Source: Paucidesulfovibrio gracilis DSM 16080
Lineage (GTDB): Bacteria; Desulfobacterota; Desulfovibrionia; Desulfovibrionales; Desulfovibrionaceae
NCBI RefSeq assembly: GCF_900167125.1
Contig: NZ_FUYC01000010.1
Coordinates: 1-64,000, forward strand
Direction: 5' to 3'
DNA length: 64,000 nucleotides
A program made the translations under genes and the position numbers. Below the pieces are notes generated by a model. The model worked only from the letters and a program-made list of their open reading frames with translations, had not been told where the DNA came from and searched no databases. How positions within the stretch are numbered: position 1 is the first letter of the stretch; every line of letters starts with the position of its first letter. This document shows positions 1 to 64,000 of this stretch, piece after piece.

Positions 1-1
1 A

Positions 2-91
2 ATAAGGATTAAGCCAGCAGAGATCATCATGGGGATTACACTGGTCTCTATTGGCGTGATGGGCATGGGCGGAAAGGAATTGCTTCATTAA
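2..91 (+). CDS. C-terminal end of a small membrane-like protein, cut by the window edge
   Basis: The frame is open from the first bases to a TAA at 89-91 and encodes about 29 residues containing RIKPAEI followed by a short hydrophobic stretch. An internal ATG at 29 has no ribosome site, so the start probably lies outside the window. The motif RIKPAEI resembles the RIKLPEI at the N-terminus of the next gene, which suggests a tandem pair of related short membrane proteins. I do not recognise a family. It could also be non-coding. Confidence 0.3.
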   Translation: MRIKPAEIIMGITLVSIGVMGMGGKELLH

Positions 92-103
92 AAGAGAAAA
101 GAA

Positions 104-307
104 ATGAGAATCAAGCTACCGGAAATTGCCTTAAGCGCGGCGCTGATTGCTGCAAGTACTGTGAATCTCACTTCAGAAGGAGACTCCTTTAAGGGGATTC
201 CCGTTTACGACTGGGTTGCATATGTAGTCCTTGCTGGAGGTGTCGCTCTTCCCATTCTCGCTTGGTTCCTCCGCTCCCCATCCCGCAAACAGGAAAACGA
301 GAAATAG
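104..307 (+). CDS. Small hypothetical membrane protein, 67 aa
   Basis: A short protein with two hydrophobic stretches (about residues 8-20 and 37-55) and a charged tail ending in SRKQENEK, which fits a small inner-membrane protein with one or two helices. It starts 12 bases after the upstream partial frame and is followed directly by a hairpin terminator, so the two may be the end of one transcript. The purine-rich stretch before the ATG is a weak ribosome site. No family or function is recognised. Confidence 0.45.
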   Translation: MRIKLPEIALSAALIAASTVNLTSEGDSFKGIPVYDWVAYVVLAGGVALPILAWFLRSPSRKQENEK

Positions 308-310
308 ACA

Positions 311-342
311 ACCGCCCTACCGGATTGGCAGGGCGGTTTATT
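311..342 (+). terminator. Hairpin terminator after the small membrane gene
   Basis: An 8-bp perfect stem (ACCGCCCT at 311-318, AGGGCGGT at 330-337) with an 11-base loop, followed by a short TTATT tract. It begins 3 bases after the stop codon of the preceding gene. The U-tract is poor, so termination may be partial. Confidence 0.6.
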
Positions 343-534
343 CATGCAAGCCGACGGACATTGAGGGTATTCGGGATACCATGGGCGCGGCGGGCCATTT
401 GGGTGTTTTCGTTTCCCCCCACGTAACCGAAGGAACGTGCGGTAAGAACAGCTTTCTGGTTCCTGCGGGTCGTTCGTTTCGCTCGCTGCCTTTGGCTTGC
501 GCTCCGCAGGCCGCTCACGTATGAAGCCCCGGCC

Positions 535-1617
535 ATGCAAATGCAGTATGATGCTCTCGCGTTGTTTTCCGGCGGCCTGGACTCGGTCCTGGCGGCCAGG
601 GTTGTGCAGGATCAGGGTCTCCGGGTTCTGGGATTGCACTTTGTGTCTCCGTTTTTCGGCAAGCCGGATCAACTGGAGCACTGGAGCCGTATATACGGTC
701 TGGAACTGACGGCCGTGGATATTTCCGAACGCTTCACCCGCATGTTGCTGGATCCGCCCAACGGGTACGGCAAGCTGGTGAATCCTTGTGTGGATTGCAA
801 GATCGAAATGCTTTCCTATGCCAAGGAATTGCTCCCCGCCTATGGTGCGCGGTTTCTCATCTCCGGCGAGGTGGTGGGCCAACGCCCCATGTCCCAGCGA
901 CGCGACACGTTGAACCTGATCCGTAAGCGGGCGGGTGTGGCGGATATGCTGCTGCGTCCCTTGAGTGCGCGCAAGCTGGATCCGACCCCCATGGAAGAGA
1001 GCGGGCTGGTGGACCGTTCCCGGCTGCTGCGCATTGGCGGACGGGGGCGCAAGGAGCAGCTGGAGCTGGCCCGCAATGTGTATGCCCTGCCGGAGATTCC
1101 CACGCCGGGCGGCGGGTGCCTGCTCACGGAGTCCGAGTCTGCCGGGCGTTTCTACCACGTGCTTCGGTATCACGCGGCACCGGAGCATACGGATTTCCAG
1201 CTGGCCAATCTTGGCCGCCAGTTTTGGGCCGGGTCGCATTGGTTGAGTGTGGGCCGACATCAGGACGACAACGAGCGTCTGCAGGAGCTGGCCCGGGTCG
1301 GAGATTACGTGTTCGACGTGCAAGGCTTTCCCAGTCCCCTGGCCTTGGGGCGGCCCCTCCGGGATGGTGCGTGGTCCCCGGAAACCGTACGCGACGCGGC
1401 AGCGCTCATGGCTTCGTATTCTCCCAAGGCCGTTCGTTCGGGCGGCATGGTGGGCGTTGCCGTACGGCACAGGGACCAGGTGGCGGAGGTCCGCGTACAT
1501 CCGAGCCGCGACACGGCGCTTGCCTGGAGCGAGCCGGGTACGGACGGACTCAAGGAATGGAAGATCGAACAAAGCGAAGCCCGATCGGGCCGCGCTCAGG
1601 ATGCGGGCCGCGAATAG
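535..1617 (+). CDS. PP-loop ATP-pyrophosphatase, MnmA/ThiI-like tRNA thiolation family protein
   Basis: The N-terminus carries the PP-loop SGGLDS (residues 12-17), which binds ATP and adenylates a substrate in tRNA sulfur-transfer enzymes, and a CVDCK motif near residue 87 where thiolating members keep a cysteine. About 190 residues of PP-loop fold are followed by a 150-residue tail (from about residue 210) that I do not recognise; in related proteins this position can hold an NFACT-like or RNA-binding module. At 360 aa it is close to MnmA in size but lacks clear MnmA hallmarks, so a tRNA 2-thiouridine role is likely but not certain. It starts with MQMQ (ATG at 535 or 541), without a convincing ribosome site, and appears monocistronic. 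Confidence 0.7.
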   Translation: MQMQYDALALFSGGLDSVLAARVVQDQGLRVLGLHFVSPFFGKPDQLEHWSRIYGLELTAVDISERFTRMLLDPPNGYGKLVNPCVDCKIEMLSYAKELLPAYGARFLISGEVVGQRPMSQRRDTLNLIRKRAGVADMLLRPLSARKLDPTPMEESGLVDRSRLLRIGGRGRKEQLELARNVYALPEIPTPGGGCLLTESESAGRFYHVLRYHAAPEHTDFQLANLGRQFWAGSHWLSVGRHQDDNERLQELARVGDYVFDVQGFPSPLALGRPLRDGAWSPETVRDAAALMASYSPKAVRSGGMVGVAVRHRDQVAEVRVHPSRDTALAWSEPGTDGLKEWKIEQSEARSGRAQDAGRE

Positions 1618-1716
1618 TCGGGCTTTCATCCCGGGAGCCGGACTCCCGGAGCGCTCCCACGCACTTCTGATACGCCATTGTCCTGAGGCCTTATATCAGG
1701 CATAGTTCCCAGACAT

Positions 1717-2640
1717 ATGACGCACGACATTATCTTTTTCATGTTGGCCGTGGTCCTGCTTTGGTTCGGTGCCAACTGGATTGTGAATTCGGCCTCGGCC
1801 ATTGCCCGGACGCTGAATATTTCCGAGCTGGTTATCGGCCTGACCATCGTGGCCATGGGCACGTCCGCGCCCGAATTCCTGGTCACGGGAACCGCTGCGT
1901 TCAAGGGGCTGGAAGACATCTCCCTCTCCAACGTGGTGGGATCCAACATCTTTAACCTGGGATTCATCCTGGGACTGATGGCCATGATCAAGCCCATCCG
2001 CACCAATCCCACGCTGCTTTGGCGCGACGGTGGACTGCTTTTCGGCACCACGGTCCTGATTTTGTCCCTGGCCCTTACCGGTAATCTGGGACGTATTGCC
2101 GGGTTTGTTCTGCTGGGCATTCTGGTGACCTATCTGGTGTACCTGTTTTTTCGGGGCAGTCCGCTGGTGGTGGAGGATGACGACGTGGCGCGCAAGGCCC
2201 GTTGGTATGACTATCCCGTGCTGCTGGCCGGGTTTCTGGCCATTGCCCTGGGCGGGGATTTCATGGTGGAGTCCGCGTCGAGCATTGCCACCTCCCTGGG
2301 AGTCAGTTCCTGGGTCATCGGTGTGACTATCGTGGCCGCAGGCACGTCCCTGCCCGAGCTGGTGACCTGCTTGGCCGCATCGCTCAAAGGGCGGAACGAC
2401 ATGCTCCTGGGTAACCTGATCGGATCGGATTTCTTCAATTTCGCCGGAGTGCTGGGCCTGACCTGCGTGCTTCGCCCGTTGCGTGTTTCCGAGCAGGCGC
2501 TGCCCGGACTCATGCTTCTGGTGGGCATGGTCTTTTTGGTGTTGGTGCTCATCCGCACGGGCTGGCGGGTGCGCCGCTGGGAAGGAGCGCTGCTTATCGC
2601 CATCAACTTGGTGCGTTGGGGCAAGGACTTTATCGGGTAA
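1717..2640 (+). CDS. Calcium/sodium antiporter, CaxA/YrbG family
   Basis: A 307-residue integral membrane protein made of two homologous halves, each with the signature of the Na+/Ca2+ exchanger superfamily: TIVAMGTSAPEFLVT near residue 45 and TIVAAGTSLPELVT near residue 206. The acidic residue inside each repeat is the ion ligand in characterised exchangers. About ten transmembrane helices are apparent, with a charged loop (VVEDDDVARK, around residue 150) between halves. It exchanges Ca2+ for Na+ (possibly K+-assisted) across the inner membrane. It is monocistronic, with a strong terminator 40 bases downstream, and fits the other Na+-linked carriers in the window. Confidence 0.88.
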   Translation: MTHDIIFFMLAVVLLWFGANWIVNSASAIARTLNISELVIGLTIVAMGTSAPEFLVTGTAAFKGLEDISLSNVVGSNIFNLGFILGLMAMIKPIRTNPTLLWRDGGLLFGTTVLILSLALTGNLGRIAGFVLLGILVTYLVYLFFRGSPLVVEDDDVARKARWYDYPVLLAGFLAIALGGDFMVESASSIATSLGVSSWVIGVTIVAAGTSLPELVTCLAASLKGRNDMLLGNLIGSDFFNFAGVLGLTCVLRPLRVSEQALPGLMLLVGMVFLVLVLIRTGWRVRRWEGALLIAINLVRWGKDFIG

Positions 2641-2679
2641 TCCTTCAGGTAAGGTATGGCCGGGTAGGGCAGGAAAAGG

Positions 2680-2707
2680 GAGGGCCGTGTTCGGCCCTCT
2701 TTTTTTT
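2680..2707 (+). terminator. Rho-independent terminator after the Ca2+/Na+ antiporter
   Basis: A perfect 8-bp stem GAGGGCCG/CGGCCCTC with a 4-base loop (TGTT), followed by eight T residues at 2700-2707. It ends transcription before the convergent yccF gene. Confidence 0.9.
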
Positions 2708-2720
2708 GCTAGGGACGGGC

Positions 2721-3167
2721 TTAGATCAGGCTCACCGGGCGTCCCAACTTTTCCGACAGCATCTGGGCCTCCCTGGTGGTGACCACGCTTTTGCCCACCG
2801 GGGCCAACGCCACCCGCGCCAGCTTGAGGTGCTGCCAGGCAAAGGGAATGCCGATGATGGTGATGGCCGTGACAATGGCGGAAAGCACATGGCCGATGGC
2901 CAGCCAGATGCCCGCCAGTACAAACCAGATGATATTTCCCACAAGGCCCAGATTGCCGGTACCCAGGTCGTCCCGGCCCATGAGGTCACGCCGCAGGACC
3001 ACTGTCTTGCCAAAGGGAACCAGGGAGAAGTGGGCCAGAGTGACGCAGGAGCGCGCCCAGGGGATGCCCACGATGGTGATGAGCATGAGCAGGGCCGACA
3101 ACAGCCAGCCCAAGGACATGAATAGACCGCCGAACAGAATCCAGATCAGGTTGCCAATGAAACTCAC
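2721..3167 (-). CDS. yccF: YccF-domain inner membrane protein
   Basis: A 148-residue protein built of two similar halves, each a hydrophobic stretch ending in ITIVGIPWA or ITIIGIPFA (near residues 30-40 and 102-112) and then a Phe/Lys-containing loop. This is the duplicated YccF (DUF307) domain, found widely in bacteria without a fixed biochemical role; four helices are likely. It begins MSFIGNLIWILFGG, with GGAGGC just upstream as ribosome site. It stands alone, converging on the antiporter gene. Confidence 0.85.
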   Translation of the reverse strand: MSFIGNLIWILFGGLFMSLGWLLSALLMLITIVGIPWARSCVTLAHFSLVPFGKTVVLRRDLMGRDDLGTGNLGLVGNIIWFVLAGIWLAIGHVLSAIVTAITIIGIPFAWQHLKLARVALAPVGKSVVTTREAQMLSEKLGRPVSLI

Positions 3168-3500
3168 TTCGCCTCCTTAACAAGCTGTTGAACAACACTC
3201 TATCGCTGCGTTGCCTCAAATACATCAAATCCTCGTGTACAGAAAGCGTTCGTCGGCCGTAATGTTTTTTCGCGCCTTGCTCGCAGTCGTGACCGCATGA
3301 TTGTCTTTGACCGCAGGCGGCGGCCCTGAGAAGGGGGTACGGAGAACTGGACCAGCAACGGGGGGGGTACAAAAAGCCGAAGGAGACGGTTGATGTTCCC
3401 AACACCCTGGTGGTCAAGATTGCGACGGCACCGAACGGACCGCAAAAAAAACGCCCCGGCGAACCGGGGCGCTGCATCAGGCGACAGGAGCGGCGGGGAA
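3168..3500. other. Gene-free stretch with a possible degenerate intergenic repeat
   Basis: No coding frame is convincing here. The part at about 3181-3330 starts CAAGCTGTTGAACAAC and continues with CGCTGCGTTGCCTC and, later, TTTTTTCGCGCCTTGC. This arrangement resembles, from memory, a degenerate intergenic element common in Desulfovibrio and relatives. The right end holds the rubrerythrin terminator. A G-run at 3360-3367 interrupts the region. Confidence 0.3.
3444..3471 (-). terminator. Rho-independent terminator of the rubrerythrin gene
   Basis: A perfect 8-bp stem CGCCCCGG/CCGGGGCG with a 4-base loop; on the minus strand it is followed by eight T residues (the A-run at 3444-3451). It lies 30 bases beyond the rubrerythrin stop codon. 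Confidence 0.9.
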
Positions 3501-3995
3501 CTAGTCCACCTTGAAGTAGGCCTTGGCCGCGGCCCCGCAGATGGGACACTTGCCCTCAGGCTCGCCCGCCAGGGTGTGGCCGCACACAGAGCAGACATAG
3601 TAATCCGCTTCTTCGAGCTGGTCCATTTTTTCAGCGGCTTCGGTGTACAGGTCCGCATGGATTTTTTCCGCTTCATTGGCGAATCCAAAGTAGCGCTCCA
3701 CGGCGCGTTCGCCTTCCTCTCCGGCGTCCTTGATCATTTCCGGGTACATGGATTGAAATTCATAGCTTTCCCCGGAGATGGCCTCCTTGAGGTTCTCGGC
3801 CGTGCTGCCGATGCCCTTCATGAGACGCAGATGCGTATGGGCGTGGATGGTTTCGGCGGCTGCGGCAGCGCGGAAGAGCTTGGCCACCTGGGGCAGACCC
3901 TCGTTGTCTGCTTTTTCCGCAAAGGCAAGATACTTGCGGTTGGCCTGGGATTCACCGGCAAAGGCGGTCTTCAGATTTTCAATCGTCTTACTCAT
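3501..3995 (-). CDS. rbr: Rubrerythrin
   Basis: A 164-residue rubrerythrin, the non-haem iron peroxidase that reduces hydrogen peroxide in anaerobes using electrons from rubredoxin or NADH. The N-terminal four-helix ferritin-like domain (residues 1-125) carries the diiron ligand pattern: an early E in GESQANR, E in AAAAETIHAH, then GESYE and NEAEKIH. The C-terminal rubredoxin-like domain has CSVCGH and CPICGA for the Fe(Cys)4 site. It is shorter than the 191-residue D. vulgaris type. An AAGGAG ribosome site precedes the ATG. The gene is monocistronic with its own terminator; upstream lies a PerR/Fur-like dyad. Confidence 0.95.
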   Translation of the reverse strand: MSKTIENLKTAFAGESQANRKYLAFAEKADNEGLPQVAKLFRAAAAAETIHAHTHLRLMKGIGSTAENLKEAISGESYEFQSMYPEMIKDAGEEGERAVERYFGFANEAEKIHADLYTEAAEKMDQLEEADYYVCSVCGHTLAGEPEGKCPICGAAAKAYFKVD

Positions 3996-4479
3996 GAGCT
4001 AGCTCCTTTTATACTTTGGTTGTGTCTGTTGCCGAACGCTCGTACGTGGTCGTATTGTATGATCCGTTGCACCATTGCCGTACGAGGTACACGGCGAGGG
4101 AGGAGAGGAAACGGTTTTCTATGGGACAAAGGCGTTCCTGTGGGATATCCAAACAGGGTAGTGTGGTTTTCAACCAAGGAAAGGTTGTCCTTGCGTGAAA
4201 AAAAGAAAACATGATCAAGGAAGCTTGTCAAGCAAATAGTAATCATTCTTGTTAGGTTGATTCCCCTTGCCAGGTGCGATTAAAGGACTTAATTTGACAC
4301 GAGCGAAGATTGCTGACGGATCGCCTATCTTCCGCTCCCGCATCCGGGCCGCGCCTTGCGGCATGACCGGGAGCCTCCCGCCCCTTGCAGCGCTTGGACA
4401 CGAAAATGGTTTTCGTGGCGCTCGGGCTTGGGGCGAACCTATGTATCCGATGACAACCTTCCGTAGGAGGATTACGACG
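3996..4479. other. Intergenic region between rubrerythrin and the BAX-inhibitor-1 gene (promoters)
   Basis: This 484-base stretch separates divergent genes. On the minus strand it holds a perfect -35 hexamer (TTGACA at 4231-4226) and a dyad at 4235-4253. A small hairpin (CAACC/GGTTG, 4171-4187) lies in the presumed rubrerythrin leader. The short reading frames here lack ribosome sites and look spurious. No promoter for the plus-strand gene was recognised; its ribosome site GGAGG is at 4466-4470. Confidence 0.4.
4235..4253. promoter_or_regulatory. Candidate PerR/Fur-like dyad upstream of rubrerythrin
   Basis: The bases AATAGTAATCATTCTTGTT form an imperfect palindrome around AAT-C-ATT, matching about 9 of 14 arm positions of the PerR consensus TTATAATNATTATAA. 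It sits just upstream of a TTGACA on the minus strand. PerR control of rubrerythrin is known in related bacteria, but this match is weak and the implied leader (about 200 bases) is long. Confidence 0.3.
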
Positions 4480-5181
4480 ATGATGCAGTATGGAATGCCC
4501 ACCAGCGCCTCCCGCCCCCGGGCGGAAGTGGTCAACGAGTTCCTGCGCGGCGTGTACGGCTGGATGAGCGGCGGAATGCTGCTTACCGCGGGCGTGGCCT
4601 GGGCCACGGTGAACATCCAGCCGCTTCTCCAGTTCGCCGTCAACTCGATGCTCTTTTTGATTCTGGCCGAACTGGGCCTGGTCTTTTTCCTGTCCATGGG
4701 CATCCGCAAGATGTCCCCGACCACGGCCATGGCGTCCTTCCTGGGCTACAGCGCCCTCAACGGCCTGACCCTCTCCCCCATCCTGCTGGTCTACACCCAG
4801 CAGTCCATTGCCGCCACCTTCGTGGTTACGGCCGGCATGTTCGGTGCCATGAGCGCCTACGGCCTGCTGACCAAAAAGGATCTGACCTCCTGGGGCAGCC
4901 TGCTGTTCATGGGGCTTATCGGTATCGTGCTCGCCTCGGTGGTGAACATCTTCCTGGGCAGCGCCACCATGGGCTTCGTGATTTCCGGCATCGGGGTACT
5001 GGTGTTCCTGGGCCTCACCGCCTACGACACCCAGCAGCTCAAGGTCATGGGTGATACCGCGTCCGGCGGTGGCGATGCTGCGATTCGCAAGATGACCATC
5101 CTCGGCGCGCTCAAGCTCTACCTGGACTTCATCAACTTGTTCCTGTTCCTGCTCCGCTTCATGGGCGTGGCCCGGGACTAA
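4480..5181 (+). CDS. BAX inhibitor-1 (YccA/YbhL/YetJ) family membrane protein
   Basis: A seven-helix membrane protein of 233 residues, the usual size for bacterial Bax1-I members, some of which (B. subtilis YetJ) are pH-sensitive Ca2+ leak channels. Family marks are the GVYGWMSGGM opening of the first helix, GYSALNGLTLSP near the middle, LGLTAYDTQQLK and the C-terminal LYLDFINLFLFLLR segment, where acidic residues line the pore. I chose ATG 4480 because AGGAGG lies 9 bases upstream; the frame is open further 5' (to 4267) but those residues are atypical. It is monocistronic with its own terminator. Confidence 0.9.
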   Translation: MMQYGMPTSASRPRAEVVNEFLRGVYGWMSGGMLLTAGVAWATVNIQPLLQFAVNSMLFLILAELGLVFFLSMGIRKMSPTTAMASFLGYSALNGLTLSPILLVYTQQSIAATFVVTAGMFGAMSAYGLLTKKDLTSWGSLLFMGLIGIVLASVVNIFLGSATMGFVISGIGVLVFLGLTAYDTQQLKVMGDTASGGGDAAIRKMTILGALKLYLDFINLFLFLLRFMGVARD

Positions 5182-5232
5182 CCATTCGTTTTGCATAGAA
5201 CGTGGTCAACGCCTTGCCGTTGACGCGATCAG

Positions 5233-5274
5233 GACGCTGCGTTGCCTTTTTTGGGCGGGCAGCGTCTTTTTTTT
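5233..5274 (+). terminator. Rho-independent terminator after the BAX inhibitor-1 gene
   Basis: Arms GACGCTGC (5233-5240) and GCAGCGTC (5259-5266) form a perfect 8-bp stem around an 18-base loop, followed by eight T residues. Confidence 0.85.
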
Positions 5275-5370
5275 GGGGAGAGATGGGGACGCCTTTGGGG
5301 GGCCAAGGCCGCATACCCGCGCTGGAAGCGGGAACGTGTTGTGGGGATGAAGCGTCGCAGGCGAAGTCGG

Positions 5371-6117
5371 TCAGGATAGCGTGTGTGAACGGGCGCGGGC
5401 CAGGCGCGTCAGCTCGCGGGAGGCGTTCAGCAGCTTGCTGAATTGTTTTGGTTCATGCAGGCCCACCTGCCGCTGGTCGTGGCTGCGCGCGCTGTATAAT
5501 GTCTGGGGAATGTGCAGGAACCGCGCGCCGTTGAGGGCGAACCGCAGATAGCATTCGTGGTCGTCCGCATTGGATGTTTCGTCATACAAGCCAAAGCGTT
5601 CGTGCAGGGAACGGCGGTACAGGGTGGCCACGCCGCAGAGATACCAGTCGCAGAAGCACCGTTTGAAGCTGTAGTCCGGGAGTTTGAACTCGCGCAAAAT
5701 CCGGTGGGCGTCGTCGATGATGAACATGTCGGCATAGACGAAGTCGGCTTGGTCCTGGTCCAGGGGGCGGGCCAGAGTGGAGAGCCATTGCGGATGGGCC
5801 ATGTCGTCCGAGGCCATGAACGAGCAGTACTCGCCCGTGGCCATGGTAAACCCCTTGTTATAATTGCGGGTGGATCCCAGGTTCACGGGGTTGCGTTCGT
5901 AGCGGATGCTGCGGCCGGGGCGCGTATAGGGCGGCAGGCCGGACGTGGCCCGGGCGACCCATTGGGTGATGATCTCGTGGGAACCGTCGTCCGAGCGGTC
6001 GTCCACCACGATCAGCTCCAGATCGGGATAATCCTGAAAATAGAGCGAGTCCAGGCAGGCTTCCACGTAGGGGGCGTGGTTGTAGCTCGGAACAACGATG
6101 GAAACGGTTTTGGGCAT
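5371..6117 (-). CDS. Glycosyltransferase family 2
   Basis: A 248-residue GT-A fold glycosyltransferase. It opens with the GT2 signature SIVVPSYNHAPYVEACLDSL (residues 5-24), then VVDDRSDDGS, whose aspartates bind the nucleotide sugar, and a later ASDDMAHP motif (DXD-like metal site). No membrane helix is evident, so it probably acts in the cytoplasm on a lipid-linked or soluble acceptor that the sequence does not reveal. It follows the amphi-Trp-like gene by 30 bases and may be cotranscribed with it; it is 16 kb from the main polysaccharide locus. Confidence 0.88.
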   Translation of the reverse strand: MPKTVSIVVPSYNHAPYVEACLDSLYFQDYPDLELIVVDDRSDDGSHEIITQWVARATSGLPPYTRPGRSIRYERNPVNLGSTRNYNKGFTMATGEYCSFMASDDMAHPQWLSTLARPLDQDQADFVYADMFIIDDAHRILREFKLPDYSFKRCFCDWYLCGVATLYRRSLHERFGLYDETSNADDHECYLRFALNGARFLHIPQTLYSARSHDQRQVGLHEPKQFSKLLNASRELTRLARARSHTLS

Positions 6118-6147
6118 GCAGTGTCGCAGGGCGTTGGTTCCGCCGGG

Positions 6148-6573
6148 CTAATCGGTATTGCCTGGTTTGTCCGGGGCTTCCGTCTCCAGAGTGTCCGCCG
6201 GGGTGTCCACGGCTTCCTTGGGCTGTACCGCGCCAGGTTCGTCGTCCAGGGTGTAGCGATCCTCGTCCAGTCTGGACCAGGAGATGGAAAGTTTTATTTT
6301 GCTGGTGCTTTGGGTGCGTTTCCCTTTGATGGCCAGCTTAAGCAGACTGCCGGGGTAAAGGACCATTTCCTCTTCTTCATTGGCCAGAATCACTCGGCCC
6401 TGGTCGATGCCCTCCACAACATGCAGAAGCAGCGCCTTGACCATCTCGGGATCGTCCAGGGTCTCGAAATAGATTTTTTCCTCGTGCAGCATGTGGCTGC
6501 CCGTGGAGCGAAAGCGGTCCATCAGTTCCGCGGATTTTTCCCTGGCCGTGCGGGCCGCATCCTTCATATTCAT
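6148..6573 (-). CDS. Amphi-Trp-domain-like protein
   Basis: A 141-residue soluble acidic protein. The core (about residues 30-100) has alternating short strands and ends in KIKLSISWSR, the aromatic strand pattern seen in the small amphi-Trp domain; the tail (100-141) is acidic, proline-rich and probably disordered. ATG 6573 is preferred because GGAG lies six bases upstream, although the frame extends 20 codons further. It is followed after 30 bases by the GT2 gene. Function is unknown; the domain assignment is tentative. Confidence 0.6.
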   Translation of the reverse strand: MNMKDAARTAREKSAELMDRFRSTGSHMLHEEKIYFETLDDPEMVKALLLHVVEGIDQGRVILANEEEEMVLYPGSLLKLAIKGKRTQSTSKIKLSISWSRLDEDRYTLDDEPGAVQPKEAVDTPADTLETEAPDKPGNTD

Positions 6574-6651
6574 GGCAATCTCCAACTCGGGTTCACACCT
6601 GGGATTCCTGATTCGGAACACATTTCCCGTCACAGGTCAACTCATACAAAC

Positions 6652-6677
6652 AGCCCGGAAACCTTGGTTTCCGGGCT
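6652..6677. terminator. Hairpin between the ABC ATPase gene and the amphi-Trp gene
   Basis: A perfect 12-bp stem (AGCCCGGAAACC/GGTTTCCGGGCT) with a 2-base loop lies 37 bases beyond the stop codon of the minus-strand ABC transporter operon. There is only a weak T-tract on that strand, but the strength and position fit a terminator for the operon. Confidence 0.65.
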
Positions 6678-6713
6678 ATCCGGTGGGAAAAAGCGGTGTT
6701 CGGCCGTCGGGGG

Positions 6714-7454
6714 TTAGAGGATCTGCTCCAGGAACTGTTGCAGGCGCGGGTGCTCGGGGCTTTCAAAAAAGTGCCCAGGTGTGCCTTGCTCCAGAATTTT
6801 TCCGTGGTCCATGAACACGATCTGGTCCGCCACTTCGCGGGCAAAGCCCATCTCGTGCGTGACCACCACCATGGTCATCCCTTCCTTGGCCAGGGCCACC
6901 ATGACGTCGAGCACCTCGCCGATCATTTCCGGGTCCAGGGCCGACGTGGGTTCGTCAAAGAGCATGATCTTGGGATTCATGGCCAGGGCGCGGGCAATGG
7001 CCACGCGTTGCTGCTGGCCGCCCGAGAGCATGGCCGGGAACACGCCGGCCTTGTCCTGGATGCCGACCTTGTGCAGCAGCTCCATGCCGATTTCTTCGGC
7101 ATCTTTTTTGGAAAGTCCCTTCAGTTTGATGGGGGCCATGGTCAGGTTGTCCAGCACGGTTTTGTGCGGAAACAGGTTGAAGTTCTGGAAGACCATGCCC
7201 AATTCCATGCGGATCCGATTGATGTTGTTCTTCGGGTCCATGATGTCCTTGCCGTCGATCAGGATGCTGCCCTGGTCGATGTCCTCCAGTCGGTTGATGG
7301 AGCGCAGCAGGGTGCTCTTGCCCGAACCGGACGGCCCGATGATCACGAATTTTTGCCCCGAGCCAACGCTCAGGGAAACGTCGTCCAGGGCGCGCAGTTC
7401 CCCGAAGAATTTGGATACGTTTTGGATGTCGATGATGGCATCAGTCTTGGACAT
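6714..7454 (-). CDS. Polar amino-acid ABC transporter, ATP-binding protein (GlnQ/HisP type)
   Basis: A 246-residue ABC ATPase with every canonical motif: Walker [10 protein letters not shown] (about residue 39), the Q-loop, signature LSGGQQQR, Walker [14 protein letters not shown] and the switch histidine in VVTHEMGF. It energises import of a polar amino acid with the permease and binding protein encoded upstream. Its start overlaps the end of the permease gene by 14 bases, so translation is probably coupled. The PAAT assignment is secure; the substrate is not determined. Confidence 0.95.
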
Positions 7455-8271
7455 AGTAATTCAACCTCGATTCCATGTGGCTGACGGCCTTGGAAAGGAT
7501 CAGCGTGATCAGCAAATACACCAGGGCGACCATGGTGTACGCTTCAAAATAGTTGAAGGAGACACTGGCAAATTCACGTCCACGCCGCAAGAGGTCGGCC
7601 ACGGCCAGAATCGACACCAGTGAGCTGTCCTTGAGCAGGGCGATGAACTCGTTGCCCACGGGGGGAAGGATGGTCCGCCAGGCCTGGGGCAGGATCACGT
7701 AGCGCATGGTCTGCGAGCGGTTGAACCCCAGGGAGCGGGAGGCTTCGGTCTGGCCTTTGTCGATGGATTCGATGCCTGCGCGAAACACCTCGCCCATGTA
7801 GGCGCCGTAACAGATGCTCATGGCCATGACCGCGGCCACCAGGGGCGGCATGTTTTTCAGAAAGATGAAGACCGCGTTGGTCTCGGGAAGTTCCCGAAAG
7901 AGCTGGCCCAGGGCGAAGTAGATGTAAAAGAGCTGCACCAGCAGGGGAATGCCCCGCACCACTTCCACATAGGTGGAGGCGATGAGGTTGATGGGGCGGA
8001 TGCGGGAGAGTCGGCCCAACCCGGTGAACAGACCGAGGATCAGCGCACCGATGATGGACAGAATGGTCACCTCAAAGGTGACGAGTACACCGTCGGGCAC
8101 GAATTTGAGAATCTTGAAGTATGGGTCCGGTTTGCTGATGGCGAGGTAGAGGATGATGCTCACCGCGCCGATCAGGGAAATCCACCAGGCGTTGAACAGC
8201 CCCCGGTCTTTGTCATGCGGGATGGCCGCGCCGTCGCCGATGTCGATCTTGACGTTCTTTTGTTCTTTCAT
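7441..8271 (-). CDS. Polar amino-acid ABC transporter permease (HisMQ/GlnP type)
   Basis: A 276-residue inner-membrane permease. A first helix near residues 31-46 follows a charged cytoplasmic N-terminus; the BPD_transp_1 core (about 75-265) includes the [20 protein letters not shown] segment and the EAA-type loop [22 protein letters not shown] that docks on the ATPase. HisMQ-type permeases usually act as a dimer; only one permease gene is present, so a homodimer is likely. The gene lies between the binding-protein gene and the ATPase gene in one operon. Confidence 0.94.
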
Positions 8272-8306
8272 GAGAGAGTGCCTTTGAGGAGCGCTTCAGG
8301 AACGGG

Positions 8307-8334
8307 CCGGGGCCGCGCAGAAACGCGGCCCCGG
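8307..8334 (-). promoter_or_regulatory. Strong intercistronic hairpin between binding-protein and permease genes
   Basis: A perfect 11-bp stem (CCGGGGCCGCG/CGCGGCCCCGG) with a 6-base loop in the 89-base gap, without a T-run. Such hairpins in binding-protein operons typically protect the upstream message and lower expression of the permease part. This role is inferred from position. Confidence 0.6.
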
Positions 8335-8360
8335 GGGTGTTCGCAAATGTGCCGTGCGGC

Positions 8361-9197
8361 TTACTCGAACCACTTGGCGTAGATTTCGTCGTACTTGCCG
8401 GAGGCCTTGACCTTGGCCAGCGCCTCGTTGAGGATCTGCACGGTCTGGGCGTCGCCTTTTTGTACGGCAAAGCCGAGGTATTCCTTCTTGTCGGTGTCGA
8501 TGATGAAGGCCAGGCTCAGCTGTTCCTTGTACCGCTCGTTCTGCAAGGCGTAGTCGTAGGCCACGGAATCGTCGCAGATGGCCGCGTCGATGCGTCCGTT
8601 GAAGAGGTCTTCCACGGCCAGGCCCACTTCGTCATAGCTCTTGGCCTCGGCGCCTTCGATGCTGCCCGCGGCAAAATAGCCGGTGGTGCCGATCTGCGCG
8701 CCAATGGATTTGCCGCTCAGGTCTTCCACCGAGTCGATGCCGGAATCCTTTTGCACGAGCACGCCCTGCTTGACCTCAAAGTAGGGATCGGAAAAGTCCA
8801 TCTTGGCCTTGCGTTCTTCAGTGATGGAGACCGAAGAGGCGATCACGTCGTACTTACCCGCGGCCAATCCGGCAAAGATGCCGTCCCAGGCCGTGTTTTT
8901 GATCACCGGGGTGAAGCCGCCGACCTCGCCCATGGCTTTGACCAGCTCGGGGCAGAAGCCGATGATGTTCTTGTCCGCATCCAGGAATTCCATGGGCGGC
9001 CAAGTGCAGTCCGAAGCAAAGACGATTTCCGGCATGGCCGGGGCTTCCTCGGCAGCCTGCTCAACGGTGGTTTCCGCGGTCTGCTCCTGCGCGGGGGCGC
9101 TTTCCTCGGCCTTTTTCTGTTCCGCCTGGCCGCAGCCAAGGGCGAACAGGACGGCCAGCGCCGCCATGACCACAAACAATTTCAAGCCGTGTCTCAT
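8361..9197 (-). CDS. Amino-acid ABC transporter substrate-binding lipoprotein (SBP_bac_3)
   Basis: A 278-residue family-3 solute-binding protein. It begins with a lipoprotein signal (MRHGLKLFVVMAALAVLFAL then GC, lipid on Cys-22), followed by a Glu/Ala-rich linker to about residue 50 and then the two-lobed domain starting IVFASDCTWPPMEF. Family marks include the GFCPELVKAMG segment, the central GKYDVIASSVSITEERK (ligand-contacting Arg) and GRIDAAICDD. It captures a polar amino acid outside the inner membrane. It is the first gene of the three-gene operon, behind a TTGACA-type promoter and a leader hairpin. Confidence 0.93.
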   Translation of the reverse strand: MRHGLKLFVVMAALAVLFALGCGQAEQKKAEESAPAQEQTAETTVEQAAEEAPAMPEIVFASDCTWPPMEFLDADKNIIGFCPELVKAMGEVGGFTPVIKNTAWDGIFAGLAAGKYDVIASSVSITEERKAKMDFSDPYFEVKQGVLVQKDSGIDSVEDLSGKSIGAQIGTTGYFAAGSIEGAEAKSYDEVGLAVEDLFNGRIDAAICDDSVAYDYALQNERYKEQLSLAFIIDTDKKEYLGFAVQKGDAQTVQILNEALAKVKASGKYDEIYAKWFE

Positions 9198-9225
9198 CTG
9201 GTCCCTCCATTTCTATCGGTCTGCA

Positions 9226-9244
9226 GCGGACCGATCCGGTCCGC
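9226..9244. repeat. Perfect inverted repeat in the leader of the ABC transporter operon
   Basis: GCGGACCG, three bases, CGGTCCGC: an 8-3-8 dyad lying 28 bases upstream of the binding-protein start codon and downstream of its promoter. It could be an mRNA hairpin or a repressor operator. Confidence 0.55.
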
Positions 9245-9301
9245 GTTGATTGGCCGCAATGTTTGGTTCGGTCGAATCGTCGTTGTCCGATTCGTATGGG
9301 G

Positions 9302-9330
9302 GTTATGGTATATCAGGCGCAAGTTGTCAA
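9302..9330 (-). promoter_or_regulatory. Sigma-70-type promoter of the amino-acid ABC operon
   Basis: On the minus strand a perfect -35 TTGACA (9330-9325), a 17-base spacer and a -10 CATAAC (9307-9302). The start codon is about 105 bases downstream. Confidence 0.5.
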
Positions 9331-9500
9331 TTTTTTTCATTCATTTTTGCAAAAAGGGTAGGGTTCGACGGGTCATAACTGAATGGTATTCAGAGTAGAA
9401 GGGGTAAATTCTGTTCACAAGGGGGCGAAGTGCCTAGGAAGGTGAAGATGGGTCGGAAGAAAAATCAGTTTACCGCATGAGGATAGCGGGTTGTTGAAGC

Positions 9501-9566
9501 CAAGACAAACCGGGCCGTCCCGCATGGCGGGGTGCGTGGAACTCCTGGCCGTCTTGCGTTTTTTTT
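9501..9566 (+). terminator. Terminator-like structure just upstream of the histidine kinase gene
   Basis: An outer stem CAAGAC (9501-9506)/GTCTTG (9551-9556) encloses an inner stem CCCGC/GCGGG (9519-9531) and is followed by CG and eight T residues (9559-9566). It ends 50 bases before the kinase start, so it could attenuate the two-component operon or end a short upstream transcript. Confidence 0.4.
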
Positions 9567-9615
9567 CGCCGGGGCATAGGGTCTAGCTCTCCATAAAAGG
9601 CTTTGAGAGAATCGC

Positions 9616-11028
9616 ATGGGTAGACTCAATCTCCGGCAGACCATTGTCATCGGGATCGCAATTTTCACGTTGGCGTTCGGTGGCATCGGACTTCTGTCCC
9701 TCTCCAACATCAATCAGTTGCAGCAGGAAATCGTTCTCGTTGAGCGGGCCGACGATCTGCGCAATTTGATTTTGGAAATCCGGCGTGAGGAAAAAAACTT
9801 TTTTCTCTACCGGGACCGATCCTTTTTCTTTGAAGGAAAGAAAAATCTGCAGGAGGCCGAAACCGCGCTCGACGCCCTGTTTCAGGAGATCGGCCGGGCC
9901 AGGGGGATGAACCACCGCGAGGCGCTCGAACAGGGAATCGTCCGGTACGGCGAGCTGCTGGCTGCGCTGGCCGAAATGGACGGGATGCCCGGGGAAAACG
10001 CTCCGCCCGTCCAGGCGCTGCGTGAGGCGGGCCAGCAGTTGGTGGAGCATTCCCGGGCCATTGCCGAGTTTGAGCGCGAGAGCGTGCTGCGGATCAATCA
10101 CAAATTACGCATGACCCTGATCGTCTCCATGGGCGTCGTTGCCATGGTGGTGTTCGCACTGGTGATTTTTGTTTCCAAGAGCATCCTGGGACCGTTGCGC
10201 CGGGTGCAGGACGCCACCCGCCGCATTGCTCAGGGAACGTTTGTGCCGCTTACGGTCAGGAACGGGCATGACGAGATTCAGCAGGTCTTCGTGGCCTTGA
10301 ATTCCATGGTCGAAGAACTCAAAAAGCGGCAAACCCAGCTCGTGCAGGCGCAAAAATTATCCTCCATCGGTACGCTGGCTTCCGGTATCGCCCATCAGCT
10401 CAACAACCCACTGAACAATATTTCCACCTCGGCCCAGATTCTTGCGGAGGAAACAGCCGGACAGAGCGATTTTTCGGACAAGATGCTCGGCAACATCACC
10501 CAGGAGACCGTGCGAGCCAGGGACATCGTCAAAGGGCTGCTGGAATTTTCACGGCATAAGGATTTTTCTCCTGCCCCCTATCCCATCGCCTCGGTGGTGG
10601 AGAGCGCGGTGCGGCTTGTTTCAAGCCAGATTGGTCCGAAAATCACGGTGAATCTGGACCTTCCCGGCAACGTGACTCTATTGGTGGACCGGCAGCGGTT
10701 GCAGGAGGCGTTCATCAACCTGCTCATCAATGCCACCCAGGCCATCGGCGGTGAGGAAGGCGTCATCGACATCAAGACCTACCCGGAAAACGGGCATGAG
10801 GTCATCGTGATTTCGGACACTGGAGAGGGAATGTCGCCGGACACCCTGCAGCGGATTTTCGATCCGTTTTTTTCGACCAAGGAAGTGGGCCAGGGAACAG
10901 GGCTAGGACTGTTCATCGTCTACGGCATTGTGGAAAAGCACGGCGGAACCATTCGGGTTGAATCCATGCCGAACCAGGGGACGACTTTTTACATCAAGCT
11001 GCCTTTGGCTGCGGAGGACGCGGCATGA
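9616..11028 (+). CDS. Membrane sensor histidine kinase (NtrB-like, HAMP)
   Basis: A 470-residue sensor kinase: helix 1 (about residues 8-30), a periplasmic, probably four-helix-bundle sensor (31-163, with a basic/aromatic REEKNFFLYRDRSFFF segment), helix 2 (166-187), HAMP (188-240), HisKA with His-260 in SGIAHQLNNP, and HATPase_c with NLLINATQAI (N-box), SDTGEGM (G1) and GTGLGLFI (G2). It should phosphorylate the NtrC-type regulator encoded next, whose start overlaps its stop by 4 bases (ATGA). The signal is unknown. The receiver-Lon protein encoded just beyond is another possible phosphoacceptor. Confidence 0.92.
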   Translation: MGRLNLRQTIVIGIAIFTLAFGGIGLLSLSNINQLQQEIVLVERADDLRNLILEIRREEKNFFLYRDRSFFFEGKKNLQEAETALDALFQEIGRARGMNHREALEQGIVRYGELLAALAEMDGMPGENAPPVQALREAGQQLVEHSRAIAEFERESVLRINHKLRMTLIVSMGVVAMVVFALVIFVSKSILGPLRRVQDATRRIAQGTFVPLTVRNGHDEIQQVFVALNSMVEELKKRQTQLVQAQKLSSIGTLASGIAHQLNNPLNNISTSAQILAEETAGQSDFSDKMLGNITQETVRARDIVKGLLEFSRHKDFSPAPYPIASVVESAVRLVSSQIGPKITVNLDLPGNVTLLVDRQRLQEAFINLLINATQAIGGEEGVIDIKTYPENGHEVIVISDTGEGMSPDTLQRIFDPFFSTKEVGQGTGLGLFIVYGIVEKHGGTIRVESMPNQGTTFYIKLPLAAEDAA

Positions 11029-12356
11029 TGGACGCGTCCATCCTGGTCATCGAGGACGAGCGCATCGCCCGTGAGAACCTGACCCACGTTTTGACCAGCG
11101 CCGGGCATCGGGTCACGGCTATGGTCTCGGCCGAGGAAGGACTCCGCGAGCTGGAACAGCAGGAGTACGAGCTTGTTGTTACCGACCTGATGTTGCCGGG
11201 CATGAGCGGTATGGAACTACTCAAGCGGGTGCGGGAGCGTTTTCCCGCGGTGATGGTCATTATGGTCACCGGGTATGCCACCGTGGCCAATGCAGTGGAG
11301 GCCATGCAAAAAGGCGCTCACTCCTACATCGCCAAACCGATCAAGCTCGATGAATTGCGGCTTCAGGTGGAGCGCGCCCTGGAACAACGCGCCCTTTCCG
11401 TGGAGGTGCTGCGGCTGCGTAAGCTGGTTGCCGAAGGCAAATCCGACTTTCCCCTGGTGGGGCAGAGTGAACCACTGATCAGGCTTAAAGACACGGTGCG
11501 GCAACTGGCCCAGATGAATTGCAATGTACTTATTCAGGGCGAGACCGGCACGGGGAAGGAACTCATCGCCCAGGGCATCCATCAGCTCAGTCGGCGCGCT
11601 GACGAGCGGTTCATGGCCATTAATTGCGGCACGTTTACGGCGGAGCTGATGGACAAGGAGCTGTTTGGACATGAAAAGGAAGCCTTTACCGGGGCGAACC
11701 GGGGGCAAAAAGGCATTCTTGAGGCCGCGGACGGTGGGACGGTTTTTTTCGATGAAATCGGCGAGCTGGAGCTAACCATGCAGGTCAAGCTGCTTCGGGT
11801 GCTCCAGGAACGCAATTTTTTGCGCGTGGGCGGGGTAAAGGAAATTCCGGTGGACATCCGTGTCGTGGCGGCCACCAACTGCGACCTGCGCGAATTGGTG
11901 GAACGCGGCACCTTTCGCCAGGATCTCTACTACCGGCTTAATGTGGTCACGCTCCAGGCGCCGCCCCTGCGGGAACATCGTGAGGATATCCCGATCCTCA
12001 TTGGTCATTTTTTGGAAAAGCACCGCCAGCCCGGGCAAACCGTGCGTTCCATTGCCCAGGATACGCTGGACATTTTGATGCGTTATCCCTTTCCGGGTAA
12101 TGTGCGGGAATTGGAGAACCTGGTGCAGCGCGCTTTGGCTCTGGGCCAGGGGCCGTCCTTTACCCCGGATTTGTTGCCGGTGGAGATCGGCAACGCCCGG
12201 ACCGAGGCGTCATTTTCCACTCTGGAAGGTGTGGAAAAAGCGCACATCCGCAAGGTGCTGGCCGCTTCCGGTGGCAACAAGACGCAGGCGGCCCGCGTCC
12301 TCGGTATCGACAGGGTGTCTCTTTGGCGGAAGATCAAGCGGTTCGGTCTGGAATAG
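11025..12356 (+). CDS. Sigma-54-dependent response regulator (NtrC family) with variant GAFTGA loop
   Basis: A 443-residue enhancer-binding protein: receiver domain (1-120, acceptor Asp-54 in VVTDLMLPG, Lys in IAKPIK), AAA+ domain with Walker A GETGTGKE (172-179) and Walker B TVFFDEIGEL, and a Fis-type helix-turn-helix at the C-terminus (NKTQAARVLGIDRVSLWRKI). The loop that touches sigma-54, normally GAFTGA, reads EAFTGA (Glu-219 for Gly); the invariant Thr and second Gly remain. It pairs with the preceding kinase gene. Candidate targets in the window are the sigma-54-like sites at 14884 and 40164. Its 3' end overlaps the convergent receiver-Lon gene by 23 bases. Confidence 0.93.
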   Translation: MMDASILVIEDERIARENLTHVLTSAGHRVTAMVSAEEGLRELEQQEYELVVTDLMLPGMSGMELLKRVRERFPAVMVIMVTGYATVANAVEAMQKGAHSYIAKPIKLDELRLQVERALEQRALSVEVLRLRKLVAEGKSDFPLVGQSEPLIRLKDTVRQLAQMNCNVLIQGETGTGKELIAQGIHQLSRRADERFMAINCGTFTAELMDKELFGHEKEAFTGANRGQKGILEAADGGTVFFDEIGELELTMQVKLLRVLQERNFLRVGGVKEIPVDIRVVAATNCDLRELVERGTFRQDLYYRLNVVTLQAPPLREHREDIPILIGHFLEKHRQPGQTVRSIAQDTLDILMRYPFPGNVRELENLVQRALALGQGPSFTPDLLPVEIGNARTEASFSTLEGVEKAHIRKVLAASGGNKTQAARVLGIDRVSLWRKIKRFGLE

Positions 12357-14415
12357 CCGTGTCGCACAGGGCGATGTCGGCGGCTTCGTTTATTGTGGAA
12401 ACAAAGCGGATATCCAAGTTTCCCACCACGTCTTTTCCCAAGCTTTGCACCCGGGGGGCGCAGCCCTGGGGCAAGATTACCACGGAAAGCCCGGAGACCT
12501 GTGCGGCCATGAGTTTTTCACGGATGCCGCCCACGGGGAGCACCTCGCCCAGCAGGGAAAGCTCGCCCGTGGAGGCCACGTCCTGGCGAGCGGGGCGTCC
12601 GGTGAGCAATGAAAGCAGGGCAAGCGTGATAGCCATGCCCGCAGACGGTCCCTCTTTGGACACGGCTCCGGCCGGAATGTGGACGTGGATGTCGGCGGTG
12701 CTGTAAAAAATCGGATCAATCGCATATTCCCGGGCATGGCTACGGATGTAGCTCAAGGCGGTCTGGGCGGATTCGCGCAGTATCTCTCCCAGAGAGCCGG
12801 TCAGGAAGAGCTGCTTGTTGCCGTGCATGGCCGCCGCTTCCACAAAAATTATCTCCCCGCCATTTTCGGTCCAGACCAGACTGGTGGCCAGACCCACCTT
12901 GGGATTGGCCTGTGCCGCCGTAGCCGCAAAAGGCGGCGGTCCCAGGAGTTGAACCACGGTGTCCACATCAACGGACACGGCTTGATCCTTGCCGTTGGTC
13001 AGTACGCGCCTGGCCAGCTTGCGGCACAGGGAAGCCAGTTGTTGCCGCAGTCCGCGCAGCCCTGCCTCGCGGGTGTATCCACCCACGATCAGTTCCACAG
13101 CCGCCGGGGAAAGCGTGACCAATCGGTCGTCCAGCCCATGCTGGGCGAGTTGGTCAGGGACCAGATGGTTGGCGGCGATGTAGCGCTTTTCCTGAGGGGT
13201 GTAGCTGGAAAACTCGATGACTTCGAGCCGGTCCCGGAGCGGAGCGGGCAGCCGTTCCACCGTGTTGGCCGTACAGATGAACAGCACGCCGGAGAGGTCA
13301 AAGGGCAACCCCATGTAGTTGTCCACAAACGCGTGGTTCTGTTCAGGGTCGAGCATCTCCAGGAGCACGGCCGTGGCATCGCCCTGGAAGTTCTGAATCG
13401 CCTTGTCCACCTCGTCCAGCAGGATGACCGGGTTTTTGGACTGCACCTTGCGAATGCCTTGCAGAATGCGGCCTGGCATGGCTCCGACATAGGTTCTTCG
13501 ATGGCCGCGCAATTCGGCTTCGTCGCGCAGACCCGCCAGGGAGAGGCGGAAGAACTTCCGGCCCATGGCTTCAGCAATGGCCTTGCCTATGGAGGTTTTG
13601 CCTAAGCCCGGGGGACCGGTGAAACAAAGCACCGGGCCATGCAGATGTTGCGCCCGCAAGCTTTGCTTATAGAGGTCGGATACGTATTGCCGCAGTTTGG
13701 TCAGGTTCACGGGTTTGCCGAGGTATTGGTCCGCTCCCCGGCGCATGGCGGCCACCGCGGTCTTCACAGTGGCGTAGCCGGTGAGCATGATCACCTTGGT
13801 GTCCGGCCAGCGCTGCCGCAAAACCTGCAACAGCTCCATACCGTCCATTCCTTCCATCTTGAGGTCGGAAACAACGACGTCGGCCGGTTTCTTTTCCATG
13901 GCGGCCACGGCTTCAAGCCCGTTGCCCACGGCTTGCACCTCGTACCCGTCCGCTTCGAAAACGATGCTCAGATTTTCCCTGGCGATTTGTTCGTCGTCCA
14001 CGAGGAGAATGCGCGGTGTGTGAACGCCCCGAAGACTTTTTACCGCCAAGAATTCCAGAATGCGGTCCTTAACCCGTTGAAGTCCGTGGTGGCGGGCGTT
14101 GAGCACTTCTTCGGCGCGGAGGATGTCCAGGTCGTCGCGGGTGGTTTTGTCCCAGGGCAGTGAGAGGATGTACTCCAAATAGTTCCAACTGATGGAGTAT
14201 TCCGGAGAGGCCGGGTCCATGGCGTCGAGTCTGTCGCATTCGGCCAGTGCCGCTTCGAGCGGTTCGGTAGGGAGTCCCGCAGACTCGACACGCTCCCGGA
14301 GTGAGTCGTGTGCGGAAGGGGTAACCGTTTTAGGAACTTCCTTCGGTTTTTTAGATCGTTCCTGCCTCGTCCCGGCAGGCGGTTGCGATTGCTTTTTGCC
14401 GAACCATCCCAGCAT
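12334..14415 (-). CDS. Lon-type AAA+ protease with an internal response-regulator receiver domain
   Basis: A 693-residue fusion. Residues 1-40 are basic and probably disordered; 40-130 match the helical arm of Lon (SWNYLEYILSLPWD...GLQRVKDRILEFLAV). A complete receiver domain follows (134-255: Asp-140/141, acceptor Asp-184, Thr-212, Lys-234), then the Lon AAA+ module (Walker A GPPGLGKTS, 267-275; Walker B VILLDEVDK) and the S16 protease domain with Ser-591 in EGPSAGMA and Lys-634 in GGIREKL. The LonN substrate domain is missing. Start ATG 14415 has GGAGG nine bases upstream. Phosphorylation probably gates proteolysis or unfolding; the kinase encoded convergently next door is the obvious candidate partner. 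Confidence 0.92.
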   Translation of the reverse strand: MLGWFGKKQSQPPAGTRQERSKKPKEVPKTVTPSAHDSLRERVESAGLPTEPLEAALAECDRLDAMDPASPEYSISWNYLEYILSLPWDKTTRDDLDILRAEEVLNARHHGLQRVKDRILEFLAVKSLRGVHTPRILLVDDEQIARENLSIVFEADGYEVQAVGNGLEAVAAMEKKPADVVVSDLKMEGMDGMELLQVLRQRWPDTKVIMLTGYATVKTAVAAMRRGADQYLGKPVNLTKLRQYVSDLYKQSLRAQHLHGPVLCFTGPPGLGKTSIGKAIAEAMGRKFFRLSLAGLRDEAELRGHRRTYVGAMPGRILQGIRKVQSKNPVILLDEVDKAIQNFQGDATAVLLEMLDPEQNHAFVDNYMGLPFDLSGVLFICTANTVERLPAPLRDRLEVIEFSSYTPQEKRYIAANHLVPDQLAQHGLDDRLVTLSPAAVELIVGGYTREAGLRGLRQQLASLCRKLARRVLTNGKDQAVSVDVDTVVQLLGPPPFAATAAQANPKVGLATSLVWTENGGEIIFVEAAAMHGNKQLFLTGSLGEILRESAQTALSYIRSHAREYAIDPIFYSTADIHVHIPAGAVSKEGPSAGMAITLALLSLLTGRPARQDVASTGELSLLGEVLPVGGIREKLMAAQVSGLSVVILPQGCAPRVQSLGKDVVGNLDIRFVSTINEAADIALCDTAIPDRTA

Positions 14416-14717
14416 AGGTGTTTGCCTCCAACAGTGATGACTGCCCGGTTCATGGCGGGGCAGCGGCCGCAGCAGCACGGAATTCCAACATACCACGCCG
14501 TCAAGAGGTTGTTAAGGTTGCAGATCGCAACGCGAACTTCTCTCGCGTTGGATTGGGACACTTTGGGCAATGAAAGAACACGTTGCGAACTGCGGAATCC
14601 TTTTTCCCGTCGGGATCGGGCCGTGGAAAAAGAGCCTTTGCGGGGGCGCATTCCGTGTCCGCAGGCAGGGTGAATGCTTTCCGGCAGGGCATGTTGCGTT
14701 GTTCTTTGTTGCAGGAC

Positions 14718-14732
14718 GTTGCAATGTGCAAC
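14718..14732. promoter_or_regulatory. Candidate activator-binding dyad (GTTGCA-N3-TGCAAC)
   Basis: A perfect 6-3-6 palindrome, GTTGCA ATG TGCAAC. An extra GTTGCA half-site lies ten bases upstream (14708). The site is about 165 bases before the sigma-54-like promoter, a normal distance for an enhancer-binding protein. Confidence 0.45.
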
Positions 14733-14794
14733 ATGGAGTCGTGGCCACGGAGCCGCGCTGGTGTTGCCGTTTGAAGACCGATTAGAACAGCGGT

Positions 14795-14809
14795 GTTGCA
14801 AAATGCATC
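14795..14809. promoter_or_regulatory. Second GTTGCA-type dyad, imperfect
   Basis: GTTGCA AAA TGCATC repeats the 6-3-6 arrangement of the dyad at 14718 with one changed position in the right arm. The two sites are 77 bases apart, near seven helical turns, which would place them on the same DNA face. Confidence 0.4.
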
Positions 14810-14883
14810 GTTTGGAGGGACATTTTTGTGGGGCGTGTCGTTTTCTTTATGTTTTATCAGTAGGTTAAGATGCTGTTACGTTT

Positions 14884-14899
14884 TGGCATGCGTCTTGAT
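14884..14899 (+). promoter_or_regulatory. Sigma-54-like promoter upstream of the USP-SLC13-NhaB operon
   Basis: TGGCATG-N4-TTGAT compared with TGGCACG-N4-TTGCA: spacing is exact and the -24 GG is kept, but the -12 GC is GA and one -24 base differs. The first start codon is 55 bases downstream. Alone this is a weak match; the upstream dyads strengthen it. Confidence 0.35.
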
Positions 14900-14954
14900 T
14901 AACTCCTGGCAGCAAGAGGCAACATCTCCAACCTTTAGCGCTAAGGAGTGACGC

Positions 14955-15548
14955 ATGACCCTCTTCAGTGGAGTGAAAAAAGCGGTGGATACGTATTACG
15001 ATGCTGCATCCATGAAGCATTGCAACACTTGTCACGTGGGGGCATGGGTTGTCTGTCGCGAAGCCTACCTCATTGAGAAATCGGGAGAACATTCGATGAA
15101 GACATTTTTCAAACGGTTTGGCCGGAACCGCAAGGAAATGGTCACCGAAGCGCCCCTGACCACCGAAGCCGTTCGCTGTGATCAGCCTGAGTGCAAAATT
15201 CTCGTTGTGTGCCGTGGGCGGAGCTTCTCACGCGGCATTGCCGATTATGCCATCTCCATGGCGAGCAAAACCCGCAGCTCCCTTGTGGCGTTGAACCTGG
15301 ACGAGTCCGGGCGGGATTTTGCAGCGTTTTCCGATGAAGCGAGAAAGAATATTGAGTATTTTTCCTGCAAGGCATCGGATGCGGGACTGAACTTCAGCCA
15401 CGAAGTACGGCAGGGCAAAGAGGGTACTGTGGTGGCCCAACTGCATGAGAAGGAACCGTTCCGCTACGTCATGGACGATTCCGCAGCCGTCTGCCAGAGC
15501 CGGAGCACCATTCCCGTCTACACGCGAGCGACGTTGCAGGCCAAATAG
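14955..15548 (+). CDS. Universal-stress-protein-like protein
   Basis: The C-terminal 130 residues look like a degenerate UspA alpha/beta fold: CKILVVCRGRSFSRGIADYAISMASKTRSSLVALNLDE opens it in two parts (strand, helix, strand), and TIPVYTRA ends it; the usual ATP-binding G-2x-G-9x-G(S/T) signature is absent. Two starts compete. ATG 14955 has a strong AAGGAG six bases upstream and gives 197 aa with a cysteine-containing extension (HCNTCHVGAWVVC). ATG 15096 has GGGAG and gives 150 aa, the normal USP length. Placed immediately before an SLC13 permease gene, it probably modulates that transporter or its stress response. Confidence 0.7.
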   Translation: MTLFSGVKKAVDTYYDAASMKHCNTCHVGAWVVCREAYLIEKSGEHSMKTFFKRFGRNRKEMVTEAPLTTEAVRCDQPECKILVVCRGRSFSRGIADYAISMASKTRSSLVALNLDESGRDFAAFSDEARKNIEYFSCKASDAGLNFSHEVRQGKEGTVVAQLHEKEPFRYVMDDSAAVCQSRSTIPVYTRATLQAK

Positions 15549-15590
15549 CAATGCGCCGGCAACGTCGCAAACATGCCTGAAGGATATACT

Positions 15591-17390
15591 ATGACGCCTG
15601 AAATTATAACGGTAATTGCCGTGCTCGCTCTTGCTGTGCTGTTGTTCATCTTCGAATGGGTTCGCGTGGACGTGGTCGGCATCATCATGATGGTCATCCT
15701 GCCCCTGCTCGGGTTGGTAACCCCACAGGAAGCCATCAGCGGCCTATCCAGCAACGCGGTCGTGTCCATTATCGCGGTCATCATCATCGGCGCGGGGTTG
15801 GATAAGACCGGCGTGATGAACACCATGGCCCGAGTCATCCTGCGGTTCGCCGGGAAAAGCGAATCTCGGATCATGACCTTGATCTCCGGAACCGTGGCCG
15901 TCATATCCGGATTTATGCAGAACATCGGCGCGGCCGCGCTCTTTTTGCCTGCGGCCAAGCGGATCGGCAACCAGACCGGCGTTCCGGTCGGACGGCTGCT
16001 CATGCCCATGGGGTTCTGCGCCATCATCGGCGGGTGTCTGACCTTGGTCGGCTCCAGTCCGTTGATTTTGCTCAACGATCTGATGGTGGTCGGAGGCACC
16101 AAGTACGAGTCTTTCGGCTTGTTCAGCGTCACTCCGATCGGCCTGCTGCTGATTGGAGCCGCACTGGTTTATTTCATTCTCTTCGGCCGGTTCATTCTTC
16201 CCACCCGTTCCGAGGAGGAAAGCTCCGGTCCCATGTCTTCCGTCCTTACGGCTACTTACGATAATATCGGCTCGCTCTACGAGCTGCATGTACCCGCGGG
16301 TTGGAAGAACGATGCCTCATTGCGGTCCTTGGATCTGCGCCCCATTTATTTCTGCACCCTGGTGGCCCTTTCCCGCGATAACGGCCAGACGCAGATATTC
16401 GCTCCTTCACCGGATGAGGTCATCCGCCCTGGCGACCATCTCGTGATGGTCGGGCCAGAGGAGTTTGTCGAACACATGGCCAATGATCTTGGCTGGGCGA
16501 TGCAACCTGAGCTGACCACCTTTGCCGAAGCCATGTCGCCGAACAACGCGGGAATCCTGGAGGGTATCGTCACTCCCCGGTCCGAGTTCATGGGCAAAAC
16601 CCTTGCCGAACTTCGCATCCGCGAACGGTTCCAGGTTTCCCCTCTGGCTATTTTCCGTGGGGACAAGATTTTTGTCAGCGGGTTGAGCGACATCGTCATC
16701 GAGGCCGGTGACGCTCTGCTGCTGCATGGTCGCTGGGAAGTGTTCCACATGATCAAGGGACTGCCCGACCTGGTTTTCACCGAAGAGGTCAAGGGTGAGC
16801 TGTTGCGCACGGAGAAAGCCAAGCTGGCCTTGCTTTGGCTGGCGGTTTCCCTGGCGCTGATCCTCGGCTTTCACATCCAGCTTTCCATTGCGTTGCTCAC
16901 GGGCGCGTTGGGCATGGTGCTGACCAGAGTCCTTACCATTGACGAGGCCTATCAGTCCGTGGACTGGATGACCGTGTTTCTGCTCGGCGGACTCATTCCC
17001 CTGGGCATGGCCTTTGAGAACACCGGAGCCGCAAAATATATTGCGGATTCCATCATGGCGACCCTGGGGACACCGACCCCCGTGGTTCTGCTTACGGTCA
17101 TTGGCATCCTGACCTCCTTCTTCACCCTGGTGGCCTCCAACGTGGGCGCGACGGTTTTACTGGTTCCGCTGTCCATGAACATGGCCCTGGGGGCCGGAGT
17201 GGATCCGCGGGTGGCCGCCTTGACTGTGGCCGTGGCCGCGTCCAACACCTTTGTATTGCCCACCCACCAGGTCAACGCGCTGATCATGCGTCCCGGAGGG
17301 TATCGGACCATTGACTATGTGCGGAGCGGCGTCGGCATGACCGTAATCTACATGGTCGTCATGATCGCCGCACTGATGCTGTTCTACTAA
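15591..17390 (+). CDS. SLC13/DASS-family anion permease with TrkA-C domains
   Basis: A 599-residue permease. Hydrophobic segments at about residues 1-200 and 410-599 flank a soluble central part (210-395) carrying two TrkA-C (RCK_C) modules, recognisable from [17 protein letters not shown]...[11 protein letters not shown] and [17 protein letters not shown]...[11 protein letters not shown]. The SNAVVSI and [13 protein letters not shown] regions correspond to the substrate/Na+ hairpins of the family. Members take up sulfate, dicarboxylates or other anions with Na+; in a sulfate reducer sulfate is plausible but unproven. Start ATG 15591 has AAGGA seven bases upstream; the gene follows the USP gene by 42 bases. 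Confidence 0.88.
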
Positions 17391-17398
17391 AACCGTGG

Positions 17399-17429
17399 CG
17401 GGGTGCCGGGTCTCTCCGGCATCCCTTTT
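17399..17429 (+). promoter_or_regulatory. Intercistronic hairpin after the SLC13 gene
   Basis: GGGTGCCGG and CCGGCATCC pair over 9 bp (one G-U) around a 6-base loop, followed by CTTTTC. It may be a leaky terminator or message-stabilising element between the permease and nhaB. Confidence 0.45.
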
Positions 17430-17497
17430 CGATATCAAGGACACCGTCTCCAACAGATTACGAGATTCACTCTTTCTGGATGCGACGCCCCGTGCGT

Positions 17498-17513
17498 GGC
17501 GGGATCTCCCGCC
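17498..17513 (+). repeat. Perfect short hairpin in the nhaB leader
   Basis: GGCGGGA-TC-TCCCGCC lies 41 bases upstream of the nhaB start; weaker outer pairing (GACGC at 17484-17488 with GCGTC at 17526-17530) could extend it. No known riboswitch fold is claimed. Confidence 0.4.
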
Positions 17514-17554
17514 CCGGCAGGGCTTGCGTCTTGTTTGCGTTCAAGGAGAACACA

Positions 17555-19177
17555 ATGAAAACACCGCTGGCTAGACTGTTTGCACAAACGTTTTTGGGCA
17601 ACGCCCCCGGCTGGTACAAGCTTACGCTGCTTTGTTTCCTGGTGGTCAACCCGATTCTGGTGCTGACGGCGGGAACCTTTGTCGCGGGCTGGGCGCTCAT
17701 CGCCGAGTTCATCTTCACGCTGGCCATGGCGTTGAAGTGTTATCCTCTGCCTGCCGGAGGGTTGCTGGCTATCGAAGCGGTCATCATGGGCATGACCTCG
17801 ACCGAAACCGTGTACCATGAAGCGCTCAAAAATTTTGAGGTCATTCTCCTGCTGATCTTCATGGTGGCGGGTATTTATTTCATGAAGGATTTTTTGCAGT
17901 TCACCTTTACCCGTATCCTGGTTCGAGTCCGCTCCAAAAAAGCTATTTCCTTGATGTTTTGTTTGGCTGGAGCGTTTCTTTCCGCGTTTCTCGACGCCTT
18001 GACCGTGACAGCGGTGATCATGGCCGTGGCGTATGGGTTTTACAACGTCTACCATCGGTTTATTTCCGGCAGAAGCAACGACGATGTGCATGACCTCCGG
18101 TCCGATGATGCGGTCAAGGACATGGACCGGGAAGAGTTGCTGGCGTTTCGCGGTTTTTTGCGCAACCTGATGATGCACGGCGCGGTGGGTACGGCCCTCG
18201 GCGGGGTCTGTACCCTGGTGGGCGAACCGCAGAACCTGTTGGTGGGGGGCGAAATGGGCTGGCATTTCATCCCGTTTTTTTTGCACGCCATGCCCGTGAC
18301 CCTGCCTGTACTGGGGGTAGGACTGCTGACCTGCCTGGCCGTGGAACAGTTCCATGTCTTTGGCTACGGATATCAAATGCCGGGAAACATCCGTTCCTTT
18401 CTGCTGGAAACCGCCGTTAAGATGGAGGAAGAGCAGGGGCAAAGAGGGAAGCTCAAGCTGATCATCCAGATGTGTGTGGGCTGCTGGCTCATTGCGGCTC
18501 TGGCTCTGCATTTGGCGGCGGTGGGCCTGATCGGTCTTTCCGTGATTATTTTGCTGACGGCCTTTACCGGCATTGTGGAGGAAAGTCGGCTGGGCCACGC
18601 TTTTGAGGAAGCTCTGCCCTTTACCGCTCTTTTGGTGGTGTTTTTTTCCATCGTGGCGGTTATTCATTCCCAGGAATTGTTTGCTCCGATCATCGAATAT
18701 GTACTGAGCCTCAGCGGGCAGGACCAGTTGGCGGCCTACTACGTGGCCAATGGTCTGTTGTCGTCCATTTCGGACAATGTGTTCGTGGCCACGGTCTACA
18801 TCTCGGAAACCAAGCTGCACTTTATTCATCTGCTCGGTTCCATTCAGGGCATCGGCATGTCCGGTCAGGAACTGATGAGTAAGCTTACGGATCCGCATGT
18901 GGCCCGGGCCGACGTGCTGGCTACCCTGCCGCACAACGTGGCTCCTGTGGTCCGTGAGACCATGGAGCATTTCGATAAGCTGGCCGTGGCCATCAATACG
19001 GGAACCAACATCCCGTCCGTGGCCACCCCGAACGGGCAGGCCGCGTTCCTCTTTTTGCTGACGAGTGCGCTTGCGCCGGTGATCCGCCTTTCCTACGGCA
19101 GAATGGTCATGCTGGCGTTGCCCTACACCATCACCATGTCCCTGACCGGACTGGCCGCAGTGTACGCCTTCCTATAG
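17555..19177 (+). CDS. nhaB: Na+/H+ antiporter NhaB
   Basis: A 540-residue antiporter with about twelve helices that expels Na+ in exchange for protons. Overall order follows Nha[22 protein letters not shown] at the start, [33 protein letters not shown], then [16 protein letters not shown] and the late [20 protein letters not shown]. The conserved acid in FLDALTVTA is thought to take part in ion binding. ATG 17555 is chosen because AGGAG sits six bases upstream; earlier in-frame codons are atypical. As third gene after the USP and SLC13 genes, it may recycle Na+ that enters with the anion. Confidence 0.93.
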
Positions 19178-19201
19178 CGGGCAGGCTGCTGTAATGAAGA
19201 A

Positions 19202-19238
19202 AAAACGGCTCCCCGAGAAATTCGGGAGCCGTTTCTTT
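19202..19238. terminator. Bidirectional terminator between nhaB and the EamA gene
   Basis: AAACGGCTCCC (19203-19213) pairs with GGGAGCCGTTT (19224-19234), with A residues to the left and T residues to the right, so it can serve both convergent genes. Confidence 0.85.
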
Positions 19239-19269
19239 GGGTGCGTGGCCGGAAAACGTCCGGTTTTGG

Positions 19270-20148
19270 TCAGGGACGCAGCTGGGAGAGGATCATGCCG
19301 CAGAGCATGAGCGCGCAGCCGGAAATTTCGCGCAGGCCGAGCACCTCGCTGAGCAGAAACCAGCCCGCCACGGCCGCGAACACGGCTTCCAGGCTGAGGA
19401 TGATGGAGGCGTGCGCGGGGTCGGCCTCTTGCTGGGCCACCACCTGGAGAGTGTAGGCCACGCCGGTGGACATCAATCCACAATAGAGCAGGGCGTCTGC
19501 CGCGCCCAGGATGCCTTCCAAAGGAATCTCTTCCAGGGGCAGGGCCACAGCCATGCTGAGCAGGCCGCAGACCATGAATTGGGCCTGGGCCAGGGCGATG
19601 GGATTCATCTTGGGTGCCAGCCAGCCGATGACCAGCATGTGCGCAGTCCAGAAAAACGCTCCCACCAGTACGTAGAGATCGCCCTGCGAGATGGACATGC
19701 TGCCGTGCACGGAGAGCAGGTAGAGTCCGGCCACGGCGAGCACCCCGCCCACCCAGGTACCCCAGCCGGGCCGTTGCCTGAAGAACAGGCCCATGAGCGG
19801 GGTCAGGATCACGTACAGTCCGGTGATGAATCCGGCATTGGCCGCCGTGGTGGTGACGATGCCCACCTGCTGGAGCGCGGCGCCGCCGAACAGCGCGCCC
19901 CCGGCCAGCATGCCGCCTTTGAGGTAGGTGGTGAGGCCGGGCGTGGGTTTGTATTCCACGGGAGCGGATCGCCGCAGGGAAATCAGGGTCAGGGGGGTCA
20001 GAGCCAGAGAGCCGAGCACAAAGCGGATGCCGTTGAAGGCAAAAGGGCCGAGGTGGTCCATGCCGGTTTTTTGGAACACAAAGGCGGTTCCCCAGATCAG
20101 GGCGGTGGTCAGCAAAAGCAGGTCGGATTTGACGGTGGAGGTATTCAT
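19270..20148 (-). CDS. EamA/DMT-family transporter
   Basis: A 292-residue ten-helix protein with two EamA repeats. The first begins LLLTTALIWGTAFVFQKTGM; the second includes FFRQRPGWGTWVGGVLAVAGLYLL; it ends in the usual short basic tail. Such proteins export small metabolites or amino acids; the substrate cannot be read from sequence. The ATG at 20148 is chosen because GAGGAG is 4 bases upstream; the frame extends 17 codons further without a site. The gene is 75 bases downstream of the DHH-family gene's stop region, on the same strand. Confidence 0.9.
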   Translation of the reverse strand: MNTSTVKSDLLLLTTALIWGTAFVFQKTGMDHLGPFAFNGIRFVLGSLALTPLTLISLRRSAPVEYKPTPGLTTYLKGGMLAGGALFGGAALQQVGIVTTTAANAGFITGLYVILTPLMGLFFRQRPGWGTWVGGVLAVAGLYLLSVHGSMSISQGDLYVLVGAFFWTAHMLVIGWLAPKMNPIALAQAQFMVCGLLSMAVALPLEEIPLEGILGAADALLYCGLMSTGVAYTLQVVAQQEADPAHASIILSLEAVFAAVAGWFLLSEVLGLREISGCALMLCGMILSQLRP

Positions 20149-20223
20149 GCGGCTCCTCGGCGGGGGATTGGGTGAAGGAGCCACATAGCAGAAGCCCACC
20201 CGCTTTGGAAAGAGGATTCGGTA

Positions 20224-21258
20224 TCAGGTCCGGGCGCTCTCGGCCGATGGCGCGGCAGTGTTTTTGTGCTTGGCGCGGGCGGTGCGTCTCTTGGCTGTCC
20301 GCTGTGCGGCGGAGTCCGGCTCCTCGTCTGGGGAGGGGGGCGGCTGTGTTGCACGTAGCTCTTGCAGGAGCGTTTCCAGCATGTCTTCTGTCCGAGGTTC
20401 CGGCACATGGCAGGTGCCTGTGCGCGGGTGGCCCCAGCCGCCGAAGCCGAGCATGAGTTTCCCGACATCCGTGACGCAGGTGCGGTTCAGGATGGAGTGG
20501 CTCACGGTGATGACGGTTTCGTTTTGGTCCGCAGCACGCCGCACCTCAATGGAGGCGTCGCATTCCGGGTACAGGGAATACATGGTGAAGCGATTGCCGG
20601 GAGGAGGATCGTCAAGCGCCCGTGCATCCAATATGAGCACGTTTTCGCGGACCACGATTTTTTGCAGCAGCATGGCCCGGAAGGATGCTTCGGACGCAAA
20701 ATACCGCTTCACGCGTTGGGCCATGTCGCGCTGTTGCAGAATTTCCGCAACGGGTATGGACCCGACGAGATGCACGAGTGTTTCCAGGCATTGGGCGTGA
20801 GGCGTGGAGAATCCTTTCCCGCCTGCCAGACCGGTGCAGGGATCCAGGAGAAAGCCCAGCAGCACCCATCCTCCGGGGTGCAATATTTCGGTGAGATTCA
20901 GGTCGCCGGATTCCACTTTGTCCACGTAGCGGAGCATTTCACCGGTGACGCTCCCGAAGCGGTCCTCGCCGCCGAGATGGTCCCAGAGCAGTCGGGCGCA
21001 GCTTGGAGCCGGTTGCACGGCACCTTGAAAGGAAGGGGCGTCAGGCAGGCTGGAAATTTCCGAGCTGTGATGGTTGAACCAGTAGCCGCAGCCGGGAATA
21101 TGCGGCACGCCGCAGACCATGTCGTTGGAATCGGCGGAATGCCGACCGTCCCGCACGTCCTTGGGGTGGACGAAAAGCAGGTCGTCCATGAGACCGGCCT
21201 GCGAGAGCAGCACAGCGCAGGCCAGGCCGTCAAAGTCGGCACGGGTCACGAGTCGCAT
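20224..21258 (-). CDS. DHH-family phosphoesterase-like protein (exopolyphosphatase-related)
   Basis: A 344-residue protein resembling DHH hydrolases that cleave phosphoanhydrides or phosphodiesters with two metal ions. It opens MRLVTRADFDGLACAVLL (DxDG-like metal motif), has FNHHSSE at 61-67 where the family shows DHH, and ends its fold with GFGGWGHPRTGTCH, the GGGH-type DHHA1 motif. The Asp-to-Asn change at the signature may affect metal binding. The last 40 residues are lysine/arginine/alanine-rich and probably disordered. Start ATG 21258 has GGGAGG nine bases upstream; an ATG nine bases earlier is too close to that site. Confidence 0.72.
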   Translation of the reverse strand: MRLVTRADFDGLACAVLLSQAGLMDDLLFVHPKDVRDGRHSADSNDMVCGVPHIPGCGYWFNHHSSEISSLPDAPSFQGAVQPAPSCARLLWDHLGGEDRFGSVTGEMLRYVDKVESGDLNLTEILHPGGWVLLGFLLDPCTGLAGGKGFSTPHAQCLETLVHLVGSIPVAEILQQRDMAQRVKRYFASEASFRAMLLQKIVVRENVLILDARALDDPPPGNRFTMYSLYPECDASIEVRRAADQNETVITVSHSILNRTCVTDVGKLMLGFGGWGHPRTGTCHVPEPRTEDMLETLLQELRATQPPPSPDEEPDSAAQRTAKRRTARAKHKNTAAPSAESART

Positions 21259-21455
21259 GGTGTCCATCCTCCCTTGGCATGCCGGAGTGTGGGCATACCC
21301 CGGCATAAGGGCCGCGTGATGCCCCTCCTGGCATTGGTGCGGCCACGGATCCCCAGCCGACGGGTTCGGGCCGTCCTGGAGAAGGAGGACGAACCTGACG
21401 GCGGAGAGCCTGCCAAGAATAGGCCAAAACACGGGGTATGGCAATGGCGGGAGAA

Positions 21456-21869
21456 TTATTCTGTGGTGTGTTTGTCCTGGGCGTCCCCGACGCGGGGGCG
21501 GACGGAGATGTGCTCCACAAGCCGCTGATAATACGGATCCGAACGTTCCAGGCTCATGTCCCGGCCTCGACGTGCGTTGAGGTTGGAAACCAGCAGATTG
21601 AGTTTTTGAATTTGACGGTAGCGCTCTTGTTCGTCCTGCATGTCGTCGAGCAGATCCAGGGCGCGTTGGATTTCTTTTTGTTCTTCCATTTCCGGGGGCA
21701 GGCAATCCGCGTTTTTCAGGATTTTGTAGGCCATGCGCAGATCAGGGGGGATCATGGAGTCGTCTTCCAGTTCCAGGGGGCGGCCCGCGCCTTCGAGGTT
21801 GTCGAACTGACCGTCCTTTTGAGCCTTGCGGATGCGCTCTTCGGCCAGGAGATGAAAGGCTTCCAACAT
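21456..21869 (-). CDS. DUF1992 (DnaJ-homologue subfamily C member 28-like) protein
   Basis: A 137-residue soluble protein matching the DUF1992 pattern: LLAEERIRKAQKDGQFDNL, GAGRPLELEDD, PPDLRMAYKILKNADCLPPE, then an amphipathic, coiled-coil-like tail rich in Glu/Gln/Arg. The domain also occurs in DNAJC28 of animals, but there is no J-domain here. No strong ribosome site is present; 21869 is chosen because the conserved domain begins directly after it. It is separated from the DHH-family gene by 197 bases and its function is unknown. Confidence 0.82.
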   Translation of the reverse strand: MLEAFHLLAEERIRKAQKDGQFDNLEGAGRPLELEDDSMIPPDLRMAYKILKNADCLPPEMEEQKEIQRALDLLDDMQDEQERYRQIQKLNLLVSNLNARRGRDMSLERSDPYYQRLVEHISVRPRVGDAQDKHTTE

Positions 21870-22063
21870 GGCGGCAGGATACTGCGCCCCGGCGCGGGTG
21901 TAAAGCGGAAGCATCGGCCCAGGAGCGGCCCGGACTCGACGAAGGACGCAAATGGTGTCATATTCGGGGAGGATGCCGGGCGGCGGCCGATGTCGGGAGC
22001 ATCGATCCCCGGCCCGCCTTGGAACAACTGCCCGCGGCACATCAATTCAGCGGTGGATCAAGC

Positions 22064-23164
22064 ATGCGTATTCGAGTTCTGCATTTGGTGAATGGCGAGC
22101 ATTATGCCGGGGCCGAGCGGGTTCAGGACCATCTGGCCATGGCTCTGCCCGAGTTTGGGTATGAGGTGCATTTTGCCTGCGTCAAGCCGGTGTTGTTTCG
22201 GGAGCGCTGTTTTTGTCCCAAAGAGCTTGTCCACGAGGTACCCATGGGGTCGCGGTTTGATCTGCGCGGTTCGCGGCGTGTGGCCGAACTGGCCCGGCGG
22301 CTGGATGCGCGTTTGCTGCATACCCACACGCCCCGCAGCGCCATGCTCGGCGCGGCGACCGCCGTGCGGACCGGTCTGCCCCGGGTGCACCATATCCACA
22401 GCCCTACCTCGCGGGACACGCAAACCCCGCTTCGCAACTGGATCAATGCCGTGGCCGAACGTATCAGCGTGAGCGGGACACGGCGGTTCATCGCGGTATC
22501 CGAAAGTCTGGGACATTGGGCCGCGTCCTGGGGCATTCCCCAACGGCGCATCGTGGTGGTTCCTAACGGCGTACCTCGGCATCCCCGGCCTGGTGCGGTT
22601 CGGGATGCGGATGATCCGGTCCTGGGGGTAGTGGCTTTGTTTCGCCCGCGCAAGGGGCTGGAATGTCTGCTGGATGCTCTGGCCCTGGTTCGGGAGTCGG
22701 GCGTGCGCGCCACGTTGCGGGCCGTGGGACGGTTCGAGACTCCGGAATACGAGTCCATGATCCGGGAACGCTGCGTCCGTTTGGGTCTGGAGGATGCCGT
22801 GGAATGGCGGGGCTTTCAAAGCGATGTGCCGTCGGAATTGACGCACATGGATATTTTTACCCTGCCCAGTCTGTATGGCGAGGGCATGCCCATGGTGTTG
22901 TTGGAGGCCATGGCCGCCGGATTGCCCGGCGTGGTGTCCGACGTGGAAGGCGTTCCCGAGGCAGCGCGTCATGAGCGGGAAGCCCTGCTGGTGCCGCCCG
23001 GAAATGCCCAGGCGCTGGCCCGGGAATTGGTCCGGCTGGCCCGGGATCGGGATTTGCGCGAGCGCATGGGGCGGGCCGCCCTGGAGCGGCATGCCGAACA
23101 TTTTTCAGAACGCGTCATGGCCCGCCGTGTGGCCGAGGTATACGACCATGTGCTCCAAGCCTGA
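22064..23164 (+). CDS. Glycosyltransferase family 4 (GT-B fold)
   Basis: A 366-residue GT4 enzyme. The N-lobe begins RIRVLHLVNGEHYAGAERV, the acceptor-side loop of retaining GT-B transferases, and the C-lobe has VVALFRPRKGLECLLDALA and PSLYGEGMPMVLLEAMAAG, whose E-x7-E pattern binds the nucleotide sugar. It is cytoplasmic or membrane-associated and adds a sugar to a lipid-linked saccharide. It is the first gene of the left block of the polysaccharide locus and overlaps the next gene by 17 bases, so the two are probably translated together. Confidence 0.9.
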   Translation: MRIRVLHLVNGEHYAGAERVQDHLAMALPEFGYEVHFACVKPVLFRERCFCPKELVHEVPMGSRFDLRGSRRVAELARRLDARLLHTHTPRSAMLGAATAVRTGLPRVHHIHSPTSRDTQTPLRNWINAVAERISVSGTRRFIAVSESLGHWAASWGIPQRRIVVVPNGVPRHPRPGAVRDADDPVLGVVALFRPRKGLECLLDALALVRESGVRATLRAVGRFETPEYESMIRERCVRLGLEDAVEWRGFQSDVPSELTHMDIFTLPSLYGEGMPMVLLEAMAAGLPGVVSDVEGVPEAARHEREALLVPPGNAQALARELVRLARDRDLRERMGRAALERHAEHFSERVMARRVAEVYDHVLQA

Positions 23165-23972
23165 AGAATCTGTTTCCGTCCCGACCGTGAATCTGTTCGG
23201 CCTGCCCCTGGCCAACCTGGACCGTGTGCAGACCCTGGAGCTGTGCCGGACCTGGCTGCGTGCGCCCCGGACCGGCAAAGGAGCGCGCTATGTGGCCCCC
23301 ACCAATGTGGATACCACGGTGCAGGCCGGGACGAATCCCCAGCTGTTGGCCGCGTATCAGGCTGCGGACCTGGTGCCCGCGGACGGCAATCCCGTGGTCT
23401 GGGCCTCCCGGATTTTGGGACAAGCCCTGCCGGAACGGGTCACGGGCAGCGATTTGATTCCGGCCTTGTTTGCGGCGGCCGATCCCGCGGATTCTTTGCG
23501 GGTATTTTTGCTGGGCGCGGCTCCGGGCGTGGCGGTCCGGGCGGCAGAGCGCATCCATGCACGCTATCCCGGCACACGGGTGGTGGACGTGGACAGCCCC
23601 CCGTTTGGTTTTCATCTGGATCCGGCGGAGAATGAACGTCTGGTGCGTAAGGTCAACGCCTCGGGCGCGGATCTGTTGATTCTGGGGCTTGGCGCGCCCA
23701 AGCAGGAAATTTGGATTCATGCCCATGCGCCGCGTTTGAACGTGAAGTTGGCGGTGTGCGCCGGGGCCACCATTGATTTTTTAGCCGGGGAGCAACGCCG
23801 TGCGCCGCGCTGGATGCGCGTTCTGGCTCTGGAATGGCTGCACCGCATGCTTTCCCAGCCCCGGCGGCTGGTGCGCCGCTATGCCCGGGATGCCGTGGCG
23901 TTCCCGGCCATGATCCTGCGGGAACGGCGGCGGCTCCGCAATGGGCGCTCGCAAACGGAAACCGAACAATGA
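23148..23972 (+). CDS. WecG/TagA/CpsF-family glycosyltransferase (GT26)
   Basis: A 274-residue GT26 enzyme, the family that adds the second sugar (for example ManNAc or ManNAcA) to an undecaprenyl-linked primer. Motifs: TNVDTTVQAG, the PADGNPVVWASRILG segment (PADG contains the catalytic Asp), RVFLLGAAPGVA and ILGLGAPKQEIWI, and GATIDFLAGEQRRAPRWMR. Length is slightly above the 240-residue norm because of a basic C-terminal tail. Starting inside the GT4 gene and followed after 16 bases by the heptose gene, it fits addition of a sugar after the primer made by the transferase at 45659. Confidence 0.9.
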   Translation: MCSKPEESVSVPTVNLFGLPLANLDRVQTLELCRTWLRAPRTGKGARYVAPTNVDTTVQAGTNPQLLAAYQAADLVPADGNPVVWASRILGQALPERVTGSDLIPALFAAADPADSLRVFLLGAAPGVAVRAAERIHARYPGTRVVDVDSPPFGFHLDPAENERLVRKVNASGADLLILGLGAPKQEIWIHAHAPRLNVKLAVCAGATIDFLAGEQRRAPRWMRVLALEWLHRMLSQPRRLVRRYARDAVAFPAMILRERRRLRNGRSQTETEQ

Positions 23973-23988
23973 GGCGGGAAAGGATATA

Positions 23989-25188
23989 ATGAGCGATATC
24001 GTCACGCAAGCGGTGTTGCTGGCCGGGGGCCGGGGAACCCGGCTGGGCGAATTGGCCCGGGAGCTGCCCAAGCCCGCGCTGGACGTGGGCGGTGAGCCGT
24101 TTGTCATGCATATGGTCTGGAATCTGGCCCGGCACGGAATTCGCGATGTGGTGGTGTCCTGCGGCCATTTGGCGGATCGGCTGGAGCAGGCCATGCGGTC
24201 CCGGCCTGTTCCCGGCACCCGGGTGCGCTTCGTGCGCGAACCCTCGGCGCTGGGGACGGGGGGTGGATTACGCAACTGTTTGCCCTTGTTGCAGGAATCT
24301 TTTTTTGTGCTCAACGCGGACAGCCTGTTCGACGTCAACTATCCGGATCTGGCACTGCATGCCAACGGCGGAGCGGCCCTGGCCTTGCGGCGCGTGCCGG
24401 ACGTGGCCCGGTTCGGGGCGGTGCAGACCCGCCACGGCAAGGTGGTCTCCTTTGCGGAAAAGGGGCGTAGCGGGTCCGGGTGGATCAATGGCGGGGTGTA
24501 TGTGTTGAACCGCGAAATTGTGGAAGCGTTGCCCGATGGTCCCGCTTCCCTGGAGCATGATCTTTTTCCGGCCTTGGCTGCCCGGTCCCGGCTTGGAGCA
24601 GTGCCGTACGATGGTTTTTTTATTGATATTGGGATTCCCGAGGAGTTGGAACGGGCCAGACAGGACGTTCCGGCCTGGCGACGCAAACCCGCGTTGTTTC
24701 TGGACCGGGACGGCGTGCTCAACGTGGACCACGGGTACGTGCACTCCCGGGAGCAGTGGGAGTGGTGCCGGGACGCGCGCGAAGCCGTGAAATATGCCAA
24801 TGATCGGGGTATGCTCGTGGTGGTGGTCACCAACCAGTCGGGCATTGGCCGGGGGTATTACGGGCTGGAGGAATTCCAGGCGCTCATGGCGTGGGTCAAC
24901 CGGGAGCTTCTGCGCCATGGCGCGCATTTCGACGCGGTGTACCATTGCCCGCATCATCCGAGCGAGGCCCGGGAAGAGTATCTCCGGCGCTGCTCCTGCC
25001 GCAAGCCCGAACCGGGAATGCTTTTGCGCGCCATGGAGGAATGGAATATTGATCCCCTGCATAGCGCCATGATCGGGGATTCGCCCAAGGACGTGCAGGC
25101 TGCAAAGCGGGCCGGGTTATCCCGTGCCGCGCTCTACGACCCGGAATCCCAGAGCCTGCTGGACAGCGTGCGCGAGGTGCTTGCCTGA
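23989..25188 (+). CDS. Bifunctional heptose-phosphate guanylyltransferase / GmhB-type phosphatase
   Basis: A 399-residue fusion. Residues 1-225 are a nucleotidyltransferase with the AVLLAGGRGTRLGEL signature and PKPALDVGG (HddC-like; GTP plus heptose-1-phosphate gives GDP-heptose). Residues 235-399 are a HAD phosphatase of GmhB type: LFLDRDGVLN (nucleophile and acid/base Asp), VVTNQSGIGRG, zinc-binding CPHHP...RRCSCRKPEPGM and MIGDSPKDV (heptose 1,7-bisphosphate to 1-phosphate). ATG 23989 has AAAGGA upstream. With the kinase encoded next, three of the four steps from sedoheptulose-7-phosphate to GDP-D-glycero-D-manno-heptose are here; GmhA is absent from the window. Confidence 0.88.
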   Translation: MSDIVTQAVLLAGGRGTRLGELARELPKPALDVGGEPFVMHMVWNLARHGIRDVVVSCGHLADRLEQAMRSRPVPGTRVRFVREPSALGTGGGLRNCLPLLQESFFVLNADSLFDVNYPDLALHANGGAALALRRVPDVARFGAVQTRHGKVVSFAEKGRSGSGWINGGVYVLNREIVEALPDGPASLEHDLFPALAARSRLGAVPYDGFFIDIGIPEELERARQDVPAWRRKPALFLDRDGVLNVDHGYVHSREQWEWCRDAREAVKYANDRGMLVVVVTNQSGIGRGYYGLEEFQALMAWVNRELLRHGAHFDAVYHCPHHPSEAREEYLRRCSCRKPEPGMLLRAMEEWNIDPLHSAMIGDSPKDVQAAKRAGLSRAALYDPESQSLLDSVREVLA

Positions 25189-25249
25189 CAGCCAGCCCGC
25201 GGAGCCTCGGAGCGTAGCGGACGCATCTCCAGATAACCAAGGAGGAACC

Positions 25250-26287
25250 ATGCCCACGTACATCCGCGCCAAAGCGCCTCTGCGTCTCGGGCTGGGCGGC
25301 GGCGGCACCGACATTGTGGACTATTCGTCCCGGTTTGGCGGCGCCATCATCAACACCACCATTTCCCGCTTTGCCCACGCCACCGTCGAACCCCTGGACG
25401 ATGGTACCGTGGAATTCCAGAGCATGGACCGGGGCAGGCGGTTTCGGTATGCCGCGGCCGAACGCGTGGAACCCGGTGAAGGCCAACGCCTGTTGGCCGG
25501 GGTCTACAACCGCATGGTGCGCGACTTTGCCAAGCGCCCGTTGTCCTTTCGGCTGACCACGGCCGTGGACGCGCCTCCCGGATCCGGGCTGGGTTCGTCC
25601 TCCACGTTGGTGGTGGCCATTGTGGGAGCGTTTTGCGAGTGGCTGCAACTACCGTTGGGACCGTATGAAATTGCGGAACTGGCCTATGACATCGAGCGCG
25701 TGGACCTGGGGCTGGCCGGGGGCAAACAGGATCAGTTCGCGGCCACGTTCGGCGGATTCAACTTCATGGAATTTCACCGCGAAGGTTCCACGCTGGTGAA
25801 CCCGTTGCGCGTGCGGCAGGAGATCGTCAGCGAACTGGAGCACAACCTGCTGCTGCTCTATACGTCCGTGAGCCGCGACTCCGCCACCATCATCGAGGAT
25901 CAGAAACGATTTGTGCAGGAGAACGACCCGGCGCGGCTGGAAGCCCTGCACGGGGTCAAGCGCGTGGCAACGGAGATAAAAAAGCACGTGCTCACCGGGG
26001 ATCTGAACGGATTCGGCCGGGTGCTTCGCCAGGGTTGGGAAAGCAAGAAACAGAGTTCGGATATCATCAGCAATCCCCGGCTTGACCGCATCTTTGACGA
26101 CGCTTTTGCGGCCGGGGCGTTGGGCGGCAAGATTTCCGGCGCGGGCGGCGGCGGATTTATGATGCTCTACTGCCCGGGGGTGAGCCGGTACGCGGTGCTC
26201 GACGCCTTGGCATCTCACGACGTGCGGCTGGCGGAATACCGATTCGTGGACCACGGCTTGCTCACCTGGCGGCGGGACGAGCCGTAG
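25250..26287 (+). CDS. hddA: GHMP-family D-glycero-alpha-D-manno-heptose-7-phosphate kinase (HddA-like)
   Basis: A 345-residue GHMP sugar kinase. It opens IRAKAPLRLGLGGGGTDIVDY, contains the phosphate-binding PPGSGLGSSSTLVVA loop (about residues 100-115) and ends with KISGAGGGGFMML, motif 3. This arrangement is that of HddA, which phosphorylates heptose-7-phosphate at C1. The assignment is supported by the HddC-GmhB fusion directly upstream; fucokinase-like members share the same motifs and cannot be excluded from sequence alone. AAGGAGG precedes the start by 5 bases. It ends seven bases from the convergent beta-helix gene. Confidence 0.85.
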   Translation: MPTYIRAKAPLRLGLGGGGTDIVDYSSRFGGAIINTTISRFAHATVEPLDDGTVEFQSMDRGRRFRYAAAERVEPGEGQRLLAGVYNRMVRDFAKRPLSFRLTTAVDAPPGSGLGSSSTLVVAIVGAFCEWLQLPLGPYEIAELAYDIERVDLGLAGGKQDQFAATFGGFNFMEFHREGSTLVNPLRVRQEIVSELEHNLLLLYTSVSRDSATIIEDQKRFVQENDPARLEALHGVKRVATEIKKHVLTGDLNGFGRVLRQGWESKKQSSDIISNPRLDRIFDDAFAAGALGGKISGAGGGGFMMLYCPGVSRYAVLDALASHDVRLAEYRFVDHGLLTWRRDEP

Positions 26288-26294
26288 GGGGCGT

Positions 26295-28763
26295 TCAGGG
26301 ACGGCGATAGAGCGTGGGCATGGCCTGGGGCGGGCTTTGCCGCACGGTGCCGTCCGGCGCCACGTCCCGGAATACAGACCAATCCTTAGGATGGTAGCCC
26401 CGGCTGCCCAGGAACACGTTGGCTGTGAGCCGGGGCCAGAAGTTAACGTTGGCCAGGGTCAGGCTGTCCACGTTTTCAAAAGAGAGCAGCACGGTTCCGG
26501 GCTTGGCCGCGGCATTGCCTCCGGTGCCGTAGAGCGCCAGCTTTCGCACGTCTTCTGCCCGGAGCACGGGCATGTGTCCTTCCCCTTTTAATCCGTAAAT
26601 TTCCACGGTTCCGGCGTGGCGGATTTCGCTTTGCCAGGAGCCTTTGGCGTGCTCGATGTCCAGTTGGTAGAAGCGCAGCGGACCGGGCGTGTCGCGCACG
26701 AGCAGGTGTCGATAACCCGGACCCTGCCCGATGTGGTCTTCGTGGTAGTAGTTGTAGATGGCTCCGCCGCCGTGTCCTTCCACCAGGAGCAGGGGCTGCT
26801 CCCGTTGCGGAAAGCGTTTCACGTTTACGTCAAAGCCTTTGAGGGAATGGTGGAAGATGAGGATATCCTTGAGCAGGCTCTGACCGCCGCATCGCCAGGA
26901 CAGGGCCGCCACGCGATCCGCTTCCACAGGCAGGTAGAATCCCACGTTTTCGATTTCCGTGCTTGTTTGGGTGGCGTCCGCGGTCACCACCATGGCCTTG
27001 GGACCGGTGGTGCTCACGATGCCGGGTTCGTTGCCCGTCACACAAAGAAAGGAAAGATTTTTGGATACGCCCAGGAGGCGCGTGTCCGGGCGCAGGCGCA
27101 GAGGGCGGGTGAGGCGGAAATAGCCTTTGGGCAGAAAAACATCCGGGTGTTCGTCGATGGCCTGTTGGATGGCCGCGGTGTCGTCGGTGCGGCCGTCGCC
27201 CTTGGCGCCGTAGTCCAACACGTTGGCAATGCCGGGGATTTCAAGAGGTGGAACGCGGGGAGGCCAAAGGTGTTCGGCCACCAGGTCGCGGTCCATGACT
27301 GATCCCGAGACCAGTCCCGGACCTTGCTTGTGTTGCACGGGCGGCTGGATTTCGGCCTGGCGCGAGGCCAGCAGTGCGCGGTAGTCCCGGGGCGGGGCAT
27401 AGGCTTCGGCGGCCAGGGATGCGGGCAGGGCAATCCGGTCCCGGACGCTCTGGCGGGACGCTTGCGGCGTCTCGTTTTGGAGTGCGGCGAGTGTGGGCAG
27501 ATACACCGGGTTTTGCAGGCGCACCACGGGGTTGGTGGCCGGATCCATATCGCGCTCCTTCATGGTGAAGGGAGGATGCAGCACGCCTCGGGCGTATTCC
27601 CGGATGGTCAGCCGACCGGCCGCGGCCTCGGGAAAGGCCACGCCGTCCGGATGCAATACCGGCACGGAGGCGCCTTCAATGGTCACATCCTTGAGATACA
27701 ATGGCCGGGCCGCTTCAATGGCGGTGCCGCCTTTGGGCATGCGGATGGCCGCGTCAACGATGCTCATGGGACCGGCCTGCGGTCCCCAGCGCACGGCCTT
27801 GCTACGGATCAGCGGGCCACGGGCGTTGCTTTCGATTTCCAGGCCGGCCGCCACCAGGGTGTTCATGCCGGAGTAGACCAGGGCGTGCCGTTCCTGGCCG
27901 ATCAGCCGTGTTCCCACCAGGGTGGGAACCGGTTCGGAAAGGCCGAAGTCCAGGCCGATTTTGCCTCCCAGTACGGTGATGCCGTATTGTCCGCCTCCCG
28001 CGCCCGAGGCTTCCCGCATGCCGATGAAGCCGTTGCGAACGTCGATGGTGCAGTCCTGTACGCCGGAACCCTGGGCGCCGCCGTGCTGGATGCCGATGGC
28101 TCCGCCGTTGCCCCGGCCGACGCGTATGTCGATGCCGCGCAACATCTGGTTGAAGTTGATGTTGGAGGAAAATTGGTTGGGTACCACCCCGTGGCGGGTG
28201 CGTTTGCGCGCCCGGAAGTGGAGCATGGGTTTGGGATCCGCGGCCCGGTCGAATCCCGGGGAAAAGGGCGCCAGCTCGATGACAGGTCTGGGACCGTCCG
28301 CGCTGCCCTGGAGAACGCAGGGGAAGAACCGCGCGCCCATGATCTGGCCGTTGCTGCGCTGATAGTATTGCTGGGTGGCTTCCAGAGTGTCCGAAATACG
28401 GTAGATGCCCGACGGGAAAAAGCAGACCAGCTGGTGATCCCGGGCATGGTCGATGGCGCGTTGCAGTGCCTTGGTGGTGTCGGTTTTTCCTGTGGGGTCC
28501 GCAAGGAAGGGCGGCAAGGTCACGTCCAGATATCCCAGGCGGGTCAGCTCCGGTTGGAAGTCGGAAACCGGAGCGTCCAGGGCCAGGGGACCGTCCTGAA
28601 ACGGGGCGCGCACCGTGGGCATGAGCCGCACGCCGGGGGGCATGTGGACGGCGTCGGCATGGCACGTCCGTGGAGACAAGATATCTCCGGTGGCCAGAAG
28701 AAACGCCAGGGCCGCCAGAAGCGGCGCGAGCCGAACAACGGTTCCCAACTGCCTTTTACGCAT
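26295..28763 (-). CDS. Secreted parallel-beta-helix protein with two pectate-lyase-3-type domains
   Basis: An 822-residue exported protein. A long signal peptide (MRKRQLGTVV...TCHADA, cleavage near residue 37) precedes two beta-helix modules of the Pectate_lyase_3/GH55 type. The first starts near GKTDTTKALQRAIDHARD; the second starts NVLDYGAKGDGRTDDTAAIQQAIDEHP (about residue 520). Such folds bind or cleave polysaccharides, so it may trim, modify or anchor the polymer in the periplasm or outside; no catalytic residue set is certain. Its ATG overlaps the stop of the sulfotransferase gene (TGATG), so translation is coupled. It is the last gene of the central operon. Confidence 0.82.
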   Translation of the reverse strand: MRKRQLGTVVRLAPLLAALAFLLATGDILSPRTCHADAVHMPPGVRLMPTVRAPFQDGPLALDAPVSDFQPELTRLGYLDVTLPPFLADPTGKTDTTKALQRAIDHARDHQLVCFFPSGIYRISDTLEATQQYYQRSNGQIMGARFFPCVLQGSADGPRPVIELAPFSPGFDRAADPKPMLHFRARKRTRHGVVPNQFSSNINFNQMLRGIDIRVGRGNGGAIGIQHGGAQGSGVQDCTIDVRNGFIGMREASGAGGGQYGITVLGGKIGLDFGLSEPVPTLVGTRLIGQERHALVYSGMNTLVAAGLEIESNARGPLIRSKAVRWGPQAGPMSIVDAAIRMPKGGTAIEAARPLYLKDVTIEGASVPVLHPDGVAFPEAAAGRLTIREYARGVLHPPFTMKERDMDPATNPVVRLQNPVYLPTLAALQNETPQASRQSVRDRIALPASLAAEAYAPPRDYRALLASRQAEIQPPVQHKQGPGLVSGSVMDRDLVAEHLWPPRVPPLEIPGIANVLDYGAKGDGRTDDTAAIQQAIDEHPDVFLPKGYFRLTRPLRLRPDTRLLGVSKNLSFLCVTGNEPGIVSTTGPKAMVVTADATQTSTEIENVGFYLPVEADRVAALSWRCGGQSLLKDILIFHHSLKGFDVNVKRFPQREQPLLLVEGHGGGAIYNYYHEDHIGQGPGYRHLLVRDTPGPLRFYQLDIEHAKGSWQSEIRHAGTVEIYGLKGEGHMPVLRAEDVRKLALYGTGGNAAAKPGTVLLSFENVDSLTLANVNFWPRLTANVFLGSRGYHPKDWSVFRDVAPDGTVRQSPPQAMPTLYRRP

Positions 28764-29698
28764 CAATAGTACCCGTACTCCTTGAGGTTCAGGTCATATT
28801 CCTCATCCAGACGCTGGTTGTCCTCCCGCATTTCTTCCAGGATGCGTGCGGCCAGGCGGCCGGAGAGTCCGGGGTCATTGCCGCGGTAAGGGCGGGGCCA
28901 GCGGTCGTGGATCAGGGCCACGGGGCTGACCAGTTCCAGGCGGTTGTTGCGGCGCATGGGCAGGCCGGGAAGGATGCCTGCGGGATTCAGGTAGCTGCGG
29001 AAAAAATGATTCATGATCCTGGTGCATTCCATGCCGAATGGTCCCAGGCGGGAAAGATTCAGCTTACGCGGGGGCAGATCCGGCAGGGAGACGCCGAGAA
29101 AGTCGGACATGCGCCCGAGGTAGTGGACCGGGTCGCGGACCATTGCCTCATGGGTGAGCAGGAGCAGTCCTTGGGGAAACAGTTCCTCCACCCGCCGGAC
29201 ATAGGGCAGGAAGCGGAAACGGTTTCGGCTGACCAGGGGTTGGGCCGTGGTCCCTTTGGCATAGCCGAAGTAGCGGTCCGCCCGGCGGGTGCCGCCGCTG
29301 CGTACATATTGCCGGTAGAAGCTGCGGGCCAGCCGGTCCTGGCGGCGCAGGGTGAGAATGACCCTGGCTTCCGGAAAGGCGGCGGAAAGATTGCGCAGCA
29401 CCGCGTCCCGGTGGTCCAGGCCGAATTCCAGTTCCCCGGCGTGCAGGGGACCGGAAAAGCCTTCATTGCTGATCAGGTTGGGACGACGGGTGTCCAGGAG
29501 GGAATCGATCATTGTCCGCGCTTTATTCGGATCAAAATAAATCGGGTCGCTGAATCCGGCGTACCGCTGGAAGGGCACGAATTCCGGGGTGTCCGTGCAA
29601 AGAAAGCGCAGGCTTTCACATCGGGGGAAGACCAGCTTTTGCAGGGAGGCGGTGCCGGTTTTGTGCAGACCGATGTGCAGGGTGACGGATGCGTTCAT
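28763..29698 (-). CDS. Sulfotransferase-like protein
   Basis: A 311-residue protein with PAPS-binding features: the 5'-phosphosulfate loop HIGLHKTGTASLQ (residues 8-20) and the 3'-phosphate motif ARVILTLRRQDRLARSFYRQY, where Arg/Ser contact the nucleotide. It lacks a signal peptide, so it probably sulfates a lipid-linked repeat unit in the cytoplasm. It begins within the flippase gene's last four bases (ATGA overlap) and overlaps the beta-helix gene by one base. Together with the second sulfotransferase and the APS kinase fusion at 42307 it suggests a sulfated polymer. The acceptor sugar is unknown. Confidence 0.82.
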   Translation of the reverse strand: MNASVTLHIGLHKTGTASLQKLVFPRCESLRFLCTDTPEFVPFQRYAGFSDPIYFDPNKARTMIDSLLDTRRPNLISNEGFSGPLHAGELEFGLDHRDAVLRNLSAAFPEARVILTLRRQDRLARSFYRQYVRSGGTRRADRYFGYAKGTTAQPLVSRNRFRFLPYVRRVEELFPQGLLLLTHEAMVRDPVHYLGRMSDFLGVSLPDLPPRKLNLSRLGPFGMECTRIMNHFFRSYLNPAGILPGLPMRRNNRLELVSPVALIHDRWPRPYRGNDPGLSGRLAARILEEMREDNQRLDEEYDLNLKEYGYY

Positions 29699-31197
29699 GC
29701 GGACTCCTCGGAAGGCTTCGATGGTTCACGGGCCTGCGCCAGGAGCTTGCGGAAGCGCAGGACATGGAAAAGAAGAAGATACCCGGCCAGGAGAAGCGCG
29801 GCAAGTCCGATCTCCGCCGGTGTTGCCAGGGCGTGCCCCGCGAGCAGATGCCGGACCGTGAAAAAGCCCGCGCCCAATACGGCGCTGACCAGGATGGGCG
29901 GCAGAATGCGGCGGGCCAGTTCCGGAGCGCGGACCCCGGCCTTGCCCATGACCCAGACCATGCGCACGGCCAGGGTCAGGCTGCTCCCGGCGGAAAGCCC
30001 CATCAGGGCGGCGTGGGCGTTGTCCGACGGGTCCAGTGCCGCGCCCAGGGTGAAGCCCGCGGCGGTTACGGTGATTTGCAGCAGGCTGAAGAGAAAACGT
30101 TCGCGTTGCAAGCCCAGGGTGTCCAGCAGGGTGCCGGTGAACAGGGCCGTGAAGGTGAGCAGGAACACGGGCAGGAGAATGCGCACAAACACCCCGGCCT
30201 CGGCCCATTCTGGACCGAACACGAAGCCGAACAGGTCCGGGGCAAAGGCCCAGAGCAGCACGGCCGGAAAAAGATAGAGCGTGAGGTTCACCTCGAGCAC
30301 GCGCAGGGCAAAGGCATGGATGTCCCGTCCTCGACGGCGTTCCTGGGCGGTATGCTGGAAAAAACTCTTGCCGATGGCGGTTCCCACCACGATGCCGGGT
30401 TGCTTGAGCACACGCACGGCCAGATTGTATAGCCCTACGCGCACGGGGTCGTAGTGCAGGGCCAGCAGAAATGTGGGCAGCTCCATGTTCAGGGAAAGCA
30501 CCAGGTCCGTGCCGCAATATTTGGGGAACTGGGCGTAGCGTTTGGCCATGGCCGGGATGCGGCGCACGGATTCCCGTGTGAATACGCCGTATCGTAAGCC
30601 GCGCCGGGGATCTCCGGCCAGCACCAGGGCCACCAAAAAATCACTGGCGGGTTTCATGGACGCCAGCACGGGCGGGGCGGCCCAGCCCGCCAGTCCACAG
30701 AGGATCACCGCGCTCCGGCTCCCCACCGCGCCCACGACCTGGGCCGTGGCCTGGCGGTGGAAACCCTTGTGCCGCAGGTTGCGTACCTGGAGCGTGAGGA
30801 AAAAACCGCAGAACAGACAGCCCGGCGGCAGCAGCAGGATGGTGGCCGTGGACTGGAATCCCAATAGATCGCGCAGAGGTTCAGGCGTACTCAGGACCAC
30901 GATGCCCAGCAGCAGGCTGAAGACCGTGACCAGGCCCAGGGTGAGCAGGGTCAGGGCGTCGGCGTCCTCTTCCGCCTCGGGCAGCATGATGGGTACGTTG
31001 TAGCGTAGGTGGGAAAGCGCGGCCAGCACCGTGATGCAGGAAAAGGCCAGGGCGAATTCCCCATAGGCGCTCGGCGCGAACAGCCGGGTGATGATGGGGA
31101 TGCTGCCCACGTTCACGGCTTGGGCCAGCACGTTGCCGCCCAGGAGGGTGAGCACGGAGCGCAGAAAACCGGGAGCCTTGGCCGGGGAGGCGCTCAT
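29695..31197 (-). CDS. Oligosaccharide flippase (Wzx/MATE-type polysaccharide transporter)
   Basis: A 500-residue protein with roughly twelve to fourteen hydrophobic helices. It begins LRSVLTLLGGNVLAQAVNVGSIPIITRLFAP (split over helix 1), the typical Polysacc_synt start, followed by YGEFALAFS. It would move undecaprenyl-diphosphate-linked repeat units across the inner membrane. Four-base overlaps with both neighbouring sulfotransferase genes indicate coupled translation, and imply that sulfation and flipping are stoichiometric steps. A short charged C-terminal tail follows the last helix. Confidence 0.9.
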   Translation of the reverse strand: MSASPAKAPGFLRSVLTLLGGNVLAQAVNVGSIPIITRLFAPSAYGEFALAFSCITVLAALSHLRYNVPIMLPEAEEDADALTLLTLGLVTVFSLLLGIVVLSTPEPLRDLLGFQSTATILLLPPGCLFCGFFLTLQVRNLRHKGFHRQATAQVVGAVGSRSAVILCGLAGWAAPPVLASMKPASDFLVALVLAGDPRRGLRYGVFTRESVRRIPAMAKRYAQFPKYCGTDLVLSLNMELPTFLLALHYDPVRVGLYNLAVRVLKQPGIVVGTAIGKSFFQHTAQERRRGRDIHAFALRVLEVNLTLYLFPAVLLWAFAPDLFGFVFGPEWAEAGVFVRILLPVFLLTFTALFTGTLLDTLGLQRERFLFSLLQITVTAAGFTLGAALDPSDNAHAALMGLSAGSSLTLAVRMVWVMGKAGVRAPELARRILPPILVSAVLGAGFFTVRHLLAGHALATPAEIGLAALLLAGYLLLFHVLRFRKLLAQAREPSKPSEESA

Positions 31198-32117
31198 GGT
31201 TGGTCCGTATCGGTTTTCCGCTCGGGCAGGTAGCCGAAATGATGCAGCATGTCTCCAGCGTGGCGGAGGATGGTTTCACGGTCCTGGTCGGAAAGCCGTT
31301 GGAGGCTGGGGGCGTTGTAGTCTGTGATGTTTTCGGCGCCGGTTCCGGCCACGGTGCGGCCAACGTTGAATTTTTCCCGGCTGGCGGCCTGGAGCGGTTG
31401 CGGCGGGAGTTCCAGAAAGTCGGCCAGTTTTGCCAAGGTCTGTTCCGGCTGGCCGGTCAGGTCTTCGTACCGCACGATGTGCAGGTGTTTGACCTGTGTT
31501 TGATGCTGCAAGAGCAGGCGGCAGGATGCGTCCCAATGGCGGGCCGCACGCTCCAGATCCTTGCCTGCCTTGCGCCGGATGCCTTCGCAGACCGCGAATC
31601 CGTCGCGCACCAGGGCGATGAACCGGCAGTCGAGCAGTTGGTCCAGTGCGGGCATTCGCGCCATGTTGGGCGGAGTTTTTTCCACCAGCACGGGATGCAG
31701 GGGCCGCGTGAAAAAGCGCATCCAATCGTGCAGCAGCCGGGGCATGCGTTGGGGAAGTTCGGCGGCGTCCGCTTCCAGGCGGTCCAATACTTCGGTCCAG
31801 ACCCGTTCGTGTCCGCGCAGGGGCATGCGCAGCAGCGCGCGGGTATTGTATTGGCCTTCCTCCCGCATGGTGGAGACCAGCCCGCTTTTGGCGAACAGGG
31901 CGTTGAGCAGGCTGGTGCCGGAGTTGTTGCAGCCCACAATGAACACCCAGGTGTGGGCCGTGGCGGTTTGTTGCCACGTTTGGGCAAAGTGGCGTTTGCC
32001 GCCCAGTTGCCAGGAAATGTCGTTACTTAGATCGCGCCGGGCCTGGGCCAGCACCCAGCGCAGCCGTTCCCATTTGCGTCGCGCCAAGGATACCGCGAAA
32101 TAATTGGTCCGGCTCAT
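31194..32117 (-). CDS. Sulfotransferase-family protein
   Basis: A 307-residue protein with a recognisable PAPS-dependent sulfotransferase core: FIVGCNNSGTSLLNALFAKSG (5'-phosphosulfate loop, near residues 57-77), LVEKTPPN, RFIALVRDGFAVCEG (3'-phosphate motif) and a HIVRYEDLTGQPEQTLAKLADFL segment typical of the family. It differs from the other sulfotransferase in the cluster, so the two probably act on different positions or sugars. ATG 32117 overlaps the preceding GT4 stop codon (ATGA), and its own stop overlaps the flippase start. No signal peptide is present. Confidence 0.85.
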   Translation of the reverse strand: MSRTNYFAVSLARRKWERLRWVLAQARRDLSNDISWQLGGKRHFAQTWQQTATAHTWVFIVGCNNSGTSLLNALFAKSGLVSTMREEGQYNTRALLRMPLRGHERVWTEVLDRLEADAAELPQRMPRLLHDWMRFFTRPLHPVLVEKTPPNMARMPALDQLLDCRFIALVRDGFAVCEGIRRKAGKDLERAARHWDASCRLLLQHQTQVKHLHIVRYEDLTGQPEQTLAKLADFLELPPQPLQAASREKFNVGRTVAGTGAENITDYNAPSLQRLSDQDRETILRHAGDMLHHFGYLPERKTDTDQP

Positions 32118-33268
32118 GCGTTGTCCTTTGTGTTGTCCTTGAGCGCAAAACCCGCGAAGCGCAGCGCCTTGGCCAGGGCCGAGGGGAAATCGTCCGGGCC
32201 GGTGCGCTGGGCGCGGGTTTGCAGCGCGGTTTTCGAGAGCCGTTCGCGCAGGTCCGCATCCAAAAGCACCCGTTCCAACTGCCGCCGCAGGTCGGTCACG
32301 CTGTCCGGTTCGTGGAGCAGCCCGGCTTCCTCGTGGCGGATGAAAAAGGCAAAGGGACCGAAGCGGGGTGCCACCACGGGAACGCCGCAATCCAGAGATT
32401 CCACGGCCGTCATGCAACGGCCTTCCGGGAAACTGGTGCGGGTGGGGGTGGCCGTTACCCAGGCCTGGGCCAGGTAGCGGGCCACGTCGCGGTGAGGCGC
32501 GTGTCCGGCCAGGGTGACGCGGTCCGTGAGACCGCGTTTGCGAATCTCGGCTTCCAGGTCGGCCAGACCGCCGCCTCCGCCTACATAGACGAGCCGTGGC
32601 TGCTCCAGGTCGCGTAGCAGGGGGGTCATGGCCTCCAGCAGGTCAAAGGCGCCTTTGTCCGTCTCTACGCGGCCCAGGTAGAGCACGTTGCGCGGACCGT
32701 CCGGGTCCGGGGCGGCGCATTGGTCCGGCAACTGGGTTCCCCGGTCGAACGGGAACAGCCCCTGTTGTCCTCCGCGAATGCGGGCCAGCTGGTCCGTCAG
32801 AAAGGGACCGTGGCATACGCAGGCTGCGGCCCGGCGCAGGCAAAACGCGTTCAGCCGGGCCTGGAGGCGTTGGCGGGCCGTGGGACGGCGGGCTTCCAGG
32901 TCGTTGTGGCTGGAAAAAATCAAGGTGGCGCGCAGCAGGGTGGCGGCCAGGGTGGAGGCAGCCAGGGCCAGGGAGGGTTCGCCGCAAATGATGACATCGG
33001 GTCGCTCGCGCAGCAGGGCCGTGAAGATACGGCAGGCCCGCCGCACACTGCCTGCCCCGCCCACGCCGCGCAGATGGAGCGGAGCACCCGGTTGGGCGGC
33101 GGCCTCGGGCGGTTCCCCCGTGGAGATCAGCAGTCCGGGAACCTGGTCCAGCACGCTCAGCAGTTGGGGAAGATACCCCTCGGGTCCGCTTTGCCCGGGG
33201 TGGGTCGGGTCACGGTGTGCCGCATACTCCTTAAGGGTGTTGCCGGATTTCACGTAGGCGAATTTCAT
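32114..33268 (-). CDS. Glycosyltransferase family 4
   Basis: A 384-residue GT-B transferase. The N-lobe starts MKFAYVKSGNTLKEYAAHR; the C-lobe has NVLYLGRVETDKGAFDLLEAM, RVTLAGHAPHRDVARYL and RTSFPEGRCMTAVESLDCGVPVVAPRFG, where the E-x-x-x-x-x-x-E pattern is relaxed. It adds one sugar of the repeat unit. The chosen ATG 33268 overlaps the stop of the upstream GT4 gene by 4 bases; the frame is open ten codons further but would overlap more deeply. Confidence 0.88.
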   Translation of the reverse strand: MKFAYVKSGNTLKEYAAHRDPTHPGQSGPEGYLPQLLSVLDQVPGLLISTGEPPEAAAQPGAPLHLRGVGGAGSVRRACRIFTALLRERPDVIICGEPSLALAASTLAATLLRATLIFSSHNDLEARRPTARQRLQARLNAFCLRRAAACVCHGPFLTDQLARIRGGQQGLFPFDRGTQLPDQCAAPDPDGPRNVLYLGRVETDKGAFDLLEAMTPLLRDLEQPRLVYVGGGGGLADLEAEIRKRGLTDRVTLAGHAPHRDVARYLAQAWVTATPTRTSFPEGRCMTAVESLDCGVPVVAPRFGPFAFFIRHEEAGLLHEPDSVTDLRRQLERVLLDADLRERLSKTALQTRAQRTGPDDFPSALAKALRFAGFALKDNTKDNA

Positions 33269-34548
33269 GCCTTGCCCCCTGCCGATTCGGTGCGGCATTG
33301 CTGTTCATAGACCTGTTGGAGCCGGTCCGCGATGCGCGAATAGACCCGATTGTTCACCATCCATTCCCGTCCCTTGCGGCCCATTTCCCTGGCGCGGTTC
33401 GGATCGTCCAGCAGGGTTTGCACGGCCCGGGCAAAGGGTTCCGGTTCAAAGGGCGTGCAAAGCCCGGCACCGCTTTGCTCCAGCACCAGACGTTGTTCCG
33501 GGTGGTCCGTGGCCACCACGGGCCGGGCCAGAGCCATGTATTCCACCAGCTTGGTGGGGGAGGTGGAGAGCAGGAGCGGCAGGGGATAAAAGGGCGAGAG
33601 ACAGACCGAGGCGGAACGTATTCTGGCCCAGGCTTGCTCCAAGGGAAGAAAACCTGTGAATTCGCAATGTTCGGAAATTCCCAGTTCGTGAGCTAATTTT
33701 TCAAGATATTTTCGGTCTTCGGGAACGTCCCCTTCGCCCACGAGCAGCAGGCGGGTGGCGGGACGGCGGTGCACCAGTTCGGCCATGGCCCGGATGACCA
33801 TGTCCATGCGCCGGACGCGCGACAGGGAGCCGAGATAGGCCACGCAATCGGGGTCCATCTCCTCCTGGCCGGGATCGGCGGGGATGGCGGCATCGGCCAC
33901 GCCCATGGGCACGGGCGTCATTTTGGCCGGATCAATGCCTTTGGCCGTGAGGTCGCGTTTCATTTGTTCGCTTTGCACAAAGGCGTGATCCGCGGCGGGC
34001 AGGAGCACCTTGTAGAGCAAAAAGCCGTTGAACCGGCCTCGGATGGCGTAGAGCAAGGGGTAACGCGCTCCGCCCTGCCGGACTTTTTCCAGGTCGTCGT
34101 CCGGCATGGGGTAGGACATCCAGAAAAAAAAGCGCGTGCGGGTCAGTCGGGCCGCCAGCAGTCCGGCCAGTCCACTGAGGAATTTGTCACGAACCTGGAT
34201 GTAGTCGTAGCGGTTTTTGCGGGCCAGCCCGAATACGCGCAGGTCATTGCGCAGATCCATGAGCCGTTTGTGCAGACGGGAAAAAAAACTGGTTCCCGGA
34301 TTGGTGGGAGCTAGGAAAACCCGTCCCGCATCCTGCTCCAGGGGAATGATTCGGTGCCGTGTCTCGGGGATGGCGGATTGGAGCAGATAGTCGATGCGTT
34401 GCCCGCGGGCTGCTATTTCCTGAAAAAAAAGGATGGAAACATCCACGCGGTCGGGCGGATGGCGGTCCGGCGCCAAAAAAAGACCCCGCAAGGGCGTTTG
34501 CGGATCGGATTGGGAATTTGGACTGTGTAACACACCGATGTTGCTCAT
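33265..34548 (-). CDS. Glycosyltransferase family 4
   Basis: A 427-residue GT-B transferase. The N-lobe carries RYDYIQVRDKFLSGLAGLLAARL, near the membrane-binding helix of GT4 enzymes; the C-lobe has VAYLGSLSRVRRMDMVIRAM, TRLLLVGEGD and LSTSPTKLVEYMALARPVVATD, the donor-binding EYM...P pattern. It has no transmembrane helix and probably works at the inner face of the membrane. It overlaps the next GT4 gene by 4 bases and lies 63 bases after the polymerase/ligase gene in the same operon. Confidence 0.88.
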   Translation of the reverse strand: MSNIGVLHSPNSQSDPQTPLRGLFLAPDRHPPDRVDVSILFFQEIAARGQRIDYLLQSAIPETRHRIIPLEQDAGRVFLAPTNPGTSFFSRLHKRLMDLRNDLRVFGLARKNRYDYIQVRDKFLSGLAGLLAARLTRTRFFFWMSYPMPDDDLEKVRQGGARYPLLYAIRGRFNGFLLYKVLLPAADHAFVQSEQMKRDLTAKGIDPAKMTPVPMGVADAAIPADPGQEEMDPDCVAYLGSLSRVRRMDMVIRAMAELVHRRPATRLLLVGEGDVPEDRKYLEKLAHELGISEHCEFTGFLPLEQAWARIRSASVCLSPFYPLPLLLSTSPTKLVEYMALARPVVATDHPEQRLVLEQSGAGLCTPFEPEPFARAVQTLLDDPNRAREMGRKGREWMVNNRVYSRIADRLQQVYEQQCRTESAGGKA

Positions 34549-34611
34549 GGTTGGTTGACTCCACCACGGTCATACGGAGGGCCGCCGCCCTTGGCAAGCC
34601 GTGGGCGCGGA

Positions 34612-36114
34612 TCAGGATGAAAAATAGCGGCGGTATAATTCCTCGCCGGTTTCCTTCTGCACGACGAAGCGGTCCGGCGTGGAAAGCGGTTCGGGCTTCG
34701 GGCCAGGACTTCGGGATTCTTCGGCACGTTCGGATGCCGCTTGCTCCCGGAGATGCGGAAACCGTGAGCGGGCCTCGCTGAGTCCCATGCAAATGAACAC
34801 GACATGGGGCATGAATCCGTGCATGATGCCGTTGAAGAGGCAGTTGTTGAGCACGAGCAGGGTGGCCAGAAGCTGCCAGCGGATGGGATGGTCCAGGGGG
34901 GCGAATCGGTTCATGCGGGCGGCGTGGCTGAGGAGAAAAAACAGATAGAGCGCGTAGCCCACCACTCCGCTGTATTCCAGCCATTCCACGTGGAAGTTGT
35001 GCTGGGTGATGACCTGGGGACCGCGATACAGTCCCAGGCCCAGGAAGGGGTGTTCCAAAAAATTACTCAGGCCGGATTGGAACTGGGCCACGCGGCCGTA
35101 AAGTGCGTCCTTCCAGTTTTCCACGTTGGTGAGCCGCTGCTCCGTGCGGTATTCCTCAGCCGTGAAAATGGTCTGGTCCGGCTCGATGAACTGGGCGTAG
35201 ATGATCAGCATGAAAGTGGCCAGCAGGGAGGCGCCGAAAAAGGCCACGAACAGCGTGATGGCCTTGCCCTTCTTGATCAGCAGGTAGCAGAAGGGCGTGA
35301 GCACCGAGAGTACCAGGAATACGCGGGAAAAGGTCAGGAACATGGCGGCCACGCAGAGCAGGGCCAGGGGGATGCGCAGCTTGCGCGGCACCACGTCGCT
35401 GCCCATGACCAGGCACGCGCCGAAGGCCATGAGCGTGGCGGTACTGATGGCCGGGGTTCCCAGGGGAATGGCCCGTTGCCCGGTTTGCAGCCAGAAGGCC
35501 ACGGCCATGACCGCGAATCCGAGCATGCCGAGCACCATGTAGCGCAGCAGGGAACGGTATTCCTCTTCATTGGTGATCATGACCCGCAGCACATAGTAGG
35601 CCACCACGGGCTGGAACAGGAAGTTGAAGGCTAGAAAGCCGCTGTCCACCACGTCCGGACTGCGCAGGGTGCCGATGAAATAGACTACGCAGACCCCGGC
35701 AAGAAAAAGGTCCGTGAGGGTCAGCTTGAGCCGGGCGCGCTGAAAAATCAGCCGCAGCACGGCAATGCCGGCAAAGAGCAAGAGACCCGCGGAATAGGGG
35801 TTGAAGGTGATGATGCCTACTTCAACCTTGAAGATTTGATAGGAAAAGGGAAAGAACGCAAAGATCACGCCCAGCACGGCCGCCGGGTTGACCACCAGGG
35901 TGAACAGGCCGATGCAGCCGTAAAGCAGCGCCACCGTGAGGATGTTGTCGCGGAATCCGTCCAGGCCGAATCCGGCGTACAAAAAGCCCGTGAGAATCGC
36001 CAGCACCACGCCCACATAGACCGTGACCACCCGGCGGATGGTCAGGGTTCTGCGGGGGGCGGCCGCGCCAGGTTGCCGCGGGAACGCCGGGGGGGTGCCG
36101 GTGCGGACGGGCAT
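34612..36114 (-). CDS. O-antigen ligase/polymerase-family membrane protein (Wzy-like)
   Basis: A 500-residue protein with about twelve helices; a large periplasmic loop around residues 305-370 has the PF04932-type segment ending in FLEHPFLGLGLYRGPQVITQHNFHVEWLEYSG, where His and Arg are characteristic. The cytoplasmic tail (430-500) is charged and probably disordered. In exosortase loci this protein polymerises or ligates the repeat units. It starts four bases after the ATPase gene ends, so the genes are cotranscribed. Whether it polymerises or ligates cannot be decided from sequence. Confidence 0.85.
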   Translation of the reverse strand: MPVRTGTPPAFPRQPGAAAPRRTLTIRRVVTVYVGVVLAILTGFLYAGFGLDGFRDNILTVALLYGCIGLFTLVVNPAAVLGVIFAFFPFSYQIFKVEVGIITFNPYSAGLLLFAGIAVLRLIFQRARLKLTLTDLFLAGVCVVYFIGTLRSPDVVDSGFLAFNFLFQPVVAYYVLRVMITNEEEYRSLLRYMVLGMLGFAVMAVAFWLQTGQRAIPLGTPAISTATLMAFGACLVMGSDVVPRKLRIPLALLCVAAMFLTFSRVFLVLSVLTPFCYLLIKKGKAITLFVAFFGASLLATFMLIIYAQFIEPDQTIFTAEEYRTEQRLTNVENWKDALYGRVAQFQSGLSNFLEHPFLGLGLYRGPQVITQHNFHVEWLEYSGVVGYALYLFFLLSHAARMNRFAPLDHPIRWQLLATLLVLNNCLFNGIMHGFMPHVVFICMGLSEARSRFPHLREQAASERAEESRSPGPKPEPLSTPDRFVVQKETGEELYRRYFSS

Positions 36115-36118
36115 GGAC

Positions 36119-37096
36119 TCAGACCTGCCCGGCCACGGCCTTTTGCCGCGAGAGTTGCCGTGTGAGGTGGCGCACGGCCTGTTCCAGCCGGTCGATCCTG
36201 TTCCGCAATGCCTCCACTTCCGCGCTCGGGGCGGGCTGTTCCGGTCCCATGAGCTTGCCCGAGGAGGTCAGCAAAATGCCGTCCTTGGCCTTATCCCGGA
36301 TGATTTCCTGGGCGATGTGCCCGTCAATGGAGGATTTGGCGTCGGCAAAGGCGTAGATCAAGGAGAGGTTGCAGAGAATGTTCATGACCCGGGGGACGCC
36401 GCCCGAAGCCGAATGGATGGCTTCCACGGCATCGTCCGAGAACAGGGACGAGGGCTTGGGATGTCCGGCCACGGAAAGGCGGTGCTCGATGTAGGGCCGG
36501 GCTTCCTCGGGGCGGAGCGAGGCCAGGTGGCAGGAAACGGCGATGCGTTGGGCCAGATAGGTCTTGCTCGGCTCCATGATGCGCCGACGCAGTTCGTTTT
36601 GTCCGATGAGCAGGATTTGCAGGAGGATGTCCTCCCCGGACTGGAGGTTGGAGATCATGCGGACTTCCTCAAGGGTCCGGTCCGGCAGGCTTTGGGCCTC
36701 GTCCAGCACCAGGAGGACGCGCTTGTCGCGCCGTTGCTGCCGCAGCAGGTACTCGTTGAGGATGCGCACCTGGGTGGCGGCTGTTTCGCCTCCTTCCAGG
36801 CGGACGCCCAATTCCTGAAGGATGGAGTTTACCAGAGAGTCTTCCACCAGGGTGGTGTTGGGAATCTCGATGACTTCCAGGGCGTTGACCTGCCGGAGTT
36901 TGTCCAGCAGATACCGGCTGAGGGTGGTCTTGCCCGCGCCCACTTCCCCGGACATGAGGATCAGGCCGCTGCGGTCCACCAGACCGTACTTGAGGAAGGT
37001 CAGCGCAGCCTTGTGGCTTTTACCCAGGTAGAGGTACTTGGGACTGGCCGCAAGGGCGAAGGGCTTTTCCTCGAATCCGAAAAATTGATTGTACAT
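36119..37096 (-). CDS. GspA/ExeA-like AAA+ ATPase of exosortase loci
   Basis: A 325-residue AAA+ ATPase: MYNQFFGFEEKPFALAASPKYLYLGKSH is the typical opening, Walker A is SGEVGAGKTT (about 49-58), Walker B VLLVLDEAQSLP, sensor-1 LLIGQNELRRR, and the family-specific GGVPRVMNILCN segment follows. A coiled-coil tail (about 283-315) replaces the peptidoglycan-binding domain seen in secretion-system members. In PEP-CTERM/XrtA loci this ATPase stands beside the chain-length protein and tyrosine kinase, as here. It probably energises or regulates assembly of the export machinery at the inner membrane; the exact role is not known. Confidence 0.88.
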   Translation of the reverse strand: MYNQFFGFEEKPFALAASPKYLYLGKSHKAALTFLKYGLVDRSGLILMSGEVGAGKTTLSRYLLDKLRQVNALEVIEIPNTTLVEDSLVNSILQELGVRLEGGETAATQVRILNEYLLRQQRRDKRVLLVLDEAQSLPDRTLEEVRMISNLQSGEDILLQILLIGQNELRRRIMEPSKTYLAQRIAVSCHLASLRPEEARPYIEHRLSVAGHPKPSSLFSDDAVEAIHSASGGVPRVMNILCNLSLIYAFADAKSSIDGHIAQEIIRDKAKDGILLTSSGKLMGPEQPAPSAEVEALRNRIDRLEQAVRHLTRQLSRQKAVAGQV

Positions 37097-37114
37097 GGTC
37101 TTGCCCGTCCTTGG

Positions 37115-37870
37115 CTACACGGTTTCCCGGGCCTTGTTCAGGACCGTGCCCAGCACCTTGTCTCGTTCGAGCAGGTCCAGGGCGTGGGTGATTTGTCGCG
37201 TGGTGGTCCGGCCCGCCTCCACCACCAGGAGAATCTGGTCCACGTAGGAGGAAAAGACCAGAGCGTCCGGTACGCGGAGCAGCGGCGGGCAGTTGAAGAT
37301 CACGTAGCGGTCCGGGTAGCGGTCTTTCATCTCCTGCACGAGGGTGCGCATTTTCGGGGAGCCGAGAATCTCGGTGGAACCCGCGATGGTGCGTCCCACC
37401 GGAAGCAGGGCCAGCTTGTCCAGGTCTGTGCGGACCATCAGATCGGAGATGGGCGCATCGTCCATGAGATAGTCGGAGAGTCCGCGTTTGGTGGAGATGC
37501 CGAAGTATTTGTCCACCACGGGATTGCGCAGGTGGGTATCCACCAGCAGGGAGAAGCGGTTCAACTCCCGGGCGATGCTGATGGCTAGGTTCACGGCCGT
37601 GAGCGACGAGCCTTCGCCCGGCATGGCCGAGGTGACCATGATCACGTTCTTGTTTTCGCCGCGTGTGCGTTGCAGCACCTGGGTGCGCAACAGGTTGTAG
37701 TGGTCCAGCACGGCCGGGTCGCTGATGCCGCCGATGACCATGTTCCTGGCCATGTGCGCCTTGTTCAGCTTGACGGTTTTGGAGCTGCCGCCCCGTTTTC
37801 CGGTGCGGCTTGCTGGTTGCAGCGTATCGGTTTCAACGGCCTTTAACATGGCCTTGGCGAGTTTGTTCAT
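37115..37870 (-). CDS. BY-kinase-family protein (CpsD/XrtA-associated type) with degenerate Walker motifs
   Basis: A 251-residue homologue of bacterial tyrosine autokinases that regulate chain length by phosphorylating their own C-terminal tyrosines. The fold is clear (VIMVTSAMPGEGSSLTAVNLA, SLLVDTHLRNP, YVIFNCPPLLRVPDA), but three features are missing: the Walker A lysine is Ser-88 (PGEGSS for PGEGKS), the Walker B aspartate is Asn-193 (VIFNCPP for VIFDSPP), and there is no C-terminal tyrosine cluster. Walker A' Asp-111 is kept. The gene sits between the chain-length protein and the ATPase, so it was probably retained for a structural, non-catalytic role. Confidence 0.88.
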   Translation of the reverse strand: MNKLAKAMLKAVETDTLQPASRTGKRGGSSKTVKLNKAHMARNMVIGGISDPAVLDHYNLLRTQVLQRTRGENKNVIMVTSAMPGEGSSLTAVNLAISIARELNRFSLLVDTHLRNPVVDKYFGISTKRGLSDYLMDDAPISDLMVRTDLDKLALLPVGRTIAGSTEILGSPKMRTLVQEMKDRYPDRYVIFNCPPLLRVPDALVFSSYVDQILLVVEAGRTTTRQITHALDLLERDKVLGTVLNKARETV

Positions 37871-37942
37871 ATCGTCCTCTCAGAGATCGTGCCGCCTCGA
37901 ACCCGTTTGGGTCCGGCGGTCGTTCGCGCTTCCGCCGTCCGG

Positions 37943-39685
37943 CTAGAAGAGGTTCTGGACCAAACGCATAACGAGCAGGTGCAGCGGTTCCACAAGGAAG
38001 TGGAAGAGCAGCAGCCCCGCGGCCGCGGCCAGGATGATGACCGGCAGCAATCGTTTTCGGAAGGTCTGCATTCTCGTCAGCGCCGGTCCCTCGCCCAGGA
38101 CGGGGATGACGGCCAGCACGGGCATTCCCGTGATCGCGCTCAACTCATCCGCATCATGCACGGTGCGGTCCAGCAGGTGGCCGGTGAAGCCGATGCCCGC
38201 TCCCAGGGTCAGGGAGAGCACAAATCCCAGGGCAAAGAGCAGGGGGCGGTTCGGGCTGTGGGGCTTATCCGGCAGCACGGGCGGATCCACCAGGGTGAAT
38301 TGTTCGCCCAGGCCGGATTCTTCCAGTCCCTTGGATTCCTTGGCGGCCAGCATGCGCTTGAGCAGCTCGTCCCGTTCCGTGGTCAGGGTATCCAGTTCGG
38401 AAACCAGGATGTTGTACTGCACTTCCACCTGGGGAGCGGTGTCGATGCGGTGCTGGATTTCCTCGCGTTGTTCCAGGAGTCCCTCGACATCGCGGCGCAG
38501 GCGCGCAACGTTGATCTTGGTGCTTTCCAGTTCGTTTTTGGCCTGGACCCACTGGGGGTTCAGCTCCATTTCCTTGTGTTTGGGCTTGATCAGGAATCGC
38601 TCGGAAAGGGAGTCGATGTCCGCGTGGAGCTGGTCCACCTCGGCCTGGAGACGGCGTACGTCCGGATGCTCGGGCGTATAGGTCTTCAGGAGCATGGCCA
38701 GTTCGTTTTCCTTTTGTTCCAGCTCGGTGGAATATTCTTCCATGTCCTGCCGGTATTTGACCTGTTCTTCCAGGGCGTCCACTTGTTTTTGCAGGGTGAT
38801 CACGTCGGGGTGGTCCGCGGACTTGGTGGCTTTGAGCGCCACCAGGTCACGCCGCATGCGGTCCAGTTCTTCTTCCGGGGTGATCAGACGCTGGCCCCCC
38901 GTGGTGCGGACCTGGATATACTGGGGCTTGGCCGCCAGCTCCCCGGTCCAGTATTGCTGCTTGGTGAGGTTTTTTTCCAGGTCGTCTTCCTTGAAGCGCA
39001 GGTTGCCCTCCACCCTGTCCAGCAGGCGGATGTTCACGGGCATCAGCTCGGGAAGGTAGAATTTGTTTTCTTCCTTGAATTCACCGATGCGGCGTTCCAC
39101 GTCGGAAATTTGGGCGTCCAGGTTTTCCAGGCGGCCCTCCAGGTACTCAAAGGCCGAGCGGGTCTGGTGCTCGCGGCTTTTGATGTTGGCTTCCAGGTAC
39201 AGGGACACAAGCCGGTTGGTAACCTGGAGCACTTTGTCCGGGTTTTTCCCGTCAAAGGAGAGCGTGAAGGCGTAGGTGGCGGTACCCGAACGGGCGCGTT
39301 CGGCGTCGTGCACCTCGGTGGTGACCATTTCCACCTGGATGTTGTCGCGCATCTTGGCGATGATTTCGCTCATGGACTGCCGTCCGCGCTCCGCGGAGTA
39401 GAGGTCGAACTGCTCGATGATGTCCACCAGGCGGGAGCGGCTGAGCATGGTCCGGTTCAGGGCTTCGAGCCGTTCCTCGATGAGTCCGGTGACCGTGGTC
39501 TGCACCAGGTCTTCGGGGATGTCCTGCGTTTCAATGAGGATCAGCCCTTGCGAGCGGTAGATGGACGGCAGAAAAAGCGCGAGCATGGCACAGATGACCA
39601 TGGCCCCCACCGCCGGTACAAGGCATTGCCATTTTCTGCGCTTGAACACGCGCAGGTAAAATTGCAGATCGTTTTGAAATTCCAT
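37943..39685 (-). CDS. Polysaccharide chain-length determinant (Wzz/GNVR, XrtA-system type)
   Basis: A 580-residue inner-membrane protein with one helix near each end (about 21-40 and 548-566) flanking a long periplasmic coiled coil (150-440) and the GNVR-like segment. The N-terminal DLQFYLRVFKRRKW and SIYRSQGLILIE belong to the Wzz domain. It sets polymer length and bridges the inner-membrane complex to the export channel. It is the first gene of the minus-strand operon, divergent from the Wza-like gene. Unlike many chain-length proteins it has no cytoplasmic kinase fused; the kinase-like protein is separate and degenerate. Confidence 0.9.
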   Translation of the reverse strand: MEFQNDLQFYLRVFKRRKWQCLVPAVGAMVICAMLALFLPSIYRSQGLILIETQDIPEDLVQTTVTGLIEERLEALNRTMLSRSRLVDIIEQFDLYSAERGRQSMSEIIAKMRDNIQVEMVTTEVHDAERARSGTATYAFTLSFDGKNPDKVLQVTNRLVSLYLEANIKSREHQTRSAFEYLEGRLENLDAQISDVERRIGEFKEENKFYLPELMPVNIRLLDRVEGNLRFKEDDLEKNLTKQQYWTGELAAKPQYIQVRTTGGQRLITPEEELDRMRRDLVALKATKSADHPDVITLQKQVDALEEQVKYRQDMEEYSTELEQKENELAMLLKTYTPEHPDVRRLQAEVDQLHADIDSLSERFLIKPKHKEMELNPQWVQAKNELESTKINVARLRRDVEGLLEQREEIQHRIDTAPQVEVQYNILVSELDTLTTERDELLKRMLAAKESKGLEESGLGEQFTLVDPPVLPDKPHSPNRPLLFALGFVLSLTLGAGIGFTGHLLDRTVHDADELSAITGMPVLAVIPVLGEGPALTRMQTFRKRLLPVIILAAAAGLLLFHFLVEPLHLLVMRLVQNLF

Positions 39686-39921
39686 ACTCCCACCCCGCGC
39701 CGGAATGCGGTTCCGGCTTTGTTCTGGGAACCATTATTTTGGTATAATGATTCCGATCGTTTCCTGGCACCAGCCTCAGGTTTCCTTGCTTCTGGCATGG
39801 AGAATCCGGGCTTCTGTCAAAATTCTGGCAACGCGATCGGCGGCACCTTGGGGTTGCAGTCAAATGTGGCCTTTACGGATTTTCCCTGAAAGTTAAGTGG
39901 CTTGTTTCAGGAAGCACCTCA

Positions 39922-39946
39922 GTTCTTGTGTGATTTCAACACGAAC
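39922..39946. promoter_or_regulatory. Candidate upstream activator dyad for the export operon
   Basis: GTTCTTGTG, seven bases, AACACGAAC: 7 of 9 arm positions pair. It is about 220 bases upstream of the sigma-54 promoter, within the range used by enhancer-binding proteins. Confidence 0.35.
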
Positions 39947-40163
39947 CAATGGCCAGCCTTTCACCCCGTGATGCCTTAGCAAAAGGCGTTCCATAAAAAC
40001 AGGAAACAGGAAAAAGGTGAGCTTACGTACTGTGGGGAGAGGGTGTTCCTGTGTCTGGGCAAAAAATGCAGTCCGTATTTTACCCATAATCATCTAATAT
40101 ACATATCCGTCTATCGTGTAAAGCGGTTTTAGAGATTCTGTAGATATCTTGTGTTGGAAAAGT

Positions 40164-40179
40164 AGGCACGTAAATTGCT
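40164..40179 (+). promoter_or_regulatory. Sigma-54 promoter of the polysaccharide export operon
   Basis: AGGCACG-N4-TTGCT matches TGGCACG-N4-TTGC(A/T) at every position except the first. The spacing is exact and both the -24 GG and -12 GC are present. The start codon of the Wza-like gene is 90 bases downstream. Exosortase loci are often controlled by sigma-54 activators of the PrsR type. Confidence 0.65.
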
Positions 40180-40269
40180 TCCCTCCATCCGGCGGCAAGG
40201 CTTGCGCCCGGACGATGCGTCGTTCCGACGGCGGCCCCATGCCCAAAAGTGCAAGGACCAGGAGGAAGT

Positions 40270-40872
40270 ATGAAACGCATCGTGTTGCTTTTGCTGTGTG
40301 TCGTAAGTCTTGGCGGGGCCGTCATGGGACCGTCCGCCCAGGCCGGGGATTCCGAGGATCTGCGGCGGATGTTCGAGACCGTGGCCCCTGGCGGCTACCA
40401 TGTCGGCGCCGAGGATGTGTTGGAAGTGTTTGTCTGGGGGGATGAATCGTTGACCCGTCAGGTCATGGTTCGGCCCGACGGATATGTCTCCCTGCCGCTC
40501 GTGGGCGAGGTGCTCTGCCAGGGGCGGACCGTGGAGGACATCCGTAGCGAGGTGGACCGCCGTTACGCCAAATTCCTTTCGGATACTCCCGTGAGCGTGA
40601 TGATCGTGGAGATCAACAGTCCCAAGGTCTACGTCATCGGCAAGGTGAATCGGCCCGGGGTCTATCTCATGCCGCATCCCATGACCGTGACCCAGGCGCT
40701 GGCCTTGGCGGGTGGGTTCAACCCCTTTGCCGACGACGCCAACATACTGCTGGTGCGTGGCATCGGTCCCGAGCAAAAGGTCTACGAATACGACTACACC
40801 GATGTTTCCCTGGGTTCGGATATGTACCAGAACGTGCTGCTCCGGCCCAACGATACCATTGTGGTGCCGTAA
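40270..40872 (+). CDS. Polysaccharide export protein (Wza-like, exosortase-system type)
   Basis: A 200-residue exported protein: signal peptide MKRIVLLLLCVVSLGGAV...AQA (cleavage near residue 25), then a Poly_export domain (YHVGAEDVLEVFVWGDESL, then VRPDGYVSLPLVGEV) and a SLBB domain (PKVYVIGKVNRPGVY...TVTQALALAGGF). It lacks the lipoprotein cysteine and the C-terminal amphipathic helix of Wza, as do related short exosortase-locus members, so it probably forms the periplasmic ring and works with the beta-barrel protein encoded next. GGAGG precedes the ATG by 4 bases. It is the first gene behind the sigma-54 promoter. Confidence 0.9.
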   Translation: MKRIVLLLLCVVSLGGAVMGPSAQAGDSEDLRRMFETVAPGGYHVGAEDVLEVFVWGDESLTRQVMVRPDGYVSLPLVGEVLCQGRTVEDIRSEVDRRYAKFLSDTPVSVMIVEINSPKVYVIGKVNRPGVYLMPHPMTVTQALALAGGFNPFADDANILLVRGIGPEQKVYEYDYTDVSLGSDMYQNVLLRPNDTIVVP

Positions 40873-40891
40873 TAACGAAAGGAGTTTTGTC

Positions 40892-42055
40892 GTGCAATTT
40901 CGCGTTCTGACCTCGTTGACGATCCTGTTGGCAGCGCTGGGTATGGTCGCCGGATCGGCCCTGGCCCAGAGCGCTCAGGTCATCGTCACGCCCAAAGTTG
41001 GCTACCGTATCCAATATGACGACAACCTGAACAATACCAAGGACGGGGACGTGGAACACCGGTTGCGTCCCGCCCTGCAAGTGGATGTGAACACCGAGCG
41101 GAGCAAGAACCGCCTTGAGGCCTCCGTGTCTCTGTATCGGTTGCACGACAATGACAACCTGGACCGCACCGAGCAGGACTATTCCCTTTCCTCCCGCAAT
41201 CAGCTGCATGAGCGGGTGCGCCTGGATGTGAACGGCTCCTACGAAACCGACTACACCATCAACAAGGTGGCCGAGGAGCTGGCCGAGACCACGCGTAAGA
41301 CCGGGCGTCGCCGTTTCAACGGTTCCACCCGTCTGGAGTTTGTGGTCACCGAGCGCAACCTCGTGGGCCTGAACTACGGGTTCGGAACCACGATGTATGA
41401 CCGTGACGAGTTCGTGGACTACGATGTGCACAATTACAGCGCGGACTGGACCTACATCTGGACCGAACGGTTCCGCACCCGTTTGGGCGTGGGCGGCACC
41501 TTGTATGACAACGAATACGCGGACGGGGACGGCGAGTATACCGATCAGTCCCTTACCGCCGGGTTTGAATACGACATCGACGAGATCTGGACCTGGAGCT
41601 TTACCGGTGGATACGTGCGCAGCAACACCCAGGTGGATCGGCCCGCGTTGCAAGTAGACAAAGACGGTGACGGATATATCGGATCCACGCGCCTGGCGTG
41701 GGATTATCCCCGTTCCGATGGATACGTGGAATATTCCCGCGACAACACCGTGGGCCTGAGCGGTGAAACCCTGACCCGCGACCGGTTCCGCCTTTGGGAA
41801 AAATATCTGCTCTCCGAGCGCAGCCATCTGCGGTTTGAGGCGCTCATGACCCTGGCCCAGTCCGACGGCACCATCCGGGACCGCGATTCCGTGTACTATC
41901 GCTTGCGCCCCACCTATGAATATGCCCTGGATGAGCATTGGACCTGGGAAGTGGGATACAGCTACGAGCTTGTGGAGGATCGCAAGGCCGATACAAGTTA
42001 CGACCGCAACAAGGTGTTCATGGGCATTCGTTGGCAGATGCCCGACGAATGGTAG
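40892..42055 (+). CDS. Outer-membrane beta-barrel protein of the exosortase locus
   Basis: A 387-residue protein with a signal peptide (cleaved near ALA-QSA, residue 25) and a body of alternating hydrophobic/polar strands rich in Tyr, Asp and Arg, ending in WQMPDEW, consistent with an outer-membrane barrel terminating in an aromatic residue. Repeats of the form YxYxWxERFRTRLGVGG suggest about sixteen strands. In exosortase loci such a protein follows the Wza-like gene and is thought to serve as the outer-membrane exit. The GTG start at 40892 has AAAGGAG seven bases upstream. No close family name is certain. Confidence 0.8.
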   Translation: MQFRVLTSLTILLAALGMVAGSALAQSAQVIVTPKVGYRIQYDDNLNNTKDGDVEHRLRPALQVDVNTERSKNRLEASVSLYRLHDNDNLDRTEQDYSLSSRNQLHERVRLDVNGSYETDYTINKVAEELAETTRKTGRRRFNGSTRLEFVVTERNLVGLNYGFGTTMYDRDEFVDYDVHNYSADWTYIWTERFRTRLGVGGTLYDNEYADGDGEYTDQSLTAGFEYDIDEIWTWSFTGGYVRSNTQVDRPALQVDKDGDGYIGSTRLAWDYPRSDGYVEYSRDNTVGLSGETLTRDRFRLWEKYLLSERSHLRFEALMTLAQSDGTIRDRDSVYYRLRPTYEYALDEHWTWEVGYSYELVEDRKADTSYDRNKVFMGIRWQMPDEW

Positions 42056-42094
42056 CAGAGGGCTGAGGGCAGCCCCGCCGTGGCGGTTGCCGCG

Positions 42095-42145
42095 AAACGT
42101 TCCGGCCTTGGCGGAGATTCCCAATCCGTAGGCTGGAACGTTTTT
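42095..42145 (+). terminator. Terminator/attenuator between the barrel gene and the APS-kinase fusion
   Basis: AAACGTTCC (42095-42103) pairs with GGAACGTTT (42135-42143) over 9 bp, extended by GGCC/GGCT-type pairing, and followed by a T-run. A second copy of GGAACGTTTTTC lies 23 bases downstream (42158-42169) and could compete for the same left arm. Confidence 0.65.
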
Positions 42146-42306
42146 CGTGGAAAGAATGGAACGTTTTTCCCCTGCCGGTGTCCAATGACATTGCCGGCCG
42201 TGCGGTACGCTTGAGCACGCTTGCCTGGCAAGGGGGAGCCTGCTATCGAAGTGCCGAAGCCACGCCTGTTGGCACGTTACCGGATCAGCAACCCCGGGGG
42301 ATCCCC

Positions 42307-43989
42307 ATGCCGTCATCTGTCTTACTTCCTGATGCCGAAGTGCGCGAACTGCGTGCTGCTCTGCCGCAACTGCCGTATCTGAATTTGGGGCGCCGGGCGC
42401 TTTGCGATCTGGAATTGCTCATGCAGGGCGCTTTTGCCCCGCTCTCCGGCTACATGAACCAAACACAGTACCAGAGTGTGCTGGAAAGCATGCATCTGCC
42501 TGACGGCTCCCTGATTCCTTTGCCCGTGTGTCTGGATTTTTCCGCGACGTTGGCAGAAAAGCTGGAGCCGGGAGGCCGCCTGGTGCTCAACGACCAGGAA
42601 GGTTTTCCCCTGGCTGTGCTTGAGGTGGAGGATTTGTGGCAGCCGGACAAACGGGCCGAAGCCCGGGCCGTATTCGGTACGGACGATGCCTCGGTTCATG
42701 CCGGGGTCCGGCGTTTTTTTGAAGAAACCGGCGCTTGGTACGCGGGCGGAACGATCCTGGGATTGCACTTGCCCATGCACCACGATTCCATGGACCTGCG
42801 CCGTTCGCCCGAGGAATGGCGGGCTGTGATGCAGCGGCAGGGCTGGGCCAGGGTGCTCGGGGCGCATCCACACGGCGCCTTGCATCGCGTGGACCGGGAA
42901 ATCCTGCTGCGTGCGGCGCGTCGGGCGGACGCGGGGCTGTTGTTGCTGCCTGCCGCGGACCAGCCGTTTTTGGTGGATGCGGACCACTTCCACAAGGTTC
43001 GGTGTCATCGTGCCTTTTACGAGCATCTGCCCGAAGGCTTGGCCGAATTGGGGCTGCTGCCCCTGGCCTGCCGCGGGGCGGGACCGCGTGAAGCGCTTTT
43101 TCAGGCGCTGACTCTGCGTTCCTGCGGATGCACGCATTTTCTCGTGGAGCCGGACCAGGGAGAACCGCGTCCGCTCAACGGTGGCCGGGCCTACGCGCCG
43201 GGCGCCGTGTTTGACCTGTTGGAAAAATATGCCCCGGAATCCGGGGTGGAGCCGGTCCCTTCGGATGCGTTGCGGTTCCATTCCCGCAAAAAATGCTTTG
43301 TTCCGGCGCAGGATACCTCATTGGACGAGGTGGAAACGCCGCCCACGTCCGAGGAGCTGGATATCCTGTTGGAGCATGGCCGGGAAATCCCCTCCTGGTT
43401 CACCTTTCCCGAGGTGTTGGACGAGATGCGGCGCGCCCATCCCCCACGCCACGAGCAGGGGCTGTGCGTTTTTTTTACCGGGCTTTCCGGCGCGGGCAAA
43501 TCCACTTTGGCGAAAATTCTGTACGTCCGGTTCATGGAGCAGGGTACCCGTCCGGTAACGCTTCTCGACGGGGACATCGTGCGCCGCAATCTTTCCAGCG
43601 AACTGGGGTTCAGCCGGGAGCACCGCGTGCTCAACGTCACCCGCATCGGCTTTGTGGCCTCGGAAATCGTCAAGAATCGGGGCATCGCCATCTGCGCGCC
43701 CATTGCTCCCTATGAAGAGGCGCGCCGGGCCAATCGGGAATTGATTTCCCAGTACGGCGGCTATGTGGAGGTGCATGTCTCCACCTCACTGGCCACCTGC
43801 GAGGCCCGGGACCGCAAGGGGCTGTACGCCAAGGCCAAGGCCGGGTTGAAAAAGGGCGTCACCGGCGTGGACGACCCGTTCGAGCCGCCGCAGCATGCGG
43901 ATTTGGCCCTGGACACGGCGGGCCTTGCCCCTGAGGATGCGGCGCGCAAGATTTTGCTGTTGCTGGAGCAAAAGGGATACGTGCGTTGA
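42307..43989 (+). CDS. Sulfate adenylyltransferase-like domain (probably inactive) fused to APS kinase
   Basis: A 560-residue fusion of the ATP-sulfurylase/APS-kinase type. The C-terminal APS kinase (about 383-560) is intact: P-loop GLSGAGKST (392-400), LLDGDIVRRNLSSELGFSREHR, PYEEARRANRELI and VDDPFEPP; it makes PAPS from APS and ATP. The N-terminal sulfurylase domain has the fold-defining LPDGSLIPLPVCLD and GPREALFQALT...CTHFLV, but both active-site motifs are gone: the QTRNPxHxxH loop reads AHPHGALHRVD (186-196), and GRDHAG reads EPDQGE (281-286). APS must then come from the cell's main sulfurylase. PAPS would feed the two sulfotransferases of the locus. A terminator precedes the gene. Confidence 0.88.
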   Translation: MPSSVLLPDAEVRELRAALPQLPYLNLGRRALCDLELLMQGAFAPLSGYMNQTQYQSVLESMHLPDGSLIPLPVCLDFSATLAEKLEPGGRLVLNDQEGFPLAVLEVEDLWQPDKRAEARAVFGTDDASVHAGVRRFFEETGAWYAGGTILGLHLPMHHDSMDLRRSPEEWRAVMQRQGWARVLGAHPHGALHRVDREILLRAARRADAGLLLLPAADQPFLVDADHFHKVRCHRAFYEHLPEGLAELGLLPLACRGAGPREALFQALTLRSCGCTHFLVEPDQGEPRPLNGGRAYAPGAVFDLLEKYAPESGVEPVPSDALRFHSRKKCFVPAQDTSLDEVETPPTSEELDILLEHGREIPSWFTFPEVLDEMRRAHPPRHEQGLCVFFTGLSGAGKSTLAKILYVRFMEQGTRPVTLLDGDIVRRNLSSELGFSREHRVLNVTRIGFVASEIVKNRGIAICAPIAPYEEARRANRELISQYGGYVEVHVSTSLATCEARDRKGLYAKAKAGLKKGVTGVDDPFEPPQHADLALDTAGLAPEDAARKILLLLEQKGYVR

Positions 43990-44111
43990 GCGGATGCCCT
44001 GCCGGTGTGCCGCGAACACGCTCATGCTTTGCCTTTGGCCGTGTTGGGCTTGGATTTCATTGCCTGCACGCCCGACTGGTCTTGCCGAACAAAATCAGAT
44101 ATGCAGAGTGA

Positions 44112-45644
44112 ATGGAAAAACTGCGTGCCTATCGACCGCTGCTGCTGGCGTTGGGGTTCTGGTTCGTGTGCGCGGCCGTGCTGTTCGGCCCGCATCTGTC
44201 CGGCCTGATTTGGCGTTGGGGTGGCGAGGATAATTCCTATTGTTGGCTTGTGCCGCCGATTTTTCTGTATATGCTCTACCAGGGGCGGGATCGGTATTTC
44301 CCGCTCTGTCCGTCCGGCAGCCCATTGGCTTCGCCTGTGCTGCATCTGGTACTGGCCGTATTTTTTTTGACCGGTGTGCTCGGCTCGTTGGAAACCCTGG
44401 TCTACGGAGGCATGTGGCTTGCCGTGGCCGCCCTGCTCGCCGCGGCCGGTGGATTCGCCATCCTGCGGCGGATCTGGTTTCCCCTGCTGGTGTTGGCCTT
44501 TGCCGTCCCCCTGCCCGCCTTCATCAACCGGCTGCTCACTTTTCGCCTGCGCCTGCTTTCCACGGAGCTTTCCGTCCGTTTTTTGGAGTTGCTGCGCATC
44601 CCGGCCTTTGCGGACGGGAACATCATCGACATGGGCGTGACCAAGCTGCAGGTGGTGGATGCGTGCAGCGGACTGCGGTATCTCATGCCCGCCGTTCTCA
44701 TGGGGCTGGTACTGGGCTGGTTTTTCCATTCCCAATTGTGGAAACGCGCACTGCTGACGGTTTTGGCCGTGCCTGTGACCATCCTCGCCAATGCCTTGCG
44801 CATTGCCATGACCGGCGTTCTGGTGGCCTATGTCTCCCCCGAGTTTGGGCAGGGATTTTTGCACGATTTTTCCGGTTGGCTGGTCTACATGGTTTCCATC
44901 GGCCTGCTTGGGGTGGCCAGCGTGCTGCTCCGGCCCGACAGCCGTGATGGTCGGCTCCGGCAAACGGAGCCGGGAGCGCGCTTCTGCCATATGCATCCGA
45001 ACGTGTGGCCACGGTTGTTGGTGGGCGGTATGATCCTGCTGGCGGCCGCGGGTGCCGGAGAGCTGTTGCTGCATCGGCAGAGTGCGCCCCCGCGTGAAAC
45101 CTTCGCCACCTTCCCGCTGCGCGTGGGAGACTGGCAGGGAAAGCGCTTTTATCTGGAGCAGGAGATCCTGGATCAACTCTGGGCCGACGACTACGTGACC
45201 GCCAATTACCGCAACGAGCACACCGGCAACGGGCTGCATCTCATGGTTTCATACTATGCACGGCAGACCACGGAGCACACGGCGCATGCGCCGACGTCCT
45301 GTTTGCTGGGCGGCGGCTGGGATCTGGTTTCCCGACGGACCCTGCCCCCGGCGCCCGAAAACGGCCGGGGATTCCCCGTGGTGCGGCTGCTGCTCCAAAA
45401 GCCGGGGGCCACGGTTATTTCAAACTTTTGGTTCCAGCAGCGGGGCCGGGTCATCACCAGTGAATGGCTGAACAAGCTCTGGCTGGTTGTGGACTCTCTG
45501 CGCATGGGCCGGTCGGACGGAGCGTTGATCCGGGTGGAATTGTATCTCCAACCCCACCAGTCGCCCGAGCAGGGCCAAGAGTTGCTGGACCGATTTACTG
45601 CGGATTTGTTCCGCGAGTTGCGACCCTATCTGCCGGGACGTTGA
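44112..45644 (+). CDS. Exosortase fused to an EpsI domain (XrtD-like)
   Basis: A 510-residue protein. Residues 1-290 are a polytopic exosortase with the catalytic trio Cys-185 (VVDACSGLRY), Arg-230 (ILANALRIAMTG) and His-251 (GFLHDFSGW), which cleaves and transfers proteins bearing a PEP-CTERM-like tail. Residues 315-510 form a periplasmic EpsI (DUF3485) domain with a FATFPLRVGDWQG start. This fused layout is typical of XrtD, the VPLPA-CTERM-specific enzyme of deltaproteobacteria, which I consider the best guess. No protein with such a sorting tail is encoded in the window. It lies between the APS-kinase fusion and the priming transferase. Confidence 0.85.
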   Translation: MEKLRAYRPLLLALGFWFVCAAVLFGPHLSGLIWRWGGEDNSYCWLVPPIFLYMLYQGRDRYFPLCPSGSPLASPVLHLVLAVFFLTGVLGSLETLVYGGMWLAVAALLAAAGGFAILRRIWFPLLVLAFAVPLPAFINRLLTFRLRLLSTELSVRFLELLRIPAFADGNIIDMGVTKLQVVDACSGLRYLMPAVLMGLVLGWFFHSQLWKRALLTVLAVPVTILANALRIAMTGVLVAYVSPEFGQGFLHDFSGWLVYMVSIGLLGVASVLLRPDSRDGRLRQTEPGARFCHMHPNVWPRLLVGGMILLAAAGAGELLLHRQSAPPRETFATFPLRVGDWQGKRFYLEQEILDQLWADDYVTANYRNEHTGNGLHLMVSYYARQTTEHTAHAPTSCLLGGGWDLVSRRTLPPAPENGRGFPVVRLLLQKPGATVISNFWFQQRGRVITSEWLNKLWLVVDSLRMGRSDGALIRVELYLQPHQSPEQGQELLDRFTADLFRELRPYLPGR

Positions 45645-45658
45645 GGGAGTATAGCCGC

Positions 45659-47077
45659 GTGTTCGCCCAACAGGTGCATATCGTTATTTCGTTCATGATC
45701 CTCGTGGAGGGGGCGGTCGTCATTGCCTGCGGGTATCTGGCGGCCTACCTGCGCTGGCTGGTCAGCGGCTACCTCTGGCGGGCGGACGGTTCGGCCCTGG
45801 TGGGCATCATTTTGTTTCTCATGTTTGTGAATTCCTTCATGATCGGTCGTATGGGGCTGTACAGCGACCGGCGGCCCGGCTCCCTGTTCAACCTGGCCTG
45901 GCGGCTGGCCGTGGTGGTGACCGTGGATTTCGCCGCCCTGTTCGTGGCGTTGTTTGCCCTCAAGTACGACGACATCGGCCGGCTTTTTCTGCTCATCTAC
46001 GCGGCGTTGCTGTACGTGTCGCTCTTCGTGGCCCGCGCCCTGCTTGATGTCTATATGGATCGTCGGGCCAGACGGGGCTTCAACCGCCGACAGGTGCTGG
46101 TGGTGGGGTCGGACGAACGCGCCCAGGCCATGGTGCAGGCCTTGGGGCAGCAGCGCAGCTGGGGGCATGAGGTGGTGGGCTGTCTGAAACCGGATCCGCA
46201 CGCGGCCAATGCCTGCTATGACGTGCCGGATTTAGGCGTGGTGGCGGATTTTGACGCGGTGGTTCGGTCGCACAGCGTGGACGAGGTGGTTTTCGTGTTG
46301 CCTCGCGATGGGAATCTGGCTCCCATGATCGAGGAGTGCCGACGGCTCGGGCTTTCCTATCGCGTGGTGCCGTCCATGTATGATCCGCAAGATCCCATGC
46401 CCCTTTCCGTGGAACGCATTCAGGGCATTCCCACGCTGTCCTGGAACGCGGTGCGCATCAATGCCAGCGGACTGTTTTATAAAACAGTGGTGGACTACTT
46501 GGTTGGCATTGTGGGATTTTGCCTTTTTGTGCTGGTCTATCCGTTTGTGGCGTTGGCCATTAAATGGGATTCGCCGGGACCGGTGCTTTTTCGCCAGCCC
46601 CGGGTGGGGCAGAACCGGCGCATTTTTCAGATGTATAAATTTCGGAGCATGTATGTCGATGCGGAGGCGCGCAAGGCTGAACTCCGGCAGGGCAATCTCA
46701 TGGGCGGCAAGGACGGGCAGATGTTCAAGCTGGAGCACGACCCCCGCATCACGCGGGTGGGGGCGTTCCTGCGGCGCACCTCCCTGGACGAGCTGCCCCA
46801 GTTCATGAACGTGCTCCGTCGGGAGATGAGCGTGGTGGGTACGCGGCCGCCCACTCTGGATGAGGTGGAGCGGTACGAGGATTGGCATTATCGCCGTATG
46901 AGCATGAAGCCAGGAATCACGGGGCTTTGGCAGATTTCCGGCCGGAACAAGATCAACGATTTTGATGAAGTGGTCCGTCTGGACCTGCAATATATCGACA
47001 ATTGGCGTTTTTTGGACGATCTTTTCATCATCTGGAAAACGCTTTTCGTGGTTCTGCGGCGCAAGGGCGCGCTGTAG
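45659..47077 (+). CDS. Polyprenyl-phosphate sugar-phosphate transferase (initiating transferase, WbaP/EpsE type)
   Basis: A 472-residue membrane protein. Four helices (about 5-110) precede a nucleotide-binding Rossmann-like region (RQVLVVGSDERAQAM, 139-153), then a further membrane hairpin (275-300) and the bacterial sugar-transferase domain: PVLFRQPRVGQNRRIFQMYKFRSM, LRRTSLDELPQFMNVLRREMSVVGTRPPT and MKPGITGLWQISGRN. It transfers a sugar-1-phosphate to undecaprenyl phosphate to start the repeat unit. The GTG at 45659 is chosen for the GGGAG nine bases upstream; it follows the exosortase stop by 14 bases. Upstream in-frame codons overlap the exosortase gene. Confidence 0.9.
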   Translation: MFAQQVHIVISFMILVEGAVVIACGYLAAYLRWLVSGYLWRADGSALVGIILFLMFVNSFMIGRMGLYSDRRPGSLFNLAWRLAVVVTVDFAALFVALFALKYDDIGRLFLLIYAALLYVSLFVARALLDVYMDRRARRGFNRRQVLVVGSDERAQAMVQALGQQRSWGHEVVGCLKPDPHAANACYDVPDLGVVADFDAVVRSHSVDEVVFVLPRDGNLAPMIEECRRLGLSYRVVPSMYDPQDPMPLSVERIQGIPTLSWNAVRINASGLFYKTVVDYLVGIVGFCLFVLVYPFVALAIKWDSPGPVLFRQPRVGQNRRIFQMYKFRSMYVDAEARKAELRQGNLMGGKDGQMFKLEHDPRITRVGAFLRRTSLDELPQFMNVLRREMSVVGTRPPTLDEVERYEDWHYRRMSMKPGITGLWQISGRNKINDFDEVVRLDLQYIDNWRFLDDLFIIWKTLFVVLRRKGAL

Positions 47078-47118
47078 GGTTGTTTTTTTCACGCAAGCCC
47101 AAGGGAAGCAAAGGGAAC

Positions 47119-49524
47119 ATGCGGAATATCGTGGTGTTGGCGGCCATGGCCGTGTTGCTGGCAGTGGTGGCGGGATGCGGCAGTCCCGAAGAGCGTCGGG
47201 ATGAATTCTACGATAGCGCCAGGCAGCTGTATGAACAGGAGCGCTACAGCGAGGCCCGTGTGCAGGCTCGCAACGCCATCAAGGTAGACGAGGAATTCGC
47301 TGCCGGCGAATTGCTCCTGGGGCGCATAAATATGAAACTCGAAAACTGGCGCGGCGCGTTCAACAATTTCCTGCATGCCGTTGAAAAGGATCCGACCTTA
47401 CAGGAGGCCCGGGTGGAATTGGCCCGGTTGAACCTCATGAACAACGATCTGGACGCGGCCCAGCGATTGGTGGACGAGGTGCTGGCGCAGGAGCCGGAGA
47501 ATGCCGAAGCCGCGTTGCTCGCCGCGGTGACGTTGTCCCGCCGGGGCGAAATGGACGCGGCCGTGACCAAGGCCGAGGCGCTTTTGGAACAAGCGCCTGA
47601 GATGGAAGATGCCTGGGCGTTTTTGGCCCTGCTGCGTCTCCAGGCCGGGGAGAATGACGAATCCGTGCGAATTTTGCGCGAAGCATTGCAGCGATTGCCG
47701 GAAAGTCGAAACCTGCATCTCCAGCTGGGCGGCACCCTGACCCGCATGAACCGCATGGACGAAGCGGGCAAGGTGTATGAGGCATTGGCGGCGAAGGAAA
47801 CCGAGGGTGCGGAAATGCGCCGGTTGCTCGGTGATTTTTATCTCAAAGCCGGGCGCATGGACGACGCTGTTTCCGTGGCCCGGGATTTGGTGCAGGCATT
47901 CCCCGACGAGGCTTCGCATCGTTTGACTCTTGCGGGTATGTACCGTGCGCGCAAGGATACGGCGGCCGAAGAGCAGGCGCTGCTGGATGGAATCCAGGCG
48001 GTGGAGGACGACGGACAGCTTCGGCTGGCCTTCATCGACCTGCTGCGGCGCGAAGGGCGGTTGGATGAGGCTGTGGAGCAGGCTCGGGATTTGGCTGGTC
48101 CGCTCCCGTCCGAAGAGGAACGTGCGGAGTCCCTGCCCGATGAAACCGCGCTGGCGGCCCGGCGGGCTTTGGCCGACATTCACATTTCCCGCTTGGATTA
48201 CGACCGTGCGCAATCCGTGCTGGACGAAATTTTCCTGCTCCAGCCCAAGGATTTGGAAGCCAAGGTGCTCCAGGCGCGTATTGCCATGGCCCGCGGGGAT
48301 CACGAAAAAGCCGTGAGCCTTTATCGCGAGGTGCTGCGCGACCAGCCGGACAGTCTGCCTGTCTATAGCCTCATGGCCCAGGCGCATCTGGCCGCGGATC
48401 AGCCCGGGCTGGCGCGTCAGGCGTTGGAACAGGCTCTGGACCAGGATCGGGGCTATGCTCCGGCGCGGCGCGCGCTGGTGAGTCTGTTCCTGGCGGAAAA
48501 GCGTTATGGTGAAGCCCTGGCCCAACTGCGCAACGCCTTGAAGCAGGAACCGGACAACCCCGCGATCCAAAGTGCCATTGGCGACGTGTTTGTGTTCCAG
48601 GGCAAGCCCGGTGCGGCCGAGATCGAATATCGCAAATTGTTGGACAATCCACGTACTGCGGGATTCGGTGCCTTCAAGATCGGCCAGCTGGAAATGAACC
48701 GCGGACGCTATGATAAGGCGCTGGAATATTTCCGGGCGCTGCATGATGCCGACCCGGCGAACTTTATGGCTGCGGAAGCGGTTGTGGCCGCGTACCTGGC
48801 CAAGGGCGATGTTGCCGGAGCATTGGACTTTTCGTCCGGCCTGAAGCAGACCCTGGACGGTGCGGGAGCGTATCAGCTCATGGCGCGCATTGAAGCGGCC
48901 CGGGGGAATTTCGACCGTGCCGAACAGCTCTTTATGGAAGGCGGACAGGCCAACCCCGAATTCAATCCCTATCCGCGCATCGGGGGCATGTATCTGGCCG
49001 CGGGCCGGACCGATCTGGCGGAAAAGCGCTTCCGCGAAGCCCTGGAAAAGCAACCCGGGGACGCGGGCAGCGCCTTTGTATTGGCCATGATGTTGCAGGA
49101 ACGGGGCGACATGGCGGAAGCCGAGGCGCTGTACCGACAGGTCTTGGAGGAACGGCCTGACTTTACGCCCGCGCAGAACAATCTCGCCTACCTCTATGCC
49201 GAACACTCCACGGACCAGAACAAGTTGACCGACGCCCTGGAACTGGCTCTGCGTGCTGCACGGCGCGGCACCCCTGAGGCGCTGGACACGCTCGGCTGGG
49301 TCTACCACAAGAGCGGGGATCCGCAGCAGGCGCTTTCCACCCTGATGCGTGCTTTGGACATGAAGAGTGATCATCCGGCGGTGCTCTACCATCTGGCCGA
49401 GGTGCATTCGGCGTTGGGCAACATCGAACAGGCCCGGGGCTATGCGGAACGTTCCCTGGAAGTGGATCCGGACGGAGCGACCGCAGCGCAGGCCAAGGCG
49501 CTGTTGGAGCGGCTCGGCTCCTAG
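47119..49524 (+). CDS. TPR-repeat lipoprotein of the exosortase system (PrsT-like)
   Basis: An 801-residue lipoprotein: signal MRNIVVLAAMAVLLAVVAG then Cys-20, followed by about 20 tetratricopeptide repeats (recurring A-x-x-x-L-x-x-x-G and D-P motifs) spanning most of the length. This is the layout of PrsT, the large periplasmic TPR scaffold encoded beside exosortases, thought to organise polymer export or sorted proteins. The lipid-modified residue is followed by GS, which suggests outer-membrane placement. The start at 47119 has AAGGGAA upstream. It is the last gene of the operon; a strong terminator lies 30 bases beyond. Confidence 0.88.
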   Translation: MRNIVVLAAMAVLLAVVAGCGSPEERRDEFYDSARQLYEQERYSEARVQARNAIKVDEEFAAGELLLGRINMKLENWRGAFNNFLHAVEKDPTLQEARVELARLNLMNNDLDAAQRLVDEVLAQEPENAEAALLAAVTLSRRGEMDAAVTKAEALLEQAPEMEDAWAFLALLRLQAGENDESVRILREALQRLPESRNLHLQLGGTLTRMNRMDEAGKVYEALAAKETEGAEMRRLLGDFYLKAGRMDDAVSVARDLVQAFPDEASHRLTLAGMYRARKDTAAEEQALLDGIQAVEDDGQLRLAFIDLLRREGRLDEAVEQARDLAGPLPSEEERAESLPDETALAARRALADIHISRLDYDRAQSVLDEIFLLQPKDLEAKVLQARIAMARGDHEKAVSLYREVLRDQPDSLPVYSLMAQAHLAADQPGLARQALEQALDQDRGYAPARRALVSLFLAEKRYGEALAQLRNALKQEPDNPAIQSAIGDVFVFQGKPGAAEIEYRKLLDNPRTAGFGAFKIGQLEMNRGRYDKALEYFRALHDADPANFMAAEAVVAAYLAKGDVAGALDFSSGLKQTLDGAGAYQLMARIEAARGNFDRAEQLFMEGGQANPEFNPYPRIGGMYLAAGRTDLAEKRFREALEKQPGDAGSAFVLAMMLQERGDMAEAEALYRQVLEERPDFTPAQNNLAYLYAEHSTDQNKLTDALELALRAARRGTPEALDTLGWVYHKSGDPQQALSTLMRALDMKSDHPAVLYHLAEVHSALGNIEQARGYAERSLEVDPDGATAAQAKALLERLGS

Positions 49525-49550
49525 CGTTCGGCTTGCACGGCCATACAGGA

Positions 49551-49595
49551 AAAACAACCGCCCCCGCACGGAATGACCGTGCGGGGGCGGTTTGC
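49551..49595. terminator. Bidirectional terminator between prsT-like and helicase genes
   Basis: A perfect 16-bp stem (AACCGCCCCCGCACGG, 49556-49571, with its complement at 49577-49592) and a 5-base loop, flanked by A residues on the left and T residues on the right. It serves both converging genes. Confidence 0.92.
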
Positions 49596-49612
49596 TTGGT
49601 TGAGTGGGGGGA

Positions 49613-51241
49613 TTAGGACGACTGTCCTTGCGATCCGCCATCTCCCGAAGGCTTTTTCTTGCGGCGGCGACGCCGTTTTTTCTTGGCGGGCTGGTCGCCG
49701 GTTGCGGCGTTCTGGCCCGTGGCCGGGGTTTCCTTCCTGGGCGGTCTGTCGTCGGGGCGGCCATCCCGAGGCGAGCCTTTTTTCCCGCCGCGTGGTCCAC
49801 CGGGCTTGCGACGCTGGGCGCCACGGGCCTTGCGGCCCTCATCCTGGCGTTCCGGAGCGGGAAAGTTCCGGGCATGGACATTTTCGTGATAAAATTCGTC
49901 CAGCAGGGTGGCGATGATAGCGGGACCGTCTTCGGTGGCGGCCAGTTCTTTGGCCAATGGCAGGAACCGGCTCATACGTTCGCGGGAAATGGGCAGCAGG
50001 GAGCGAACCTTGGTTTCCAGCAGGGTGGTGGCCCGCTGCGCCAGCACGGCGCGAACGTCCTCGTCGTCGGGCAGGGGACGTTTTTCCAATTCAATGCTGT
50101 ACTGTGTGGCAATGCGCTTGAGTTCGAGCTTTTGGATTACGTCCACCAGCGAGAGCACTTCCCCTGCGGCTCCGGCCCGGCCCGTGCGTCCGGCCCGATG
50201 GATGTAGGATTCATGGTCTTCCGGCGGTTCGTAGAGCACCACGTGGGAGAGGTCGGGAATATCGATGCCCCGGGCGGCCACGTCCGTGGCCACGAGAAAA
50301 CGCAGGGTTCCGGAACGGACCCGGCTGAGAATTTTTTCCCGTTTGGCCTGGCTCAGGTCCGAGGAGAGCGCGTCCGCGTCGTAACCGAACTGGCGGAGCA
50401 CTTCGGAAATGTAGTGGCAGTTGGCCTTGGTATTGCAAAAGATAATGGCCGAGGCAGGGTTTTCCACCTCGATGATGCGCATGAGGGCGCGGTCTTTGCC
50501 CATGGCCGGCATTTCATAATACACGTGGTTCACTTCGGCCACGTGGACCTGCTTGCCGGAAAGACTGATGAAAAGTTGGTCCTGGAGGAATTCCTCGGCC
50601 AGCCGGAGCACCAGGGGCGGGAACGTGGCCGAGAACATCAGCGAGTTGATGCGCCGGTGGGGCAGGTGCCGCTGGACCTGTTTCATGTCCGGGTAAAAAC
50701 CGATGGAAAGCATTCGATCGGCTTCGTCAAAGATCAGTGTTTCCAGGTGGTCCAGGGAGAGAGACCCCTTGATCAGATGGTCCAGGACGCGGCCCGGAGT
50801 GCCCACCACCAGATGGGCGCCTTGCTTGAAGCCTTCGATTTGCTCGCCGTAGCCCACGCCGCCGTAGACGGCCACCGTGCGCAGTGTGCCGCCGGAGAGC
50901 ATTTCCGCTTCGTGGGCAACCTGCTTGGCCAGCTCGCGAGTGGGCAAGAGAACCAGGGCTTGGCAATGGTTTTTTTCCGGGTCGATGCGCTCGATGAGCG
51001 GCAGGACAAAGGCGCCTGTTTTTCCGCTCCCGGTGCGGGCCTGCACCATGGTGTCGCGCCGTTGGAGCATGTAGGGGATGGACTTGGACTGGACGGGCAT
51101 GAGCCGGTCCCAGCCGGCGCGTTCACAGGCGGCGCGCATGGCCTCGGGAAGTTGGTCAAAGGAAATTTCGGGCAGTGCCTCTTCGGGGGAGACTTCCGCC
51201 GGGCCTTCAGACTCTCGTTGGATATATTTTGATCTTGTCAT
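49613..51241 (-). CDS. DEAD-box ATP-dependent RNA helicase
   Basis: A 542-residue helicase with all core motifs: Q motif region MPVQSKSIPYML, motif I ARTGSGKT, Ia PTRELAKQ, Ib GTPGR, II IFDEADRM, III FSATF, and in lobe 2 FCNTK, VATDVAARGIDI and HRAGRTGRAG. The C-terminus (about 440-542) is basic and low-complexity (KKKRRRRRKKK), as in RhlE/DeaD-like proteins that bind structured RNA such as ribosome precursors or cold-stalled mRNA. It appears monocistronic. Subfamily (RhlE, DeaD or CsdA) is not settled by eye. Confidence 0.94.
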   Translation of the reverse strand: MTRSKYIQRESEGPAEVSPEEALPEISFDQLPEAMRAACERAGWDRLMPVQSKSIPYMLQRRDTMVQARTGSGKTGAFVLPLIERIDPEKNHCQALVLLPTRELAKQVAHEAEMLSGGTLRTVAVYGGVGYGEQIEGFKQGAHLVVGTPGRVLDHLIKGSLSLDHLETLIFDEADRMLSIGFYPDMKQVQRHLPHRRINSLMFSATFPPLVLRLAEEFLQDQLFISLSGKQVHVAEVNHVYYEMPAMGKDRALMRIIEVENPASAIIFCNTKANCHYISEVLRQFGYDADALSSDLSQAKREKILSRVRSGTLRFLVATDVAARGIDIPDLSHVVLYEPPEDHESYIHRAGRTGRAGAAGEVLSLVDVIQKLELKRIATQYSIELEKRPLPDDEDVRAVLAQRATTLLETKVRSLLPISRERMSRFLPLAKELAATEDGPAIIATLLDEFYHENVHARNFPAPERQDEGRKARGAQRRKPGGPRGGKKGSPRDGRPDDRPPRKETPATGQNAATGDQPAKKKRRRRRKKKPSGDGGSQGQSS

Positions 51242-51350
51242 GTCGCTTGTTGGTTGGAGGAGCGCCCAGTTGGGAAAGGCGCATACGGCCCATCACTATA
51301 CCGGACGCATGCAATCGATACAAGCCGAGGCGATTCAGGTCAACCTGTCC

Positions 51351-51379
51351 TTGACAGACGTGTGGGGCAAAGGCATCAA
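51351..51379 (+). promoter_or_regulatory. Possible sigma-70 promoter of the solute-binding-like gene
   Basis: A perfect TTGACA (51351-51356), 17-base spacer and CATCAA (51374-51379), 42 bases before the GTG start. The -10 element is poor. Confidence 0.3.
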
Positions 51380-51420
51380 TGAATTGGAATACCATGCTAT
51401 TCGAAATGTAAGGAGTTGCC

Positions 51421-52287
51421 GTGCGCAGCCGTTTGTATCCCTTACTGCTGGTTTTGCTGGTGGGGTTTTCCGCTGTCCCGGCCTGGGCCGGGGAACCCGT
51501 GTACTGGTCTTATGTCTCCTTCCCTCCGCACATTGTGGTGCAGGAGCACGGCAAGCTTTCGGGCAGCCTTATCGCGTTGCAACGCGAGTTGGAACGGGAG
51601 CTGGCCGAATATGAGCATGTGGCGGTGGAAGCGCCATTGTCGCGTGCCTTGTTGGGAGCGACACGGGGAGATCGCTACTGCATGGCCGGGGTGTTCCGTC
51701 GTCCCGAGCGGGAGAAGGTTCTGCTGTTTTCCTCTCCTTCCCGCATTACCGGACCGTTTGTGGCCGTGACTCTACGCGGCGGCCTGGATGCCTGGAAAAA
51801 TGAAGAGGGGCATGTTTCGTTGCGGGAGTTGTTGGCGGATCACACGTTGATAACCGGCCGGATCGCGGACATGAGCTACGGTCCGGAAGTGGATAGGATT
51901 TTCGATAAATGTGCAGATGAAGAAAACATCATTAATATGTATGAGTTGGGTACGCTGGAGCGTCCTCTGCGACTGTTGGTTTCCGGCCGGGTTGCCTACA
52001 TGGTGCTTAGCCCGGACCAAGCCTGGTACGTGATCCGTACCCAGGGCTTGGAAGAGGCGTTGGAGCTGGTGCCGCTGGTGGAGGCGCGAACCTGGCAGAC
52101 CGGGCATACGGCTTGCACCCGCAGCCATTGGGGCCGTGCTGTCATGCCCCGCCTGGAGGCTGCGCTGCAGAGATTGCGGAAAAATGGACGACTCAAGGCG
52201 ATTTGCCGCAAGGATGTGCCGCCGTCGATGCTTGCGGATTTTGATGCGGCCTGGGACCAGATCATGGGACCGTATATGGAGCATTGA
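51421..52287 (+). CDS. Periplasmic solute-binding-like protein (SBP family 3 fold)
   Basis: A 288-residue exported protein: signal peptide with the AWA cleavage near residue 23, then PVYWSYVSFPPHIVVQEHGKLSGSLIALQREL, reminiscent of family-3 binding proteins, with later RIADMSYGPEVDRIFDKC, LVSGRVAYMVLS and GRLKAICRKD. It is not near ABC transporter genes, so it may be a sensor input or a stand-alone binding protein. The GTG start is supported by AAGGAG five bases upstream. It is followed by a hairpin terminator, then the convergent CheY-like gene. The ligand cannot be predicted. Confidence 0.75.
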   Translation: MRSRLYPLLLVLLVGFSAVPAWAGEPVYWSYVSFPPHIVVQEHGKLSGSLIALQRELERELAEYEHVAVEAPLSRALLGATRGDRYCMAGVFRRPEREKVLLFSSPSRITGPFVAVTLRGGLDAWKNEEGHVSLRELLADHTLITGRIADMSYGPEVDRIFDKCADEENIINMYELGTLERPLRLLVSGRVAYMVLSPDQAWYVIRTQGLEEALELVPLVEARTWQTGHTACTRSHWGRAVMPRLEAALQRLRKNGRLKAICRKDVPPSMLADFDAAWDQIMGPYMEH

Positions 52288-52336
52288 GGCACGTTGCCTT
52301 GCTTGGCTCGCGGGGCCGCCGGATCAGTGCGGAGTG

Positions 52337-52386
52337 AAAAAAAGCAGCTCTTCAACGGTGTGTACCGTGGGGGAGCTGTCGTGTTT
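52337..52386. terminator. Hairpin terminator between solute-binding-like and CheY-like genes
   Basis: Outer stem CAGCTC (52345-52350)/GAGCTG (52373-52378) with an inner stem ACGGT/ACCGT (52355-52368), A-run on the left and GTGTTTT on the right. It can serve both convergent genes. Confidence 0.6.
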
Positions 52387-52476
52387 TGCTGTGCGGCTGC
52401 ATTGATTGAGCTGCGTGGGAGGCGATTGGGGAGCGTTGTGTGGTAGAGAGCGCGTTCAGACACGGTCGGCCGTGGG

Positions 52477-52851
52477 TCAATTGTCCAGATTGAGGCAACG
52501 GGCGATGCTTTCTTCCAGATCCTCCTGCACCAGGGGTTTGGCCAGAAAACGGGAGGCGCCGAGCTGGAGCAGGGAGGCGATGTCCCCGATGCCCACCACC
52601 GCGGACATGATGATGACGGGCAGGTCGCGAAGTTCTGAATCGCCGCGCAGGGTTTGAATGAGCTGTCGTCCATCCATTTCCGGCATCATGATGTCGGTGA
52701 TGAGAAGATCGAAACCGTTTTCCGCCTTGAGGGCGTCGTAGGCATGTTTGCCGTTGGGACTGACAAAGGCGGCGTATCCGAGGGATTCCACGACGGTTTT
52801 CGCGAGCCGTTGGGAAATGCGGTCATCCTCGGCAATCAGAATACGCTTCAT
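52477..52851 (-). CDS. Single-domain response regulator (CheY-like)
   Basis: A 124-residue receiver domain with no output domain: acidic pocket AEDD, phosphoacceptor Asp in LLITDIMMPEMDG (about residue 55), a Ser in IIMSAVV where Thr is common, and Lys in FLAKPL. Such proteins pass phosphoryl groups between histidine kinases and other partners or bind a target directly. No kinase gene is adjacent, so its partner is unknown. ATG 52851 has GGAGG six bases upstream. A perfect palindrome lies 13 bases upstream of the start. Confidence 0.9.
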   Translation of the reverse strand: MKRILIAEDDRISQRLAKTVVESLGYAAFVSPNGKHAYDALKAENGFDLLITDIMMPEMDGRQLIQTLRGDSELRDLPVIIMSAVVGIGDIASLLQLGASRFLAKPLVQEDLEESIARCLNLDN

Positions 52852-52864
52852 GCGGAGCCTCCGG

Positions 52865-52884
52865 GGTATACATTGGTGTATACC
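52865..52884. promoter_or_regulatory. Operator-like perfect palindrome upstream of the CheY-like gene
   Basis: GGTATACA, four bases, TGTATACC: a perfect 8-4-8 dyad. Lying between the presumed promoter and the ribosome site of the minus-strand gene, it looks like a repressor site (GntR-like half sites share the GTATAC core). No regulator for it was identified. Confidence 0.55.
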
Positions 52885-53061
52885 ACAAAGACCCCGCATG
52901 GAGCAATATTTCCGCTTTCAGGCTGGGCGATTGCCAAGAGGTGTTGCGGCGCGTTGCAATGCAATACATACGTCCGTTCGTGGCGTTTTGATTTGCATTA
53001 TTTCCTGCGGCGCATGGTTCGAAAATATGGAATCGCCCTTGGTGTCCCTTCCGCGGAACGG

Positions 53062-54792
53062 CTATGAAGTTTGCAAGGATCGCAGGAGCTTATCCAGGAG
53101 TTCGGGTTTGTCCTGCAGGTCCGAATTCTCGATGAATTCCCGGCGCTGATTGATGCGGTCGCGCAGGGTTTCAAGATATTGCTCGTAGTTATCCACGTTG
53201 CGATGATCATAGCGGTCGTAGAAACCGGGCAGGAGTTTGTCCACACTTTCCTTGGTGGGGATTTGCGCTCCGGCGAGCAGCGGCCAGTCCTCCCACTCCA
53301 GCTGGTCCGTGAGGATGGCGGTCTGGAGGGTCAGGGAACTTTGCAGGGGAATGGCGGTCACGTCTTCGGCCGAAGTCTTCCAGAATCCGCTGGAGTTGAA
53401 CATGTAGCCGGAAGCGCCGTTTTCAAATACGTCGGTAAAGGCTTCCACGTCCTTCCACAGTTCATAGACCCGGAACGGGTTGGCATACGGCACGAATACC
53501 AGCTTTTTCAGTTCTTCCTCGGAGACGTTTTCCGCCACGTTGCGCCTTGTCATCAGGGATGCACCCATGGCCACGGCGAGCTGCACGTCCGAGAACCGCA
53601 TCAGCGGGGGCATGGTGGTGTCTTTGGTGAGCCAGCAAAGCGTGGAGGGGAAGCTGCAACGGTTCACGTATTTGCCCAGCAGGGAGCGGTCCAGCAGGCA
53701 GCGGCCGTTGCCGTTACGCAAGTCCTGGCCCACGGGCAGGTTTTTGCCGTCCACCATGATCTGGCCGTGGTTCATGACGGAAATGACGTAGTCCCAGTCC
53801 GGATGGCCGATGGGCCGGGAGTCGGTCTTGTCGAACAGCGTGGGTTCCCAGACGCGGCAGATTTTTTCTTTGATGTCGATCTGGAAGGCGTCGTCGTGCA
53901 GCACCACTTTGTCAAAGCCCTTGGGCATGGTGCCGCCGTTGTTGGACGAGTTGGTGTGGGAGCTTTTTCCCGTACCGGAGAGACCGAAGAAGGCGATGGA
54001 GCGTTTGCCCAGCCCTTTGCAGGCGTGGTCTTCGCAGCCGCTGAAATCGATTTCCTTGATGCCGCCGTGACAAGCCGCCATGCCCAGGCGCATGCCCGAG
54101 GTCCAGGCCAGCGTAAGGGTACCCTTTTTGCGTTCGCCAAAGTAGCGCATGCCGAAGTTGAAGATCACGTTGGCGTTCACGTCCACGAGGGCGAGTTGGG
54201 GGAAGCCCTGATTGTGGTAGAACGGATCGTTGTTGCGCCATTCATTGTCTGCGATGACGATGATGTCCTGGATGGGCAGCTTGGGGCTTTGCTCGTACTG
54301 CTCGGCCAGCTCTTCGTAGGGGGTGAAGTTTACCAGCCAGTTGAAGATGTTGGCGGCGTCGTCCTCGGTACCCACGATGGTGGCCTTGATCATCAGGTCG
54401 CGGTCCAGACCGATGATGGCGTGGGCTTTGATCAGGGGGCGGCGTTGCAGATCCGAAATGGCTTCCATCAGGTCGCCCGAGACCTTGCGACGTTCCGGAT
54501 CATTCAGCGCATGCCAAAAGCGGCGTGCCTTGGCTGTGCGGCCGATGATTTTGCCGTGTACGTTGTTGAGCACCTTGGCGCCCTTGGGCAGGCCTAGCCG
54601 TTGCGCGGCCGGGGGGTATATTTCCAGATCCGTTTCCTGCACGTCCCACTGTTTGCGGGCCAGCTCATAGGCTTCGGCCGGGGTTACAGTGCGGATCTTG
54701 TGATCCAGCACCAGGGTATCCGCGATGGTCCGCAGGGGGGGCAGTTCCTTGATGTTGTCTTTGTAGAATTCGTAACTGGATTGACTCGACAT
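53062..54792 (-). CDS. pckA: ATP-dependent phosphoenolpyruvate carboxykinase
   Basis: A 576-residue PEPCK of the ATP type, slightly longer than the 530-540 norm. The P-loop is FFGLSGTGKSSHT, the metal/oxaloacetate site includes SGCEDHACKG (family-divergent), and VLHDDAFQIDI follows. It interconverts oxaloacetate plus ATP with PEP, CO2 and ADP, so it links C4 acids to gluconeogenesis. It is the last gene of the minus-strand operon containing the oxaloacetate decarboxylase subunits, 67 bases after oadB. A 7-10-7 dyad lies in that gap. Confidence 0.88.
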   Translation of the reverse strand: MSSQSSYEFYKDNIKELPPLRTIADTLVLDHKIRTVTPAEAYELARKQWDVQETDLEIYPPAAQRLGLPKGAKVLNNVHGKIIGRTAKARRFWHALNDPERRKVSGDLMEAISDLQRRPLIKAHAIIGLDRDLMIKATIVGTEDDAANIFNWLVNFTPYEELAEQYEQSPKLPIQDIIVIADNEWRNNDPFYHNQGFPQLALVDVNANVIFNFGMRYFGERKKGTLTLAWTSGMRLGMAACHGGIKEIDFSGCEDHACKGLGKRSIAFFGLSGTGKSSHTNSSNNGGTMPKGFDKVVLHDDAFQIDIKEKICRVWEPTLFDKTDSRPIGHPDWDYVISVMNHGQIMVDGKNLPVGQDLRNGNGRCLLDRSLLGKYVNRCSFPSTLCWLTKDTTMPPLMRFSDVQLAVAMGASLMTRRNVAENVSEEELKKLVFVPYANPFRVYELWKDVEAFTDVFENGASGYMFNSSGFWKTSAEDVTAIPLQSSLTLQTAILTDQLEWEDWPLLAGAQIPTKESVDKLLPGFYDRYDHRNVDNYEQYLETLRDRINQRREFIENSDLQDKPELLDKLLRSLQTS

Positions 54793-54828
54793 TCGTCCGC
54801 TCCTTTCCGGTCCTCTCTCTATTGTTAC

Positions 54829-54852
54829 GACTCCGTAACCATGTGCGGAGTC
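54829..54852. repeat. Inverted repeat between the decarboxylase beta and pckA genes
   Basis: GACTCCG, ten bases, CGGAGTC form a perfect 7-bp dyad in the 67-base gap. It might be an RNA processing element or operator; no T-run accompanies it. Confidence 0.45.
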
Positions 54853-54859
54853 ACATAGC

Positions 54860-55987
54860 CTATTTTGCCAGCACTGACCACAGTATCCCGGCGGCCACCG
54901 CCGATCCCACCACTCCGGCCACGTTGGGGGCCATGGCGTGCATCAGCAGGTGGTTGGACGGATCGTCGTCCCGCCCTACAGATTCCACCACGCGGGCCGA
55001 ATCCGGCACAGCGGAAACGCCTGCCGCCCCCACCAGGGGATTGATTTTTTCTTTGAGAAACAGGTTCATGGTTTTGGCGAACAGTACGCCGGCGGCCGTG
55101 GCCACCACAAAGGACGCCGCTCCCAGCCCGAAAATAAGCAGGCTTTGCGGCGTGAGAAATGTTTTGGCCTGGGTGCTCGCGCCTACGGAAAAGCCCAGCA
55201 GGATGGTGACCACGTCCACCAGGGCCGTGCGCGCCGTGGCTGCCAGGCGTTCCGTAACCAGGCTCTCCTTGAGCAGGTTGCCGAAAAACAGCATGCCCAT
55301 GAGTGGGATGGCTCCCGGAGCGATAAGCGCGGTGATCAGAAAGCCGCCGATGGGGAAGAGAATTTTTTCCCGTTTGGAAACCGTCCGAGGAGGGCGCATG
55401 CGGATGCGTCGTTCCGCTTTTGTGGTCAGCAGCCGCATGACCGGCGGTTGCAATACCGGAACCAGGGCCATGTACGAATAGGCGGAAATGGCAATGGCCC
55501 CGAGCAGGTGGGGAGCCAGTTTGGCGGAAAGAAAAATGGCCGTGGGACCGTCCGCCCCGCCGATGATGGCGATGCTGCCCGCCTCGGACGCGGGAAAGCC
55601 CAACCAGAGGGCGCCCAGCAGGGTCAGGAAAATGCCTGCCTGGGCCGCCGCGCCCAGCAGCACCAGTTTGGGGCTGGAGAGCATGGTGGAAAAATCGGTC
55701 ATGGCGCCGATGCCCAGAAAGATCAACGGCGGAAAAATGCCCTCGCGCACGCCGTAATAGATGTAGGAAAGCACGGAACCGGGATCATAGACCGAAAGAG
55801 GCATGCCCCCGGGCGAAGGGATGTTGCCCACCACAATGCCGAATCCGATGGGCAACAGCAGGAGCGGTTCATAATCCTTGACAATGGCCAGGCCCATGAA
55901 CAGGCAGCCCGCGACGATCATGACCGCATTGCCCCAGGTGAGTCCGGCAAAGCCGGTGGACGAGAGAAATGCGGCCAGCACGTCCAT
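54860..55987 (-). CDS. oadB: Na+-translocating decarboxylase beta subunit (OadB family)
   Basis: A 375-residue integral membrane protein, the Na+ channel/pump part of the biotin-dependent decarboxylase. Marks: FLGIGAMTDFSTMLSSPK, the SIAIIGGADGPTAIF segment with the conserved Asp used for Na+ and H+ coupling, and GAAGVSAVPDSARVV. About nine to ten helices are present. Carboxybiotin decarboxylation here drives Na+ out. It follows the gamma subunit gene by 1 base. The beta family is shared with GcdB and MmdB, so the substrate is inferred from the alpha subunit. Confidence 0.94.
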   Translation of the reverse strand: MDVLAAFLSSTGFAGLTWGNAVMIVAGCLFMGLAIVKDYEPLLLLPIGFGIVVGNIPSPGGMPLSVYDPGSVLSYIYYGVREGIFPPLIFLGIGAMTDFSTMLSSPKLVLLGAAAQAGIFLTLLGALWLGFPASEAGSIAIIGGADGPTAIFLSAKLAPHLLGAIAISAYSYMALVPVLQPPVMRLLTTKAERRIRMRPPRTVSKREKILFPIGGFLITALIAPGAIPLMGMLFFGNLLKESLVTERLAATARTALVDVVTILLGFSVGASTQAKTFLTPQSLLIFGLGAASFVVATAAGVLFAKTMNLFLKEKINPLVGAAGVSAVPDSARVVESVGRDDDPSNHLLMHAMAPNVAGVVGSAVAAGILWSVLAK

Positions 55988-55988
55988 G

Positions 55989-56342
55989 CTAGTTCTCCGC
56001 AGTTCGTTTATTGGTGGTCATGCCCAGGTGACGGGCGACGGAAGGGTCGTGGCGGAGCACGGCCGCGGCAGCCAGGGCGGCCAGGGTTTCACCCGCAGGG
56101 GCCGAGCCGGTTCGGGCTACCTGCACGCGGGGCTGCGGTTCGGGGTGGGACGTTTTCCGGGGTGTTTCCGGCAGGAGCCGGTCCCAGAGCCGGAGCGCCC
56201 GGGGAAGGATCGTGATGAACAAACTGATGCTCACCAGAGCAAAAAAGACCACGGCCATTCCCGTGATGGCCAGGAGCGGCCCGCCGGCGTCCAGAACGGC
56301 GTTCCAGCCCGTCGGGGTCAATGATGCGGCGGCAACGGTCAT
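55989..56342 (-). CDS. oadG: Decarboxylase gamma subunit-like protein (OadG)
   Basis: A 117-residue protein with one helix (about residues 22-45: PLLAITGMAVVFFALVSISLF) and a cytoplasmic Pro/Arg-rich tail, which is the OadG pattern: the helix holds the pump complex together and the tail contacts the alpha subunit. Its ATG overlaps the alpha-subunit stop (ATGA), and the beta gene begins right after, which supports the assignment better than its weak sequence conservation. The C-terminus ends RHLGMTTNKRTAEN, without the usual metal-binding His/Cys motif. Confidence 0.85.
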   Translation of the reverse strand: MTVAAASLTPTGWNAVLDAGGPLLAITGMAVVFFALVSISLFITILPRALRLWDRLLPETPRKTSHPEPQPRVQVARTGSAPAGETLAALAAAAVLRHDPSVARHLGMTTNKRTAEN

Positions 56343-58162
56343 TGCATCGGCTCCACGCGGGCCAGCTCGTCCCCTTCGGCCACCTGTCCGCCCAGATCCA
56401 CGGCAAGTCCGGCCAGTCGGCCAGCCGCCGGGGAACGAACCTCCACTTCCATTTTCATGGCTTCCAGCACCACCAGGGGCTGATCCTTGACCACGGAGTC
56501 GCCCACCTTGGCGTCCACGCGCACCACGGTGCCGGGCATGGGGGCGGAAACAGCCAGCCCGGAGGAGGAATCCCCGGCGGAGCGGCGTGGTTCCGTATCC
56601 GAGGAACGGGACGGCCCGTCCGCAACCGAGACATCGAACTCCACCCCGTCCACGGTGAACCGGCCTTTTTGCACGGTTACATCGTGGGCGGTGCCATTGA
56701 TCCGCACCTGGTAGCGGCCAAAGTCGCGGTTTGCGGTCGCGGGTTGTTCCTGCATGTCCTTTTTCCAACGGATGCCGAGTTTGGCCCGGCCGTTGAGGAA
56801 TGCGATGCCTTTTTCCTTGCAGGTTGCCGCGATGAAGAGATTTTCCTCTGTTTCGGCAATGTGGGCGGCCTGTAGTCGTTTCCGGGCTGCCTCCAGTCCT
56901 TTGGACGGGTCGGCGTCGTTCAGCTCCCGGGGCGTTTGGTCCGTGGGTTCCAGATTGAGTTGGGACGCGGCCAGACGGACCACCTCGGGATCGGGCGGCA
57001 CGGGCGTGCGTCCGAAATAGCCCAGGACCATCTTGCCGAAGCCGTCGGCAATGCGGGTCCAGGGACCGAACATGACGTTGTTGAAGGCTTGTTGGAAATA
57101 GAATTGCGAGACCGGGGTCACGGACGTACCGAATCCGCCCCGGCGCACCACCTCGCCCATGGCCGCGATGATTTCCGGATACTTGTGCATGATGCCGTTG
57201 TCGCGGAGCATTTGCGTATTGGCGGTGAGCGCGCCGCCGGGCATGGGGCTGAAGGGCAGGGTCGGTTCCACGCTGGTGGCCTCGGGCGGCAGGAAGTAGG
57301 CGCTCATGCAGTCGCGGAAGATTTCCTCGGTCTCCAGAATCTTGTCGATGTCCACGCCCAGATCATACGGTTTGCCGCGCAGGGCGTGCCAGAGCGTGAC
57401 CACATCGGGCTGGCAGGTGCCGCCGGAAACCGGGGACAGGGAGAGATCCACGCTGTCCGCGCCTGCTTCGATGGCGGCTAGGTAGCAGGCAATGGAAATG
57501 CCCGCGGTCTCGTGGGTGTGAAAATGCAGATTGGTCTCGGACGGGAGCATGGCCCGGGCGCGTTTGATGGTCTCGTGCACCTTGGCCGGGGTGGACGTGC
57601 CGGAGGCATCCTTGAAGCAAACCGAGTCAAACGGGATGTCCGCATCCAGGATACGGCGCAGAACCATCTCGTAAAAGTCGGGGTCGTGCGCGCCCTTGCT
57701 GCCCGGGGGCAGTTCCATCATGCTTATGCTGATCTGGTGGCGCAGGCCGTGGTTATGAATGCAGCGGCCGGAATAGTCCAGGTTGTCCACATCGTTGAGG
57801 GCGTCGAAATTGCGGATGGACGTGATGCCGTGCCGGGCAAAGAGCTTGGCGTGCAGGTCGATGACGTCCGAGGATTGGGATTCCAGCCCTACCACGTTCA
57901 CGCCCCGGGCCAGGGTCTGGAGGTCCGCGTCCGGGCCTGCGGCCTCGCGGAACGCGTCCATCATGTTGAACGCATCTTCATTGCAATAGAAATACAGCGC
58001 CTGGAATCGTGCGCCCCCACCGGCCTCGAACCAGTCGATGCCCGCTTCGGCAGCAGCGCGAACCGCAGGCAGGAAGTCGTTCGTGCGGACCCGCGCACCG
58101 TACACGGACTGGAACCCGTCGCGAAATGCGGTACACATGAATCGGATACGTTTCCTGCCCAC
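56339..58162 (-). CDS. oadA: Oxaloacetate decarboxylase alpha subunit / pyruvate carboxylase subunit B
   Basis: A 607-residue biotin enzyme. Residues 1-290 are the carboxyltransferase TIM barrel (TAFRDGFQSVYGAR, a variant of the usual TLRD motif; ARGVNVVGLE; CFKDASGTSTPAKV with the catalytic Lys; LHFHTHETAGIS with the metal His pair); then the conserved C-terminal carrier segment and a biotinyl domain with EAMKMEVEVRSP. It transfers CO2 from oxaloacetate to biotin. The GTG start at 58162 is preferred because GGAGGAG sits six bases upstream; the ATG-less frame begins earlier. With oadG and oadB it forms a Na+ pump. Confidence 0.9.
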   Translation of the reverse strand: MGRKRIRFMCTAFRDGFQSVYGARVRTNDFLPAVRAAAEAGIDWFEAGGGARFQALYFYCNEDAFNMMDAFREAAGPDADLQTLARGVNVVGLESQSSDVIDLHAKLFARHGITSIRNFDALNDVDNLDYSGRCIHNHGLRHQISISMMELPPGSKGAHDPDFYEMVLRRILDADIPFDSVCFKDASGTSTPAKVHETIKRARAMLPSETNLHFHTHETAGISIACYLAAIEAGADSVDLSLSPVSGGTCQPDVVTLWHALRGKPYDLGVDIDKILETEEIFRDCMSAYFLPPEATSVEPTLPFSPMPGGALTANTQMLRDNGIMHKYPEIIAAMGEVVRRGGFGTSVTPVSQFYFQQAFNNVMFGPWTRIADGFGKMVLGYFGRTPVPPDPEVVRLAASQLNLEPTDQTPRELNDADPSKGLEAARKRLQAAHIAETEENLFIAATCKEKGIAFLNGRAKLGIRWKKDMQEQPATANRDFGRYQVRINGTAHDVTVQKGRFTVDGVEFDVSVADGPSRSSDTEPRRSAGDSSSGLAVSAPMPGTVVRVDAKVGDSVVKDQPLVVLEAMKMEVEVRSPAAGRLAGLAVDLGGQVAEGDELARVEPMQ

Positions 58163-58176
58163 GATGCGCTCCTCCC

Positions 58177-58566
58177 TCAAGCCTTGAACTTGACCCAGAC
58201 TTCGCGCGGGCGCGGCCCGTCGAATTCACAGAAGAAGACCCCCTGCCAGGATCCCAGCAGCAGGCACCCCTGCTCCACGAGTATCTGCACGCTTTGGCCC
58301 ACCATGATGGATTTGAGGTGAGCGTCGGGATTGCCAGGGTGGATATAGCCTGCGTCTCTGGGGAGCAGTCGCGAAAGATTGCGCAGCAGGTCGGTTCCCA
58401 CGGCGGGATCGTTGCCTTCGGAGAGCACCACGGCGGCGCTGGTGTGGGGACAAAACAACGTGAGCACTCCGTCATGCCAACCACGTTGAGATACCAACCC
58501 CTGCGTCGGGGTGGTAATATTGACCATTTGCTCCCTGGAGGAGGTATCGACCAAGAGTCTGTCCAT
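58177..58566 (-). CDS. YjbQ/UPF0047 family protein
   Basis: A 129-residue beta-rich protein of the YjbQ family (secondary thiamine-phosphate synthase-like): LTLFCPHTSAAVVLSEGNDPAVGTDL contains the HTSA motif, and later come HPGNPDAHLKSIMVG and GVFFCEFDGPRPREVWVKF. Members form trimers with a His-lined site; physiological roles are poorly defined. The start ATG 58566 is chosen because the domain begins there, although no strong ribosome site is present. It lies first in the minus-strand operon with the decarboxylase genes, 14 bases before oadA, and is divergent from the Fur-box gene. Confidence 0.85.
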   Translation of the reverse strand: MDRLLVDTSSREQMVNITTPTQGLVSQRGWHDGVLTLFCPHTSAAVVLSEGNDPAVGTDLLRNLSRLLPRDAGYIHPGNPDAHLKSIMVGQSVQILVEQGCLLLGSWQGVFFCEFDGPRPREVWVKFKA

Positions 58567-58682
58567 TTGTCGGGACGTTCCGGTGGTTGTGTTGGCTTGT
58601 GCCCCGCGCGGCCCACGATGCCGTATGAACCGCCACGGTTTTTTCTTTGTACATAAGGGCTGAAGATTGGGCAACCAATGGG

Positions 58683-58711
58683 TTGACAGTGAGGATGATT
58701 TTCATTATCAA
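58683..58711 (+). promoter_or_regulatory. Sigma-70 promoter overlapped by a Fur box, upstream of the DUF2325 gene
   Basis: TTGACA (58683-58688), 17-base spacer, TATCAA (58706-58711). The 19 bases at 58691-58709 match the classic Fur box at 15 of 19 positions and lie between and over the promoter elements, a repressor position. Confidence 0.7.
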
Positions 58712-58762
58712 ATAGTCACGACAAGGGGAACCATTAAACGATTTAACCTGATGGAGGCGGAT

Positions 58763-59035
58763 ATGTGCGCGGCTTTGATTGGCGGAATGGACCGATTGAA
58801 AAGGGAATACATTGATACGGCCAAGCGCGGCGGTGTCAAACTCAAGGTATTTACCGGCAAGGAGAACAAGTTCGCGAACCAGATCGGTAGTTGCGGTCTG
58901 GTGATTGTGTTCACCAACAAGGTCTCCCACAAGGCCCGCAAGGAAGTTACCGCCCACGCCAAGGCGAACAATATTCCCGTGAAGATGCTGCACTCCTGTG
59001 GGATCTCCACCCTGCGCAAAGCGTTGCAGGCGTGA
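58763..59035 (+). CDS. DUF2325 protein, probably Fur-regulated
   Basis: A 90-residue protein with MCAALIGGMDRLKREYIDTAKRGG at the start, then VFTGKENKFANQIGSCGLVIVFTNKVSHKARKEV and a C-terminal KMLHSCGISTLRKAL; this is the DUF2325 pattern. Two cysteines (the second residue and HSCG) might bind metal. I chose ATG 58763 (GGAGG five bases upstream) over the ATG twelve bases earlier. The gene has its own promoter with a Fur box and its own terminator, so it is monocistronic and iron-controlled by inference. Function is unknown. Confidence 0.82.
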   Translation: MCAALIGGMDRLKREYIDTAKRGGVKLKVFTGKENKFANQIGSCGLVIVFTNKVSHKARKEVTAHAKANNIPVKMLHSCGISTLRKALQA

Positions 59036-59103
59036 TTATTTTTTTGCAACACCCTGCTTCTTTTTGATGAACTGATTCGGTACGGCAATCCGAGGCATTG
59101 CCG

Positions 59104-59158
59104 AAAAGGTTCCACTTCCTTCGCAACGTGGTTGCGTGTGGAGTGGAACCTTTTTTTT
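59104..59158 (+). terminator. Terminator after the DUF2325 gene
   Basis: A perfect 13-bp stem, AAAAGGTTCCACT/AGTGGAACCTTTT, with an inner GCAAC/GTTGC hairpin and a run of eight T residues (59151-59158). Confidence 0.9.
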
Positions 59159-59215
59159 GCGGTGTCGGTCTCCGGGATCGGCAGCGCTCTTCCCCCGGCT
59201 CGGCAGCGGTTCGGT

Positions 59216-59455
59216 TCAGGAGTGTTTTTCCGAATCGGCGGGCGAGGCGGGTTTTGCGGCAGGGCAGTTACCCTGAGCGCGCTTGGCCACCGGGCATCCG
59301 GCGCACCCGGAGTCGGGAGCCTGTGCATCATCACCGCACCCGCACCCAAAGGGGACGTCCTCTCCGCGATCCTTGTCGTTGAAGTGTTTGGTTATGATGA
59401 AGAGCAGCACCAGCCCGAGCACCAGTCCCAAACCGAACAGATCGTTCCAATCCAT
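59216..59455 (-). CDS. Small cysteine-rich membrane protein
   Basis: A 79-residue protein: one N-terminal helix (about 4-21), then a soluble tail with CGCG, CAGC and GNC motifs (five cysteines), rather like the FeoB-associated Cys-rich proteins. It is the last of three minus-strand genes after the metal permease and shares the layout of the next protein, suggesting duplication or a common role in handling metal or redox. No family was confirmed. Confidence 0.6.
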   Translation of the reverse strand: MDWNDLFGLGLVLGLVLLFIITKHFNDKDRGEDVPFGCGCGDDAQAPDSGCAGCPVAKRAQGNCPAAKPASPADSEKHS

Positions 59456-59585
59456 GGCGTATCCTCACTGCGCGTTCGTGTTGTCTGTTCCGCAGAGGCA
59501 TACCCTGCTTCTGGTCGGTTGCGAACAGGCTTAGTCCGCAACGGCCCGGGGGTGCCGGTCCGGGCCATTGCAACGGGCAGCAGAC

Positions 59586-59813
59586 CTAATGTGGAGCATC
59601 GTCCTTTGCTGAGGGGCAGCTCCTGCAATCGGACCGGGAGTCGTCTTTCGCATCGTAGGGGGAAAGCCCGGGCTGGGCGCTGGGGCATCCGCCGCAGCCC
59701 CCCGAGCATCCGCATCCTGTGGAATCGTTTTTGGCGTTGCGGACGGCACGGCGCAACAGATAGAGGGCGGCCGCGGCCACGATGACGATAACGGCGATGG
59801 TGTCGAAGCTCAT
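59586..59813 (-). CDS. Small cysteine-rich membrane protein (FeoB-associated type)
   Basis: A 75-residue protein with a single helix (about 3-20: FDTIAVIVIVAAAALYLL) and a cysteine-rich tail (CGCSGGCGGC, then CRSC). The FeoB-associated Cys-rich family has this shape. Its ATG overlaps the stop codon of the permease gene (ATGA) and AGGAG lies upstream, so it is coupled to the permease. It may help hand over a metal ion or metalloid. Confidence 0.65.
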   Translation of the reverse strand: MSFDTIAVIVIVAAAALYLLRRAVRNAKNDSTGCGCSGGCGGCPSAQPGLSPYDAKDDSRSDCRSCPSAKDDAPH

Positions 59814-60880
59814 GAGGATTCTCCTGTGGTGTGTGTATGGGAATTTTTGCAGTGCCGCAGGATGGGCCGGATCAGGAGGACACCAAGAATCAGGGCGGCG
59901 GTCCAGTGAACCGGTCCGTGGGATTCGTGGCTGATGGCCTGGGCCCAATCCGTTACGGAAAGCCCGAGAGCGGCGTACAGTTCATTCACGGCCAACCCCA
60001 GCAGCAGGGAGCTGATCAGGATGGCGGCAAGGTAGATGAGGGCGGCCTTCTTGCCGATGATTTTTGAAACCATGGCAAAGGAGGCCAGGTTGGTGGCGGG
60101 ACCGGCCAAAAGAAAGACCAGGGCCGCGCCCGGGGACAGTCCCTTGAGGGCCAAAGCCGCCACAATGGGGGTGGAAGAGGTGGCGCAGACGTAGAGCGGT
60201 GCCGCCACGACCAAGGCCGCGAGCAGCGGCAGCAGGCCGTCACCGAGGTATTGCTCGATGATGCCCTGGGGCAGCAGGGCGGTAAGCGCTCCGGCGAGGA
60301 GCACGCCAAGCACGAACCAACCGCCGATGTCGGGCAGCAGATCGGTGAAGGCGAATTCCAGCCCGTCCCGGAAGCGTTGCATGAGACCGGGGCGATCTGT
60401 TTGGCAGGAACCGGAGCAACATCCGTCCGAGCATTGGGGAGCTGGTGGCTTTTGGGGTACGGTTTGGTCGCGGTCCAGGAGATTGACGCCCAATCCTGCC
60501 AGGGTCGCAGTGAGCAGGGCGGCCAGGGGGCGCAGCACGGTCATGACCGGGTCGAGCAATGCCCAGGTGATGGCAAGAGAGTCCACACCGGTTTCCGGGG
60601 TGGAGATAAGAAAGGCTGCGGTAGACCCCTTGCCGGCACCCTGGCGGCGGAGTCCGGCAGCGGCCGGTGCCACTCCGCAGCTGCACAGCGGAATGGGGGC
60701 GCCCAGCAGCGAGGCCTTGAACACTCCGAAAATGCGGGAACCGCCCAGGTGTCTGGCCACCAGATCCCCTGGTAAAAAAGCCTTGAGCATGCCCGCTGCC
60801 AGGAATCCAAAAAGCATATAGGGCGCGGATTCAAGAAATACGTCCCAGGAGGCGGCCAGGATGGCGACGATCAGTTCCAT
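59810..60880 (-). CDS. SO_0444-type Cu/Zn efflux permease (DUF318/ArsP-like)
   Basis: A 356-residue permease with about ten helices in two halves. Signature elements: PIPLCSCGVAPAAAGLRR (65-80; Cys-66 and Cys-68) and LISTPETGVDSLAIT in the first half, PLYVCATSSTPIVAAL and GPATNLAS in the second. A cysteine-rich loop (CSDGCCSGSC, 150-159) lies between. The family exports Cu/Zn or metalloids. The chosen ATG 60880 has AAGGAG seven bases upstream. An ArsR-type regulator lies 206 bases upstream, with an operator-like dyad in the gap, so control by that regulator is likely. Confidence 0.82.
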   Translation of the reverse strand: MELIVAILAASWDVFLESAPYMLFGFLAAGMLKAFLPGDLVARHLGGSRIFGVFKASLLGAPIPLCSCGVAPAAAGLRRQGAGKGSTAAFLISTPETGVDSLAITWALLDPVMTVLRPLAALLTATLAGLGVNLLDRDQTVPQKPPAPQCSDGCCSGSCQTDRPGLMQRFRDGLEFAFTDLLPDIGGWFVLGVLLAGALTALLPQGIIEQYLGDGLLPLLAALVVAAPLYVCATSSTPIVAALALKGLSPGAALVFLLAGPATNLASFAMVSKIIGKKAALIYLAAILISSLLLGLAVNELYAALGLSVTDWAQAISHESHGPVHWTAALILGVLLIRPILRHCKNSHTHTTGESS

Positions 60881-61052
60881 GGTGAATCTCCTTTTCCACA
60901 CCGCACCCGAGCGAAGCGGAACCGTTTTGTGGTCAAACGCGCTGATCTGGGCGCAGCGTCGGACTGTCGGTTCAGGGTGAGGTACATTGTCTTCGTCTCC
61001 GTTTTGGGCCGCTGTTTGTTGCAGCGCCCAAGGAATTTTTCGACGCTACGCA

Positions 61053-61066
61053 TGATCATGTGTTCA
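61053..61066. promoter_or_regulatory. ArsR/SmtB-type operator-like dyad upstream of the permease gene
   Basis: TGATCA-TG-TGTTCA, close to the TGAACA-N2-TGTTCA pattern of ArsR/SmtB operators (one mismatch). It lies between the regulator and permease genes. Confidence 0.45.
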
Positions 61067-61086
61067 GATATGCGGACATAAAAAAA

Positions 61087-61446
61087 TCATCCATGCCGTA
61101 CATGGTCCAGTCCTTCGGCAATCAAGGCACGGACATGATCGTCGTCCAGACAGTAGAACACCACCTTTCCCTGCTTGCGGTAGCGCACAAGGCGGGCAGC
61201 GCGCAGCACACGCAACTGGTGGGACACGGCGGAAGGACTCATACCCAGCAGCGTGGCCAGGTCGCAGACGCAAAGTTCCCCGGGGAAAAGTGCGCGCAAA
61301 ATACGAACCCGCGTCGGATCTCCCAAAATTTTAAAGAGTTCGGCAAGGCCGATGACTTCCTTTTCCGGGAGCATTTCGCGCTGCGCCGCTGCCACGGCCT
61401 GGGCGTGGACGCAATTGACGGTGCAGACATCGTTTGGTTTCTTCAT
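61087..61446 (-). CDS. ArsR/SmtB-family metalloregulator
   Basis: A 119-residue winged-helix repressor. The DNA-recognition helix lies in LLGMSPSAVSHQLRVLRAA and the wing in VRYRKQGKVVFYCL. Candidate metal ligands are ELCVCDL (Cys-59, Cys-61; the alpha-3 site of ArsR and CadC) and N-terminal cysteines 8 and 12, plus His in DDDHVRALI (alpha-5-like). Metal binding should release DNA and induce the permease. ATG 61446 is chosen at the start of the domain; the frame is open to 61632 but those residues lack family character. Dyads flank the gene on both sides. Confidence 0.88.
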   Translation of the reverse strand: MKKPNDVCTVNCVHAQAVAAAQREMLPEKEVIGLAELFKILGDPTRVRILRALFPGELCVCDLATLLGMSPSAVSHQLRVLRAARLVRYRKQGKVVFYCLDDDHVRALIAEGLDHVRHG

Positions 61447-61460
61447 GGCGACCTCTCGTA

Positions 61461-61474
61461 TGAATACTTGCTCA
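61461..61474. promoter_or_regulatory. Operator-like dyad upstream of the ArsR gene
   Basis: TGAATA-CT-TGCTCA has the same 6-2-6 layout as the dyad at 61053 and lies over the presumed -10 region of the arsR promoter (TTGACA at 61493-61488 on the minus strand). It suggests autoregulation. Confidence 0.4.
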
Positions 61475-61697
61475 TCTGTGCTGACATTGTCAAGGGGGGG
61501 TTGCCTCACCGGGACGAAGCGGATATGGTTCGCCTTCGTGTTCAGCCACAGGGCCGACACCCCCTGTCCGACTGTTGAAAGATCCGCTGCCACGTCGCTC
61601 TGACGGAGCCTTTGCCGTGCGGCTTGCCGCACGGTGTGGCGTTTTGTCCGACGCGGACGCGGATTCGGCCCGGGCAGGCTTTTTTGTTATCTGTCGC

Positions 61698-61722
61698 GGG
61701 GACGTGGTCCCTGCTTTTTTTT
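61698..61722 (+). terminator. Terminator-like hairpin just upstream of the zinc-ribbon gene
   Basis: GGGAC-GTG-GTCCC followed by TGC and eight T residues. It ends 29 bases before the ATG at 61752, so it must terminate a short upstream transcript or attenuate the gene. Confidence 0.45.
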
Positions 61723-61751
61723 GCAATACCTATCTATAATGGGGATAACCG

Positions 61752-62189
61752 ATGACCGTGGAAAAAACATATCAGGCGGGCGACGCCATCGAGTCCAAAT
61801 GCAATCGGTGCAAGGACGTGCGCATGCACGTTGTCGTGGCCATGGACGGCGGAGAAATCGTCAAGGTGCAGTGCAAGACCTGCGGAAGTTTGCACAAGCA
61901 CCCCAAAGCCAAGAAGACCACGGCCAAACGTCCTCGCGGTTCCCGTGCCGTGGCCAAGACTGTCAAGGCGCTGAAGAACGCCGCCGAACAGGTGCAGGAT
62001 TGGGAAAACGCTCTGAACGGAAAGGACATGGGTTCCGCCAAGCCGTTCGGTTCGGAAGGGTCCGCCGTGGTGGGCGGTCTCATTGACCATCCCAAGTTCG
62101 GGGTGGGCGTGGTTCAGAAGCTGGTGCCGCCGAACAAGATGGAAGTGCTTTTCCGCAACGGTCCCAAGCTGATGGTGCAGACCATGTAG
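61752..62189 (+). CDS. Putative zinc-ribbon protein
   Basis: A 145-residue protein with an N-terminal zinc-ribbon-like CNRC (residues 17-20) and CKTC (41-44) pair, a basic linker (HKHPKAKKTTAKRPRGSR), and a C-terminal small beta module containing HPKFGVGVVQKLVPPNKMEVLF, similar in shape to domains that bind nucleic acids. It is preceded by a perfect TATAAT only 12 bases from the ATG, so the transcript may have almost no leader. A terminator follows. I cannot name a family; a nucleic-acid-binding role is a guess from its charge. Confidence 0.7.
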   Translation: MTVEKTYQAGDAIESKCNRCKDVRMHVVVAMDGGEIVKVQCKTCGSLHKHPKAKKTTAKRPRGSRAVAKTVKALKNAAEQVQDWENALNGKDMGSAKPFGSEGSAVVGGLIDHPKFGVGVVQKLVPPNKMEVLFRNGPKLMVQTM

Positions 62190-62224
62190 CGGGACGCTGA
62201 CATGCGGCGACCAACGCCGATACG

Positions 62225-62263
62225 ACCCCCCTTTGCCGAACGGCCGAGGGGGGTTGCGTTTTT
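62225..62263 (+). terminator. Terminator after the zinc-ribbon gene
   Basis: ACCCCCCT (62225-62232)/AGGGGGGT (62247-62254) with an inner GCCG/CGGC stem, followed by TGCG and five T residues. Confidence 0.75.
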
Positions 62264-62379
62264 GGGGCGGATGAAATGTGTTGCTGGGGGAATGGGGCAA
62301 ATGTCAGGTGCGCATGCACCGACGGAAACTACGGCAGCGACCGGACGGTGTTGCAGGCACCAGGGGGAAGAACGGCCCG

Positions 62380-62655
62380 CTAGTCCCTGCGGCGACGGCT
62401 CGCGGCATAGGCCAGCAGACCACCGATGCCAACGATGTAGCCGATGCCTCCGGCCACTTCCGTGGGGGTCACGCCCTGATCGCGCATCATGGCCAGGGAA
62501 CGTTGCACCGGAGCTAGGCGTTTGGCCACGCTTTTATCCACGAGGCGTTCGATGCGTTGCAGGTCTTCGTCATCCAGGGTGGCGGCCTGGGTCGGGCCGG
62601 TCAGAACCGCGCCTATGAAAAGCAGGGCCGCGAGGCAGGAAAGCAGTGTTCGCAT
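62380..62655 (-). CDS. Small exported membrane-anchored protein of the Ni/Co cluster
   Basis: A 91-residue protein: signal peptide MRTLLSCLAALLFIGAVLTG (cleavage near AQA/T, residue 24), a helical, charged middle part (DEDLQRIERLVDKSVAKRLAPVQRSL split over two turns) and a C-terminal helix GYIVGIGGLLAYAA followed by RRRR. The topology is periplasmic with a C-terminal anchor. It lies 92 bases after the NikL-like gene in the same direction and is probably part of that operon. It does not resemble CbiN, and I do not recognise its family. Confidence 0.65.
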   Translation of the reverse strand: MRTLLSCLAALLFIGAVLTGPTQAATLDDEDLQRIERLVDKSVAKRLAPVQRSLAMMRDQGVTPTEVAGGIGYIVGIGGLLAYAASRRRRD

Positions 62656-62747
62656 GATCTCTCCGGTGGTGTCTTGAGCCGTTGAAGGTTTCAGCCACGG
62701 GTCGGCGGTTGGTCGGCTGACCGCTGAAGAAGTCAAGACCCTGGCTG

Positions 62748-63086
62748 TCAGCGGTACTCCGCCTCGGTAAGCACCCATTGGTTCTGGTGGCCTTCGCCCG
62801 CGTCCACGGTGATGGTCAGGTCGCCCTGGGCATTGGCAGGGATCGGAAAATCGTGCTTGCCGTCGTCGTCGGTGTAGCCTTGGTGAACGGTTTCCCCCCG
62901 GGCGTCGGTCACGGTGATGGCCGCTCCTTTGGCCGGGGACGACTGGCTGAACGAGCTTTCCGTATAGATGGTTTCCCCGTCCGTGTAGGCGAAGATTTTG
63001 ACCCGGTGGGCCTGGGCAGGAAGCGCGCATCCCAGGAGCAACACCAGGGCCGCGAGGAGCGCGGGATAAGCAGTACGAACGGACAT
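62748..63086 (-). CDS. NikL-like periplasmic component of a Ni/Co ECF transporter
   Basis: A 112-residue exported protein: signal peptide cleaved near AQA-HRV (about residue 26), then HRVKIFAYTDGETIYTESSFSQSSPAKGAAITVTD and DARGETVHQGYTDDDGKHDF, a Cna-B/carboxypeptidase-regulatory-like fold seen in NikL/NikK proteins that accompany CbiM-type permeases in sulfate reducers. The mature N-terminus begins with His, which could bind Ni2+. It is followed 20 bases upstream by the CbiM gene in the same operon. No helix anchors the mature protein. Confidence 0.72.
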   Translation of the reverse strand: MSVRTAYPALLAALVLLLGCALPAQAHRVKIFAYTDGETIYTESSFSQSSPAKGAAITVTDARGETVHQGYTDDDGKHDFPIPANAQGDLTITVDAGEGHQNQWVLTEAEYR

Positions 63087-63106
63087 GGAGCGATACCTCC
63101 TCAGGT

Positions 63107-63727
63107 TCAGGATGTTTGGGGGCGCACGCCGCCAGCCTCCAGCACCTCGGGCTTGACCCGGGCGAGAAAGCCGAACGCGAACATGGTCACAAAGCCTTCG
63201 ATCACCATCACGGCCACATGGCTGGCCAGCAGCGCCACGGCCGCCACCAGGAATCCTTCCGTCAGGGCCAGGGAACCGGCCGTGAGCAGGGCCGAGAACA
63301 ACAGGGCAAGAAAGCCGAACGCAAAGGCAGCGATGTTGCGCTGTTTGGGGCTGCGGCTTTCCAGCAGGGGGCGGAAAATATAGTGGCAGAGCACGGCCGG
63401 AGCCGCCATATTAAAGGTATTCACGCCGAGAGTGGTCAGGCCGCCGAACTGGAACAGCACGGCCTGGAGGAGTAGCGCCACGAGTATGGCGGGAAAGGCG
63501 GCCCAGCCCAGGACGATGCCGAGCAAGCCGCCCAACACGAGGTGGGCGCTGCTGCCCATGACCGGTACATGCACCAGGGAGCCGACGAAAAACGCCGCTG
63601 AGAGCATGGCCACGCTCATGATTTTGTCATAATCCACGCGCCGCAGTCCCACGGCCGTTCCCAGGGCGGTGAGCGCGCCCCCGGCCACCAGAATGGGCCA
63701 GGGCAGGACGCCTTCGGCAATGTGCAT
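63107..63727 (-). CDS. cbiM: CbiM/NikM-type cobalt/nickel ECF transporter substrate-binding permease
   Basis: A 206-residue membrane protein with about seven helices. It starts MHIAEGVLPWPI, where Met-His at the N-terminus binds Co2+ or Ni2+ directly in this family. Later motifs are HVPVMGSSAHLVLGGLLGIVLG, FQFGGLTTLGVNTFNM and HYIFRPL. It captures the metal for an ECF transporter, normally with the CbiQ transmembrane protein and the CbiO ATPase. Neither is encoded in the window; the downstream genes are NikL-like and a small exported protein. No clear cobalamin riboswitch or NikR site is seen upstream. Confidence 0.9.
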   Translation of the reverse strand: MHIAEGVLPWPILVAGGALTALGTAVGLRRVDYDKIMSVAMLSAAFFVGSLVHVPVMGSSAHLVLGGLLGIVLGWAAFPAILVALLLQAVLFQFGGLTTLGVNTFNMAAPAVLCHYIFRPLLESRSPKQRNIAAFAFGFLALLFSALLTAGSLALTEGFLVAAVALLASHVAVMVIEGFVTMFAFGFLARVKPEVLEAGGVRPQTS

Positions 63728-64000
63728 GCGTGTTTCCCCTTGTTTGACGATGTGCGCCGAAGGTATGGTTTTTGGGCTATAGTGTCAAGGAATGCAAAAG
63801 TGTGCTACGCTGTTTCACTGGACAACCAGGGTTGTCGGAGGCATACTCCGCTCCGATTTGTTTCCTGTATCTTTGGGAAAGAGTCGGAACGGCGAGGATA
63901 CAAGCTGTTTAACAATGGCGGGATAAGGCCGGAAGAGGCGTTCGGGTCGCCCCCACAGGGACGACGCATCGGGGCTTGCGCCTTTTGATGCGGCTGCGCT
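63728..64000. other. Right-edge region upstream of the CbiM gene
   Basis: On the minus strand TTGACA (63789-63784) with TACCTT 17 bases on is the likely cbiM promoter. The rest, to the window edge, has no convincing gene. I looked for a B12 box and a NikR palindrome and found neither. Confidence 0.35.

Follow-up and report, generated by a model that had tools for sequence, protein, structure and literature searches.

A predicted BY pseudokinase beside a polysaccharide co-polymerase in an XrtD-type exopolysaccharide locus of Paucidesulfovibrio gracilis

Gene content and motif residues of the locus

The window, a DNA stretch of 64,000 nucleotides (Paucidesulfovibrio gracilis DSM 16080, contig NZ_FUYC01000010.1, positions 1 to 64,000), contains a polysaccharide locus with a BY-kinase homologue, encoded by one open frame of 251 aa plus stop that runs on the minus strand from 37870 to 37115. 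The initial annotation gave these coordinates correctly and left out the strand. The genes and motifs of the locus are:

37115..37870, minus: BY-kinase homologue (predicted pseudokinase); TIGR03018 220.9 bits (cut-off 230.65), TIGR01007 120.9 bits (cut-off 108.05)
37604..37621, minus: degenerate Walker A PGEGSS, residues 84-89; Ser-88 codon 37607-37609
37526..37549, minus: Walker A' LLVDTHLR, residues 108-115; Asp-111 retained, His-113 (37532-37534) in place of the second Asp
37286..37303, minus: degenerate Walker B VIFNCP, residues 190-195; Asn-193 codon 37292-37294
37685..37705, minus: position of the EX2RX2R ring-interface motif, here DHYNLLR (DX2NX2R), residues 56-62
37766..37798, minus: basic N-terminal linker KRGGSSKTVKL, residues 25-35
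37118..37138, minus: C-terminus NKARETV, residues 245-251, lacking a tyrosine tail
37943..39685, minus: polysaccharide co-polymerase (PCP-2, chain length determinant), presumed partner; TIGR03007 251.9 bits (cut-off 278.85)
38102..38170, minus: PCP cytoplasmic segment DRTVHDADELSAITGMPVLAVIP, residues 506-528, presumed docking segment; likeness judged by eye
36119..37096, minus: AAA ATPase of the kind found in XrtA-type loci; GEVGAGKTT and LLVLDEAQ look intact (motifs read manually); TIGR03015 269.9 bits (cut-off 324.5)
44112..45644, plus: exosortase XrtD (VPLPA-CTERM type) fused to an EpsI-like domain; TIGR04152 464.8 bits (cut-off 400), TIGR02914 106.5 bits (cut-off 42.8), PF09721, PF11984
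40249..40872, plus: outer-membrane polysaccharide export protein (OPX); PF02563, SLBB, TIGR03027 118.4 bits (cut-off 180)
34612..36114, minus: Wzy_C / O-antigen ligase-like polymerase or ligase; PF04932 41.6 bits (cut-off 31.7)
29695..31197, minus: Wzx-like flippase; PF13440 41.4 bits (cut-off 23)
45464..47077, plus: initiating sugar-phosphate transferase; TIGR03025 402.2 bits (cut-off 295.55)

The homology of the window protein to BY-kinases is clear. It scores above the TIGR01007 cut-off, its top sequence matches among solved structures (PDB sequences) are the BY-kinases VpsO (1.8e-23, phmmer), BceF, CapB, and Wzc, and the nearest folds retrieved by Foldseek are again BY-kinases, VpsO first, for a low-confidence structure model (mean pLDDT 54.3, three sequences in the alignment) that is too poor to judge the pocket. 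The best NCBIfam match is TIGR03018, the XrtA-associated tyrosine autokinase family, below its curated cut-off; the relatives L004 and L006 score 214.5 and 216.4 bits against this family, and the tailless fragments L008, L026, and L027 score 224.4, 177.1, and 199.8 bits.

Missing from the protein are the Walker A lysine, the second Walker A' aspartate, the Walker B aspartate, the C-terminal tyrosine cluster, and the EX2RX2R motif, all of them features of an active BY-kinase, the last described as a ring-interface motif for CapB in the available text of PMC3795738. Ser-88 (TCG) stands in place of the lysine and Asn-193 (AAC) in place of the Walker B aspartate, both as stated in the initial annotation, which missed the replacement of the second Walker A' aspartate by His-113 (CAC); the first, Asp-111 (GAT), is retained. 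The tyrosine cluster is indeed absent, the C-terminus reading ...VLNKARETV with no tyrosine among the seven residues past position 244, and the six tyrosines of the protein (58, 122, 134, 185, 189, and 209) being spread over the domain with none beyond 209. This absence is, however, not peculiar to the gene, as 43 other rows of its clade in the 101-row tree described below have zero or one tail tyrosine. The further claim that the codons are not single-error relics stands for TCG, which is two changes from AAG, but not for AAC, which a single transition separates from the Asp codon GAC; at Asn-193, sequencing error is excluded because four assemblies share the residue.

The PCP gene lies directly upstream and the AAA ATPase gene directly downstream of the pseudokinase gene, and the locus also holds a TPR protein and two glycosyltransferases. 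The PCP (37943-39685) matches PCP families alone and its C-terminus carries no kinase domain; the window pairs a stand-alone BY-kinase homologue with a kinase-domain-free PCP-2. Its cytoplasmic segment, which follows the second membrane helix and ends in PVLAVIP in the window, is similar by eye across the sequences compared. The outgroup distance of the PCP is 1.51 in the pseudokinase genus vs. 1.09 in the sister group, and that of the kinase 0.92 vs. 0.84. A fused ATP-sulfurylase/APS kinase (42178-43989, plus) and two sulfotransferase-like proteins (31194-32417 and 28763-29698, both minus) are also encoded in the locus, which suggests that the bacterium makes a sulfated exopolysaccharide. Further downstream along the minus-strand genes, a frame of 823 aa (26295-28766, minus) has a pectate-lyase/epimerase-like domain (PF12708) and is possibly a polysaccharide lyase of the locus.

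Shared losses, selection, and order of events

The pseudokinase group comprises four genes, from the window (G000), two genomes of the same genus (G001 and G002), and a genome of another genus in the same family (G023). All four have an open frame with the same losses. Residue 88 is always small (S, A, C, and A, respectively), and His-113 and Asn-193 are identical throughout, which bears out the conservation of the substitutions in relatives. A contig of a named Desulfovibrio MAG (L033) bears the same gene as G002. Protein searches gave matches in all three genomes of the genus (own genome included). At the wider ranks, 62 of the 247 family genomes were matched at E 1e-20, 93 of the 348 order genomes at 1e-25, and 126 of the 395 phylum genomes at 1e-30. 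We read 162 kinase genes, namely all listed family and order matches, L034, and 60 from the phylum list (the best-scoring, minus one at a contig edge), a sample skewed to near relatives, from which prevalence cannot be read. Before counting, we dropped L002 (a weak match and no BY-kinase), L033 (same gene as L003), L065 (truncated), and L058 (frame break). Of the 161 genes aligned, 154 stand-alone relatives were left once five fused kinases were removed, together with L038 and L159 (truncated or at a contig edge).

Residue 88 is other than Lys in six of the 154 stand-alone relatives, the four pseudokinases plus L127 (Arg) and L146 (Thr), all six with zero tail tyrosines, and replacement of the Walker B aspartate is confined to the four pseudokinases. 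Counted as rows, which are not independent events, replacements of the second Walker A' aspartate number 39 among the 66 rows that lack a tail tyrosine, 2 among the 10 that have a single one, and 0 among the 78 that have at least two; the first aspartate is replaced in 4, 0, and 1 of these rows, respectively. The first position of EX2RX2R is Glu in most rows with at least two tail tyrosines (71/78), in three of the ten with one, and in seven of the 66 with none. Comparison by independent pairs gave no significance for tail loss against the D113 change, with only five supported pairs, nor against the E56 change (five independent supported pairs), where equally many pairs run in reverse.

Two further sets of sequences show partial changes. 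L127 and L146, both tailless and from elsewhere in the phylum, keep the remaining motif residues and are possible independent pseudokinases. In L086, L087, and L088, tailless proteins from another family of the order, the first Walker A' aspartate is replaced by Gly (VGANFR/VGANIR) and the Walker A lysine is retained, which is a putative separate partial loss.

Across the 41 tailless relatives in the order clade, 22 positions do not vary, and of these K88 and D193 alone differ in all four pseudokinases; four are altered in at least one pseudokinase and 18 are kept in all four. With the positions treated as equal, the chance that two random picks of the 22 would be K88 and D193 is 1/231. As a control, in 14 sister proteins two of 24 positions invariant in 27 others are altered in some and none in all, and on the same 24 positions the pseudokinases have four altered in some and two in all. 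Pairwise dN/dS among the three congeners (NG86; the PCP alignment is partial, 475-487 codons) is 0.19-0.26 for the pseudokinase, 0.18-0.24 for the PCP, and 0.20-0.23 for the ATPase, and protein identity is highest for the pseudokinase (83%, vs. 71%-76% for the PCP and 78%-80% for the ATPase). The pseudokinase gene is maintained as a protein under purifying selection. Three catalytic residues are gone, as might be expected of a decaying gene or a sequencing error, yet this explanation is refuted by the intact frame with the same losses in 4/4 genomes, the dN/dS of 0.19-0.26, and the 18/22 invariant positions kept, and its probability is negligible.

The order of the losses was traced on trees, the 101-row tree being built with the motif columns excluded. 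In it, all 43 tailless rows (zero or one tail tyrosine) and the four pseudokinases share one side of a branch with an SH-aLRT of 94, and the tail, K88, and D193 cost one change each. In the 44-row tree, the pseudokinase clade has a support of 94/85 and its union with seven sister-group rows 92/84; L006 joins the genus at a node that has support (94/85) but no star. A starred clade of 31 rows (98/96) encloses the pseudokinases, and each of its other 27 rows lacks the tail and retains K88 and D193. Parsimony places the loss of the tail before that of the catalytic residues, the tree count leaving a regain possible. Tail loss is common, since tailless rows also fall outside the 31-row clade and 11 tail changes are required over the phylum set.

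The possibility that catalytic residues have been relocated, for instance to a lysine of the basic linker, so that the protein is still an active kinase, was considered together with the alternative P-loop that the initial annotation had named as evidence against its own reading. None of three scanned P-loop patterns matches the window protein. Its linker holds a weak P-loop-like string, RGGSSKT (residues 26-32), which we take for a Gly/Lys-rich linker because residues 1-51 have a pLDDT under 50 in the poor model and the sequence differs among the four proteins. The linker of L006, whose real Walker A is lost, fits P-loop patterns (AKGGGGKSKT, kinase residues 26-34), probably by chance as another Gly/Lys-rich linker. 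K31, T32, and K34 are identical in the four pseudokinases and missing from the 14 sister proteins, and among 27 other tailless proteins K31 is found in eight and K34 in three, in an alignment that is loose in the linker. The shared K31 and K34 and the L006 match would fit a relocated site, but linker length and composition vary, residues 1-51 are poorly modelled, the Walker B aspartate is gone too, and no tyrosine cluster is left as a target, making continued kinase activity very improbable.

Partner genes, nucleotide site, and a possible role in co-polymerase control

Genes for the PCP and the ATPase adjoin the kinase gene in all four pseudokinase loci, and each does so in 41 of 43 tailless loci. 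At tyrosine-tailed loci, the PCP was found in 34 of 49 and the ATPase in 42 of 49, counts in which short flanks and the use of window-protein queries may cause misses. As both neighbours are constant in the pseudokinase loci, the ATPase directly downstream looks intact, and XrtD lies about 7 kb away, the protein could dock within the locus and have as its main client the AAA ATPase, the polymerase, or the exosortase side instead of chain length. This is improbable, as the PCP segment matching the modelled docking region of EpsV is retained and the known BY pseudokinases act on a PCP, according to the available text of PMC12004946.

Pairing with a second, active BY-kinase can be rejected, as the own genome, 99.85% complete, has none above the TIGR01007 cut-off, its remaining matches (42 bits or less) being taken for MinD/ParA-type ATPases, and G002 and G023 (89% and 67% complete) have none either. 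G001 encodes one fused, tyrosine-tailed kinase at another site. A missing phosphatase was likewise rejected as a marker of lost phosphorylation: low molecular weight (LMW) phosphatases occur in eight of nine genomes searched, with or without the pseudokinase, including two matches in the own genome, and phosphotyrosine chemistry as such need not be lost.

The nucleotide pocket deserves separate consideration. The window protein retains Asp-111 and most of the P-loop backbone, which leaves nucleotide binding possible, and the missing lysine is no proof of lost nucleotide binding because solved structures of the lysine-less Wzc K540M carry MgADP, as far as their available description goes. The protein may still bind nucleotide and act, free of phosphorylation, as a nucleotide-sensing switch on the PCP. 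Consistent with this, G85-E-G87 of the P-loop is kept in three of the four pseudokinases (N-E-G in L006), Ser/Thr-89 and Asp-111 are present in all four, MgADP is found in the Wzc K540M structures, and the retention of K88 and D193 in 41/41 tailless relatives suggests a nucleotide-using ancestor without a tail. Against it, three ligand residues are altered at once, two of them in the same way in each of the four proteins, and residue 88 can be one of several small residues, as would be expected if the pocket were out of use; we regard a retained nucleotide switch as unlikely, though less so than the relocated site or the other clients.

We favour, with a probability of roughly 0.7, the reading that the window protein is a BY pseudokinase which, docked on the PCP, supports the assembly of polysaccharide independently of phosphorylation. 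The designation as a pseudokinase, already made in the initial annotation, is well supported by the clade-conserved, selective substitutions, the missing tail, and the retained partner gene; the accompanying claim that it controls chain length structurally may hold by analogy, given the PCP partner and the EcpK and HfsB precedents. We infer a loss of catalysis, docking on the PCP, cycling independent of phosphorylation, and an effect on chain length. The pseudokinase would form the cytoplasmic half of a two-part PCP-2 and dock on the cytoplasmic segment (38102-38170) of the adjoining PCP, and its binding and unbinding, instead of tyrosine phosphorylation, would support the assembly or gating of the Wzx/Wzy-type machine in the XrtD-type exopolysaccharide locus. 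A protein lacking both site and tail would resemble a permanently unphosphorylated state. Since the PCP is thought to cycle between assembly and disassembly, a driver other than phosphorylation would be required. One candidate is the pseudokinase itself, through binding and unbinding, a mechanism suggested for EcpK and HfsB in the available text of PMC12004946; a more speculative one is the neighbouring ATPase.

The exosortase type adds a further dimension. The window exosortase scores 152.9 bits against TIGR03109 (XrtA), whose cut-off is 208, and no XrtA was identified in the locus; the NCBIfam name 'XrtA-associated' fits the window protein by resemblance alone because the locus exosortase is XrtD. 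TIGR04152 is also the best match of the exosortases of five relatives, three above the cut-off and two, both fragments, below. VPLPA-CTERM has one match above the cut-off and seven below in the own genome, and control genomes also give matches below the cut-off. XrtD is above the cut-off in 37 of 46 order genomes with a tailless or pseudokinase gene, the XrtD of G002 falling under it in a gene cut by the contig end, and in none of the 34 order genomes searched in which tyrosine-tailed genes alone were found (9 further genomes of this type, of 89 listed, were left out of the survey). In the 37 XrtD genomes, both genes lie within 25 kb of each other in 28, farther apart on one contig in four, and on different contigs in five. 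In all six genomes with both stand-alone kinase types, XrtD starts 2.2-4.5 kb from the start of the tailless gene and is not near the tailed one. A general rule linking tail loss and XrtD was rejected: it holds in the order, but XrtD is above the cut-off in 35 of 55 further phylum genomes, some with tyrosine-tailed kinases (e.g. G542, G442, and G425). The association between XrtD and tailless genes is clade-structured and may reflect inheritance of the whole locus type.

These patterns could reflect a two-step rebuilding of co-polymerase control in the XrtD (VPLPA-CTERM) loci of the order, a tentative view to which we assign somewhat less than even odds, in which the tail and the ring motif were lost first and the nucleotide site later. 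In the first stage, the nucleotide site would stay fixed and serve as a nucleotide-driven, phosphorylation-free switch; in the second, one lineage would lose this site too, and the protein would be retained as a pure docking part. The order offers relatives at each stage (with tail and site, with the site only, and with neither) beside the same partner genes, and the roles of phosphorylation, nucleotide, and docking are therefore separately testable. If the two-step view is true, the window protein and its relatives would be a natural series separating the phosphorylation, nucleotide, and scaffold roles in PCP-2. Calling this branch 'XrtA-associated tyrosine autokinase', after the family, is likely to mislead, as both the exosortase type and the activity seem to differ from what the name says.

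Comparison with known BY pseudokinases

Among the open-licence papers listed, judged by title, we found no bacterial BY pseudokinase case beyond EcpK and CapB1 (PMC3795738), nothing joining XrtA with a tyrosine autokinase, and, in the matches listed for VPLPA-CTERM or XrtD, none on the present subject. Within its available text, PMC12004946 also names BY pseudokinase/PCP-2 pairs of Syntrophus and Acidiphilium from an earlier sequence survey, and EcpK is mentioned in the available part of another Myxococcus paper (PMC12802240). The window protein resembles the TIGR03018 family in its neighbours, a PCP and an ATPase of matching XrtA-type families, and differs from it in scoring below the curated cut-off and in the locus exosortase, which is XrtD rather than XrtA. 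Like the window protein, CapB1 of Staphylococcus aureus is a BY-kinase homologue without detected activity that has been proposed to be pseudokinase-like (PMC3795738, available text), but it was solved in complex with ADP-Mg (4jlv), so that it does bind nucleotide and its inactivity has a different cause.

Among the closest precedents by description is EcpK (MXAN_7447) of Myxococcus xanthus, a BY pseudokinase partnered with the PCP EpsV, the C-terminal part of which was modelled in the groove of EcpK (PMC12004946, available text). Both are stand-alone BY-kinase homologues without working Walker motifs and tail, and both belong to a Wzx/Wzy-type exopolysaccharide pathway whose PCP has no kinase domain. 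All four members of the pseudokinase group share with EcpK and HfsB the absence of catalytic motifs and tail. EcpK, which is known here by description alone, lacks all three motifs, is not encoded next to epsV, and carries a basic C-terminal helix, as far as the available text of PMC12004946 describes it. In contrast, the window protein keeps Asp-111 and most of the P-loop backbone, is encoded directly downstream of the PCP, and has no C-terminal extension, its basic stretch being N-terminal. HfsB of Caulobacter crescentus, likened here by description, is likewise a stand-alone pseudokinase without catalytic residues or tail and is important for its PCP partner HfsA (PMC12004946, available text); unlike the window locus, it serves the holdfast pathway. 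BY pseudokinases paired with PCP-2 have already been described in EcpK and HfsB, and the window protein joins them, whereas the stepwise series from kinase to tailless to dead protein, together with the link to XrtD (VPLPA-CTERM) within the order, appears to be new.
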